Shown: one piece after another, positions 1 to 64,000 of the stretch
Layout: each line of letters opens with the position of its first letter
Numbering within the stretch: the stretch's first letter is position 1
Source of the DNA: Bolinopsis microptera
Lineage: Eukaryota; Ctenophora; Tentaculata; Lobata; Bolinopsidae
DNA length: 64,000 bases
NCBI RefSeq assembly: GCF_026151205.1
Contig: NC_087074.1
Span: forward strand, 992,001-1,056,000
Direction of reading: 5' to 3'
Notes under the pieces: generated by a model
What the model was told of the DNA's origin: nothing
Database searches by the model: none
What the model saw: the letters and a program-made list of their open reading frames with translations, nothing else
Program-made: the position numbers and the translations under genes

Positions 1-1560
1 TAAAAAAAAATGGAATCTGAATGGGAAAAATTTTTGGGGGCGAAACGCCGTTTTGCAAAAAAATTTGGGTAATTTAAGCCCTGGCCCCCGGAAAAATACA
101 GGGGGGGCCCAAAAATCATGTGCAAACGTTGGGGGGTTTTAAAAGCTCAGTCACTGGTGCCCCAAATTTTTAATACTTCCCCCTGGTATGACTTTTGTAC
201 CACCAAATGGTTTTGAGGGAAAATTTTTCAATCGAAAAATATTCCCCGTTCCTTTTTTTCAAATGGAGGGTTTATTTTCAATTTATTTGATGTTTGGATG
301 TCGGTCAACTAAAAAGTTTTTTGAAATTTTGTTTGGCCATTCCCAATTACGTTTGCCTGAAAGAATTTTGAACTTTTAGCTTCTCAGATTTACCGGAAAA
401 AAGCATAAACGATTTATTCATAAAGGAAAGGGTTTAGGTGATTGGTTTTCCCCAAAACCCCGGGTAAGGTGACCCCCTTAAAACCCCGTTTTAAAAAATT
501 TTGGAATTTTTTTTAAGGGGGCCCCAAATTTAAGGTTTTCGTGCCCCGGTTTTCCAAATCACCCATCCCAAATTTTTTTAACGAGATACACAAAATGGGG
601 TTTTTAACTTCGTCAATTTTTAACCCACTTTCTTTTTTTACTTTTAGTAGGTTTGGCTGGGGTCGCCTTTAGGAAAAAAAATCAAAGTACTCCCCCCATC
701 ACTCCCCAGGGGGCTTTTTGTAAAACCATTCCCGAGTGAGTTTGTTAGTACGGTGTTTCCTTTAGTCGGAGGTGTGTCGGGGGTTCTTTTTAAAATTTAG
801 CCCCCCGACGATTTTAAAAAAGGGCAAAGTTTGAGATTGGGGAAATTTATTTTTTTTGGGGAAAAAGTTTTTACAGCGGCCGCTTTCACTCCCAAAGAGT
901 TTCAAGTGGTTGCCACAGAACGCTGTGATTTTTTGTTTTAGTGCTGGTACAGTAGCTTTTATTCCTGTCGGGGGGGGGTTTTTGAAACCATGCCCCAAAA
1001 TATTTGGGCCCCGGCCATTGGTATTTTCCCTGTGGATTTAAGATTTAAACCCTTTTTCGACGTCTCTGCAAGATTTGATATTTAGTTTTTGGGAGAATTT
1101 TCCCCGTAGCTAAAAACCCCTGCCTCCGGGTTTAAAGGGGGGTAAATTTTCGTTGAACGGGTTTTCTAACCCCTAGTCCCTTGGGCTTGGCTATTCCAAA
1201 AGGGGGAGCCAAAATTTTTAGCTTTCCCCCGCCCCCTTTTTTTAAGGGGTAGCAAGAAAAAATTTTTATCTAACTTTAAGACGTAAGAACCCGGATGACT
1301 AGTGCTTTCTGATTGGGGTCAATTTTTGGATGTGGGGAGTCCAAAAAGCCCGTCGTTTTATAAAAAACCCCCAAGTCCCTGCCCGTTTCGGTGGCCCAAA
1401 TTTTTTTGACCGGGGTAAAAGGGGTAAAGACAAAATATTTTTAAAAGGCAGATTTCGAAACAGAAGAGGGAAATTTTTGAGCGAAAAATTAAAGGGGCTC
1501 AAAATTTTGGGTTCATTTAGCTGCCCAAAAATTTTCTTCCCACCCCGGCCCCCGACATTG
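1..1560. other. Low-quality contig end, not interpretable
   Basis: This stretch differs from everything after it. Runs of 4 to 8 identical bases (G, C, A, T) are far more common here, open frames in all directions are short, and none resembles a protein. The texture changes abruptly at about 1560, where recognisable LINE coding sequence starts. The simplest reading is homopolymer inflation in poorly supported sequence at a contig end. The 3' part of the adjacent LINE would be expected here and may be present in corrupted form. Short open frames here should not be annotated. Confidence 0.7.
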
Positions 1561-2031
1561 AAGAGGTTCTTCTTGTAGCGATGCTTTGGTGGCCAAGTCC
1601 AATATTATACGAAGAGTTTAGTGTCATCAGCAAATATCTTTCCAAGAGAGGTAAGCAGTGCGACCAATTGGTCATCGATGTAGAGAATGAACAGAATCGG
1701 TCCCACAGCACTGTACCTTGTGGCACTCCACTTATCACCAGCTGGAAGGATGACTTAGTTCCTTCAACGACCACTGTCTGGAGACGGTTTGTTAGGAATT
1801 CGCTTAACCACTGGAGCATGTTCCATGAATTCCGTAACGTTTTGCTTTTGCCAAGTAGTATGTTGTGATCCACCTTATCGAACGCCTTGGCGTATCGAGG
1901 TATATGACATCTACTTCTTCGCACTGTTCAGGCTTTTCAATATGGTATCTACCTGGTCTAAGAGTTGAGTAGGCAGCTCCTATTTTGCGAAATCCATGTT
2001 GATGCGGTGAAAGAAGATTAATCGCTTCCAT
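1517..2031 (-). pseudogene. LINE ORF2, reverse transcriptase part (frameshifted)
   Basis: Two overlapping minus-strand frames together show reverse transcriptase landmarks in the right order: HQHGFRK (fingers), then KAFDKVDHNILL with the first catalytic Asp, then SGVPQGTVLWDRF (the conserved GVPQG block). A third frame at about 1632-1655 encodes FADDTKLFV, the catalytic F/YADD box. The blocks lie in different frames, so at least three indels are present. The thumb and any 3' part would lie in the corrupted stretch below 1560. The domain assignment is secure; the element cannot encode a working enzyme as written. Confidence 0.8.
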
Positions 2032-2039
2032 ATGTCGAC

Positions 2040-2660
2040 AAGGTTGATTCGTATCACTCTTTCGAAGAATCTTGATGATATGCGATGTTATAGAAAACAG
2101 GGCGGTAGTTGGCAGCTCTGTGCGGTCACCCTTCTTGTAGACAGGGCGTAACTAAAACTGCGTTTTCATGCTAGGAGGGATTACCCTCCAGTTTCAAAAA
2201 GAATCTTGCCAGAGTAGAAATATGGGCTCGGACAAATGTCTCTCTACATTTGGTCAGGATCCTAGCAGGGATATCACCATCAGGGGTCGATGAATACGGG
2301 CCCGTTCCTTGATGGCTTCTGAGATATCGTTAACTGAGAATTGCATTTGATCGAGTTCCTTAACTGGCACAGGGTTCAATCCCAGCAAGGCCTTTCCTCG
2401 ATGTGGGCTTCATTTGGGTCACTAATTACTTTCACATATTGGGCCTGGAGGAGCTCGGCCTTTTCCTTGGGGTCAGTGTGCAGTCGACCTTCTCTATCTC
2501 TGATGGGGGAGACAGAAGATTTGACTTTCGCATACTTCTTTTGCGTAGCTGTAGAAGTAACGTGGAATTTGTCTTTATGGTAGTGACAGCTTTAGCCTCG
2601 CGTTCGTTGAGCTCGTTGATGATCAGCCTCACTTATTTCAAATGCAAGAGGTCCACTTCA
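2040..2660 (-). pseudogene. LINE ORF2, linker between endonuclease and RT (broken)
   Basis: In minus-strand frames this region holds a stretch ending in LHTDPKEKAELLQAQY near 2500-2440. This is the motif that commonly sits just before the RT fingers in CR1/L2/Jockey-type LINEs. It is followed by a VNDISEAI-like and a LSEPI-like segment (about 2340-2220). Stops and frame changes separate these pieces. The region joins the endonuclease and RT fragments and has no other reading. Confidence 0.6.
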
Positions 2661-2663
2661 TTT

Positions 2664-3680
2664 CTAAGCTTTGCAAGGACGGGGGGACGTAGGGTTTCTT
2701 GAGTAATGGCATTCATGCGGGCGTTGATCTTCCTCTTTTTCCTTTAAGCGTATACTTTTTACGACAATGCTGGTTCTGTGCACTGGGGAAGCACCTGGCT
2801 TATTATTGTACGGGGAATTGAGGAGAGTGACCTGGAGCACAGTCAAACGGATGAGTTCCAAGAAATTACTCCCATTCTCATCGTCTTCACAGAGTCTTTT
2901 AAGTTCCTTCCAATCTATTGTTGTTAGAAGTTCATTAATAGCTTCAAAGTCAGCGTTGTGATAATTTACTGCTCGAAAAGAGTCTTTATCTACAACTTCA
3001 GTTGAGGTTTGCTTGGGGCTGAGGGGGTTGTGACCTAGTAAAAGCTCAACAAGTCTATGATCAGACAGCTGGGTCTCACACACGTTCGTCTCGATTACGT
3101 CTTGGGGCTTGTTGGTGAGTATCAAATCAATAATGTTGCTATCTCTAGTAGGTTCATGAATCATTTGACTGAGAAAGTTCTTGTTCATGAAGTCGAGTAG
3201 GCCTGAGCAGGCTCTTTGATTCGATTGGGTTTGGCCGGCGAGGACATTTGAATACTCCCAGTCTATATTGGGGAGATTAAAGTCTCCCATTATGTAGAGG
3301 TCCGGTGTTCTGTTATCGGAGGTGAGGGCGTCTAGTTTCTTTTGAACTAGGTCCAGAGTTCCTTTGAAAGATTCAGTTGGAGCGTCCGGTGGGCGGTAAA
3401 TAACTACAGCTAATGTATTCATTGAGTCTATGAAACAGTAAAGCATGCTGCAGTATTTGTCACTATTACTAAAACAGTCTGAAAATAATAGTGACTCCTC
3501 AATGTAGAGCACACATCCACCACCCTTTCGAAAAGGGCGATCAGTCCTTACAGAGTTGTATCCCTCTATCTTGATCTGTGCATCACTAATATATGGTTTT
3601 TAGCCACGACTCCGTGATAGCAAGAAATGGGGGTGGTGGGGGATTCTTTGTCGTGGAGCATATGATCTCTGATGACGGGT
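2664..3680 (-). pseudogene. LINE ORF2, APE-type endonuclease part
   Basis: The main open frame, 3512-2664 (282 residues), carries the C-terminal half of an apurinic/apyrimidinic-type endonuclease. It contains VVIYRPPDAP, then GDFNLPNIDW with the catalytic Asp and Asn, then the IIDLILTN block and the terminal SDHRLVE with the catalytic His. The N-terminal part is upstream in a shifted frame at about 3660-3515 (LAITESWL and RTDRPFRKGGG blocks), so there is a frameshift near 3595. In LINEs this enzyme nicks the genomic target. The residues listed are directly visible and the family assignment is firm. Confidence 0.85.
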
Positions 3681-3729
3681 ATTTTCCACTTGACAGTACT
3701 AGTGGCGGCAGGTGAGATTGATCTGGCAT

Positions 3730-4059
3730 TTAGTAGCAAGATCCTGCATAATTGGGATGAAGGCCCATTTGATGCGGTAGTTGAAATGGCTGCATTGGTG
3801 CAGTCATTGGGAATGGGGGTCGGACTTGTCCTTGAGGTGGAGGGGCTTGGAGTTGGCTTTGGGAGGATGGTTGGCGTGATCTTGACTGGGTTTCTTGTAT
3901 TAATGTCGGGATTTCGTCCCGAAGCTTCATGAGCTTTGAGTCCATTTCGGATATAATTCCGTTCTTAAGGTTTTCCAGAAGTTTCTCTAAAAAAGCACCG
4001 TCTCTTTCTCTTTCAGAGTAACTATCCTTGCGTGTTCTAGCCTGTTTCCAGTTATCCAC
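3730..4059 (-). pseudogene. LINE ORF1 C-terminal region in a shifted frame
   Basis: This 109-residue frame overlaps the 3' end of ORF1 in another frame. It begins with a charged, heptad-like helical stretch (about residues 1-55) that could form a coiled coil, followed by a Gln/Pro-rich tail. It is best read as the true C-terminus of ORF1, separated by a one-base indel near 4060-4075. The same DNA in the ORF1 frame gives unconvincing sequence. The frame relationship is seen directly; that it was once one protein is inferred. Confidence 0.5.
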
Positions 4060-5180
4060 AGTTGGCGGTATACTGTGTTTACTGAGTTTAGGCTGCCCAT
4101 TTTGTCGGGTTCAATGGAGCTTAGAGGTGGCCATTGTCCTCGGGCTTGGTTAAAGTCTGGTCTTCTTAGACCTCTTTGTTGTTGCGGCTGATGTTGCTGT
4201 TGTTGCAGGGGCTGGGACCTATCTATTCCTGCATTTGTGGCTCCAACAGTCTTTCTAGCAGTTCCTTTCAAGTGATGGAAGCCGCACTCTTTATGGAAAC
4301 AAGTTCGGGTAGCCACTGAGTTTCTGCACAGTTTTGGGTGAAAGAAGTTGCAATTTTCCCCTTTCTTGCAGCCTCTTTGTTTGTCGTCCCCAAAATCTGA
4401 GTAATATCGGCACCTTTTGGGATGCAGATATGGGCATCCTTTGCCATTTATCAGGCGTTTTCCAGTGAGGCCATGGTGGCATCTTCTCATGACATATTCT
4501 CTGCAGACCACACTCACAGTGTTAGTCTGTTCTTCGTTCAAGTTGTCGTCTCTATTCCTTCTAGGGCTCTCTCTATCCTCTTCTGAAGTGATATGTTCTT
4601 CTCCTTCCTCGTCATGTTCTTTGATAGGATCCAGAATACCTTCAGACGAGCTTTGAGAGCTTCTTGCCTTGGGGGGCTTTTGAGGGGGCTGTAGGGACAG
4701 GTCGTTTTTACGGTCGCACTCATAACAGAGCCACAATCCTTCAGGCGGGAAGAATCCCTTCTCGATTAGTTCTTTAAAAGCGGTCGCTTTTTCTTTCATC
4801 TTTTCACAATTGTGCGAACCCTGCATACAAAGCCGACATCTTAAGAGCGGTTGGACTGTCATATCGTTGTGGTATACAGTTGAGCAGGCATCACAATTGG
4901 TGTCGAACAGGGACTCGATCTTGAGTATCATTCGGTCACACAGAATCTCCTGGTTCTTGTACAGCTTCTTTTCAGCTTCACGTACTTTAAAACCTAATAG
5001 TTGGGCACAGGCTTCGAGAACAGGGGCATTGTGGGCTTTCATATTCTCTAAGTTTGTTTTGTAGGTAGCAGTGGCACTGTAAGAACACAATACTTTCTTG
5101 CTGGGTTCATCTGCAAGGTTTAGTAGGCTTCCAATCGCAATCTTTTTGCTTTCTGATTGTTTTTCCTTTAAGCCTGCCAT
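3987..5180 (-). CDS. LINE ORF1 with Cys/His cluster and CCCH zinc fingers
   Basis: A 397-residue frame starts at ATG 5180. An N-terminal helical stretch is followed at about residues 95-165 by a PHD-like cysteine cluster (CDACSTVYH, CRLCMQGSHNC, LWLCYEC). Next is an acidic Ser/Glu-rich linker (about 170-220). At about 225-310 there are three consecutive CCCH-like units (CREYVMRRCHHG...CPYLH, CRYYSDFG...CNFFH, CRNSVATRTCFHKECGFHH). A Gln-rich tract (about 325-340) precedes the end. CCCH fingers usually bind RNA, which suits a retroelement nucleic-acid-binding ORF1; that role is inferred. The last roughly 30 residues are probably in the wrong frame (see 3730-4059). Confidence 0.75.
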   Translation of the reverse strand: MAGLKEKQSESKKIAIGSLLNLADEPSKKVLCSYSATATYKTNLENMKAHNAPVLEACAQLLGFKVREAEKKLYKNQEILCDRMILKIESLFDTNCDACSTVYHNDMTVQPLLRCRLCMQGSHNCEKMKEKATAFKELIEKGFFPPEGLWLCYECDRKNDLSLQPPQKPPKARSSQSSSEGILDPIKEHDEEGEEHITSEEDRESPRRNRDDNLNEEQTNTVSVVCREYVMRRCHHGLTGKRLINGKGCPYLHPKRCRYYSDFGDDKQRGCKKGENCNFFHPKLCRNSVATRTCFHKECGFHHLKGTARKTVGATNAGIDRSQPLQQQQHQPQQQRGLRRPDFNQARGQWPPLSSIEPDKMGSLNSVNTVYRQLWITGNRLEHARIVTLKEKETVLF

Positions 5181-5617
5181 TTCAGTTCTTCAAAACAAGA
5201 TGATATATGTACAATAATCTATGTACCGTGGTCGTATGTAATGTAATGTACAATAAGCATGTACTTGGTAGCCGCTTATCAAATATTTTAAAAGATAAGA
5301 GAGCTCACTAATTGCTAACAAATGGAAAAATGCAATCTAAAAAAAATAAAAAAAAAAAAAAAAATCCGTTTTGCCTCATGTTTTCAGATCATACCTATGC
5401 AACATTTGATAATCTACCGTCTCTGAAAGAATTAGGCGTTCAGCATGTCCAGAGAAAACAATATAGGTGTTTTAATATTGAATGGGCGTGGTCTAAAATA
5501 TTCGAATTTTCAAATTTTGACGACGGAATCCTCGAACCAGTAAGTACAGTATGCCATCTGCAAAGCAACAGCTCTCAAATATAAAACACGGCGGAGGTAT
5601 AAGACCCAACGTTTGCA
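5181..5617. other. LINE 5' flank and A-rich tract; no gene seen
   Basis: The stretch contains the probable 5' leader of the LINE, an A-rich tract at about 5336-5365, and AT-rich sequence up to a mariner-like terminus. Short open frames here have no recognisable features. Confidence 0.5.
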
Positions 5618-5641
5618 CACTGACTTTTGCCCCACCCTGTA
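5618..5641 (-). mobile_element. Mariner-like terminal inverted repeat ending at a TA
   Basis: On the minus strand the sequence reads TACAGGGTGGGGCAAAAGTC, the style of Tc1/mariner element ends. It begins exactly at the TA where homology to the right duplication arm stops (right arm: ...ATTCAATCATA then GTATCC at about 55936). A mariner-type insertion at this TA explains the left boundary of the arm. I could not find the second terminus; it may have been removed or buried by the LINE. Confidence 0.45.
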
Positions 5642-5831
5642 TGATTGAATATCCATAAGGTAAGAGTATTTGGTCGGATTTCCCACGAGGATAAAGGCCA
5701 CAAGTACGAACAGGTAAAAGTAAATAGCTGAATTTTTGCCAATATCCATGTCCTTGGTACAAAGGTAAATGAACACTAATGCCGCAATGTCGGCACCACT
5801 TACCGCGATATTTTTCTTGGAATAAATTCAT
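5640..5831 (-). pseudogene. Broken left-arm copy of the small membrane-protein ORF
   Basis: This is the reverse-complement counterpart of 55743-55934. The hydrophobic core (IYFYLFVLVAFILVG) and the flanking CTKDMDIGKN are preserved. Near the start the sequence differs by a one-base frame change, and the native stop is lost because the reading frame continues into the mariner-like terminus at 5641. Confidence 0.35.
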
Positions 5832-6274
5832 GATTTATACATTTGTATATGTAATCACACCACTGTCACAAGAAAATGTGAGGGCTACCCCATCGGTTTA
5901 ACCCAAAATGTATAAGTGTCGACAAAGTTCATTTTCAACAAACACTGCAAGCTGACCCAAAACCCCACCACAACCAAAAGATCAAAGGATTCACAAAACC
6001 CAATCGTACGTGTGTTCGAGTCGCGAGATGGAGCAGGGTTGACGGCAGAGAGAGAGAGGGGGGATATCCACATCATCACCTCTGACACATCTCAAACTTT
6101 GGAAACATTCTTGGGAAAACACCTATATCTTGTTTGCAATAGGATCAGAACGTCGTACTTGCAAGCTTGCGAGCTAAATGTTTTAGTGTACTCAATACTT
6201 GACTCAATAGCCATTGTGTCACTATGCTCCAAGAGACTAACGTTACAAACATTCAGATTCGTGTCTGACAGAGC

Positions 6275-6335
6275 TATACTCTGCAGCACTCTGTATCACT
6301 CTGCAGCACTCTGTATCACTCTGTAGCACTCTGCA
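6275..6335. repeat. Short CACTCTGCAG/CACTCTGTAT repeat
   Basis: About six 10-bp units alternate between CACTCTGCAG and CACTCTGTAT. The array is also present in the right arm (about 55230-55290) with a different unit composition. Confidence 0.7.
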
Positions 6336-8343
6336 GCAATCGATTAGTCATGTTTTACTATCGAGATACAGTAAAACCCCGATTTACCGCGGAGGAACCA
6401 TTTCATTTCAGCGCCATTTAGGAAAAGGAAATGGCTGCGGTTAGTCATATTTTTCCATCCAGATATTTGGTAGAGTGAGCAAGAGCCTTTATCAGGCTGG
6501 TTATTATTATCAAACTTTACACAAATCTGAAATAGTTAACAATAAACATCCTAAAGATCTGATAAGATCGGTAAATTATTATTAAATGGCAATGAAATTA
6601 AAAACAAAAACATAGCAGGCTGGTTAATCTGAAAAAATGAAATACAAACAAGAAAATAAAAATAAAACCTTCCATTAAGCTAAAAGGGTCTTTTCGGCTT
6701 TATAGATGAAGAATTGAATAAGTAAATTTCAACGAAACTGAATTTAGCTATCCAACGATCGGACTATAAGTATACAGCTAAAGAATATTCAAGATGGTAT
6801 GTTACGACTAATGTCTGGCGAACATTAGTCCACCACATTATTGGAAATGGGATAACCAGCTTGATCTTTGTCACTGTGACGTATGGTATTCCATATATCC
6901 AGAGTTACCTAAAAATAATGCATAAAAGGATCCTGACTTGCTAGGAAATCACCCGTTATGTAAAACATTAAATATTCTTTTAGCTATGAAGTCCTGGGAT
7001 CAATGAAAACCACTTTAAACATATTATCAGTTATAGTCAATAACTACACTCTAAACCAACGATTCTACAAAGTAACTTGAAGATTAAGTTACTTCAGAAC
7101 TCTCTGTTCTAAAAAGAAGCTTCGACAACGCCCTAGAAGGATTGGGCCTTGCTTTAAGCGGCCTATCTGTCAATACTTGACGTATTCTATGACGCACTGC
7201 AGATGCCGTGATGAAGAAACTACCGCATCTTGGTCTCATTTAAAAGAAATATTAAATCAATAACATTTGAACGGCTAAGTAATGACAGTCGAGACTCCAG
7301 AGACAGATATATCTATATGAACTCATATTTTTCACTGCGATATTGTCCAATTACTACTTGCAAATGATAGCAATATGGAGCTTTTAGTGTAGCGGATACA
7401 ATTTTTCTGATGGTCGATAAGAAATTAGATTTCGGTAAGTATAATTTGAATAAATTGCTCCACAAGCTGTCCATTCATGATGATAATATAACGTTGAGCT
7501 CTAAGTTATGAAATAAAGCAGCAAGTTATAGCTAATAAACACGAGCTTCTTTTCGTATTTCAAAAGCAAACAAGTAGTGATATGGGTGATAATATGCTTT
7601 GACCGAGTTAACAATGTCTTCTTGTCGAGGTAACAACATGTCAGCTATTACGAGCACACAAGGAAAATGCAGTCTAGGTACTCAGTGTGTTCAGAAGCAG
7701 AAATAGAGGTAACCCTGCCTAACTATGCTGAATAGTGTGAATATCACTAATTGTTCATAGTTAGTCGGTTAACCGGTTAAGTGTGAGCATCAACCGACAG
7801 ATTACCGAACTGCCCCAGAAAAATGGCCACTGCTGAATATCCTCTAATGGATAGTCTGGTAGAGGAGTACCCTCAATACAAACTGATTCGGATCAGTCTT
7901 GTTCAAAGATACTTATCATTTTGAGATATCAACTTCCTACCTTGAGCGGCGTCTACAAAATAAAAGTCACCAAGAAGAAGAATAAAAGTCGACGCTGCAA
8001 CTGTGATGATCGTCTCCTTGCAACTATAAAATGTATGTTGTTATACTTCATCTTCTGTTATTTAGTATTTGTTTCATGGCCTGGTATATCTGTTGCTCAA
8101 AGCTGATTGACTGACCAAAGATTACGTGGTTTCCGATTGGTTGCTTAAAAGTAGAACTCATAAAGGCATGCAAGGGCCAGGGCCAGGATATATGACATGA
8201 AATTAGTTGGAACAATTCACTTGGCCAGCTTTAGAGTTGTGCCACATGACGATACATAGAGAGGGGGCCGTAATAAAATGAGAACGATCACATACCCTAA
8301 TCACATACACTAATATGACCCTGTATATATATATATTTATATA

Positions 8344-8374
8344 TTAGGACGCAATGAAACTACCGGACCACGAT
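8344..8374 (+). repeat. 30-bp inverted motif, left member (left arm)
   Basis: The motif GATGAAACTACCGGACCACG (here with CAATG in place of GATG) occurs in this orientation here and in reverse complement at 21850-21880. The matching pair in the right arm is at about 47852-47878 and 53013-53042. Both members sit in AT repeats and are preceded by a (T)AGGACG-type start, so they look like terminal inverted repeats of an older element of about 2.7 kb that is part of both arms. Confidence 0.5.
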
Positions 8375-9231
8375 ACCGACCAAACTAATATAATATGACC
8401 CTGTATATATGTAGGGTCTGAAAAACACGTTTATATCTCGAAGTTATTCGTAATTGTGCAGCGACCTGGAACATATTTTATTTTCATTTTATCCCACGTC
8501 CTGTTTGAAATACTCATAGAATATACCTGCAGGCAGCATTGTCATTAATTAGTCTCATGCACTCGATCAGTCTCAAGAGACCCACAATCTAGCTAGTGTC
8601 TGCTAGCAGGGCCAATACCTTAGCCAATGTTTAGATTCGTTACCAAACAGTGACTAGTTCGCTGTTGAGCTGTGTCTGCACTCTGCATGCAGATGGATTG
8701 ACTGTAATGTTTCTAAAACGTGGCCTAGTATGGTGATGTAGAATCTTCCATATATGAAGTAGAATAAACCGCTTCCTGTGATGCTGTAGACATCACAGAT
8801 AGTCGTCGAAGGAGCTCCCAATAATGAAGATCAGGTATTCTCAGATAATCGTTATTTTCTAGTGTAGCCAGGTTGTAAAAAGCTTATCATTTCCAACAAA
8901 TCGTAATTGTCGGATGATATGTCAAAGTCCCGCCATATAATAAAGCATGGCCAGGAAAACCACTTTCAATTTACACCTAACCTAAGGCACTCTTTATCAG
9001 GTCGAGAGCCGAGAAAATACACAGGGCTGGGATCATGGCTGTGAGGGGAGGTCACAACTTCTGATCCCTTTGGACTACTAGAGTACTAGTTAGAACCAAC
9101 ATTGGGTCAGTTACTTTTGTCATTCAATTTATGTCATTCAATTTATGTCATTACATAACGTTTAATTGTTGTTTCATGTAATTATGAGGTAAGATAATTC
9201 GATGATACCCTAAGAGTTTGACTGTAAAGCT

Positions 9232-9637
9232 CATAGTTGGTTCGTGCGCACTTAACGTACTTTTAAAACATAACGCACTTAACGTACGAAAAAACGTAAA
9301 TCGCACTTTTACCTACCCTCGCTGGGCCATTTGCAGTTTTTTCATTTTTGAATACACAGTTCAAAACATCAGACAGTGTTATTTCCAAGATTTCACATAA
9401 ACTGTCATTGGTGACTCTTACAGTAGCTATTTTTGGAATGCCAGTGTGCGTGTGCAGTGTTGCGGGCGTTGCCTCTGGACGTTATTCATGTGTTTTAATT
9501 GTTTGTGTCTACACTAGTCTACAGAAAATGCTGGTGAATTCAACGGTAAACGTACTTAAACGCACTTTTAACGCACGAAATAATTCAAACGCACTTTACG
9601 TACTTTTCCCGAAAAATTGACGCACGAACCAACTATG
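9232..9637. mobile_element. 406-bp MITE with perfect 8-bp target duplication
   Basis: The element begins CATAGTTGGTTCGTGCG and ends with the exact reverse complement of that 17-mer. GTAAAGCT flanks it at 9224-9231 and 9638-9645. The right arm of the inverted duplication has the uninterrupted site (one AGCTTTAC at 52157-52164), which proves insertion after the duplication. Just inside the ends are repeated CGCACTT and ACGTAC motifs. An 8-bp target duplication points to the hAT superfamily. It has no coding capacity. Confidence 0.92.
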
Positions 9638-10614
9638 GTAAAGCTGCCTCGTGGCTTCACTCTCATTACCATTTCATTAGGCGACAGTTTTTAAAATACC
9701 TGTGGTCAAATTTTATTGAAATCTGAATCTTGAAGTTTCAAATTGGACTCGTTTGTTCGGTTTAGAGCTGTTCTTCTTCAAAATCAAATCCTTTTTAACT
9801 AACTTATCGGACCTTATTTGGACGGACATTAAATGAACGGACATAACTATGAACGGAAATTAATATGAACGCTAGAAGGCACTCAAAACCATCAAAAATC
9901 CGAACTTTTTTCATTTTTTAAACGTTTTTTTATTCCAGAAAATGATATTTAAATCCATTTTTTATACAGTAAGGAAGAAAAGCAGTCGTTAAGCAGTAAA
10001 AATGTTAAAAGATGTGTACATGATCAGTATTTAATATCGCATATCATCTTCATCATAAATGGGTTTTCGTGCATGAAATAGTTCAACGTTAAAAAATTAA
10101 CCTTTAAAATTAACCAACGTTGGCCTATAAAACGTTTAAGAACTTTTCATTCACAATCTAAAATGAAATACAACGTTAAAACACTGTTCAATTTTAAACG
10201 TTGCTCATATCAATTGGTTCATCTTTTTGGGCGTTCGTGTAATGTTTTTTATCCCAGTTTCAACGTCTTTTCAGTTTCAACGAGTCAGCTAGAAACTTGA
10301 TCTCTATTTCCAGACTTTCATAATGATCATTAGGCTCACAACAGCTGGAATAAAATAAGTTAACCTTCTTTCTGGCTCACTTGTGGGCTGCTTCAGGCTA
10401 TACTATATATAACTGTCTAATTGAATAATTGGAAGAGAACGCCATCAGGCCTAGCTGAACCAAGCGGGGAGTTGATACACCTTTCACAAGCAAGAGCCAC
10501 TTTGGTCTACTTGCTGTGAGGTGTCTCAGCTACGCCTACATGGGTTGGGGGTCCCCCCCCCCCCTTTTCTTTTCTTTTTGGCTTTGCTGTTTGGTCTGCA
10601 CTGATCACCATTAT

Positions 10615-10851
10615 TTAGGACTCGACATGATTTAGTGTTTTACAGTGTGGGAGCTTGGGAGTAACTCTTAGAGGGAATATCTTCGATAAGATTTGCAAGG
10701 GTTTTGCTTGACCGTCCTTTTCCCACTGCGAGCTGATCATTCGCGAGGTGAAAATGAGCGCTGGGGACGATCTCTCTGAAATTTTACCTGTTGGTTCAGT
10801 GGACGATTTTAGCCACAGCGCCTTAAATTTAGCACGATCGTCCATAATCAC
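10615..10851 (-). CDS. Small ORF in TIR-A, unknown
   Basis: A 78-residue frame starts at ATG 10851. It is charged at the start (MDDRAKFKALWLKSS) and rich in Lys, Pro and Ser, with no recognised motif. The short TIR-A copy keeps only its 3' third, because the internal deletion begins at 10713. It could be a remnant of an element-encoded protein or chance. I assign no function. Confidence 0.2.
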   Translation of the reverse strand: MIMDDRAKFKALWLKSSTEPTGKISERSSPALIFTSRMISSQWEKDGQAKPLQILSKIFPLRVTPKLPHCKTLNHVES

Positions 10852-11503
10852 ACAAAGTTACAGCTAATTTAGTGATGTAAACACTCGTCGCAATATACTG
10901 GAATTGAATCGAGCGCGTTACTATGGTTACTGCGCGTTGATATGGTTACTAGATTTAGATTAGATTCATCGTTTTAGCGCGCGTAGCATGTAGCATTATT
11001 ACAATTCTATCATATTGTCATATTATTATTAGATGCACGAGTTTAGCTGCATTTTACATTTAATTTCAGGAATCTGCAAGATTTGTAATCGATTAGATAA
11101 CATTTAATTTCGTTCTTCATTCCTTGCTTGGCGGTCCTCATTTATGTATGTATTTTTACCTGGGAGCGGGAACTCCAGGCTACGCTTTTCATTAACCGGG
11201 ATGTAATTTTCATAAACCGATTAGAGTTTAGTCAGTATGACATGCTGATCGCCGCCAGACAGTTGAAAATTTGTTTCATACACATAAAATTGATTGTGTC
11301 ATATCTGAGTTCTTGGCTGTATTTCGAAACCTCAGTCAGTTATGGGTTTTTACCGGCCTAAATAAAAAGTCAAGTTTACAGAACATTTCTGGGGAACCTT
11401 ACTATGTGTTTTACTTAACAAGATCAAAGATGCGAAGGTGAGGAAAAGGAAGCGTGCATTCGAGAGCGTATCATTTTGTACATTATATTACCCCGATCTG
11501 AAG

Positions 11504-12332
11504 CAGGAGGTGACCGGGATTGGCAATTTTGAGTTATCCCGGTCCCGGTCAACCGGGTCAAGTCACATTTTTCATCCCGGTCGCGGTCAAATGCTTATTT
11601 ATGATCCCGGTCCCGGTTAATTCAGGATTCTTGGTCCCGGTCAATCACTCAAATTTGCCGGGATTTTGACCGGGATCTTTTACATAATTTCATTCACGGT
11701 GATTTTAAGTTTTTACTTTCATTCATTGTGAATTTCATCTTTAAACAACCTCTGAGCCAAATAAAACAATGTTTAAAATTGCTAAACAAGTTTAGGTAAC
11801 TAATATCGTTACATAACTCATAAGTGCAAACTAACATAAAGTTTTCAACTCGGGCTACGCCCAATTGTCAATTGGAGAATGAAACTGTTGAATAATTTGA
11901 GGGATCATTGACTGAGGAATGAGGAATGAGGGTGAACTTGAGTAATCAGTACATGAACATTATTGGTGTAGTACATTAGGCCCATGCCCCATGTTGACGG
12001 GTTTTTTCTAGTTTTTTCTAATTTAATATTCTAGTTATTACTTATCAAATTGTTCAATTATAATGTAAATGAAAGTTGCAGCTTTCAATATGAGAATACC
12101 AGTTTTGGTCCCGGTCATCCCGGTCAAATCCCGGTCATCCCGAAAAAATTGTATTGTTGGTCCCGGTCCTGGTCCCGGTCCCGGTAAGATAGAAATCCCA
12201 GAAATTATTGGTCCCGGTCCCGGTCACGGTAAATTGATAATCTCAGTCCCGGTCCCGGTCCCGGTCAAGTCACATTTTGTATCCCGGTCCCGGTCCCGGT
12301 CAGGCCTAAAATCATGTCCCGGTCACCTCCTG
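11504..12332. mobile_element. 829-bp hAT-type MITE with CCCGGT subterminal repeats
   Basis: The ends are CAGGAGGTGACCGGGA and its exact reverse complement. ATCTGAAG is duplicated at 11496-11503 and 12333-12340. An 8-bp duplication and a CAGG start are typical of hAT elements. Many copies of CCCGGT (often GGTCCCGGTCCCGGTCA) fill the outer 170 bp on the left and 230 bp on the right, as expected for transposase-binding subterminal repeats but unusually dense. The AT-rich centre has no gene, so the element is non-autonomous. Confidence 0.93.
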
Positions 12333-12944
12333 ATCTGAAGTTTGATGACTAGAAAACAGTGAATACAATTAATGTTTATTAATATTATTATCGAACTTCA
12401 TATTATATTGTTTATCCTAAGTAAAGATCTGATAACTCTACAACAGGGATCGGTTAAACTATAAATGGAAACAATTTAAATACTGAAACATAAACTAGTG
12501 TTAACATATCTATAATACGTTAACTTAAAACTTAATTACATCAACTTGCAAGATTTAAAAAATTTTCCCTATAAAATACAGAGGCAATATCAAATATGGC
12601 ACAGTTCAGTCAAATGAAAAAATCTGTTTGTTGATGGCACTGAAGAATATTTTGAAAAAAGCTACGATGAAAGTTGAAGGAACAGTTAAAGGAACACTAT
12701 ACCAATTTCAGAATGTAAATTTTCGTGTTTAAATATCATACTTTATAAGGTATAAAGTTTCGTATTATTAATCAAAAGTTGGTGTAATATCACACGTAAC
12801 ACGTTTTAGATATTAAACAGAAGAAAGTTTTTTGTCCTAGATCAAGAGCTGCTCATTTCTCACAAGCAGTGTGGTCGGGGTTCTGTTCTTCGATTCTTGC
12901 TGCCTTTGTCTTTCGCACGCAAGTAGGAGTACCCTGAGGATTAG

Positions 12945-13950
12945 AGGCAATAATAATAATAACGCTTTATTTGTATACCGCTTAGGCCGTATAATCAACC
13001 ATGAATTATTAAAATTTTCTAGTTCTACAATTGGAACCTGCGACTTGTTTTGCAGTGAATCACAATCCAGACGAAATGTGTAATTTTAAAAAGTATAGGT
13101 ACACACCTGTCCGTAGTTTCTCGTACATCACGCGTGACGTCCGGCTAGAAGGAGTTTCTCCCAGGTCTGCTGTATAGGAAGAGAGAATGGGAGATGAGAG
13201 CTGTTTGAGCTTTATGACTTCACTTAACAGCCAGAGGTGCCATAAGCTAACTCGTCGTAAATTGCGAGCTCTAGCAGGTATCCTCGGGTGATTGTCAGAT
13301 GAGATGGTGGTCCAAAAGAAACTGCTGGGAGCCTGACAGAAACCCGTATTGCAAGCCCCGAAACGGTGTCAGGTTTGTGACTGAAGATTCTGATCAAGCT
13401 CAGGGTTGAGTCTACACAGTGTCGCCACTTGCCGATGCCAGTTGATGCGACAGGACACTGATTTAAGTGGGAAGTTGTGTCTAAGAAACAGCGTGTGGTT
13501 CGGGTGCCGGTTGAACGCATGTAATAGGGAGGGTATATCCGTATTTCGCTGCTAGGAGGTGGTCCGCAGATTGCGTGAAGATGCCTACTTTTAAACCTAT
13601 CAATAGGTTCAATAGGTAGGTGCTAGTGATGCAGTCCTTGACCCGGAAGCTAAGGCTTCCCCGTTTCTCGCTCATTTGTGCTCCGATGTTCTTGTGACCT
13701 CTGCAGGGGTCAAGTGCAGGATGAGGGACATGGCCGACCAGGAGAAGGTTGTTTTTGAGAGGTATTTTTATACAGTTTAACTGTATCATTACCCTTGGAA
13801 ATCTCTCGACCCAAACGATGCCAAATTCTGCCTCCGAGCACAAGTACTTTGTAGGGGGTCAGCGAGTCATTTCATGTCTATTGTTCAATGTCGTTGAGTA
13901 CAGGGGAAGTTAGCTGCTGTCTACTGCCGTTATTCTCCAATTCTTAGAGT
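12945..13950 (-). mobile_element. Retroposon with L2/SINE-like tail (minus strand)
   Basis: Read on the minus strand, the 3' end is CGGTATACAAATAAAGCG followed by (TTA)n at 12949-12962. This resembles the '...TATAnAATAAAG plus microsatellite' tails of L2/CR1-type LINEs and their SINEs. An imperfect flanking repeat starting GTCTTTCGCACG is at 12908-12940 and 13953-13985 and could be a worn target duplication. The body is more GC-rich than its surroundings. Open frames inside (13224-13520, 13481-13843) show no recognised domain. Confidence 0.4.
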
Positions 13951-14209
13951 TCGTCTTTCGCACGTGAGTAAGTTTCCTGGGGAAAATAAATAGTCAACCA
14001 AAAATTATTAATAATAAACATAGATGGACTTCCAACAATTATAACCAGTAAATCTGACACCTGCTAGCTGGCGTAAATTTAAAATTTAACACGCAGTGCG
14101 CGCGCCGCGCGCTAAAAATATCTCAAATTTGAAAACTGATGTGGTTTTTACCGAAAATCGAATTCGCGCCAGCCGCAATCAGAAGATGCAGTAGATGAAT
14201 TCATAAATT

Positions 14210-17200
14210 TGGAACATGGGCACATCACAGTATTGGCCGTATTTGAGTGCTGGGAAGGCTCAGTTCGGATTTCTAAGATGGATATGGCCGTAAGCTAGGC
14301 CTAGGAACCATAAAAAGTCGTATAAAACTACCCATGGAATGACCAGAAATGAACGAAAATGAACATTCTTCTCAAAATGCTCAGAATGGTTTAAAATGGG
14401 TCGGAAAGTGTTTATATTAGTCCTAGGACCACTCAAACAAAGTTTGAGAATCATTGCATGTCTAGAACCGATGTTACCAATGTTCCAAAATGTCCCAATT
14501 TTGGCACAATAATCCTCCTGAGAATCCAGATTTTTGGAACACGGGCACATCGAAGTATTGACTGTATTTAAGTGCTGGGAAGCCTCAATTCGGTTTTCTA
14601 AGATGGATGTAGGTAAAAACTAGGCCTAAGAGCCATCAAAACTCAAATAACATTACCCAGGTTCATGGAATGTATGGAAAATGAACAAAAATGAAAATAG
14701 TAGTTGAGATGGTGGAAACATTTGATACAATTTTGGAAACATGCTTTTACAGCCGTATTTATGCTTGTACTGACTTGGACACGTTCATAAAAAGGTGGCA
14801 CTAGAGATTGATTTTTCACTGCCAAAATTGTGTGAAGCATTTTAAAATACTTGTATCTCAAGGAGTATGCTATGAAAGTTAACCAAATTTTAATGTGGTC
14901 CAAAAAGATTCAAATGTCACATAATAAAGTCATTCATCTCTTTATATCTGTTAATTGTGCAGATATGAGCCAGAAATCACAAAATATTCATTTCTTGCAC
15001 CTCTAATGATGAATTTACATTCTGTGAGTGTGTCCTGCTTCTCAATGTGATTATTGAACCTTTTTGAGATAGCTGAGTGTTAAAAGTGCAAAGAATCACC
15101 GGTTAAATGTGGAGTTACGATGCAATTATCACATACAGGGTTAATTCTGACTAAGTATTTTAGAATGATGAATGTGATATGAATATCAACGGAATGATTG
15201 TAACAATGAACTCTATCAATCACAATTATATCATGCTAACTAATATTTAGAGAATTTAGATGGTTAAAAGTGCCATAATGAGTCAAAAATCACATAAATG
15301 AGCATGTATTGAAATTATGCTGTATCAGGGGAATGTATCACTTTTTGGCTCTATATCAGGTTGGTATTCATAGTAAATCTGCAGTAATTTGTTGGGACAC
15401 TGCACTTGTTTATGGTCATGGAGAAGTTCGTTATTAGAGTAATAGTGGAATCAATAATCACAAAACACTGATTTTAAACTGATTAAACTAGGCAAGTACT
15501 TTTACTACTCAAGCCATGATAATTTTGTCTCCATACTGTGACAAATGAATCAATCAGTTACGTATAATACTTAATTGAATTTTTGAAATGTGATTATCGA
15601 TTCATTACCTTTCTTTTCAAAATGTCATTACAACTTGAACATTACATATGATTCAATTGTCATACTTTTAAGAAAATTACATAGTTGGTAGCCAGATTTG
15701 TGTGATTTTTGAATCATTTAACCACCCAGATCAAAAATTATCGCTCAAAGGCCTTCAATATGGTATAAGCTTAGACATGGATTCAAAAATCACATAATAA
15801 GAACCATAGAATGGATATATGTTGTCATATTGTGCACTTAATTTAAGGCTTACTATAGTGAGACTTAATAGCGCACCAATAACGAAAATGTGATTTTTGA
15901 ATCATATTAACTGGTTTTAATACTATTTAATACTATTTTGTACCCTAAAAAATGATAGAAAGCCAATAAAAACGTAAGATGATTCAATAATTACTGCTCA
16001 AAATAGGCTCATTTCCAATGTTTAAGTTGTGATTTTTGAATCATTTTGGCACCAATAACAATTTCAGATAAGACATTTTATTCCTTACATGCATTATAGT
16101 CACCATATCAATTTTGGCGTCTTTGTGAATAGTATTTTTCAGATTATCTAGTGTTGATTCATCTTGCATTTCTAATTGTGTGATTTTTGAATCATTGGCA
16201 CACAAATAACGATAACTCCTGTGATATAAGCACTACAGACTCCGTGATTTCAGGATCATGAAATTTAATCGAATTTCTAAAGGTATAGATAGATATATCA
16301 ACCAACAAAGAGCAATGACCATTTTTAAAACTCATTTAAAAAAAATCAATCTCTAGTGCCACCTTTTTTTGAACGTGTCCACTTGGAATCTATCTGGTAT
16401 GGTAGAAGGACACATGTACTAACATTTCCAGCCACTTAGAAGTGCAAAATACTCCCCTGGTTCATGGAATGAATGAAATGAACACAAAATGAACATTTTC
16501 CTAGAATCCCCTGAATTGGGCTAAAACCAATTGGAATCGGTCGGTATTGATACCAGGAGTGTCCCTGAGAAGTTTGGTGTGCCTAGCATGTTCAGAAAGG
16601 GCTCTGGGGCAATGTTTCTATTTTGGTTTCAGAGTAGTTGAGATGGTGGAAACAATTGACACAAATTTAGAAACATGCTTTTTAGCGGTAATTATGCCTG
16701 GACTGGCATGGAATCGATATGGTATGGTAGAGGGGCATATTGTTTACTAACATGTTCAGCAACTCAGAAGTTTTTTTCTTTGACATGTAATACTCCACCG
16801 AAGGGATAGGGTGCGTCAAGAATCATCCAGTTTCACATCGAAAGCACTATTTTCACACATCAAATTGTGACATTTTTTGTTCAACTTTAAAAAAACCTTT
16901 TTAGTGCAAAATGATCCCCTGGTTCATGAAATGAACAAAAATGAACTTTACCCTAAAATCGCCTAAACTGAGTTGAAGGCGATCAGAATCGATTGGTATC
17001 GATACCAGGAGTGTCCTTGAAAAGTTTGGTGGCCCTAGCATCCTCAGAAAAGGCTTTGTGGGCAATGTTCCATTTTGGTTTCAGAGAAGTTGGGATTCTG
17101 GAACAGAATTGAGACAAATTTGGAACAGGCTTTTTGGGCAGTAATTATGCCTTGGCTGACTTAAAATCGATCTGGTATGGTGGAGGGGTATATTAACTAC

Positions 17201-17215
17201 ATTTTTGGGTGTTTT
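14210..17215 (+). repeat. Degenerate tandem repeat block, split by a transposon
   Basis: Blocks recur in order: GGGCACATC...GTATTGNC at about 14220 and 14545; TTCATGGAATG...ATGAAC near 14330, 14658, 16459 and 16920; GATACCAGGAGTGTCC at about 16549 and 17002; and AATTATGCC...GATCTGGTATGG at about 14757 (interrupted), 16690 and 17140. Unit spacing is about 310-470 bp and copies are well diverged. A 1.6-kb element interrupts one unit at 14777-16380; the sister units show the uninterrupted sequence. Confidence 0.7.
14777..16380. mobile_element. 1.6-kb TIR element with 4-bp target duplication
   Basis: The left end GGACACGTTCATAAAAAGGT and the next 20 bp recur in reverse complement at 16341-16380 with about one mismatch. 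ACTT flanks it at 14773-14776 and 16381-16384. Removing the element restores a tandem-repeat unit matching its sisters near 16697 and 17148. The interior is AT-rich and has no gene. It carries many copies of TGTGATTTTTGAATCA or its reverse complement; perfect 14-mers TGATTTTTGAATCA begin at 15703, 15891, 16030 and 16181. The superfamily is uncertain: 4-bp duplications occur in several DNA transposon groups. Confidence 0.85.
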
Positions 17216-19290
17216 CAAATTAAAGATTTCAAAGCCAGATTTTCGGCTTAAGTTGGCTGGGACATGCCCAAATTGTATATGCTTTGATCGTGATCGGGTT
17301 TTCAAAAATAAACGATTTACCTTTCGCATATGATGGACTTTTTCCCGAAGAAGGTGGGTATTTTATCCTTGTAGTTTTCCAGAGAAGGACGTAGTCTTTT
17401 CCACATCTCTGTCATCAGAGAAGTCCTCTCGATTAAAACGGTCCCTGTTTGGCACTCCTGAGATAATTGACTGTCTTATACACAATGGTTTTACCGTTTA
17501 CAACATTTGCAGTAATATTTATTACCGAATTTAATTAGAATTTAACCCATACATTTTAAACACATGAACTGCTGTATCAGTAACCATCAAAATAGAGACA
17601 AACCTATGAATTTGATGTTTATCTTGTTAAGTGGGAGGTTAACCTCTTCTTGACACAAAATACCCAGTCGTCTCCTGAGATCTCCGACATGACAGAGGAA
17701 GCTACTGTCGAGTTCGATATTACAGCTAACCTAAGATAGTCAAACTGAGTGGGATCAATTTTAAGCATTACAAATCAGCAGTTATCAAGCAACTGTGATG
17801 AAAGAGCCATTATTGAAATGTAAGGCAGATCTAGAGCTAGGAATGTGTTTCGGGGCATCAAAGAATAAGTATCTGTGTACTGTTCTTTACCATACCATTT
17901 AAACGATTTAATACATGGAAGTATCACAATAATATACTTTTTCAAAAACATAAACACGTTTAAAAAAAGGCTCGAATGGGTTATCGATATTTCCATATAA
18001 TGCAGAATTGAAATAATCTGTTTAGGAGTAATACGTTCAAATTCGATCCTGATCTACAAAAGAGTAACATGATAGCAGAATCCGCTGTGCTTTTCTATAC
18101 TAGAACAAGTTTTAGTAGTCTCCAGCACATCACAGCTTAAAGGCAGTAACACTAAATCGATTACATTAAATAACCTCTTAAGATCATTTAGTAACATCTG
18201 TATTTCAATGTGCAACGAAACAGCTTCTATACTACTTTACTACTTCTATACTACTTTACTATCAACTAGATATACGGTTTGAGCATTGAAGCTCTATGCT
18301 GTGAGCAGCAACGAAAAGAGATGGGATTGCAATATATCGACTCACTTGTGAAAATAATGATTAAATCTCAAATCTCCTAATATAATACGATAATTACGAT
18401 TTCTAACTGCGCGGCGTAGTGCGTACTTTGAAATCCAAATAAAAATTATTTTTGATCAAAATATTGGAAAACAAAATTACAACATGATTCTAATCTTGTG
18501 TAAAAAAATGTGATAAACAATATGCTGTTAAAAACTTTCGTGAAAAATTTTAAAGAGCATGATTTCCACCCGATTATGTGAAGTTATCATTTTTATGACT
18601 TTTACAGGTTATATTTTTTGTCAAGAGCTTAGCCATTTGTCAAAATTTAGGTCATGGTATCATGTTATGTGACTATACAATGAGATTATAATCCGTTGAT
18701 GTATAATATCTTGGAGTTTATCAGGGGATAAAATTATTTGTAGGTTTATAAACTACCAAAACGCGCGCTGAGTTGGACTCGTTGTATAATAAAAATGTAT
18801 AACTATCAGTACATGATACACGATAACGTAAAACTATATAAATCGATAACATATAAGATCAAATAAACCATATGGTACCAAGTTACATTAATTGATGAAA
18901 TCTTTCCATGTTTTAGAATGAAAATCCATACACAAATATTCCTAGCTTTAAGTATGACACACATTATTACATGATAACGAATTGATTTAACGCGCATATG
19001 CAAAATATATTGTAATTGTATAAGAATCGACCTTGTTTTTTAAAGATTAGTCATTTAAAGTATCGATGAGAAAATCCCTGTACAAATAGCTTCTACTTAT
19101 AATCCGATAATTTATGTTGTATGATGCAATGAAAATACTCATACCGCGCGCGCAGCTTGAACTACGACATACGCAAGCGTTCAGTTGCAAATTATAAGGT
19201 CTACCGAAGTTTGTAGGGCGCGAAAAATTTTATGTTGACGTGCTCGCGCATTCTGAGTAGTCAGCTTGCGTTGGGTTTCCAGTTCCCGCT
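17216..19290. other. AT-rich filler inside TIR-A, no gene seen
   Basis: I see only short frames without recognisable domains, a few simple AT repeats, and an 'actactttac' duplication near 18230-18255. It belongs to the part of TIR-A missing from the short copy. Confidence 0.5.
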
Positions 19291-19340
19291 CTCATAAGCG
19301 ATTCATCAAGATCGCTTTTTCCATGGGATTTATTTTCGTT

Positions 19341-19376
19341 GACTTACATATTGACTTACATATTGACTTACATATT
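19341..19376 (+). repeat. 12-bp tandem repeat, three copies
   Basis: GACTTACATATT is repeated three times. The short TIR-A copy has a single unit at about 49780-49791, so the array expanded in, or was lost from, one copy. Confidence 0.8.
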
Positions 19377-20396
19377 GCGTAGTCTGAACTCTGATATCAT
19401 TTAATTTCCCGAAGCTGCAAGATTTTGCAGTTTTTATACAGACATAAAATAGAATTAAAGTCGATATACCAAGCGCTTAATGGCCGTTGCAATCAATAAA
19501 TCAATTTTATATTCGAGAAACTCTTCAGTCTCGTCTAATAGACAATGTCCTTGGCAACACGATTTACCGTAATATATGTAGAGGCTGGAACTAGGGGGTG
19601 CACGATAAAAATAAACTTGCTCGGATTTTCAAAATTTTTGTACCATTGTTTTCTAGAGACTGTGAGAATTTTCACAGTATCAAATTTTTTATACTTTTTT
19701 GGAATGATCAGTGAGCTTCGCCTAGGTGCCATATTTGATGGTGCGCGGCTTTTGGAGCAAAATTAGGTGTAAAAGTCGCGTAATTTGACGAAATTCGTTG
19801 ATTTTTGTCATATTATTCTGTCATATCTTCGGTTCCTGAACATGAATCATGCTGAAAATTTGTCAGAACCTTCCAATCATACTTAACTACCGAACCTAAT
19901 TTAGTTGGGAGAGATTGGTCTTGATTAAGAGGTCTAAAAATGACAAAATAGGTATAAATTCTTTGATAACTCAAATTCTGACCATCGAAATTGCTCAAAC
20001 TAAATTAGGTTCAGTAGAACATAAGTGTTTACGTAAGCTGACCAAATTTCAACAAAATTGTTATATGGGAAGTATTATAACTTCTCGATTGTTTTCAAAA
20101 TAATGTGCTGGCCGAAATAAGAGCTAAAAAACCATTCAATGGTCAGCGCGCGCGTCTTACTGTCGATGGCGCACTGCCTACTGGAACAAGTTTGTAATGT
20201 TGGCGGGGACTAGCTCATGAACTATGTTGTTGAGTGCCATAATTTCGTTGACTTTTTCCGCAAAGTGCCCCTTGAAAACATCATATACTAGTAAAGTTTC
20301 TGTGCCTCCGACGGCTCTTACTAATTCGCTCGCCCAAAAATTTCACGTGACTTTGGTTTTTATGGTTTTGCAGCCGTACAAAACGGTTTTACATAA

Positions 20397-20430
20397 ACCC
20401 TAATCGCAACCCTAACCCTAACCATAACCC
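20397..20430 (+). repeat. Short telomere-like CCCTAA stretch
   Basis: The run AACCCTAACCCTAACCATAA with flanking degenerate units holds about four CCCTAA-like repeats inside TIR-A. It is too short to be a telomere and may be a healed break or chance. Confidence 0.4.
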
Positions 20431-21849
20431 GACAGACCAAGGAGAACCTTTCCGTCGTTAACTTACGGCGCAATAAATTTCTCATAGTTGTCATATTCTG
20501 GACAAAAAGTTCGAATTTTTGAAAAAATTCAACGGACTTTAACTTGGACGGACCTTAAATGAACGGACTTTATTTGAACGGACATTGAGATGAACGTTAA
20601 GGCCTCCAGCGTTCAATTAATGTCCGTCCAAATAAGGTCCGATAAGGTAACACTATAGAGTACAATTTAAGAAGGTGTACAAGTCGAAAATGGTATTCGC
20701 ACTTGTGGTGAAAAATTCCGCAGGTATTTTTACTGCAGTTGGGGTTATGTTGTTAATATAATGGCGCTTTTAAAGTAAATTTACTTTAAATTTTAGCAAG
20801 CGTTTTTTGCGTTTTGTTGTATTTTTTATTGTCGCTTAACCTCTGACATTCACTGGACACTGTAAAGTGTAAATAAATTTTACCTTTATTGTTTGAGGCT
20901 AGCTTCAGCACAACTTGAACTATACTCACCGCGATTAAATACCAAATAAAGCGTCGTTCACATATTACGTAATCACTGACGGGGAGGGGAGGCGTTTAGA
21001 AATGATTACGCTAGTGTAATTTTAACACGATAGCTAATAGCTACGCGTAAAACTGATTATGGAGGGGGAGGGGTTATAAATTTTCCAAAAAGTGATTACG
21101 TAATAATATATATGAACAACACCTTATTATTTGTTACGGTGACTTGTCCGATGGCACTGCCCGTCACTTGCCAAGTCACATATCCGGCACTCAGGCGTCA
21201 CTGTTTTGGCATTGTTCTGTCATATTCATTGTACTACTTTATTGTATTTTGATTCGGTCAGTAATATATTATTATGTTACACTGTCGAACTTTGATGCAG
21301 GTTCTGTTCCGTTCTGTTATCTAACTGCAGTTGACTGCGCTTGTTCGGTTATCTAACTGCAGTTGTCTGTGCTTGAGATTTAATGAACTATTTTTTACTG
21401 CAGCTGATAATATGCAGTTAATCTAGCAATAGTACCATGAAATTATAGATTTGAAGCTCTTACGGTGCCCATACCTTGATCTTAACGAAATTGAGGGACG
21501 AATGCTTTCGACATTGTTCTTTTTCCCACGGAGGGAGTTCAATCAAAAGTTTACTTAGGGAGTCTGAAATCGGGATTAAGTTTCACATTTCAGGCAGTTT
21601 GCCCTAATCTTATTCAGTTGAATTTAATGTTTTTAAAACTTTGCTCCAATCGGATTAGCAATGCTAATGAAACTGTGAAACTTTGAAAACTGTGAAACTG
21701 TTTACTTAGTAACTAGTGTACCAAACCTCCCTCCTAATATTACAGTAATGATAATATTGTAATATATGGTCTTCAGTGTACATAAAAGGAGCGTAGTAAT
21801 ACAGAATCTATATTTTTTAATGTTGTCATAGGGTGGCAAGTCCCCATAC

Positions 21850-21880
21850 ATCGTGGTCCGGTAGTTTCATCACGTCCTTA
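21850..21880 (-). repeat. 30-bp inverted motif, right member (left arm)
   Basis: Reverse complement of the motif at 8344-8374, reading CGTGGTCCGGTAGTTTCATC and then ACGTCCTTA. See that entry for the interpretation as a possible terminal inverted repeat. Confidence 0.5.
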
Positions 21881-23431
21881 TATATCAATGTTTGTGTACT
21901 TTTCCGTAAAAATTGACCTTATCATTAGTCGATACATTGCAATAATTGCAACCGCCCTCACAAATAACCAGAATGGAGGAGAGAACTATAAATAAATGTA
22001 ATTCTACCATCATGCACTCATTAAACTCTGAGTATTATTTCTGTAGACTAGTTTATATTATGACTTTATGATACGACTTTTCATCATATCTTAAATTTTT
22101 CTGTCCAGCGTTAAGTTAACATAACTTGAGGATTGTAAATCTTCTCCGTACCCTCCTTGCTGGTGTCATGAAACTATTTGATATATTTTCTCGTATGTAT
22201 TAAATTCGCATTCTTTTACTTATTCGTTAAACAACATGTCATTATAATATTTGGCATCCTATTATATCCCATCTAATTTATTAATTTCGATTTAGCATAT
22301 TTTAACCCTATAAGCAAGGTCTTCTTCGGAGTAGGAATAATAAGGAATGGTCAACACTCCACTTTTTTGAGAATTGAAGTAGTCCTTACATCACACCATT
22401 AGTAATTGCTGTTGTTCAGTATTATATAGGCTAAAATAGTGACAAACTGATGAGCTTTTCATTCAAAAATTAAGATCGCATAGGGTGACTCTAGGTGATA
22501 TAACATAAATAGAAACGTGCGGAAACCATACAAATTCCGGTTGCAGAGCTTAATTATTGCAGCACGAACTACTACTGTCAAGCTATGAGTATGAGTATTA
22601 GTAGTAAGCTATGAGTATGCTAATCTAGATATTTGAATTTTGACAAATCCTCTCTAAATCGGATCTGTCAACATCGCTAACCTCCCTCCTCTGATTCAGC
22701 GATCAGACGAGGACAGTAGCAGTTGCAACGTGTCAGTTTTAAGGTTTTCTTGCTCACAATCGTTTTGTCAGATATCGTTTTAGGTTATATTAAACAATAT
22801 TGCCTCAGAATTCCTCAGATATTGATCTGACCTTGACCTGAATAATTAGATACTTTTATAGGAAAGTAAAGTAGGATAGACTCCTGGGATTTCTGAAGCA
22901 TATCAAGTTAGTAATGGAAATTTGTTAAATTCCTGACTCCCCAAGATAGACGAACTTTATTTGATACCTTTAGTTTGTATCATAATATTATTCCACTATT
23001 TCCAAAGAGCTTCTAAACATTTATCAATCTCCTTTGTCCTTTATCATAAAATACCAGCCCTGTAAGACTTATGACTTTATGATAGCAGGTTAACATTCTT
23101 AACACAGAAACGCCTAATAAACAGTGTCAACATTTTCATTTTTCAATTCCTTCGTTCGTTTTTAGGTTTTGGAGTTCATTTCGAGCACCATCAGCTTACT
23201 TTTCGATTAAATGTTCACACTTCACACTTCACAGATCTTACTTTGCAGCTCACATACCCAATACTCTGAAGGTGTTCACAATTTGACAGAACAATAACCA
23301 GAAGCTCTGGAATCACAGAACAATTACCTGGGTAACTGATCAATAGCTCCAGACTCTGACTCTCTGTTGTGTAAAACTTATAACTTCAAGACGCATATCC
23401 TTCCTATAACTTCACACGCTCTGTCATGATA

Positions 23432-23620
23432 CGAACACTTCACGCCCTATACCATGAAGATCACGCCCGATGCCATGAAGACTTCACGCCCGATGCCATG
23501 AAGACTTCGCGCCCTTTGCCATGAAGACTTCACGCCCTTTGTCATGAAGACTTCACGCCCTAAACCATGTATGATGAATACTTCACACCCTCTACCTTGA
23601 AGACTTCACGCCCTATACCA
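23432..23620 (+). repeat. 23-bp minisatellite, about seven units
   Basis: Units resemble GAAGACTTCACGCCCGATGC followed by CAT, with variants CCCTTTGCC, CCCTATACC and CCCTAAACC. The period is about 23 bp, with one longer unit near 23560. Confidence 0.8.
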
Positions 23621-24207
23621 TGCCCTAAAATCCTTGCTTTAACAAATGGCTAAGTATTTTGACACCACACCAGTAGAGGACACATTACATAATCCATGAA
23701 TGAGATCTGACGCCTGTATAGTCTCCGCCTGTACAACCTTTTCCTAATGAAATAAACGAATTTTATCAGATCTCCACCACGGAGAACTGCGATAATTGAT
23801 TCATGAAACACTCCAACCGCCACCACCAATTATCACAATCGGAATCAACACGGCCAGAGTGCCAGAAAGTTATCAGTTTGATAAGCATTGTGCACCCCCT
23901 CTAATAGCACCCAGCACCTAAGATAATAGGGAATGTGCACATCTAATCGGTAATCAGATTTGTGGTAGGAAGTAAGAAGAATGGTATCAGAAATGACATG
24001 AAACTGAGGCCACGTCACTACTCCTGATTTAATCAATGAAGCAGCTTTGCAGGCTAGCTATCAGTTTCAGGGCGAGGACTGCAGCTTCTCACGCCTCTAT
24101 ACAGTATTTATATAGTAATGTTATATGTTTTTACATAGAAGAGATACTTTGTCTGGTCATGGTATTTCCTTTTTGTTGTAAACGAACATTCCGTCAAGTG
24201 TCTGCCA

Positions 24208-24261
24208 CAGATTGCAGACTACAGTTTGCAGACTTCAGTTTGCAGACTACAGTTTGCAGAC
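24208..24261 (+). repeat. 14-bp tandem repeat, about four units
   Basis: The unit is CAGACTACAGTTTG, with a CAGACTTCAGTTTG variant. Confidence 0.8.
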
Positions 24262-25515
24262 CTTTTTGGATGTTTGTTGCAGAATGCATTCATTCCAGTA
24301 TGTTACTGAAGTACTGACTGTTCCTCATTGATTGTTTTTAAACGCTGTCTGGCTTTAGTCTCGCATTCTTAAAGTACTCCGTAGTGGTTATTTCGAGCTT
24401 AACTTAATCCATTGTCTACTGAGGTGACATCCTGCGATTTTAAAAGAAAGGTTTCTAATTCTGATAGGAGACGAGCAACTTCGGAAGTATTAATTGCAGA
24501 TTTAACGATGGTTTAATGAGATGCAAATTCTGATGACAGAAGCTGTGACATTAGGTGGACAGCTTTGTTCTTAATTAACTGTTCTTAAATCCATTCTTTG
24601 GTTTGCTCGTTATAGATCTCATTTCCAATTGCAGTGCACGCGATTTATCAGTTTGCCTTTAGAAGTTTACGATTTCTTACTTTTTCTGCTGTAAGTTTTT
24701 GGGACGGCATTTGGCCAATGACCAAGGTTGATGATTAGCTTACCCGTGGGAAAAACATTTGAACTGTCGTGGCAGGTGACAGTAGACAGCTCCCTAGTTT
24801 AAAACATACCATAACATAGGGTCAACCGAATTCAGGGCTACATCTCAGTTGCAACATATTCATTATGCATCCCACTAAATATCAAACTAGATTATTATAA
24901 TATTAATAAATATTATGCTCACATATTTAGCACTGTCATTCGGACTCAAGAATTTATCCACTTCCACTTTCAAAGGAATCCCCAAAATAGGTCCTGTCAA
25001 TTATAGAATTATCTGGAGATATCTCCAGGAAAGTGGAGCATTTACAACTTCACATATCAGCTCTGCACACAGGGAGAGAGAGAGAGAGAGTACAGATACT
25101 GTGCATATTTACAGTACCCAAATTGGCGCTAAATAGAGTTATTACCTAATGTGCGCTACAAAATACATCCCCGTAAAAACTTGCTCATCAACGTATCACA
25201 TACTATAATGATCATTGATCGCGTTAAGAATATTTGTATATTTCTTGTCTACTTTCTTATTTTATGTTTAAACACACGATTTATCAATCAGACAGATCCA
25301 CAGTGTTTCTACCCCAGCAGTAATATCATAAAAAACAAGAAACGGAAACATTTGATATACTATTTCGTAGTAGAGTGGAGGGTTTCTTCTCAAGATTGCA
25401 TAACACTACTCCCCTTAAAGACCTAGTCTGACTTAACAGCTCACAAATCACTTTCATAGATCATCACCGGTCATGACTTGTCCTTTTTTGTAGCTCTTCT
25501 TCCCGAATAGCGAAG

Positions 25516-25523
25516 TATAAAAG
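25516..25523 (+). promoter_or_regulatory. Candidate TATA box of the Ig/Kazal/VWFD gene
   Basis: TATAAAAG lies about 190 bp upstream of the proposed start codon at 25708, in an otherwise mixed sequence. A start of transcription near 25545-25550 would give a 5' leader of about 160 nt. The match to the TATA consensus is exact; its use is inferred. Confidence 0.45.
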
Positions 25524-25707
25524 CTTAAAAGGATTTCATTGTTGCATGCAAGGGGTTACTGCAGAAGATCGGAGCCAAGATTCGGTCAACTTTTTATTTG
25601 TTGATCCGTCGAACTGCAACATTTGTGCGGAAACTGCAACATTTGTGGCCACTTCACCTCAAAAGTCGGTCTAGACTCTAGATTTCCTTTTGTTGGCTTT
25701 TTATTTG

Positions 25708-25744
25708 ATGAAACGGATACACTTGTTATTTTTCGTGTGTCATT
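25708..25744 (+). CDS. Exon 1: signal peptide start
   Basis: ATG at 25708 encodes MKRIHLLFFVCH plus one base, followed by a perfect GTAAGT donor. Joined to exon 2 (phase 1) it continues LALVATLRLG, giving a basic start and a hydrophobic core typical of a signal peptide. The frame is open further upstream but without another ATG. Confidence 0.65.
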
Positions 25745-28700
25745 GTAAGTTCCTTAGCCCTTCATTCTTTATTGTAATTTTTACGCGTTCATATTTTGAT
25801 AGTTTAAAGTTGCCTGTTGTAGTACGTGTTGTACACTGTTTCGTTTCTTCACTATCAATTAAATGGGAGGGCTCACCTATTAACGCCTGCACTTGTGAGA
25901 TTTGTTTCACCCTTATCGGTACAAATGTGACAACCTCCCTATCTGATAACACGGTTTATAGCTCTGTAAGGTACAAATGTGACAACCTCCCTATCTGATA
26001 ACACGGTTTATAGCTCTGTAAGGACAATTTTACAGCTTCTTCAGCTCTCTTATCACCAATTCTCGTTAGCTTATTGAGGTTTCCCTTAGTTTCTATCAAT
26101 TGAGGTCGATTTATGTGTGAGATCATTTTTAACAACCCTGACCAGATTCCTGACCAGATTCCTGTTGCTCTTAAAACTAGACCCCTCCCTGGTATTGCTC
26201 GCCTCTTAATTTGATAAGCTATTCAAACTATTTCTTAAAACTGACAGCTCCAGTCTGTTAAATCACAGTTAAATCACTGCTCCACCCCTATAACAATATA
26301 ATCAATCACCTGATAATAAAATTTCTCTAAGTGTAAGTTTGAGATCTTCTCACTAAACTGGACATTGTATAGCCTATAGGGAAAAATGTTTTAAACTAAA
26401 TTGTGAGATATCTTGATATTATCATACCAGGAAACGAGGTACACCAGATACGTGATACACGATGATAGCTCTACTCAGTAAGCTAAATACTAAATTACCG
26501 TTTGTTACGTCTGTTGTTTAAAATGTATCAGCGCTGGGAATTATAATAACATTCCTATTTTTCTATAACTATTTTGTGGTTCTGCTGCTCTTGTCAGAAG
26601 GAACTTTTCAATTCAAATTGTGGTTCCGCGGTTGACAAATTATTCTATTATTATGTATGACTTGTTTCAAGTTTAAAAAGCTGCACAAATTTGCAACATG
26701 AAGAGGACAGTTTTTTAACAAAAAACCGTCCATAGACCACAATTTAAATCAAATTGACCACAATTGTATACCACGAGAGTTAAGAAAGTTTTAAAATAAT
26801 AAATCGAAGTATATCAATATACTCGACATCATGTTATGATCTTTATCTTTATTTTATTACGGCCAAGCTCAGCAGTTCATAGAAATTCGATCAATGATTA
26901 AAAAACAAAAATAAAATGAGGATACAGAGGCAGAAAATAAAAAGTATGAAAAGTCAAGGATAAAACACTAGATTCTTAAATACTATTATTTCAGTGGCAC
27001 TAGTAGCGACGCTAAGATTAGGAGATGGTAAAGAACACAACACTAGATTCTTAATCCCTATTATTTCAGTGGCACTAGTAGCGACGCTAAGATTAGGAGA
27101 GGGTAAAGGACACAAGCACTGCAGACAGATGGAGCTCCATGACCTTTGTGAAACGCCCCAGGTAAACAAACTAGTAAACGAATCCCTCAAGTATAATTAT
27201 AGGGTTTCAAAGGGATCATTGTAAACATCTATTTCTATGGTCCATTAATTTGTGACTCACGGATTAAATCCAAGTTCTCAGAATAATTATTAAAAATTGT
27301 ATCACAAAATATGAGCAAAAGTACCCCAAAGCTAACGTTATATGTCTCCCACAGGGTAGAGAATGCATTCAGTACACCCCTGACATGCAACCAGTTTGCA
27401 ACCAGTACCGAATGAACAAAGCAACAAAGACCACCACCATCCTGAGCAGTGAGACTGTCCCTTACTGGGGTAAGTGACTTATATGTTCCGAAACAAAAAA
27501 CCAGTCCATAGAAAATCCGCTGAAAATTACTAATTTACTTTCGATTCGAAAGAATTGATTTCAAGATCATTCATGCTGGATAATTTATTGGTACTTTGGT
27601 TGCAACTGATCCTCTTTAAATAGACAATAAGATCATTTTTCCAATAAAAAGGAAGTGACGTGTTTTCAACCCTTGTTTGACAATATTATTTGCTAATAAG
27701 AAGCCGTGTTGTACGGTTATTAACTTTAAAGGTACGGTTAAAGTACGGTTATTAACTTTAAAGGTGATAAACTTTTCTGCCTGCTCAAAGTTCAAGCATG
27801 GCTTGGTACGAAATTTTAATAATAGAGGAGTGAAAAAACATAGAATTTAAGACAGTAAATTCTGGCGACTGGCAGTCCTCGCAAGCTCCACTGAAAACCA
27901 TGGCCCGAAGAATTTTAGAATTTGAGTGCATTTTTGCTAAAACCACTGAGCTTCGTCAAATTGGGGGCATAAACCAAGAGGCGAAAATAGTGGATTTCGA
28001 TTGGCTGGCTGCCTCTGAAGCTGTTTGGTGAAATAGCGTAAGCATTAGTACTAAACCAGCTAAAATCCTAAATATTTGAAAATTGGGGAGGAAGAATTAC
28101 GTGAAGTGGGTGCTGAGAGGAGAAGACGAAATAGGGCGCATTTAGTCAGCTGCGGACCTGGTTTATTTGTCGACTATTACAAAATTCGGAGCACGCCTTC
28201 ATCTGCTCTGCATTTCTCTGCAAGCACACAATTTTAGTTTGTTGCGTTAACATTTAAAAAATATAAGCTGCTTACCATAATTAGCTGACGTAATCATTAA
28301 TCTGTGCCTAGTTATAATAATCTGGAATGTGACACTTATCATGTGAAATGTTAGTAAAACTGTCTCGAAATGTTTCACAATACTATCAGTGGATTCCTAT
28401 TGGAAGAACCTTGAGGTAGCAAAATCTGAAATAACAGCGAAGGTCACGACACGCCTTGTTTCCGGTTATAATCAGCCCGTGATTTGAGATTAAATAATAG
28501 TGCGATATCACTGGAGTCAGAAAAGCAGGGAAAAATTGTGGGAGATACTATTGTGATAATAATTTCGGCTTCCATCGGGAGACAATAATTGCTGGAGATG
28601 AATAAAATCAAATTACAATGGCCCTACCGTAGTAGTGAATGGTGGTGATTAGTATAATAGAGACTTTCCTTAGAATTCTCAATAATAGCACGTATATAAG

Positions 28701-31700
28701 AGTGCTGGGGTTGTGTCCAGTAAATCTGCACAGAAAATACTATAATCATTCCTCAAAAGAGAATTAAATCGAAACCTGGACAACTTTCAAACATATTCAT
28801 TTCGTGGGATAGTTGGTGCTTATTTTTGCAACCAAAATCTCCGTTCCCCACGATACCCTAGATCGATGGAAACTTTCTGCTGAATTTGCTACTACTTACT
28901 TGATCTGATCAACAGATAATTAACTTAAGAAAATGTCTCTAGAAATCATTATAAGTTATATATATAGCTGACGGACTGAAGAAAAAATAATACGAAAATT
29001 ACTTCAGAGGAAATTATGAATTACTGAAAGAAGCAAATATTTCTGCTATTATAACTAAAAGTGAAGACATCGGACAATATTAAATATATTGCTTTTATGT
29101 CCCAAAGTAATTTCCGATAGGAGAATAGCTCTCCACCCCATATGAATGAAAAATTTAATCACGGTAGGTAACATCAAGACCAATCCAACATTCGAATGAA
29201 CATACATAACAATCATTTTTCTGCAATTAGCAGCATACTATATTTTTTTAACTAATTACAACACTACAAATCTATTACATTTATTGAGAATTATGTAATA
29301 TAACGTGATGGAAATATTTTAAACGGGCATATCCTGTCCAAACCCAGGATGCACTACATGAAGAATTCGTTGTTACTTTGTTTGAAAAGCATTAATATAT
29401 AACAATTTTCCGAAAAAGGAGGCTGAAATTGAAAATAAGTTCTACATGAAATATAAATGTTTCCACTAACCCCAACCCCTTATTTTCAGACGCAGCCCCA
29501 CCAGTAATACTGCTGATAACCGGTAACCAGACCGTTGCACCAGGAGAGCCGTTTGAGATACGGTGCATGGCTGAGGGAGCCCCAGCTCCCTTTATCGAAA
29601 TAGTTTATAAGGAAGACGCTGATCTTAGTCCGGTATGAAACTTAGAACTTAAACTTAGAAATAGAACTTAAAGTGACTTGAAACTAAAGTAGTGCGCTTC
29701 AAAGTGAACACATACGCTTGTTTGACCATGTCAAAGTGAACGCATACGCTTGTTTGACTGTGTCAATTTGGCTCGATGCCAAAACAAAAATATTTCTGTT
29801 TGATTAGTTAGAGAGTCCTGCATAGTGGGACGCCCTGGTCATCTAGCTGTGATTCTGAGACTGCAGGTTTCCCCTCATCACATGCACCCTTAGTGACCAC
29901 CTCTTTGAGAGAAGGTTTCTTTAGCTCCATCTCTAAAACTCCGCTTATCCTCAGGTACCTGGCTCTGTCTCCAACTCGGTGGATATTGAGAAGCGAGCAG
30001 TGCAAACAATGATGGCCCAAACTTATGCTATAGAACAAGACGAGGGCTGGTATAGATGTGTGGCTAAAAACGGGGAGGGAGTTATCTATGAGGATACTTA
30101 CCTTACTATCGGTGGTAAGTCCCGTGGAAACCTTTTGACTTCATATAGTTCCTTAGCTGTAAAGTCCGCCTGTAAAGTCCGCCTGTAAAGTCCACCTGCC
30201 CTTTTAGGAACCCTTCTCCGATATTATTATTATGCAGTAAAGAAGTCCGATAGTATGCAGTAACTAATCACTAATTTATGCTAAGTTCGGATGGTTATAT
30301 AAATTGCAGATTAATCTCTCTGGTCATTTTCCGAGGAAAGATTGAACCTTTAAATGTTTGAAAGTCTCCTTATTATTATTTAATCACAGGATTGATAATA
30401 ATATAATACAGTAAAATATACTGTAACACACTATCATTGACCGTCATTGTCACAATGTTTGTACCAGGGTTTGAATCAGAATGAAGTCTAGTAACCTCAC
30501 GAACAATCAATGGACCTGTCAAGGGGTTTCTTAAAGGGACCCGGGACTAAAACCTACAAATAATAATAATGCCAGAAACCAAACAATATGACATCTAATA
30601 GAGCTTCTGGGGTTGCGATGCTTCTAAGGAAATTAATGCAAATCAAACCCCAAAATCCTTGTAAATGCCTGTGAACCCTTGTAACTTATTATGCGCATAT
30701 TGACGAAGGACAAATCAAAAATGACATCGTAAATCTGCAACACTAATGCAAACGCATCAAATCTGCAACCTAAATAAACTGTTAAAATCATTGACCAAAA
30801 AACCCACACAATGATTCAATCTAGCTAAAAAACTATAAGTCAGCTATAAGTGAACTTTAAGTCAGCTTTAAATCAGCTATAAGTATGCTATGGGACAACT
30901 ATCTGTCAGACCTGTGACTGTGTTGTAATGACCCGGAGACATGCTGTATTGTCTGGGACCCGCCTAAAAGCAGCGCCTGGCAGATATATCAACCAGCAGA
31001 TCGCTTTCTGACAGAAGAAGCATCTATCAAAGGTATCATTTAGGATGCCGGCTACTTTTAACAGTGCTTCAATGTGTTAAAAGTCCTCCTTAAATGTCAT
31101 GAATTTTGTAGCTTTGCAACTCTCTTATTTAGAAATTATACTTATTATACTTATAGGTTAAGTCGTAAAAATTAATTCTTCGGTATTAAAAAGTATCCTC
31201 ATAAGGTTTTTAAAAATTAACATTCATTCTGGATTACAGACGCGGTTTACCTTTAATCATTATCACTTATACGGGCAACATGCTATTCAGATTTAGATAT
31301 AATCTCATCATGGGTAAAATATCATTTAATACTGCTCAAAAGCTTGATTTTGGATTAACAGTGAACGCTGAGTCAATCAAGCGTCAGTAGGATTAGCAGA
31401 CACATGTTTAGCGGCTGGTCAACAGTGGGGTACAGAGTTTATGATTAGAAATCAGTCTCTGCCTCTCTCTATTCGTCAGAATTATATGGTCATTAGAAGA
31501 AGACATGCATTGCAAATGTTAATCAAGTTTTAACAATGCATGAATGCAAACCTTTCCTATTTTCTCGAGTTTTATCGACGGAACAATCAGTTTTAAATGG
31601 AGTAGAAAAATGTATCTTTTAATCCACGTGCTTATAAAGCCGCCAACTCGACTCCATGATTAGCTCATTAGGTTACAAAGCGTCAAGCCGACAGTTATCC

Positions 31701-33215
31701 AAATACTTTCAAATACTTTCACAAATCTCGAACGATCAGTACCACCTTATAGGTGTCTTTGTAATATCTTCTCTAGCTTCTTATGTGTTAAGGCAAAGGC
31801 TTCTAACTCCACAAGTTCACAACAAATTCGCGACAAAATGGCATAGTGAAAGACTTACAAATTCAAAATTTACCAATCGGTAAATCGGCAACTCCCCAAC
31901 TCAATAGAAAGAGCCCAAATTCTCCAAATCTATTGGAGGATGCACTTGGTCGCGGTGAAGACTTCGCACCTCTTGATTTCTATAATCTACAAAGAAAGAA
32001 CGAGGTGCCTTGAGGCACACAAAAAAAGGAATGAGAAAAATCAGAAAACTCTCAACTTCTTGGTCACACTATATATTTTGTTGATGATGTATCACATATA
32101 ACGTAAACCTGATCAAGAAGAAATTGAGAGTAAAATCTTGGTAACATGGTAATACACGTTCAGACTTTCCGATTTCATTATTTATTAAGCCAGGATGTTA
32201 TTGTTACGGCTTGTCCAGCTCTTTTAGGCGCGGAATTTTATGAAAATGTGAACTTTTTTCAACTGTACCTCCTCGGTCATACTTATAGTGACTCGCAAAG
32301 GATTATAGTCCATTATTCCTTATAAGGGCATCACGTGGTGTTTAGTTAGTATTCTACAAATTCTAGCAGGCTAACTAAACTGTTTACTATTTAACTGCTT
32401 TCAAGTACATAATATATTGATTCCGAAAATTATTATTTATTATTAAAGTTTCAAACCAAATTAGCTTTCTTTTCAAAGCATTCAATATTTGTATAATCCA
32501 CACCTACTAACCCAATCTCCAAACTCCTTCCATTTATCCCCACTTTTCTTACTCTCGTACGTCCTCAGATTTATGTGACACAGTGGTATGTGATGCACCC
32601 CAAGTTTGCAAAGCAGACTACGATCTCGGAATAGCTGAATGTTCGTGTCCCTTCTGTACTTGGGAAAACTACGAGACCGATCCTAACCTCTACTGTGGTA
32701 AGTAAGGACCGGTGTTACTAGGGTGTTACTAGGTGTTACTAGGGTGTTACTAGGTGTTACTAGGTGTTACTAGGGTGTTACTAGGTGTTACTAGGTGTTA
32801 CTAGGTGTTACTAGGGTGTCCCTTCTGTACTTGGGAAAACTACGAGACCGATCCCAACCTCTACTGTGGTAAGTAAGGACCGGTGTTACTAAGTGTTACT
32901 AGGTGTTACTAGGTGTTACTAGGGTGTTACTAGGGTGTTACTAGGTGTTACTAGGGTGTTACTAGGTGTTACTAGGTGTTACTAGGGTGTTACTAGGGTG
33001 TTACTAGGGTGTTACTAGGGTGTTAATATGGTGTTACTAGGTGTAATTAGGGTGTTACTAGGGTGTTACTATGGTGTTACTAGGTGTTACTAGGGTGTTA
33101 CTAGGGTGTTACGAGGTGTTACTAGGGTGTTACTAGGGTGTCCCTTCTGTACTTGGGAAAACTACGAGACCGATCCCAACCTCTACTGTGGTAAGTAAGG
33201 ACCTGTGCTTGAAAA

Positions 33216-33250
<35 letters not shown>

Positions 33251-35762
33251 CATAACAAAATTGCCTCCCCATTCAATGAAATTACAAACATTCAACCCTG
33301 GAGTAAAAAGGTTAAATGCTAGCCCACACACTATCACAATATGATAGTGTAACCTAACTTCCAAAATGTTGTCTGCTTAATTTACAAAGGAATGTTGTCG
33401 CAGGAACGGATTGTGGCGTATACTACTCACGGTGCTCCATCGAAGAGGAGAAGTGCAAGGGAGTAGATCTTGACATCTTCCACGATGGTGTTTGCTCCTC
33501 CTTCAGTAAGCAATCCAATAATATCCTAGGATCTTCAATCGACCATTAATTGTCAAAAGCAATCAATGTTGCCCTCATACTAGAAATGTTCAACGAGTGT
33601 TCAACTGGATCAGTATATACAAACTTGCCATTTTTAACCGCCCCATCTTTTATGGAATGAATGAGATATTTGTATCCCCCTTGGATGATTAAAAAACCAT
33701 CACAAAGGGGTAGCTAACCAAGTCGGCTGACCGCGAATGGTGTGATATTGATAAAAAAGCATATTTCACCAAAACGAACCCTCTCTAGGTCTGCCTGAGT
33801 ACTCGTACGAAGAGCTACAAGAAACAGAAGTTTATTACGGGGACGAGGTTGAGTTGGCCTGCAGAGGAATTCCTGCTGGAGACACCCCTGGACCAGAACC
33901 AAGAATCATGTACATATCTTACATACCAATCACTGTGTGCTCACAACTCTCAGATGCTAATATGCATTAAAACTGTTCTGGAAACTCTGCTAATCCTGAT
34001 ATATTGTAGTAGTCTAACTATCACCTAGAAACATATCTCCACTAACCCTCCCACCTGCTAATCTAACACTAGTAACACTCCCACATATCTCCACATATCT
34101 CCACTAACACTAACTAACACTAGTAACCCTCCCACCTGCAGGTGGTACCAAGATTGGGGGGCAGATATGGGCGGCAGGGAGCTGATAGGGGAAGGTAACA
34201 CTATCACCTACACAGTCACATTGTCCCGAGCTGATATAGTTTGTGTGGGGGTACATTGTCCTTCTGCACCCCTCCAAAGAGACATGACTGATATTAACCA
34301 CTTCCGACTAGCTGTCCCCCAGGAACCCACGGTGAGCGGTAGTAACCATCTAGTAACCACATAGTAACCACATAGTAACCACCTAGTAACCACATAGTAA
34401 CCACATAGTAAAAATCTAGTAACTACCTAGTAACCACCTAGCTGTCCCCCAGGAACCCACGGTGAGCGGGGCTCTTATTCAATTTTACAGTTTAAGCGGG
34501 AACTTTATTCACGCAAATCTCACCCCCATCTCCCAAGCTATTATTGGAAGAAACAATAATCATCTTTAAATATAAAGTTGATACCAAAACTTTGAATGAC
34601 TGTTGCAGCTAACAACCTTTTTCAGACACCTCCAACTCCATCTCCAACACCCACCCCCCGAATTATAACCCCGGAGCCCTTGTCAAGTACGGAATCCCGT
34701 CTCTACGAATCCACGTCCCCCTACCTCATCCCCACCACACCTCTCCCGCCTACATTAAGAGCAGACGGTGGTTCCGTATGTCAAATTATGGGAGACCCTA
34801 TGGTGTCCACCTTCGACAACAGATGGTAAGTCGTGAGAAGCTTTTATTTAAACTTTTAAAGTAATTATAATTTAATAGTTTTCAACTAAAGTAGTTACAG
34901 TTTAAAAGTTTTAAATTAAACTTAAAATAGTTAATAGTTATAGTAAAAATGTTTGAATTAATTTTTAAAAAATTACAAAACGACTATTAATAAAACAATC
35001 AAATAATTCACTAGCAACATATGCTATGGTGATAAAGTATGAACATAATGTTCATAACGTGACCAGTTATTCGTGTTAAGTGTCGATATAGACTGTCGAT
35101 ATAAACAAATGAATGCGTTCATTTTCAGTTTACTTCATTGAACAAAGCAGAGATATATCTATTATCACTTATCAGCATTATATCATATATCATACATGTA
35201 TCTTGATTCATCAAATCGCGGTGAACGGGTCTGTGAGTTTTAATAAGCTGATTAGAAGCGTACCAAGAACCATTGTCATATTCTAGACTCATTTCAAGAG
35301 TTATTTTATGCTCAACTGATAAAGGTTAAATGAATTAATGTGTCGTGCAATTTATGTAGCGATCTTGGTTGAGACACGTAAACGTTATGTGCTGTGAAAT
35401 TGAATATATATATTTCAATCAATTGAAAAGCAAGGTTGCTGGCATAGTTTTATCATTACGTCACTACAAGCTGCTCATCAAATGGAATGGCGCCACTAAG
35501 AACAATTTTCTTAGTCGGCAAAACCAACAAACTTTGGTCATTGGTGAACCTAACTAAAGAATCAATTAATCCTTCAATTAGTCACCTAAACAATTAGTTA
35601 GCTAAACAATTAAATAACCCTCCTATCTCCCAGGTACAAACAAGACGGGGTGTGCACGTACGTTCTTGCTATGGACTGCAGGTTCGCTCAGTGGTTTGTT
35701 TACGGACGGTTCATGCAGTACGGTGAAACCAGTGCTTTAGAAAGCATCACAATCTACAGCGG
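25708..35762 (+). CDS. Secreted Ig-Kazal-Ig-VWFD protein gene (spliced, 3' end missing)
   Basis: Eleven exons join with consistent phases: 25708-25744, 27070-27161 (or from 26995), 27355-27469, 29490-29632, 29955-30114, 32569-32697, 33404-33505, 33789-33909, 34142-34331, 34626-34825 and 35634-35762. The roughly 470-residue product has a signal peptide, a Cys-rich segment, an Ig domain (RCMAEG...DEGWYRC), a Kazal/follistatin-like module (ECSCPFC...CGTDCGVYYSRC), a second Ig-like domain (LACRG...WYQDW...VCVGVHC), a Pro/Thr linker and the start of a VWFD (CQIMGDPMVSTFDNRW). It is probably an extracellular matrix or secreted adhesion protein. The VWFD is incomplete, so later exons lie beyond 35762 or are lost. 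I do not know a named orthologue with this order. Confidence 0.85.
25919..26022 (+). repeat. 52-bp tandem duplication in intron 1
   Basis: GTACAAATGTGACAACCTCC and the next 32 bp are repeated head to tail with no visible difference. Confidence 0.9.
26966..27115 (+). repeat. 75-bp tandem duplication spanning the exon 2 acceptor
   Basis: The two copies (26966-27040 and 27041-27115) each contain CACTAGATTCTTAA, a pyrimidine-rich ATTATTTCAG acceptor and the first 35-45 bp of exon 2. They differ at a few bases (GATGGTAAAGAAC against GAGGGTAAAGGAC). The period is a multiple of three. Confidence 0.9.
26995..27161 (+). CDS. Exon 2 with duplicated acceptor (26995 or 27070)
   Basis: Two TTATTTCAG acceptors, 75 bp apart, precede the same sequence (TGGCACTAGTAGCGACGC). 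The downstream form, 27070-27161, encodes ALVATLRLGEGKGHKHC...CETPQ and ends phase 0 at a GTAAAC donor. Using the upstream acceptor would add 25 in-frame codons, because the copy is open throughout. The exon finishes the signal peptide and begins the Cys-rich segment. Confidence 0.75.
27355..27469 (+). CDS. Exon 3: Cys-rich segment
   Basis: The acceptor is CCCACAG and the donor GTAAGT. It encodes GRECIQYTPDMQPVCNQYRM and a Thr/Ser stretch ending in VPYW, phase 0 to phase 1. The two cysteines, with those of exon 2, suggest a small disulfide module that I cannot name. Confidence 0.8.
29490..29632 (+). CDS. Exon 4: first half of Ig domain 1
   Basis: The acceptor is TATTTTCAG and the donor GTATGA, phase 1 to phase 0. 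It encodes PPVILLITGNQTVAPGEPFE and then IRCMAEGAPAP, the strand-B cysteine and following turn of an I-set/C2 Ig domain. Confidence 0.88.
29955..30114 (+). CDS. Exon 5: second half of Ig domain 1
   Basis: The acceptor is ATCCTCAG and the donor GTAAGT, phase 0 to phase 1. It holds the D-x-G-x-Y-x-C signature (DEGWYRCVAKNGEG) of strand F and a final YLTI strand. Ig domain 1 is thus split between two exons. Confidence 0.9.
30159..30197 (+). repeat. 13-bp tandem repeat, three units (intron 5)
   Basis: TGTAAAGTCCGCC is repeated three times; the last unit reads CCACC. Confidence 0.85.
32569..32697 (+). CDS. Exon 6: follistatin-like/Kazal N-terminal half
   Basis: The acceptor is GTCCTCAG and the donor GTAAGT, phase 1 at both ends. 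It has a dense cysteine pattern (LCDTVVCDAPQVCKAD, AECSCPFCTW) as in follistatin-like leaders before Kazal modules. Its 3' half and donor are copied twice more in the next intron (see 32645-33204). Confidence 0.88.
32645..33204 (+). repeat. Exon 6 end plus donor present three times within a minisatellite
   Basis: A block of about 60 bp runs from GTGTCCCTTCTGTACTTGGG through the GTGGTAAGTAAGGACC donor. It occurs at 32645-32711 (the real exon end), 32816-32882 and 33138-33203. Between the copies are long runs of GGTGTTACTA(G), a 9-10-bp unit, at 32711-32815 and 32882-33137. The second and third copies share a T-to-C change (GATCCC against GATCCT), so one derives from the other. They lack acceptors. 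Confidence 0.93.
33214..33249 (+). repeat. (GA)n microsatellite
   Basis: About 16 GA units directly follow the third copy of the exon 6 end. Confidence 0.9.
33404..33505 (+). CDS. Exon 7: Kazal core
   Basis: The acceptor is GTCGCAG and the donor GTAAGC, phase 1 at both ends. It encodes GTDCGVYYSRCSIEEEKCKG and ends HDGVC, matching the CGTDG-x-Y-x-N-x-C...C...G-x-C core of Kazal domains. The usual Gly after TD is Cys here, and the cysteine spacing suits the family. Confidence 0.88.
33789..33909 (+). CDS. Exon 8: Ig-like domain 2, first half
   Basis: The acceptor is CTCTCTAG and the donor GTACAT (weaker), phase 1 to phase 2. It encodes an acidic Tyr-rich lead and YYGDEVELACRGIP, an Ig strand-B cysteine. 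Confidence 0.8.
34142..34331 (+). CDS. Exon 9: Ig-like domain 2, second half
   Basis: The acceptor is CACCTGCAG and the donor GTGAGC, phase 2 to phase 0. It contains WYQDWG (core Trp), TITYTVTLSRADIVCVGVHC (strand-F cysteine region without the usual Tyr) and a closing strand. The last 23 bp and the donor are copied again at 34438-34469. Confidence 0.85.
34309..34469 (+). repeat. Exon 9 end plus donor present twice around a minisatellite
   Basis: CTAGCTGTCCCCCAGGAACC and the next bases through GGTGAGCGG occur at 34309-34340 and 34438-34469. Between them are about nine units of AGTAACCACCT or AGTAACCACAT. The second copy has an intact donor but no acceptor of its own. Confidence 0.92.
34626..34825 (+). 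CDS. Exon 10: Pro/Thr linker and start of VWFD
   Basis: The acceptor is TTTTTCAG and the donor GTAAGT, phase 0 to phase 2. It opens with TPPTPSPTPTPR and a Ser/Thr/Pro-rich stretch likely to be O-glycosylated. It ends CQIMGDPMVSTFDNR, the hallmark C-x-x-x-GDPH-x-x-TFDG start of a von Willebrand type D domain, with Met replacing the usual His. Confidence 0.9.
35634..35762 (+). CDS. Exon 11: VWFD continuation
   Basis: The acceptor is CTCCCAG and the donor GTAAGT, phase 2 at both ends. It encodes YKQDGVCTYVLAMDC, FVYGRFMQYG and ITIYSG, matching the G-x-C-x-Y-x-L-x-x-DC pattern of VWFD. The domain needs about 90 more residues, so at least one further exon is expected. Confidence 0.88.
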
Positions 35763-37520
35763 GTAAGTGATCGGGCTTTAGCTTCACAACCAGGAACGAG
35801 CAGTTGGAGGAATTCAGGAAATAAGGAGCCAAGAATTCTGAAAATTTTGAGAGATTCGCAGGATAGTCTGGCACGGAAACTTGGTATTTACCTCTGGAGA
35901 TCAAAAGCTGTGAGACGTTAAATTTTCTGTAGAATTCCAACTAGAAAGTATAGAGACTGTCTGAGTAATGCACAGCTTCCTGCGGATCCTGACTTTCGTT
36001 TAACCAATTTTCCGGAATGGACTAAGCACACTAATTTAAGACAAAATAAGGCTAATAACATTGAACAGGTCAACTGTCTGTCCCTTTTAGATCACAATAA
36101 GGTCCGAAGGAAGTTGGAAACAACATTTTAACACTTTTACATATTTTATTCATATTGTACGTGTGATCCCATTTCACTCCAACATGGCAAACAGCGTGAA
36201 GGGTGTTAGTTCAGGGTGTTAGCAATTTAACTCAAAAAAGTGCTCAAAAAATGAACTTTTCTACAGCTTCTTTTATACGTAGAATTTAAAAGTTAAGGCT
36301 GTGACCTAATATTTAACAATGTCCATGATTATGATGGTTAGCAGTGAAAACACTCCTAATTAATGTTTTACGTAAGCAAGGATATAGGAAGATATTTGTG
36401 AAGTTAAAATCGTGACGCGATTGCAAGGTCAAGAAATCATGAAGTTATGAAACCTCTGACAGAGAATTTCGGTGAAATGACAAGTTCAGTAAAGCAATAA
36501 CTGCCAATATGTCAAATTAGTGGTAAACTCACGATGTGGTAACACCTTTACATAGATCGCCGGGTACTAGAGAGTTTCAGCGCTACTGGAGGCACGTATT
36601 TACGTAATGCCGTTTTATTTTTAGACAAGTTGCGTTCTATGGAAAAAGAAAGAATGTAGTATTTTTAGCATTTTGCTGTGCAATGGAAACAGGTGTATCT
36701 ATTAAAAACGCGCACAAATTTAATGTTTAACATACCTTAATATTGCTTAATTTTATTATTATATCGGAGCAGATTTTGAAGCATTCCACTGGATTGACAA
36801 GGCAGTTTTTTGCTAAACCTGCCACCAATAACTGATAACCGGAGGTTGAGAGGACAAAATAATGTTAGATTAAAATAAGGTGGTATATTAATAATAATTG
36901 TTTAAGAAATGTTGAGGTAAAGTTTGATGCAATCAATAAAATGCACGTACTGCATATTTTAACTATAAGCGTACTGCATATTAATCATGAAAATTAAACG
37001 CCAAAAATAAACGTACGGGGTCTCCTCAATAACAAAGGTATCATTAAACTGGATACTAATATAATATCCTAGCGATCAAAGGAGCATCTGACAACGCGTA
37101 AGAAACTTTAAAAGCAAAGACATTAAAACACACATCCTAACATAAGATTCCTTGCTACAGTATTCGAATAAGCAGACTCGCAGTTTAGCGACTCGAGACT
37201 GTGTCAAAATTCCCGCAATTAGCTAATTATGAAGCAATTAGCTAATTATGAAGCACACGTCCCCCTGAAAACAGCATAACTATAAGATAATATCTGTTTG
37301 AGCCACAACTTCATTCCGACCTGTTGCTGCGGCTAATCGAACAAAAAACTTTACAGGCAAGGAGCTTATAAACTGATGACTTACTTAACGAAATCTTAAA
37401 CAAAATGCAAATCCAAATAGTTTAAACTAATGGCACAACTGGAGGGCTGGCTATCAGACCAGAGTTTGTAGAAATTTGGAATGTTAGGGATGATGCAATC
37501 ATAAAGACATGTGATAGCAG
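35763..37520. other. AT-rich stretch, no exon recognised
   Basis: This is presumably an intron or the 3' flank of the VWFD gene. I looked for a phase-2 acceptor followed by VWFD-like coding sequence and did not find one. A minus-strand frame at 35737-35940 overlaps exon 11 and looks spurious. Confidence 0.5.
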
Positions 37521-40500
37521 TTTCCGGCAAATTTCTTACCGTGAACCAATTAATTCAGTCAACTATAGAGATGCAAAAGCCGCGATCGAGGTGCTGGAAT
37601 TTGATTTGGGTCGGATAAGCTCAACAGTGAGAAATCTTAAAACAAAACGAAAAGTTGTAGTTTTTAAAAAACTCTGATCCCATTTTCAGATTATGAAAAT
37701 TTCTGAACGCACATTAGACAGCTTGAAACATTTTTGCCCACAAACCAATTAGTCAGTTAAATTGAAGATTGTATGAAAACTAACTTGGGGTACTGGAAGT
37801 CAAAAATCTCGAAAAACATTGGAAAATCATACTGACCCCATACTCCTGTCCCATTTTCTCCAGTTTTTTGGTAGCTAAATTTCCAGGGCCGAAATTTACA
37901 GTTTCGGCCGAATTTCTGACCTGCAACCAATAGTCATCAACTTTAGATGGGGGCCAAATGACACGATCGAGGCGTGCTAAAACGTTTGATTATGGGTCGG
38001 AGGAAGCTCACTAGGAGAAATCTTAACTAAAACATAACGAAAAGCTGTATTTTTAAAGCACGTCCCATTTTCAGAAATGAAAATTTCTGAACGCACCTTT
38101 GAGACAGATGGATAAATTTCTTGTCTGCCACACAAAAATAAACCATTAGTCATTAATTGATGATGGTATGAAACCAAATTGGGGGTACTGGAAGTCAAAA
38201 TCTCGAAAAAAAAATTGGAAAATCATATACTGCCCCATACGGCAATACTCTGTCCATTATCAGTTTTTTTTTAGGAGCTAGAAATTTCCAGGGCCGAAAT
38301 TTTACAGTTTCGGCCGAAATTTCTCCTGCAACCAATTAGTCAGTCAACTATAGATGCCAAATGACACGATCGAGGTGCTAAACGTTTTGATTTTGGACGT
38401 AGGAAGCTCACAGGAGAAATCTTAAAAACAAAACGAACAGTTGTACTTTTAAAAGCTCTGTCCCATTCTATTCCTGAAATGACAATTATCTGAACGCAAC
38501 ATTTGACAGATATTGGAATGAAATTTTTGCCCACAAACCAATTAGTCAGTTACTTTGATGAAGGTGTGAAAACCAATTGGGGTACTGAAGTACAAAATCA
38601 CGAAAAAAATTGTGGAAAATCATACTGTCCTATCATACTCCCTGTCCCATGTTTCAGTTTTTGGGATGCTGGAATTTTCCAGGCCGTAAATTTTTAACAG
38701 TTTCTGCCGAATTTCTCGACCTGCAACCAATTAGTCAGTCAACTTTAGATGCCAAATGACACATCGAGGTGCTAAAGTTTGATTGTGTCGGAGGAAGCTC
38801 ACAGAGAAATCTTAACGAAAAACGAAAAGTTGTATTTTTAAAAACTCTTGTATATGATGATAGTATGAAACCAAATGGGGTAACTGGAAATCAAGATCTC
38901 GAAAAAAATTGGAAAATACATAAACTGTCCCATACTCAGTCCCATTATTCAGTTTTTGGAGCAGAAATTTTTCCAGGTCCGAAATTTACAGTTTCGGCCA
39001 AATTTCTAATTTCTGACCTGCAACCCAATAAAATCATACACTATAGATGCCAAATGACGCGATCGGAGGTGCTGGAAGTTTGATTTGGGTCGATTAAGCT
39101 CCACAGGAGAAACTTAACAAAAACGCAAAGTAGATATTTTAAAACTCTGTCCCATTTTCAGATATGAAAATTTCTGAACGCAACATTTAGAACAGATTGG
39201 ATGACTTTTTGCGCACAAACCAATTATCATTAATTGATGATTGTATGAAACAAAATTGGGTACTGGAAGTCAAAAATCTCTCGAAAAACATTGGAAATGT
39301 CATACTTGTCCGCATACTCTGTCCCCATTTTTTTTTCATTTTTGGAGCTGAAATTTCTCAGGGCCGGAAATTTTTACAAGTTTCGGCCGAATTTCTGACC
39401 TGCATCCGCAATTAGTCAGTTCAACTTTTTAGATGCCAAATGACACGATCGAGGTGCTAAACTTTGATTTGGGTCGGAGGAAGCTCACAGGAGAAATCTT
39501 AAAAAACGAAAAGTTGTATTTTTAAAAAGCTCGTCCGCATTTTCTGAATGAAAAAATTTCTGATGCCACATTTGACAGATTGGATGAAATTTCAGCCCAC
39601 AAAACCAATTAGTCAGTTAATTGATGATTGTAATGAAACCAAATTGGTACTGGTAAGTCAAAATCCTCCTCGAAAAAAAATGGAAAATCTAACTGCCCCA
39701 TAACGCATAACTCTGTCCCATTTTTCAGTTTTTTTGGAGCTGAAATTTCCAGGGCCTGAAATTTTAAACAGTTTCGGGCCGAATTTCTGACCTGCAACGC
39801 ACACCAATTAGAGTCATCAACTATAGATTGCCAAATGACACGACTCGAGGTGCTAAACTTTTGATTTGGGTCGGAGGAAATCTCACAGCCAGGAGAAATC
39901 TTAACAAAACGAAAAGTTGTATATTTAAAGCTCTGTCCCATTCAGAAATAAAAATTTCTGAAAACCAAATTTGACAGATTGGATGAAATTTTTTTTTTTG
40001 CCCACAAACCAATTAGTCATTAATTGATGAATGGGTGAAACCAAATAGGTACAGAATCAAAATCTACCGAAAAAAATTGAAATCATACTGTCTCAAACTT
40101 CTGTCCCATTTTCATTTTTGGAGCTGAAATTTCCAGGGCCGAAATTTTACAGTTTCTTCTGCCGAATTTCTGACCTGCAAAAACCAATTAGTCAGTCAAC
40201 TATTAGAGCCAAATTACACGATCGAGGTGCTAAAAGTTTGATTTGGGTCGGAGGAAGCTCACAAGGAGAAATCTGAAACAAAACGAAACGTTGGTATTTT
40301 TAAAACTCTGTAATTGATGTGGTATGGCAACCAAATGGGGTACTGGAAAGCAAAATCTCGAAAAAAATTGAAAATCATACTGTCCCATACTCTGTCCCAT
40401 TTTCCAGTTTTTGGAGCTGAAATTTCCCAAGGGCCGAAATTTTAACAGTTTCGGCCGAATTTCTGCTACTGCACCAATTATCAGTCAAATATAGATGCCC

Positions 40501-43500
40501 AATACAACGACGAGGTGCTGGAAGTTGAATTGGGTCGTATGAAAGCCAACAGGATAAATCTTAACAAAACGAAAAGTTTTATTTAATAAAACTCCCTGTC
40601 CCCATTTTCAGATATAAAATGTCTGAACCACATTTGACAGATTGATGAGATTTTTTTTTTGCCCAAAAACCAATTAGTCAGTTAATGAGTGATGGTATGA
40701 AAACCAAATTTTGGGGTACTGGAAGTCAAAATCTCGAAAAAAATTGGAAAAGCATACTGTGCCCATACTCTGTCGTCCCATTTTCAGTTTTGGAGCTGAA
40801 ATTTTCCAGGGCGAAATTTTTAGAGTTACGGCCGAATTTTCTGACCTGCCAACCAATTAGTAAGTCAACTATAGATGCCAAATGACACGATCGAGGGCCT
40901 CTGGAAATTTGATTTGGGTCGGAAAATTGCTTCACAGGAGAAATCTTAACAAAACGAAAAGTTGTATTTTTAAAACACTCTGTCCCCATTTTCAGATATG
41001 AAAATTTTATGAACGCACATTTAACAGATTGATGAAATTCTGCCCACAAAACCAATAAGTCAAGTTAATTGATGATGGTATGAAACCAATTTGGATACAA
41101 GGAAAGTCAAATATCTCGAAAAAACTTGGAAAATCATACAGAATCTCAATCATACTCCTGATTTTCAATTTTCCAGTTTTTGGAGCAAAAATAATCCAGG
41201 GCCGAAAATTTATCAGTTTTCGGCCGAATTTCTGACGCTGCAACCAATTAGTCAGTCCAAACTATAGACGTCCAATATACTCGATCGAGGTGCTGGAAGT
41301 TGATTTGGGTCGGAAAAAGCTCACAGGATAAATCTAACAAAACGAAAAGTTTATTTTTTAAAACTCTGTCCCATTTTTACAGATATGAACATTTCTGAAA
41401 CGCACATTATGACAGATTGGATGACATTTTTTGTCCGAAAAAAAACCAATTAGGTCGTGTTAATTGCTGATGGTATGAAACCAACTTGGGGTTCTGGATG
41501 GTCAAAATCTCGAAAAAAATTGGAAAATCTTCCTACACCAACTTTGTCTCATTTCAGTTTTTTGGATGCTGAAATTTCAGGGCCGAAATTTTACAGTTTC
41601 GGCCAAATTTCTGCCTGCAACCAATAAATCAGTCCAACTATAGATCCAAATGACACGATCGAGTGTGGCTAAAAAGTTTTGATTTGGGTCGAGGAAAGCT
41701 CACAGGAGAAATCTAATAACAAACAAAAGTTGTATTTTTAAAACATCTGTCCCATTTTTCAGAATATGAAAATTTCTGGAACGCACATTTGACAGATGGA
41801 TAGAAATTTTTTGCCCACAAACAATTATCAGTTATTGAGATGGAATGAAACCACATTTTTGGGACTGGAAATCAAGATCTCGAAAAAAATTGGAAAATCA
41901 TACTGACCCATACTTGTCCCATTTTCAGTTTTTGGAGCTGAAATTTCCAGGCCGAAATTTTAGAGCATTCGTCCGAATTTCTTCTATCTGACCTGCAACC
42001 AATTAATCCAGTCAACTATAGATGCCAAATGACGCGATCGAGGTGCTGAAGTTTGATTTGGGGTCCGGAGAAGCTCACAGGAAAATCATAAAACAAAACG
42101 AAAAGTTTGTATTTTTAAAAACAAAAACTCTGTCCCATTTCAGAATGAAAATTTCTTCCTGAACGCACATTTGACAGATTGTGGATAAATTTTTTGGCCC
42201 ACAAACAACCAATAAGTCAGTTAATTGATGATGGATGAAACCAATTATGGGGTACTGAATCAAAAACTCGAAAAAAATTGGAAAATCTTACCTGCCCCAT
42301 ACGGCATAACTCTGTTCCCATTTTCAGTTTTGAGCTGTAATTTCCAGGGCCGAAATTTTACAGTTTCGGCCGAATTTCTGACCAGCCACCAATTAGTCAT
42401 TCAACTATAGATGCAAATGACAACGATTGAGGTGCTGGAAGTTGATTTGGTCGGATAGAAGCCAGAGGAGAAATCTTAATCATTAACAAAACGAAAAGGT
42501 TGATTTTTCAACACTGTCCCATTTTACCCCAGAAATGAAAAATTCTGAACGCACATTTGCCAATTGATGAAATATTTTGCCCCACAAACCAATTAGTCAG
42601 TTAATTGAGATGGTATGAATCCAAATTGGGGTTACTGGAAGTCAAAATCTCGAAAAAAATTGGAAAACTTACTGCCCCATACGCGGCATACACTGTCCCA
42701 TTTTCAGGTTTTTAGGCGCTGCAACTTTCCAGGGCCGAAATTTTAACAGTTTCGGCCGAATTTTCTGACCCCTGCAAACAATTATCAGTCAACTATAGAG
42801 CAAATGACACGATCGAGTGCCTAAACGTTTGGATTTGGATCGGAGGAAGCTCACCAGGAGAAATCTAACTAAAACGAAAAGTTGTATTTTTTAAAAAAAA
42901 AAAAAAAAAGCTCTGTCCCATTTTCAGATGAAAATTTCTGAATGCACATTTGCAGATTGGCTGAAATTTTTGCCCACACACCAATTAGTCAGTTAATTGT
43001 TGATGGTGTGAAACCAAAAATGGGGTACGTGGAAGTCAAATCTCGAAAAAACTTGGAAAATCATACTGTCCCATACTCTGTCCCCATTTTTCAGTTTTTT
43101 TTGGAGCTGAAATTTCCAGGGCCGAAATTTAACAGTTTCTTCTGCCGAATTTTCTGACCTGCAACCAATTAGTCAGTGCACTAAGATCCAAATGACACGA
43201 TTGAGGTGCTAAAAGTTTGATTTGGGATTCGGAGGCAGCTCACAGGAGAAATCTTAACAAAACAAAAGTTGTGATATTTAAAAAACTCTGTATTTGAGAT
43301 GGTATGAAAACCAAATTGGGGTTACTGTAAGTCAAAATCACGAAAAAAGTTGGAAAAACATACTGTCCCATACTCTGTCCCATTTTCCATTTTTTTGGCG
43401 CTGAATGTTCCAAGGGCCGAATTTTAACAGTTTCGCCCGAATGTGTCTGTCCTGCAACCATTATCAGTCAAATATAGATGCCAAATGACACGATCGAGGT

Positions 43501-43643
43501 CTGGAAGTTGATTTGGGTCGGAGGAAGAAAAGCTCACAGAAGAAATCTTAACAAAACGAAAAGTTGTATTTTTAAAAACTCTGTCCCATTTTCAGATATG
43601 AAAATTTCAGAAAGCGCACGATTTGACAGATTGGATGAGATGG
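37521..43643 (+). repeat. 6.1-kb satellite, about 16 units of 290-400 bp
   Basis: Each unit runs GATGCCAAATGACACGATCG, then GATTTGGGTCGGAGGAAGC, AACGAAAAGTTGTATTTTTA, CCCACAAACCAATTAGTCAG, TCTCGAAAAAAATTGG and GGGCCGAAATTTTACAG, ending TTTCGGCCGAATTTCTGACC. GGCCGAAA and TTTCGGCC can pair in a hairpin in every unit. Unit starts lie near 37567, 37940, 38346, 38745, 39043, 39427, 39820, 40200, 40490, 40870, 41260, 41640, 42013, 42402, 42795, 43180 and 43475. Single-base insertions and losses are everywhere. Open frames here are chance. Confidence 0.95.
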
Positions 43644-43869
43644 ACATAAGCTCAACGGGAAACATGGAAGATATGGGAGACGAACTGGTAGTCGTCATTA
43701 TAGAATCTGTGAATTCTGCAGCGAGAAGCCCGTGATGGAGAGCTCCTCCTTATCCTTCCAGTGTCGACCCCGATCATAGAAGATGAAGAAACACATCCTT
43801 AGAAACATGTCCCAGGTTACCCTTCCAGTAGGACTAACATGAAGGAGCCCACAAAGTCCTTGTTTTCTA

Positions 43870-43950
43870 GCCTGGCAGAAACTTCCAGAGATTTTTTCCT
43901 AGGGACCATTTAGAATAGTCTGTTAAAAGCCAAAAATTTTAAGATAAGGC

Positions 43951-43987
<37 letters not shown>

Positions 43988-44160
43988 ATTTTTATTTATT
44001 CAATTTTGAAAAATCGTGGACCTCAAAAAATCGTAAAAAAAAACGAGGTTCATCAAGATTTTCAAAATTGAATAAAAATGTTTAAAGGCTATCTCAAAAT
44101 TTTGGGCTTGAACGATCTTCTTTTAAAAGGTTACCCTAGAATATATCCAGAAAGTTTCAG
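43870..44160. mobile_element. Imperfect fold-back element with poly(A) loop
   Basis: The left half (from CCTGGCAGAAACTTCCAGAG to the A-run at 43954-43984 and TTTATTCAATTTTG) is mirrored in reverse complement by the right half (AAAATTGAATAAAAATG, AGGCTATCTCAAAATTTTGG, CCAGAAAGTTTCAGGGTG). The arms are each about 120-140 bp with many mismatches, so the transcript or single strand would fold into one long hairpin. The ends and any target duplication are unclear. Confidence 0.6.
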
Positions 44161-44169
44161 GGTGATTGC

Positions 44170-45670
44170 TTCAAAAAATGTAGGAGAAGATAGATTTTTA
44201 GGAACTCGATTTCAGGAATTTGAGATTGAAAAATCGCTCGGCGCAATACAATTACACATAACGTATTGACCCTTAGAAGACCGGCGATAATTTCGGCTAG
44301 GAACAATATTTTTTCCATGGGAACCAAAAGCAGCTGGTAGATATCAATCCCTCTTACCAGAAACAACTATAAAGTCAATATGAGAGAATTTTGATGACGA
44401 CCTCCCCTAGCCCCTTAACAACTGTTTTCGGGGCCAAAATCAAAACGCCCTGTCGTCGTATGTATCACCATGTGTCGTCAACATGACCATGTACCTCGTA
44501 ACATATGTAATCGCCATGGCTACGACTTGGTATCCGTGCTGTGATGGTGAACGAATAAACACTACAGGACAGATCGAACGAAATACGCATCACACACAGA
44601 CAAAATACACGAGTGGACTACTTTGTACACACTGCTAGTTCAAAAACCCTCACTTGCCAGAGAGGATAGATAAACTGATCGGGGCTCATCTCACCTTTTG
44701 ACAGGATAGATTGTAGATTTGTTGGAGAATTTCAGGTATTTGGGATATTAATTTGATAGCTGAGTATATTTTTATTGGTCATGATTAAACTGCATAACTG
44801 TATGGTTAGGTTAACTAACCAGTTGTGTAGACTTTCTGCACATCCTGTGGGAGTTTTTTACATGTGACATCTCGTCACAAACTTATCATTTAACCTCACC
44901 ATTTTCAATGTTAAATATGATAGTGTATGTGGATGTAACAATACAAAAGACTGGATATGTTCATCATATTCTATAGTTAAAAGAATCTATTAAATACTAA
45001 AAGTATTAAAATATTATCATGAAAATATGAATTTAAGATTGCTTTTTCATGATAGAGTTTCAATCAACCAAATATAATAGCATAACAATAACCATAGAAA
45101 ACAATACAGGTAGTCAGTACTGAACACAGATTCTACACTTCTCCCCCCATTCGTTAAAAAGCGCTGTAATGGTAACAAATGTACAGGTCATATCCCTCAT
45201 CCTCTCCAAATAATATCTATATTATTTTATAACTTGTAATTATATTATCTTACCTATAGATAGGTTTTTAAAGCTAGACCTTGTGGTGGGGTATTTAAAA
45301 ACATGGTCCGTGTTTTAGTGTATTGCTACCTGGGGGGGGTGGTTGATAATAACACTGTTACTATGGTAACATAAAAGCCATGGCTTATTGTTCAAACCTT
45401 TTTAACACGTGACCAACGCAGCACACCCTGGTAACTATTGTTTACTCAACCTTAGCTACCCATCCGTGGCTAACGTTAAAAAAAAAAACCAATAAATTAA
45501 TAACCTCATAAACCATGATCAATCCCATCGGGACAAAAATTAAAACACCGAGGTTAGTGCATAAACGTGTAGTAGTTTAAAATCAAGAAATAAAATAAGA
45601 CAGGGTATATTTTAATAAACAGCTAACGGCTAGATTTACCACGTGATCTACTTTTTATTGTTTACACTTC
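44170..45670. other. Intergenic stretch, no gene recognised
   Basis: AT-rich sequence with scattered short frames. It has one CACGTG at 45653-45658 and a run of G at 45333-45341. The short frame at 43633-43735, which emerges from the satellite end, has no recognised features. Confidence 0.45.
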
Positions 45671-45862
45671 CAGAGGAGTTGTTTACCCACCTCCCAGGGA
45701 AGTGTCTGTTTTACGTTTTAGTTTCGCGACCTGAGGTGTATTTCCCACCCAACTAGACACTCCCACTCACTTTCTGCTACTCTCCTGGATACTGGACCCT
45801 ACGCCCTCCACTTCCTCAACTCAGCACTCAATGACAACTACATCTCTACGAACTTGGTGGCG

Positions 45863-45956
45863 ATGAAGCGCACACTGATACTAATCCTCCTTGTCTCCCT
45901 CTCGTCTTCCTGGTGCAGTCTGAATATTTTTCGAAGAAGACGACGATACTGGTTGG
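45863..45956 (+). CDS. Probable signal-peptide exon of a second gene
   Basis: ATG at 45863 encodes MKRTLILILLVSLSSSWCSL, then NIF, five arginines and YWL, ending phase 1 at a GTAAAA donor. The basic start, long Leu/Ile core and polar C-region are a textbook signal peptide, and the Arg run could be a processing site. The local sequence is more GC-rich than its flanks. The frame is open upstream to a TAG at about 45720, and an acceptor-like CTTCCAG at 45667-45673 precedes it, so an internal exon is possible. No following exon is identified; the right duplication arm begins 870 bp downstream. Confidence 0.5.
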
Positions 45957-46821
45957 GTAAAATTAGGATGAGTAAGAGGATGTAGAGAGCGATGATAAAA
46001 GGATTGAAACTTTGAATGACGCAGCAATAAAATGCGAGAACAGAAGTGCAAGGATAATTTATCAGAAAAGTAGCAAGAAGATAAAAGGTTGGTGCGGAGA
46101 CTTGAAAAAAGGTTCTTCGATGAGATAGATGAGGGTCAAAGCAAAGAAAAGAAAATAGAGCGAAAGGAGTTTCTAAAGAGGGCTTGATAATGAAGTTTTG
46201 ATAAAGGAGAAAGACTTTAGTATATAATAATATGCCTAATCACACATCAGTTACCTACTGCATCATAGAGACACCAAAATCTACTCACCGTCACCTGCGG
46301 AGAGAAAAAGCCTTCCTGATGCGGGAATTTAAATTTTACTTTTCAAAATAATTAGATTATAATCAATTCTCCTCCCTCGATTTTTCAGTTTCTCTTTCAA
46401 TCAATGTAACTAAAACGTACAAATAATTATCGAAATTATTGATTCATCATCACAATATGAAATCAACTTCTGAGCCTCTGGCCAAAGCTAAATATCAGTG
46501 GATCGTGTATTAAAATTCAAAGTTACACATCCCATTCTAGTACCATGGAGAATCACCAATAAATTCTAAACTGTGTACGGCTGCTTTACCGTGGAACCTT
46601 GTTTTCGGTGTGGGGTTCGATTATGGGATAGATTTTGTGACGTTTTCTAAAAAGGAGCAAGATCTACCAGATTTTCCTTTAACGTTCTATAAAATACTAC
46701 TGACAATTGTTAAAGTACTTTCTGTCACAGTTTGTAAAACTTGAAGTACATTAAGTGGGGCCGGGGGGGTCTCTATCAAAATTCACTCGAAATCCGTTTT
46801 TATAGTTATTTAATACTAACT
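45957..46821. other. Non-coding stretch before the right arm
   Basis: This is probably intron sequence of the gene starting at 45863. It is A/G-rich to about 46230 and AT-rich afterwards. No exon is seen. Confidence 0.4.
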
Positions 46822-49800
46822 TGATAAGCTTCAGAAATCCCAGGAGTCTATCCTACTTTACTTTCCTATAAAAGTATCTAACTATTCAGGTCAAGGTCAG
46901 ATCAATATCTGAGGAATTCTGAGGCAATATTGTTTAATATAACCTAAAACAATATCTGACAAAACGATTGTGAGCAAGAAAACCTTAAAACTGACACGTT
47001 GCAACTGCTACTGTCCTCGTCTGATCGCTGGATCAGAGGAGGGAGGTTAGCGATGTTGACAGATCCGATTTAGAGAGGATTTGTCAAAATACAAATATCT
47101 AGATTAGCATACTCATAGCTTACTACTAATACTCATACTCATAGCTTGACAGTAGTAGTTCGTGCTGCAATAATTAAGCTCTGCAACCGGAATTTGTATG
47201 GTTTCCGCACGTTTCTATTTATGTTATATCACCTAGAGTCACCCTATGCGATCTTAATTTTTGAATGAAAAGCTCATCAGTTTGTCACTATTTTAGCCTA
47301 TATAATACTGAACAACAGCAATTACTAATGGTGTGATGTAAGGACTACTTCAATTCTCAAAAAAGTGGAGTGTTGACCATTCCTTATTATTCCTACTCCG
47401 AAGAAGACCTTGCTTATAGGGTTAAAATATGCTAAATCGAAATTAATAAATTAGATAGGATATAATAGGATGCCAAATATTATAATGACATGTTGTTTAA
47501 CGAATAAGTAAAAGAATGCGAATTTAATACATACGAGAAAATATATCAAATAGTTTCATGACACCAGCAAGGAGGGTACGGAGAAGATTTACAATCCTCA
47601 AGTTATGTCAACTTAACGCTGGACAGAAAAATTTAAGATATGATGAAAAGTCGTATCATAAAGTCATAATATAAACTAGTCTACAGAAATAATACTCAGA
47701 GTTTAATGAGTGCATGATGGTAGAATTACATTTATTTATAGTTCTCTCCTCCATTCTGGTTATGTGTGAGGGCGGTTGCAATTATTGCAAAGTATCGACT
47801 AATGATAAGGTCAATTTTTACGGAAAAGTACACAAACATTGATATATAATGGCGCGATGAAACTACCGGACCACGATGTATGGGGACTTGCCACCCATGA
47901 CAACATTAAAATATATAGATTCTGTTACTACCCTGTTTTATGTACACTGAAGACCATATTACAATATTATCATTACTGTAATATTAGGAGGGAGGTTTGG
48001 TACACTTGTTACTAAGTAAACAGCTCCATCGTTTTCACAGTTTCACAGTTTCATTAGCATTGCTAATCCGATTGGGGCAAAGTTAAAAAAACATTAAGTT
48101 CAACTGAATAAGATTAGGGCAAACTGCCTGAAATGTGAAACTTAATCCCGATTTCAGACTCCCTAAGTAAACTTTTGATTGAACTCCCTCCGTGGGAAAA
48201 AGAACAATGTCGAAAGCATTCGTCCCTCAATTTCGTTAAGATCAAGGTATGGGCACCGTAAGAGCTTCAAATCTATAATTTCATGGTACTATTGCTAGAT
48301 TAACTGCATATTACCAGCTGCAGTAAAAAATAGTTCATTAAATCTCAAGCACAGACAACTGCAGTTAGATGACCGAACAAGCGAAGTCAACTGCAGTTAG
48401 ATAATAGAACGGAACAGAACCTGCATCAAAGTTCGACAGTGTAACATAATAATATATTACTGACCGAATCAAAATACAATAAAGTAGTACAATGAATATG
48501 ACAGAACAATGCCAAAACAGTGACGCCTGATTGCCGGAGATGTGACTTGGCAAGTGACGGGCAGTGCCATCGGACAAGTCACCGTAACAAATAATAAGGT
48601 GTTGTTCATATATATTATTACGTAATCACTTTTTGGAAAATTTATAACCCCTCCCCCTCCATAATCAGTTTTGCGCATAGCTATCGTGTTAAAATTACAC
48701 TAGCGTAATCATTTCTAAACGCCTCCCCTCCCCCTCAGTGATTACGTAATATGTGAAATTGTGAACGACGCTTTATTTGGTATTTAATCGCGGTGAGTAT
48801 ACCTTATCGGACCTTATTTGGACGGACATTAAATGAACGGACATAATTATGAACGGACATTAATATGAACGCTAGAAGGCACTCAAAACCATCAAAAATC
48901 CGAATTTTTTTCTTTTTTTCAATTTCAAACGTTTTTTTATTTCAGAAAATGATTTTTAAATCCATTTTTATACATTAAGTAAGAAAAGCAATCGTTAAAC
49001 AGTAAAAAATGTTGAAAGATGTGTACATGATCTATCAGTGTCTAATATCGCATATCATCTTCATCAAATGGGTTTTCGTGCATGAAACAGTTCAACGTTT
49101 AAAAATTAACTTTAAAAATTAACCAACGTTGGCCTATAAAACGTTTAAGAAATTTCCATTCACAATCTAAAATTAAATACAACGTTAAAACGCTGATCAA
49201 TTTTAAACGTTGCTCATATCAATTGGTTCATCTTTTTGGGCGTTCGTGTAATTTTTTATCCCAGTTTCAACGTCTTTTCAGTTTTCAGTTTCAACGAGGC
49301 AGCTAGAAACTTGATCTCTATTTCCAGACTTTCATAATGATCATTAGGCTCACAACAGCTGGAATAAAGTAAGTTAACCTCCTTTCTGGCTCACTTGTGG
49401 GCTGCTTTAGAAGGCTATACTATATATATATATTATATAACTGTCTAATTGAATAATTGGAAGAGAACTCCATCAGGCCTAGCTGAACCAAGCGGGGAGT
49501 TGATACACCTTTCACAAGCAAGAGCCACTTTGGTCTACTTGCTGTGAGGTGTCTCAGCTACGCCTACATGGGTTGGGGGTCCCCCCTTTTCTTTTTTTTT
49601 GGCTTTGCTGTTTGGTCTGCACTGATCACCATTATTTAGGACTCGACATGATTTAGTGTTTTACAGTGTGGGAGCTTGGGAGTAATTCTTAGAGGGAATA
49701 TCTTCGATCAGATTTGCAAGGGTTTTGCTTGACATTAGCGATTCATCAAGAGCGCTTTTTCCATGGGATTTATTTTCGTTGACTTACATGTTGCGTAGTC

Positions 49801-50160
49801 TGAACTCTGATATCATTGTGGTAATTTAATTTCCCGAAGCTGCAAGATTTTGCAGTTTTTTATTTCCGGGTGCAGATAATTATAAAGACTTAAAATAGAA
49901 TTAAAGTCGATGTACCAAGCGCTTAAGGGCCGTTGCAATCTATAAAAGTATAAATAAATTGTATAGTGGAGGCACTATTTACTCAATTTAGGACAGGCTC
50001 TGTTAACTTGGTGAGAAAAATCGCCATCAGGTCTAAATTCTTTTCTTTCTCAAGGGCTCAGGGTATCCGTATGGGTAATAAGATTTCAGTGATGCAGCTA
50101 GATTTCGAAATATACCTGGAACTTGTAATTCATAGACTGTGTATTTAACAATTACCATAT

Positions 50161-50187
50161 TAGGAACCGACCGGATATCCGGCAGAA
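50161..50187 (+). mobile_element. Isolated hAT terminus related to 62579
   Basis: TAGGAACCGACCGGATATCC and the following bases match the left end of the hAT element at 62579 with one or two changes. No partner terminus is seen nearby, so it looks like a truncated end within the short TIR-A copy. Confidence 0.55.
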
Positions 50188-50925
50188 TATTTTTTTTTTA
50201 ACGGAGAAAAGCTGTTTCCAGAAAACATTTTCGGTCCGAGTCATTCTCGATACGTACCTCCCATATCGAGAGCTCCCGCTTCCGAGATCGTTTTGGAAAA
50301 GGGAGGCCTGCCAGCTGCCTTCCGTGATCACATTACAAGGGGAAGCCTCGAGTGCAAAATTGTGGAGAAAAGTGGTTACCAGAAAAACATTTTTTCAAAG
50401 AATTCAGAAAACCGAAAAGCCAACCTGCCCCTCCCCTCACCTCTAGCAGACCTCTAGACGGAGACCTAGTGTTGCTCTTTATCGCGTTTAACATTTCGAC
50501 CCAGTTTTGGCTCCGAGTAAAAACGAGCCAGTGATAAAATATGCTTACATGCGAATCAAGGAACTATTAATAATTAAATTGTGCCCTGAATCGGGAAAAA
50601 TTGACAACTGTGACGCTCATTAATTGGTATTTGGTCTATCTAATGGCTCGGCATATTTTTGCAATAATTTACAACTTAAAGCATCAGTAATAGTAATACC
50701 CGCTTTTTGGAAACCTTTTTTTATCAAACTACCTCGGTCCTGCATTTCAGTGTAAACTTTTACAAGCCATTCGGCGTGAAATGGTTTTATCTTAGACAAC
50801 TTTAGGTTAACCTTAAAGTTAACATCACGTGGAGCTTTCCCAGCACTTATTTGTTTCATTACCTCCCCTGAGTATATTATATGAACTATAACAACGTCGG
50901 ACAATGTCCTTGGCAACACGATTTA

Positions 50926-51028
50926 CTTTGTATCACGTGGTGACCCCCACTGTCGCTTCACTATAGAGTTTCGACGGTACAGGGGGAGCCGCGCACTCGT
51001 GCGCGGCGGGTCATACAACGTATGACAA
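50926..51028. mobile_element. 103-bp MITE-like insertion in TIR-A
   Basis: GATTTA occurs at 50920-50925 and 51029-51034, while the long TIR-A copy has one uninterrupted GATTTACCG at about 19561. The insert ends are partly inverted (TTTGTATCACGTGGTGACCC against TTGTCATACGTTGTATGACC). It carries a 20-bp palindrome at 50988-51007 (GCCGCGCACTCGTGCGCGGC). The duplication may be 6 or 7 bp. It is too small to code. Confidence 0.75.
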
Positions 51029-54000
51029 GATTTACCGAAGTATCTAGAGGCTGAAATATAAAACAAGTTAGTCATGTTGGCGGGGACTAGGCACTAGCTC
51101 ATGAACTATGTTGTTGAGTGCCATAATTTCGTTGACTTTTTCCGTCAAGCGACCCTTGAAAACATCATATATTAGAAAAGTTGTTAGTGCCTCCGGCAGA
51201 CCAAGGACTAGGAGAACCTTTTCGTCGTTAACATACGTAACGGCACTATGATGTTCTTGATAAAACTTATTGTTGTAGATTCATTTGCCCAATGTTTTTC
51301 GTTAAAAGAACCTCAAAGTCTTTCGGAAATGTATATTTAGGAAGAGATTGATTTGTTTTTCCCTTGCAGATCAACTGATGGGCAAAAAAATTTAGATCAA
51401 GATAGTGATCATGCCATAATGTGATATTTACAATTCAGATCGTTAAAATTTTATAATAACTTGTTTTTATTGATTCAACAATATAGTTTAGTCTAATGAT
51501 AGCTATTGAAATACACTAAAATTAAAAGTTGTCATATTCTGGACAAAAAGTTCGAAATGGAAAAATTTTTGAAAAAAATTCAACGGACATCAAGTTGATG
51601 TCCGTCCTTCAACTTGGACGGACATCAAATGAACGGACTTTATTTGAACGGACATTAAGATGAGCTCTAGGGCCTCCAGCGTTCAAGTAATGTCCGTTCA
51701 AATAAGGTCCGATAAGGTAGTAGTTCAAGTTGTACTGAAGCTAGCCTCAATCAATAAAGCTAAAATTCATTTACACTTTACAGTATCCCAGTCCAGTGAA
51801 TGTAAGAGGTTAAGTGACAATAAAGAATACAACAAAATGCAAAAAACGCTTGCTAAAATTGTAAGTGATTTACTTTAAAAGCGCCATTATATTAACAACA
51901 TAACCCCAACTGCAGTAAAAATACCTGCGGAATTTTTCACCTCAAGTGCGAATACCCTTTTCGACTTGTACAGTACCTTCTCAAATTGTACTTTCTAGCT
52001 GTTCGATATAAAGGATTTGAAGAAGAATAGCTCCAAACAAAACAAACGAGTCTAATTTATATGAAACTTCAAGATTCAGATTTCAATAAAATTTGACGAC
52101 AGGTATTTAAAAAACTGTCGCCTAATGAAATGGTAATGAGAGTGAAGCCACGAAGCAGCTTTACAGTCAAACTCTTAGGGTATCATCGAATTATCTTACC
52201 TCATAATTACATGAAACAACAATAAAATGTTATGTAATGACATAAATTGAATGACATAAATTGAATGACAAAAGTAACTGACCCATTGTTGGTTGTAACT
52301 AGTAGTCCAAAGGGATCAGAAGTTGTGAGCTCCCCTCACAGCCATGATCCCAGCCCTGTATTTTCTCGGCTCTCGACCTGATAAAGAGTGCCTTAGGTTA
52401 GGTGTAAATTGAAAGTGGTTTTCCTGGCCATGCTTTATTATATGGCGGGACTTTGACATATCATCCGACAATTACGATTTGTTGGAAATGATAACCTTTT
52501 TACAACCTGGCTACACTAGAAAATAACGATTATCTGAGAATACCTGATCTTCATTATTGGGAGCTCCTTCGACGGCTATCTGTGATGTCTACAGCATCAC
52601 AGGAAGCGGTTTATTCTACTTCATATATGGAAGATTCTAAATCACCATACTAGGCCACGTTTTAGAAACATTACAGTCATTCCATCTGCATGCAGAGTGC
52701 AGACACAGCTCAACAGCGAACTAGTCACTGTTTGGTAACGAATCTAAACATTGGTGACATTGGCTAAGGTATTGGCCCTGCTAGCAGACACTAGCTAGAT
52801 TGTGGGTCTCTTGAGACTGATCGAGTGCATGAGACTAATTAATGACAATGCTGCCTGCAGGTATATTCTATGAGTATTTCAAACAGGACGTGTGATAAAA
52901 TTAAAATAAAATATGTTCCAGGTCGCTGCACAATTACGAATAACTTCGAGATATAAACGTGTTTTTCAGACCCTACATATATACAGGGTCATATTATATT
53001 AGTTTGGTCGGTATCGTGGTCCGGTAGTTTCATTGTGTCCTAATATATAAATATATATATATACAGGTTCATATTAGTTTGGCCGGTATGTGATCGTTCT
53101 CATTTTATTACGGCCCTCTCTCTATATATCGTCATGTGGCACAACTCTAAAGCTGGCCAAGTGAATTGTTCCAACTAATTTCATGTCATATATCCTGGCC
53201 CTGGCCCTTGCATGCCTTTATGAGTTCTACTTTTAAGCAACCAATCGGAAACCACGTAATCTTTGGTCAGTCAATCAGCTTTGAGCAACAGATATACCAG
53301 GCCATGAAACAAATACTAAATAACAGAAGATGAAGTATAACAACATACATTTTATAGTTGCAAGGAGACGATCATCACAGTTGCAGCGTCGACTTTTATT
53401 ACAGTTGTGGTGACTTTTATTCTTCTTCTTCGTGACTTTTATTTTGTAGACGCCGCTCAAGGTAGGAAGTTGATATCTCAAAATGATAAGTATCTTTGAA
53501 CAAGACTGATCTGAATCAGTTTGTATTGAGGGTACTCCTCTACCAGACTATCCATTAGAGGTTATTCAGCAGTGGCCATTTTTCTGGGGCAGTTCGGTAA
53601 TCTGTCGGTTGATGCTCACACTTAACTGGTTAACCGACTAACTATGAACAAGTGATATTCACACTATTCACCATAGTTGGGCAGGGTTACCTCTATTTAT
53701 GCTTCTGAATACACTGAGTACCTAGACTGCATTTTCCTTGTGTGCTCGTAATAGCTGACATGTTGTTACCTCGACAAGAAGACATTGTTAACTCGGTCAA
53801 AGCATATTATCACCCATATCACTACTTGTTTGCTTCTGAAATACGAAAAGAAGCTCGTGTTTATTAGCTATAACTTGCTGCTTTATTTCATAACTTAGAG
53901 CTCAACGTTATCATCATGAATGGACAGTTTGTGGAGCAATTTATTCAAATTATACTTACCGAAATCTAAATTCTTATCGACCATCAGAAAAATTGTATCC

Positions 54001-55742
54001 GCTACACTAAAAGCTCGATATTGCTATCATTTGCAAGTAGTAATTGGACAATATCACAGTGAAAAATATGAGTTCATATATAGATATATCTGTCTCTGGA
54101 GTCTCGACTGTCATTACTTAGCCGTTCAAATGTTATTGATTTAATATTTCTTTCTAAATGAGACCAAGATGCGGTAGTTTCTTCATCACGGCATCCCCAG
54201 TGCGTCATAGAATGTGTCAAGTATTGACAGATAGGCCGCTTAAAGCAAGCTTAAAGCAAGGCCCAATATATTCCTTCTAGGGCGTTGTCGAACCTTCTTT
54301 TCAGAACTGAGAGTTCATCGTTTTCTGAAGTAACTTATTCTTCAAGTTACTTAGTAGAATCGTTGGTTTAGATTCCTTTAATCTTTTAATTAAGATGTAA
54401 TATTGATGTAATGTACTGCGAGCTGGTCTCAAGTCCAGACGCCATCATTTCATTTTCATAACAATAACCCTGTGTAGTTATTGACTACTGATAAGATGTT
54501 TAAAGTGGTTTTTATTGATCCCAGGACTTCACAGCTAAAAGAATATTTAGTGTTTTACATAACGAGTGATTTCTTGGGAAGTCAGGATTCTTTTATGCAT
54601 TATTTTTAGGTAACTCTGGATACATGACATAGGTCCCATACGTCACAGTGACAAGGATCAAGCTGGTTATCCCATTTCCAATAATGTGGTGGACTAATGT
54701 TTGCCAGACATTAGTCGTAACATACCTTCTTGAATATTCTTTAGCTGTATACTTATAGTTATAGTCCGATCGTTGGATAGCTAAATTTAGTTTCGTTGAA
54801 ATTTAGTTATTAAATTCTTCGTCTATAAAGCCAAAAAGTCCCTTTTAGCTGAATGGTACGTTGGCAATAAACTCCGCCTACCAATTCCCTTATCCAAAAG
54901 GTTTTATTTTTATTTTCTTGTTTGTATTTCACTTTTTCAGATTAACCAGCCTGCTATGTTTTTGTTTTTAATTTTATTGCCATTTAATAATAATTTACCG
55001 ATCTTTTCAGATCTTTAGGATGTTTATTGTTAACTACTTCAGATTTGTGTAAAGTTTGATAATAACAACCAGCCTGATAAAGGCTCTTGCTCACTTTACC
55101 AAATATCTGGATAGAAAAACATGACTAACCGCAGCCATTTCCTTTTCCTAAATGGCGCTGAAATGAAATGGTTCCTCCGCGGTAAATCGGGGTTTTACTG
55201 TATCTCGATAGTAAAACATGACTAATCGATTGCTGCAGAGTGCTACAAAGTGATACAGAGTGCTGCAGAGTGACACAGAGTGCTGCAGAGTATAGCTCTG
55301 TCAGACACGAATCTGAATGTTTGTAACATTAGTCTGTTGGAGCATAGTGACACAATGGCTATTGAGTCAAGTATTGAGTACACTAAAACATTTAGCTCAC
55401 AAGCTTGCAAGTACGACGTTCTGATCCTATTGCAAACAAGATATAGGTGTTTTCCCAAGAATGTTTCCAATGTTTGAGATGTATCAGAGGTGATGATGGG
55501 GTTATCCCCCCTCTCTCTCTCCCTGCCGTCAACCCTGCTCCAGCTCGTGACTCGAACACACGTACGATTGGGTTTTGTGAATCCTTTGATCTTTCCGTTG
55601 TGGTGGGGTTTGGGTCAGCTTGCAGTGTTCGTTGAAAATGAACTTTGTCGACACTTATACATTTTGGGTCTATTAAACTGATGGGGTAACCCTCACATTT
55701 TCTTGTGACAGTGGTGTGATTACATATACAATTGTATAAATC

Positions 55743-55934
55743 ATGAATTTATTATTTAAGATGATCGCGGTAAGTGGTGCCGACATTGCGGCATTAGTGT
55801 TCATTTACCTTTGTACCAAGGACATGGACATTGGCAAAAATGCAGCTATTTACTTTTACCTGTTCGTACTTGTGGCCTTTATCCTCGTGGGAAATCCGAC
55901 CAAATACTCTTACCTTACGGATATTCAATCATAG
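55743..55934 (+). CDS. Small ORF with two hydrophobic segments, edge of right arm
   Basis: A 63-residue frame begins MNLLFKMIAVSGADIAALVF. It has two hydrophobic stretches (about residues 5-24 and 35-52) separated by a charged turn (CTKDMDIGKN), as in a small membrane protein or a fragment of one. Its stop lies right at the arm boundary. In the left arm the equivalent (minus strand, about 5831-5640) is shifted by one base near the start and runs on into unrelated sequence. I do not recognise the family. It may be a relic exon of a membrane protein rather than a free-standing gene. Confidence 0.35.
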   Translation: MNLLFKMIAVSGADIAALVFIYLCTKDMDIGKNAAIYFYLFVLVAFILVGNPTKYSYLTDIQS

Positions 55935-55936
55935 TA

Positions 55937-57180
55937 TCCGTTGAGCATGCTCTAAATTTCCCAAATTTATTTTCAGAAATACGTTTCGCCCCGAAATAAT
56001 TGTTGCCTCATTCAGATTCTATTATCATTTTATAACTATAACAGGAGTATTGAGAACAACTGTTGTTTACAGATGAGCTGATGAGCCAAGAAACGCTTCA
56101 ATAAAAACAGTTGTTTACGTCTGGAACACGAACTAAATACCGGCATATCTAAACTTGATCCCCGTCAATATTTTCAATTATTTTTCCCGACTAGTTTTTC
56201 ATCAAGTACCATGCTTCAATAAAGATACCGGCTTTTATTTCGGTCACACGTGACTCTACAGAAGAAACAATACATGCGAAATATTGTCATTGACGTTCTG
56301 TTTCGAGTCAATGTGTGCTAGTCATGTATACGTCAGCTCGTTTCTAGCTTGTTCCAGACATCCCACGACATATTTTCTTATCTAATCAGCTTTTCTTATC
56401 AGCGAAAAGCAATAAAATTTATCTGAATAGTAAACCTTGAGATCAGATGAATCTTGTAAGGTGTTGTACTTCTCAATATAGTGATTGAAAAATTTGTCAA
56501 CAAACCTCACCCTGATAACGTTACTATATTCACTTCTCTTTTGCGTCGTGTCCTTTATATTACGTTACCCCGGCAACGAAAAGCTCCAAATCGTAATAGA
56601 ATATATATTTCTCTCCGGGAATTATATCCCCGAAAAGTCGTGAACACTGAGAGCTGATAATTTGCAGATTTTTCCCGCAAGGAACCGAAGGTATTATGAG
56701 CACAAATTGCGAGTCACCTCAGACTGGCTGGCGGAAAGTTTCAAAACAAAATAAATAACAGTTGCGCACTATATATTACAGTATGATGCGCGTATCACAT
56801 TACACATTCTTTCATTCAGAAACCGGAGAAAATTATAACAAATAACACCTTGGATTAGTTTCGTGCCGCGCTATCCCTCCGCTAAAGCGTCACGATTTAT
56901 CGCGCGTAGCACTCAACAGCCAAGGTATTATTCTATTTTATTTATAGTATATATATTAAGCTAAATCACTATAAATATCTCCGGGATTTCGACGCGGGAT
57001 CATATTATCACTCAGCCCGGCCCGCTGTTAGATAAACATCTCAAGGTGATATCATCCCGCCCCGGAAATTTGTATAAACCCGGCCCGCTTTTAAGTCGTA
57101 ACTGATGTTTATCATTCAATTCTCCGACTTACAATAATCAATGATACTGCTGATTAGAACTCGATAATAGTAGAACAGTT
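55937..57180. other. Non-coding stretch right of the duplication
   Basis: No gene is recognised. It becomes richer in CpG towards its right end (56860-57180). Short simple duplications are present. Confidence 0.45.
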
Positions 57181-57191
57181 AGACGCGCGAT

Positions 57192-57275
57192 CACGTGGGC
57201 GCGTCACGTGCGTACCACGTGCCACCAATAGCATACGCCGAGTCTATACCACGTGACACGAAAGCGCACCACGTG
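57192..57275. promoter_or_regulatory. Cluster of five CACGTG E-boxes
   Basis: CACGTG occurs at 57192, 57205, 57216, 57250 and 57270, five sites in 84 bp. The element is palindromic and is the core of bHLH-leucine-zipper sites (MYC/MAX, USF, MITF/TFE). The surrounding 300 bp are CpG-rich compared with the rest of the window, as in a promoter or enhancer. A candidate start codon lies at 57484. Function is inferred from site density only. Confidence 0.6.
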
Positions 57276-57483
57276 ATATGAAACATCGTAACCGTCCACT
57301 TCTTTTACACGCAAATTCCTGGGAACGTTGCCAAAGCAGCTAATTCTTGGAATTTCTCCAACGCGTGGCGTGAGAAGTTGGCGACTAGCCAGCTACCCTT
57401 GTCCGTGCCCTGAAAATAGTATTGTTTTGCTTGCTCTCCTTCCCGCTCTTGTTCCTGCTAACGTTCAAGCTATTGCTCCACTA

Positions 57484-57540
57484 TGACAGATCGGTTTGAC
57501 ATTCAGATTGATGAACTGCTTTCCAATCACTCTCTTCTAT
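57484..57540 (+). CDS. Candidate first coding exon or broken short ORF
   Basis: ATG at 57484 opens MTDRFDIQIDELLSNHSLL and then meets TAG. After the TAG, the same frame continues with YKSLVEIAGDNYNP and stops. The amino-acid texture is protein-like on both sides of the TAG. It may be a pseudogene exon or a single-base error. It lies about 210 bp downstream of the E-box cluster. I do not recognise it. Confidence 0.25.
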
Positions 57541-57613
57541 AGTATAAATCCCTTGTCGAAATCGCCGGAGATAATTATAATCCATAAACACTTCACGCTC
57601 AGGGCTAAATAAA

Positions 57614-57863
57614 TGTAATCCCTCAGCTGGCGCTTCGGGATTACATATTAACACAAAACTCGTGCGCTGCGCGCACTCGTATGTGTTTATCAGATCATCC
57701 CGCTAGCGCGGGATGATCTGTTATATAAACCCTTTGCGTGGCGGGTTTATGTTATTAACACAAAACTCGTGCGCTGCGCGCACTCGTATGTGTTTATCAG
57801 ATCATCCCGCTAGCGCGGGATGATCTGTTATATAAACCCTTTGCGTGGCGGGTTTATGTTATT
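57614..57863. repeat. Tandem duplication of a multi-hairpin block (107 bp x 2)
   Basis: After a hairpin of TGTAATCCC and GGGATTACA (57614-57645), a 107-bp unit is repeated exactly at 57646-57752 and 57753-57859. Each unit holds three hairpins in a row: GTGCGC-TGC-GCGCAC; a 30-bp perfect palindrome with arms CAGATCATCCCGC (57691-57720 and 57798-57827); and ATAAACCC paired with GGGTTTAT. The two copies show no visible difference, so the duplication is recent or constrained. It may be a fragment of a mobile element. Confidence 0.85.
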
Positions 57864-58560
57864 GTAAATGCCTCTTAGCTTAAAAGCTCGAAATGTGCAA
57901 CCGCGGCTCTCTTTGCAGCTGGGATATGGTGTAGTTGTGTTAGTCCCATGCGTCCCGGGCCACTAAAAATAACTTGGCTTTAAATTAATCAGCAGATTCT
58001 GATTACCATATTATGTCATAGTGTTTTATTCATTAGTATTTAGTAGCCTTTGACTTTATTGCGCCATGGTCGATGTTTCTTTTTTGCTGAATTAATATTA
58101 TAAAATACAGCAAAAGTCATCCTTAATGCGACCATCAGAGCCTTCAGAGTTCACTAAATGTTAATATCGGGACTAAAACTACAAAATAAACTGTAAGATT
58201 TCTTTAACTTAACATTTTGTGCCGAGTCAAAGTTTTACAGCTAGCTATATTTATGAAGGAGCAGTTGCAAATGAGAGGATTAGAGTTGTCAATTAGATTT
58301 AATCTCGTAGCCTTTGTTAACTCAAGTTTCCTGATATCATTACGATAATATCATTTCAATTCCAGGTTTTACACATTATTAGCCCTAATCGCGATATAAT
58401 TGACATATTTATTGGATTCAATAATCGATATGTTTAGGCTGTCGTAATTGTCTCCTTCAGAGACCAGATTAATATTCAAGCTATATAAATAAACTCCATA
58501 TCCCCCAGTGCCCCACTAGGGTCGCTTTCTTCTTAATTATTGACAGTGTCAGCCGTTTTT
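57864..58560. other. AT-rich stretch, nothing recognised
   Basis: No exon, repeat or RNA gene stands out in this stretch. Confidence 0.4.
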
Positions 58561-58568
58561 CCGAAGTC

Positions 58569-58846
58569 TCACACCTTCTGGACAATTCCGAGAGAGATGA
58601 TTTTTTTATACCCCCACAGCAAAAGTTGACAGAAGTGTCTACTGTCTATGCTGTTCCTCAATGCTGGATACGCCGTCATCTTAGCTAGATCTAATTCAAA
58701 GCTTTTTGGTGCACACATACAATTTAACATTGAATGCATATTCACATTACCGTGATAAAGGCGCCAGTCAACATTGGGCAGTGTTACTACCACATCAACC
58801 TCACCAACTTCAGAAACAACACGAGCATAGATACCAGGGGACAGTT
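58569..58846 (-). CDS. Candidate exon, unknown protein
   Basis: On the minus strand, a T-rich tract and TTTTAG acceptor (just above 58846) lead into an open frame that encodes SPGIYARVVSEVGEVDVVVT and continues LPNVDWRLYHG to a stop at 58569. A possible donor (CACG followed by GTAATG) near 58750 would make it a shorter internal exon of about 95 bp. The first 30 residues look like genuine protein and the rest less so. I do not recognise the family. Confidence 0.4.
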
Positions 58847-58965
58847 CTAAAAAAAAACAGATATCCACATTTAATATATGTTGTTAGAGAGTGATAATTT
58901 TGGATTTGTGCCAATGAGACGATCAAAGGTCAGTATACAAGTGTAATTATCAACTTAATAACACC

Positions 58966-59011
58966 AGAATGTGTGTGTGTCTGTGTGTGTGTCTGTGTGT
59001 GTGTCTGTGTG
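58966..59011 (+). repeat. (TG)n microsatellite with TCTG interruptions
   Basis: Runs of GTGTGTGTGT are separated by CT-containing units. It lies inside a spurious minus-strand frame. Confidence 0.9.
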
Positions 59012-59797
59012 AATTCCGAAACGGTATACAAAAAAACGGTAATAGTTACGGACTGGTTTTTTTTTTCGGTATAGAAATGCACGACAAACTCTGGACGAAG
59101 CAATAAGCAAAATTTTATAAAAATCCGGCCGGTGTGTAGTGGTTTAAATTGATGGTTTTGTACACAAATTATGTTACTACTAATGCCTGAGAACGAACGG
59201 CAAGATGTTACGGGGCTAGCTCTCTCTCTGCATATGTAGCGTATATTTACATGCGTATATATTACATTGGTCATATAATACTATAAAACTTATTAGGGGC
59301 GGGACGTGCTCAACGGTCTGTTTGACTGTTAGTGAGAGTTCATACTTCATAGGACAATGTAATGCATGTTCACAAATATGATAGGCTGGTGTGGTGCATG
59401 GTGTTAAGGGTTTAATTTCTATTGATTATCATAAGAATTTATATCTTTTAAGTCATATATGTGGGATACCGGAGGGCACTCGAATGAATTGCTCGCCTAA
59501 TCGGGTTTTGACTCAGCGGGTATAATTACTCTACCATTTTAACTGCGGCAGTGAAATCCCGGCCGTAGGCCGGTGTTACACTAGTAATATATATAATTAA
59601 AATAAATGTGTTTTATCGTTTACCTTGTATGTAAGATCTTCCAATGGTTTTCCAGATCAGAAATAGGAATCATCTTTAGACTTTTCGGCTCTGGGGGATT
59701 TTGCCGAGATATTGCTCTACTTTTTTTTCTGGAATTACAATTTCTTAAGAAATCTGTATTAATCAATATCCACCAGAAAACCACGGCCAGTTTCCAG

Positions 59798-59962
59798 GTA
59801 AATTTTGGCGCCGGACAATTGGTTCTATCATGTGTAAATTTGTTAAGAAAAATACACGATGCTGATGAAAATCAACAGCCCGATATCGACGAGCCAAAAA
59901 TTACAAAAGAGTCTATTGAGGCATACTCAGAGTTGATTTCGGTGTTTAATATCGCTGCTTAA
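59798..59962 (+). CDS. Candidate terminal exon, unknown protein
   Basis: TTTCCAG at 59791-59797 could be an acceptor. It is followed in frame by VNFGAGQLVLSCVNLLRKIH and an acidic stretch (DADENQQPDIDEPKITKE), ending SVFNIAA and TAA at 59960-59962. The same frame is open upstream to 59606 without an ATG that looks like a start. The charged, non-repetitive composition suggests real coding sequence. I do not recognise it and cannot connect it to other exons. Confidence 0.35.
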   Translation, partial: VNFGAGQLVLSCVNLLRKIHDADENQQPDIDEPKITKESIEAYSELISVFNIAA

Positions 59963-60028
59963 ACTAATTACAACTGTTTAGGATGTTCACGTTACATATT
60001 TGGTAATCTGAATAACCCACATCCACAG

Positions 60029-60142
60029 GCGCTACGTTGCCCAGGTTTAGGAAGTGTGATAAAAGGTGTGATTAAAGTTGCGCGGAGTACAGCATCGAAA
60101 CCAAAACTTTATCCGCAGAACGAAATATGGACTATCTTCGAG
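60029..60142 (+). CDS. Candidate internal exon, unknown protein
   Basis: The acceptor ACATCCACAG and donor GTAATT bound 38 codons, phase 0 at both ends. They encode ALRCPGLGSVIKGVIKVARS and then TASKPKLYPQNEIWTIFE. It follows the open frame at 59798-59962 on the same strand but, because that frame ends in a stop, the two cannot be consecutive exons as drawn. No domain is recognised. Confidence 0.4.
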
Positions 60143-60507
60143 GTAATTTTACACAGGCTACACGCCATCCAACAATTCACTGCCATTTTCCTGATAAGTA
60201 TCTGTGACATTTTCAGACTCTGTAACTTTCTAAAATAATGTTAAGAAGATAGAGAACTTATTTCATTCCTTAATAGTGTTATTATATTTATGTATGGTGT
60301 TATCTTTAATTGTTGTATTTTTAAACATTTAGGCGTTAATGCAGAGTACTGCCTAGGGGTAGTGCATCCATCAATCACTAAAACTTTCCGTATTCCTATC
60401 ATTTATACGATATAATCATATTCATTTTTGTTCAGTATCATTCATATTGACCATAGCATGAGGTTCTCGAGGTTCATTCACCGGCCAGTATTAATACAAG
60501 TGATATA

Positions 60508-61930
60508 AAGACTGACTAGACTGAAGTACAGACTATGATGAACTACAGATACTGACTAAACTACAGACTACGGACTGAACTACAAGACTACTGACTGAAC
60601 TTACAGACTACTGACTGACAGTAAGAATATGACGAAGTACAGACTACTGACTGAACACAGATATGACTGAAGTCAGACTACTGACTGAAGTTACAGACTA
60701 CTGGACTGAAACTACAGACTACTGACTGAACTACAGACTATGACTGACAGTACAGACTACTGACTGAAGACCGACTACTGACTCGAAGTACAGGGACTAT
60801 GACTGAACTCCAGACTACTGACTGAACTACGACTACTGACTGAACTACAGACTACTGACTGAACCACAGACTACTGACTTGCTTGAACTACATGCTACTG
60901 ACTAAACTCAGACTACTGACTGACGTACAGACTACTGACTGAACTACAGACTAATGACTGAAGTACAGACTGATGACTGAAGTACAGATACTGACTGATG
61001 TACGATACTGACTGAAGTACAGACTACTGACTGAAGTTACAGACTACTGACTGAAACGACAGACTACTGACTGAATACAGATACTGACTGAAACTACAGA
61101 CTACTGACATGAACTACAGACTACTGACTGAACTACATTGCTACTGACTAAACTACGGACTCCTGACTGAAGTACAGACTACTGACTGAAATACAGGATA
61201 CTGACTGAAGTACAGATACATTATGATGAAGTCCAGACTAATGACTGAAGTACAGCTACTGACTGAACTTACAGACTATGACTGAAGTACAGACTAACTG
61301 ACTGAAGTACAGACTTTACTGACTGAAGTACGACTACTGGGACTGAAGTACAGATTCTGATGAACTACAGACTACTGACTAAACTACAGACTACTGACTG
61401 AAACTACAGACTACTGACTGAACTACAGGACTTATGACTGAAGTAAGACTACTGACTGAAGTACAGACTACTGACTGAACTACAGACTACTGACTGAAAC
61501 TACAGACTACTGACTGAAGTACAGACTGCTGACTGGAGTACAGACTTACTGACTGAACTACAGACTACTGACTGAACTACAGACTACTGACTGAAGTCAG
61601 ACTACTGACTGAAGTCAGACTACTGACTGAAGTACCGACTACTGACTTGAACTACAGACTATGACTGAACTCCGACCTACTGACTGAAGTACGACTACTG
61701 ACTGAAGTACAGACTACTGAGCTGAACTACAGACTACTGATGAATACAGGACTACTGACTGAAGTACAGACTACTGACTGAAGTTACAGACTACTGGACG
61801 AACTACAGACTACTGACTGAACTACAGACTACTGAGCTGAACTCAGGACTATGACTGAACTACAGACCTACTGACTGAACTACATTGCTATGACTAAACT
61901 ACAGACTACTGACTGAAGTACAGACTATGA
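60508..61930 (+). repeat. 19-bp minisatellite, about 75 units
   Basis: The unit is ACTACAGACTACTGACTGA, with AAGTACAGACTACTGACTG as the commonest variant (C or G before TACAG). Many units lack or gain one base. Because 19 is not a multiple of three and indels are frequent, it is not coding. Confidence 0.95.
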
Positions 61931-62578
61931 CCGTCATCAAGTGGAGACATACACCCCACGGTTTAGTACCCTGACCACTCCTCATCCTCCACCACATCAC
62001 CCTTTTAGTTGGTAGCAGTGTGTTCCATGGTTACATGGCAGTTCAATGTACTCAACAGGCACTGTTCTGAGAGTTGTAACACTGTTACATTAACACTGTT
62101 AATTTGCAACTTGATTTACACTGTTACCTTTACACTGTTACATTTACAATGATTTACACTGTTACATTATGTTTACAACTTCTAACCAAATATTCTAGTG
62201 GAGTAGCTACAGTAGAGAATGTGTACCTTATCACACAGTAAAACCTTAATTTAATCTACTAAAATGAACTATAGATCATCAAGACGGTACAACTCACCTT
62301 GTTTCAGGGTTAATGAGGAGGACTCTGGCGGCTAACTTGCGTTTGCAGGGTACACCCTCAGTAACACTCTTTACTGTTGTACTTGTCCTTCAAGTGTATT
62401 AGTGTACGGAGCCTGTTAGGGATATTCAGGGTCATACGGGGATTATTTAGTTGTGAATAAAGAAACATCGCGATAAAATAACACTTAGTAAGTTTTTAAG
62501 TAAAAACAAGTATATATATTTAATAGCCAGGAAGAAGAAATATCTCCATGGACATAGTAAGAATAACGCTCTCTAGCA
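61931..62578. other. Spacer with short ACACTGTTAC repeats
   Basis: Around 62065-62170 the motif ACACTGTTAC (with a TTTACA linker) recurs about five times. No gene is seen. Confidence 0.5.
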
Positions 62579-63493
62579 TAGGAACTGACCGGATATCCGG
62601 CTGAATCGGTTTTCCGCCGGATATTCGGCTTTAATCTCCGTTCCGGTTCGGGTTTTCGTCCGGTTTCCAAAATTTGGCGGATATTCACAGGACATTTCTT
62701 TTTTAAGTGTTCCTAAAATGTATTTAATATTTCTGTCAAAATTTTACTAAGGGGCATCTAAGTCCATTGCTTCTGTGACCGGTAATCCACGCCCTCACAT
62801 GTCGCATGTTATCTGTCAGCGAATGTTCAAGACCCGTTGATGTGAATTTTTGAGTGGGTTTTAGAGTCAAAACAGCTACCATTTATGCTTTACTTTAGGC
62901 ATTTCAACAGAGCCCAGCGGGTCCCTGCTTTATTGTGGTAAACAAACCCGTGGCTTAATCTCCCCTTACATGTCAGGATTAAACAAAGGCCATCATGCCA
63001 TTAAAAACCTTTGGGACATTATCCCGGTTATTTTGACGCCACGAACTTATAAGAGCTGCACTGGCTGCTGGATCTTTGGGCTTTACTACTGAAGCAATCT
63101 TGTACATTTGTGCTAGGCAAGGCGCAGTGATTCTTGCAATGGTTTGATTTTATTCCAACTCGTTTCTAGCTCTGTCATACAGCAGATCAATCAGTGACTC
63201 TGCATGCTGCACAACTTAATCAACAAGTGACTGCTGCTCACAGGCAGAAGTTGGTTGAAATTTGAATAGGGCGTGACACAGTTAGTCGTGACTGTAAGCA
63301 CTATCTCATTGTGTCCACATGGCTTTTATATTCATAATTATTGATAAAAACCCACAATCAAGGCTTAATCTAATTTTCCGAGCAGCCTTAAATATCTTCT
63401 TCTTAATACCCGGTTCCGGCCCGAAAATGCGACAAACCGGAATATCCGGTCTTTTCTGGTCGGCAGCCACAAACCTTTAGACGTCGGTTCCTA
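62579..63493. mobile_element. 915-bp hAT element with perfect 8-bp target duplication
   Basis: The left end is TAGGAACTGACCGGATATCC and the right end is ...CGTCGGTTCCTA, with CCGGAATATCCGGTC set slightly inside. CTCTAGCA flanks it at 62571-62578 and 63494-63501. The TAGG start and 8-bp duplication indicate hAT. CCGG/ATATCCGG motifs are repeated in both subterminal regions. No intact transposase is visible, so it is a non-autonomous or decayed copy. A related single end lies at 50161. Confidence 0.93.
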
Positions 63494-63515
63494 CTCTAGC
63501 AAACGGGGGAATGCA

Positions 63516-63575
63516 ACGTCAATAATGTCAATTAATGTCAAATTAATGTCAATTATGTCAATTAATGTCAATTAA
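63516..63575 (+). repeat. AATTAATGTC microsatellite-like repeat
   Basis: About six units of AATTAATGTC, with AATGTC and ATTATGTC variants. Confidence 0.85.
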
Positions 63576-64000
63576 TTTTCTGTTTTGCAAAATTTGGATC
63601 TGACATTATTGGACATGATATTTTTCGACCTGGATTCTGTAGGTTACCATATTTATTTTTAGCACTTTTAGAACGTTTATATCATCAATGTATTCACTAC
63701 TATCACATATGGAAAGGTGAAATGTGAAAAAAATTCAGATCATTAAACAATAAAAACTAAAATAATACGGGTTTCCCGAAATTAAGATTTTCTTAAATGG
63801 GCCTTGCCATACAAGCGGGCGTGGGTTCTCACCTTCATCAAGACTTCAAAACCCACATTAAACCGAAATGCCTTCATGACATTTATTTTTGAATAACGAA
63901 TTTTAAACAGCTAAACATTACTCCTTCATACTAAAAAAAAAAAAAGCCGATTCTAGATATTTTACCTGGTATAAGAAACCAATAAAAAATATTGGGCGTG
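63576..64000. other. AT-rich end of window, nothing recognised
   Basis: No gene or structured repeat is seen; a short A-run is at 63932-63944. Confidence 0.4.

Follow-up and report, generated by a model that had tools for sequence, protein, structure and literature searches.

Minisatellite arrays between duplicated exon edges in the ctenophore Bolinopsis microptera point to introner-like insertion with target-site duplication

A single gene of Bolinopsis microptera carries tandem copies of three of its exon edges, each copy including the splice site, which raises the question of whether a process local to this gene copies exon edges or whether the copies came about in some other way. We analyzed the gene within a stretch of 64,000 nucleotides (the window; C3:992001-1056000) and searched the 264.65-Mb assembly (232 contigs) for related loci. 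The gene comprises at least 10 exons (27070–35762); exons 2 to 11 translate as a single open frame, exon 1 was not found, and the product contains Ig (1.6e-11) and VWD (5.9e-6) domains according to a domain search. Exon edges in this and all other genes were predicted from open frames and splice signals. The copies were found at the positions given in an earlier note on this DNA: the end of exon 6 with its donor three times (junctions at 32697, 32868, and 33189), the end of exon 9 with its donor twice as identical 32-bp copies (34331 and 34460), and the acceptor segment of exon 2 twice as a tandem repeat with a period of 75 (exon starts at 26995 and 27070). The repeated exon-6 segment of 66 bp consists of 53 bp of exon and 13 intron bases, GTAAGTAAGGACC. 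The features are summarized in Table 1.

Table 1. Copied exon edges, arrays, and unfilled target stretches in the window.
Feature	Position	Strand
Copy 1 of the exon 6 3' end with donor and 13 intron bases, contiguous with the exon (junction 32697/32698)	32645..32710	+
First array of the TAGTAACACC family, exon 6; plus strand reads GGTGTTACTAG	32711..32815	-
Exon 6 end and donor, copy 2; donor use would lead to stops	32816..32881	+
Second array of the TAGTAACACC family, exon 6	32882..33137	-
Exon 6 end and donor, copy 3, running on into the remainder of intron 6	33138..33203	+
Exon 9 3' end and donor, copy 1; junction 34331/34332	34308..34339	+
Array of the TAGTAACCACC subfamily, exon 9; orientation opposite to the exon-6 arrays	34340..34437	+
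Exon 9 3' end and donor, copy 2; junction 34460/34461	34438..34469	+
Exon 2 acceptor and exon 5' end, 75-bp tandem duplication without minisatellite	26964..27120	+
End of intron 8: degenerate family units CTAGTAACACT and repeated 25-nt stretch	34034..34141	+
Unfilled target of L052: 16-bp stretch, single copy	28138..28153	+
Unfilled target of L008: ~52-bp stretch, single copy	31963..32014	+

The minisatellites between the copies had been described as different at exons 6 and 9. However, GGTGTTACTAG and TAGTAACCACC are reverse complements except for about one base, and the arrays therefore represent one family on opposite strands. Among 20 window minisatellites tested, only the exon-6 and exon-9 arrays passed the test for flanking duplications, which bears out the view that the copies exceed chance. 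Extra splice sites are created, as had been suggested, and the reading frame divides them: the copied donors of exons 6 and 9 would bring in in-frame stops and for that reason look like decoys, and splicing to the upstream acceptor of exon 2 would lengthen the product by 25 codons with the frame kept.

The exon-2 duplication contains no unit of the TAGTAACACC/TAGTAACCACC family. The window holds six two-copy duplications of 30–107 bp in 64 kb, compared with two in the random loci (80 kb). Since the exon-2 duplication is one of these six and lacks the minisatellite, it calls for no separate explanation; it may represent the same lesion repaired without filler. Unrelated ordinary tandem duplications that overlap exon edges by chance fit exon 2 well on these counts, but such duplications leave the filler family common to exons 6 and 9, and the flanking repeats found elsewhere (see below), unexplained, and we regard them as a hardly credible account of the whole.

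The window arrays belong to a dispersed family with units of 10–11 bp, TAGTAACACC/TAGTAACCACC. Exact searches of the genome with family patterns gave 172, 276, 31, and 272 matches, and the reversed control patterns gave 0 matches each time. The first set of loci comprised 20 from the matches listed for the first pattern and 30 more from those listed for all four patterns, and the second set comprised 20 further loci from end-of-array patterns and was rich in the GGTGTTACTAT subfamily with long arrays. Loci were picked from among the matches listed on the array match alone, with gene content ignored, and 20 random stretches of 4 kb served as the control. Unrelated genes carry units of the family next to their splice sites (P4-ATPase, SDR, FH2, ammonium transporter, cadherin, and LSM). 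Since the unit is present at unrelated loci, the window array came from elsewhere and is not purely local. The local process proposed earlier thus stands in that the copies are tied to the minisatellite and probably to break repair, but not in its local origin. In addition, the presence of several copied edges is not special to this gene, because L006 and L057 (tentatively also L005 and L094) have two within 1–2 kb. A viral source was considered and not adopted; one IMG/VR contig contains a single exact 20-mer.

We examined the array clusters for a locus-specific direct repeat on both sides of the array (X). X was present at 36 of the 86 testable clusters of both sets pooled, namely at 31/64 in the first set (66 clusters in total, the two window-gene clusters included) and at 5/22 in the second (two more untestable); the remaining 33 and 17 testable clusters, respectively, showed no X by the rule. 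Counting only one member of any paralogous or neighbouring pair left X at 30/74 clusters, four of these cases being weak (L001, L014, L018, and L074). Independent cases in the second set were few (L090, L094 twice); the other two, L081 and L098, are copies of other loci. Under a slightly laxer rule, X was obtained for 26 of 1320 random placements in the random loci and for 184 of 2133 shifted placements within the same repeat-rich loci; arrays of other minisatellites gave X in 2 of 79 cases. The rule was automatic and misses L007 (~18 bp with 2 differences, by eye), L052 (16 bp), and the second L006 array. The length of X was 15–76 bp among the rows. Three X pairs of 32–59 bp were 100% identical, and other X copies carried private differences. 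Tandem arrays are hard to assemble, and repeats that were collapsed or misjoined might imitate such a pattern. The loci, however, are many and lie on 13 large contigs, X is specific to each locus, its copies differ privately, and the paralogous pairs L016/L019, L068/L073, L069/L072, and L070/L071 carry like arrays at the same place, so that an assembly artefact is extremely improbable.

Unfilled copies of the target were available for two loci. L052 sits in a dispersed repeat, an unfilled copy of which lies within the window: L052 1–469 corresponds to window 27681–28153 (94.5%) and L052 531–770 to window 28138–28382 (95.1%). The two halves overlap on the window, and 16 bp are therefore duplicated. 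In the same way, L008 1–476 corresponds to window 31541–32015 (96%) and L008 1146–1580 to window 31963–32398 (90%), from which a duplication of ~52 bp follows; further tandem copies and arrays lie between the two X of L008. We consider it very likely that the arrays entered by insertion with target duplication. The earlier explanation, in which slippage or unequal exchange within pre-existing intronic minisatellites copied the neighbouring exon edge, draws on the three copies at exon 6 and the at least three at L020, L057, and L076, which indicate that local exchange occurs once an array is present. It is nevertheless quite improbable as the origin, given that a local process cannot place the same unit at unrelated loci, that the unfilled copies at two loci have neither array nor second X, and that other minisatellites rarely show X.

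The L052 insert starts with the snippet CTGCATTTCTCTG, which is also present downstream in the target and would be as expected of template switching. Among 16 other rows listed with fillers, short matches of 9–10 bp were found at four and none at twelve; templated filler was clear at L052 only and was not adopted as a general rule. Bases common to the unit and X, judged by eye, are GTGT at exon 6 and CTAG at exon 9. Neither L052 nor L008 has its target at an exon edge; both targets belong to dispersed repeats that are non-coding.

We compared the 70 family loci and the window after masking the arrays. No flank common to many of these 71 sequences was found; 24 pairs matched over at least 30 bp, of which ten were whole paralogous copies, two were the unfilled copies, and the rest were scattered repeats. 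The array ends fell at varying phases of the unit at the junctions. These results bear on the possibility of a true mobile element with its own enzyme. It could be a transposon of the introner type or a retrotransposon inserting its repeat tail, and the minisatellite would then be either its only remnant or the only part that it requires. Target-primed retrotransposition is also compatible with target duplications of variable length, such as those observed here. The dispersed family, the target duplications, and the nearness to splice sites fit introners as described in PMC9860276. The absence of a common flank in the masked comparison and the varying unit positions at the array ends count against such an element, and duplications of about 16–76 bp are far from the 3–9 bp given for DNA-transposon-like introners in the cited parts of that paper (Gozashti et al. 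2022). On balance, we judge a mobile element with its own enzyme unlikely. A telomere-derived repeat was also considered and is unsupported: neither the unit nor TTAGGG arrays were found at eight contig ends (both ends of C1, C2, and C4, and one each of C3 and C5), though these ends do not reach the telomere.

To investigate the nearness to splice sites, we counted strong donors (PWM ≥8, generic matrices) and acceptors within 40 bp of an array edge in 77 paralogue-free clusters and compared the counts with 1000 permutations. There were 18 donors with the intron toward the array (permutation mean 5.60, maximum 13, 0/1000), one of the counted donors (the second site of L018) falling in degenerate units, and acceptors toward the array numbered 19 against 9.35 (2/1000). 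Donors facing away were slightly raised (9 vs 5.46, 76/1000), and acceptors facing away were 11 vs 9.34 (326/1000). With the related pairs L078/L093 and L062/L063 kept, the donor count was 21 vs 5.65; the value of 18 was obtained with one of each dropped. Removal of the two window clusters left 16 donors toward the array vs 5.33 (0/1000) and 11 clusters with a donor vs 5.24 (11/1000). The first set alone gave 16 donors vs 4.69 (0/1000), and the 17 clusters of the second set by themselves gave no excess of donors, 0 vs 0.62 expected, and acceptors of 3 vs 1.34 (147/1000). The donor excess is thus clear in the first set and unrepeated in the second, a small set for which fewer than one such donor would be expected.

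The density of donors toward the array was highest next to it. In 80 clusters with the two related pairs kept, it was 3.47 per kb at ≤40 bp, 1.13 at 40–80 bp, 0.98 at 80–160 bp, 0.63 at 160–320 bp, and 0.39 at 320–480 bp. Strong donors occurred at 0.72 per kb in the random loci, and 104 arrays of other minisatellites had 0.40 donors per kb toward and 0.54 away. A count based on X, in which each locus was represented by the better-scoring of its two copies and each control by one segment only, gave no excess of acceptors at the highest threshold (2 vs 1.4, 75/200). A true excess of family arrays at splice sites is likely, our confidence being lowered because the second set alone showed no donor excess.

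The X-based count used 25 cases. Eight of the 31 rows had been dropped, four as weak or array-like (the four weak cases named above) and four as paralogous copies (L019, L071, L072, and L073), and two pairs had been added by hand (the second L006 array and L050). Judged by eye and after the fact, X lies clearly on an exon edge or inside an exon in 14/25 (L004, L006 twice, L020, L049, L057 twice, L059, L063, L069, L076, L077, and the window twice), tentatively so in 6/25 (L002, L005 twice, L050, L051, and L070), and is unplaced or in a non-genic repeat in 5/25 (L008, L009, L011, L016, and L068).

The genes affected are varied. L057 is a P4-ATPase gene (PDB match 5.2e-20) with X on two exons of one 1.5-kb locus, and L059 has an SDR coding match (4e-9) at the exon edge bearing X. 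The exon of L006 matches Ephrin_rec_like (4.5e-6) and has both edges duplicated. L069/L072, with X on the exon edge, match FH2 at 6e-8 with 32.6 bits, below the cut-off of 34.8, and the peptides of L005, L049, and L094 gave Pfam matches only under the cut-off. L020, L076, and L077 have X on exon edges with open frames and splice signals. No Pfam family was found for the peptides of L004, L013, L020, L063, L076, L077, L088, and L001, nor for one P4-ATPase exon taken alone. In some genes the array makes up much of an intron or reaches its end: a cadherin intron of 266 bp (L015) is mostly array, with a Pfam match of 3.3e-11 spanning the join, the 227-bp intron of L012 is probably mostly array, and in an LSM-domain gene (L016, 2.3e-10) the array extends up to the acceptor.

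In three genes (L004, L007, and L063), the array lies within coding sequence at a duplicated AG/GT, so that splicing would restore the frame; these may be candidate new introns made by array insertion. In the ammonium-transporter gene L007, an ~18-bp stretch occurs twice, with two differences, and supplies the predicted donor (GCCAG/GTAACACC) and the predicted acceptor (GCCAG/GTGGATAA); the copies are separated by 319 bp that are mostly array, and the predicted spliced product matches Ammonium_transp across the join (1.2e-6). Five paralogous matches from a search with the spliced peptide (34–39% identity, E 4.5e-6 to 0.0024) pass the join without a stop. Genes interrupted at the join would escape such a search, and we therefore took four more paralogues, in which the join is uninterrupted but an intron lies 17 bp downstream in another phase; L007 lacks that intron. 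The L007 intron position is therefore absent in 9/9 paralogues covering the join, and the intron of these four paralogues makes it possible that an old intron was shifted or replaced in L007. L004 has an identical X of 37 bp with AAG/GTGAGA on the left and CTCAG/GTGAGA on the right, giving a predicted intron of 140 bp. Its joined-exon peptide matches only its own two halves, and an astacin-domain exon ~240 bp downstream on the same strand suggests an astacin-like gene. L063 has an X of 46 bp with CTAG/GTGA in both copies and a predicted intron of 529 bp that restores the open frame; the acceptor has no good pyrimidine tract, and no protein match was found for this locus.

Taken as a whole, the arrays are probably introner-like insertions that arose during the repair of staggered breaks with tandem-repeat DNA as filler, and the exon-6 and exon-9 copies would be their target-site duplications. 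In the route that we propose, and to which we give about an even chance, the DNA would be cut on its two strands roughly 16–76 nt apart by staggered nicks, end joining with fill-in of both ends would duplicate the stretch X between the cuts to give X-array-X, and tandem-repeat DNA of the TAGTAACACC/TAGTAACCACC family would be captured as the filler. An X lying across an exon edge would duplicate the splice site, and the gene would survive because one copy stays joined to the exon. If X is exonic and contains AG/GT, splicing could use its left copy as the donor and its right copy as the acceptor, which would turn the array into a new intron. The X-array-X-array-X order at exon 6 would result from later unequal exchange. 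Survival would favour insertions whose X holds a splice site or AG/GT. Break capture alone leaves the excess at exon edges over deep intron unexplained. Targeting might come from transcription-linked breaks or from microhomology of GT(A/G)AGT with GTTACTAGG. More tentatively still, the minisatellite itself may be a mobile intron-maker. Tandem-repeat DNA that has neither coding body nor fixed ends would repeatedly be captured at staggered breaks, preferentially at exon-intron edges and at exonic AG/GT, and the target duplication would provide the splice sites. The minisatellite would then represent a class of introner without a transposon and, in view of the three identical X pairs, one that is recent or still active.

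The observation is genuine and extends past the window gene, and it works like introner insertion and like intron gain from staggered breaks. In potato, an intron is reportedly gained by tandem duplication of an AGGT segment. The cases at L004, L007, and L063 resemble intron gain of this type, as reviewed in PMC3443670, in that the duplicated AG/GT could give both donor and acceptor, but here minisatellite filler of outside origin lies between the copies. Similar to the introners described in the cited parts of PMC9860276, related sequences occupy many unrelated intron positions with flanking target duplications, splice sites come from the duplicated target, and the reading frame is kept, the last two being predictions here. 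They differ from those introners in that the body is an array of 10–11 bp units without fixed ends, that the duplications are about 16–76 bp, and that many insertions lie on existing exon edges. We keep the window family apart from introners proper because it lacks the short target duplications and fixed ends. None of the words ctenophore, Mnemiopsis, minisatellite, or tandem repeat occurs in the main text of PMC9860276.

Three further systems are similar in part. The neointrons of Daphnia, attributed to staggered-break repair in the cited part of PMC4202315, share direct repeats that bound the intron-forming insert and internal repeats from repeated events; the repeats there are 4–12 bp and mostly longer here, where the filler is one recurring minisatellite family. 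In mouse stem cells, nickase breaks with 46-nt overhangs led to tandem duplications by end joining (PMC5730883), and the range of duplication lengths is like that observed here, but that system is experimental, and the portion cited notes no recurring filler family. Rogers and Bendich 2025 (PMC11782384) claim direct repeats flanking introns as marks of insertion; in the portion cited, those repeats are 4–30 bp with a mean of 11.4, and no minisatellite body is mentioned. Within the literature searched, which left most subscription papers outside, there was no report of ctenophore introners and none of minisatellite insertions of this kind.

The origin of new introns is a long-standing question, and known bursts of intron gain have mostly been traced to transposon-like introners, according to the cited parts of PMC9860276. 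In the present case, introner-like effects seem to come from a simple tandem repeat by way of break repair; the long duplications record the original target, and unfilled copies accompany filled ones in the same genome. Given the identity of X over up to 59 bp, it may be possible to detect insertions that are polymorphic among individuals or between closely related ctenophore species, which would make this route of intron gain directly testable in an animal. The duplicated donors and acceptors also form a natural set for asking how the spliceosome chooses between identical sites.

The window gene contains a further, degenerate trace of the family in intron 8. Degenerate TAGTAACACC/TAGTAACCACC-family units are present at 34069–34079, ahead of the exon-9 acceptor. 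A 25-nt stretch ending in AACCCTCCCACCTGC at 34034–34058 recurs at 34115–34139 (84% alike), and this second copy forms the exon-9 acceptor.

Two parts of contig C2, at 12-14 kb and 459-464 kb (loci L069-L072, fetched for carrying family arrays), are paralogous and inverted relative to each other. Both parts have family arrays at corresponding places, which indicates that the array insertions probably predate the duplication.

At five loci, the donor runs directly into the array, and no flanking X was detected at these fusions (see the table). The GTTACTAGG of the unit shares bases with the donor end at L013, L018, and L050. Arrays of the GGTGTTACTAT subfamily were found at L079, L082-L084, L091, and L092, and none of them had a flanking duplication by the fixed rule. 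The arrays at L079 and L091 begin close to a donor-like site, as read by eye.

Two ammonium-transporter genes (C8:13937213 and C8:13995234) keep an uninterrupted frame across all 399 domain positions, whereas the other ammonium-transporter genes found in the B. microptera genome lack such a frame. These two genes are possibly retrocopies or acquired genes.

Within the window, the long open frames look, by eye, like those of a non-LTR retrotransposon. The inner ends of the first and second inverted pairs listed are approximately 43 and 24 kb apart, respectively, and these pairs, together with the direct pair, may represent a large mobile element, either nested or of the foldback type. The 388-395 bp satellite exhibits 77-78% likeness to part of the flank of L087, another array-carrying locus.

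Repeats and open frames in the window, and donor-array fusions at five genome loci. The tandem duplications are additional to that of exon 2.
Feature	Position or locus	Detail
Long open frames	1520-5189	minus strand; judged by eye
Long inverted repeat pair	5640-9231 vs 52157-55933	90-97% identity (range for both pairs)
Long inverted repeat pair	20649-22913 vs 46814-52003	90-97% identity (range for both pairs)
Direct repeat pair	9800-10712 / 48800-49733	
Satellite, two blocks	37518-38848 and 40311-43283	388-395 bp unit
1.4-kb array	60509-61931	19-bp unit
Tandem duplication	25918-26027	52 bp, near-perfect
Tandem duplication	57646-57863	107 bp, near-perfect
Donor-array fusion	L013	GTGAGTTACTAGG
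Donor-array fusion	L018	GTAAGTTACTAGG
Donor-array fusion	L050	GTACGTTACTAGG
Donor-array fusion	L060	GTAAGGTGTTACTAAGG
Donor-array fusion	L078	GTATGGTGGTTACTAGG
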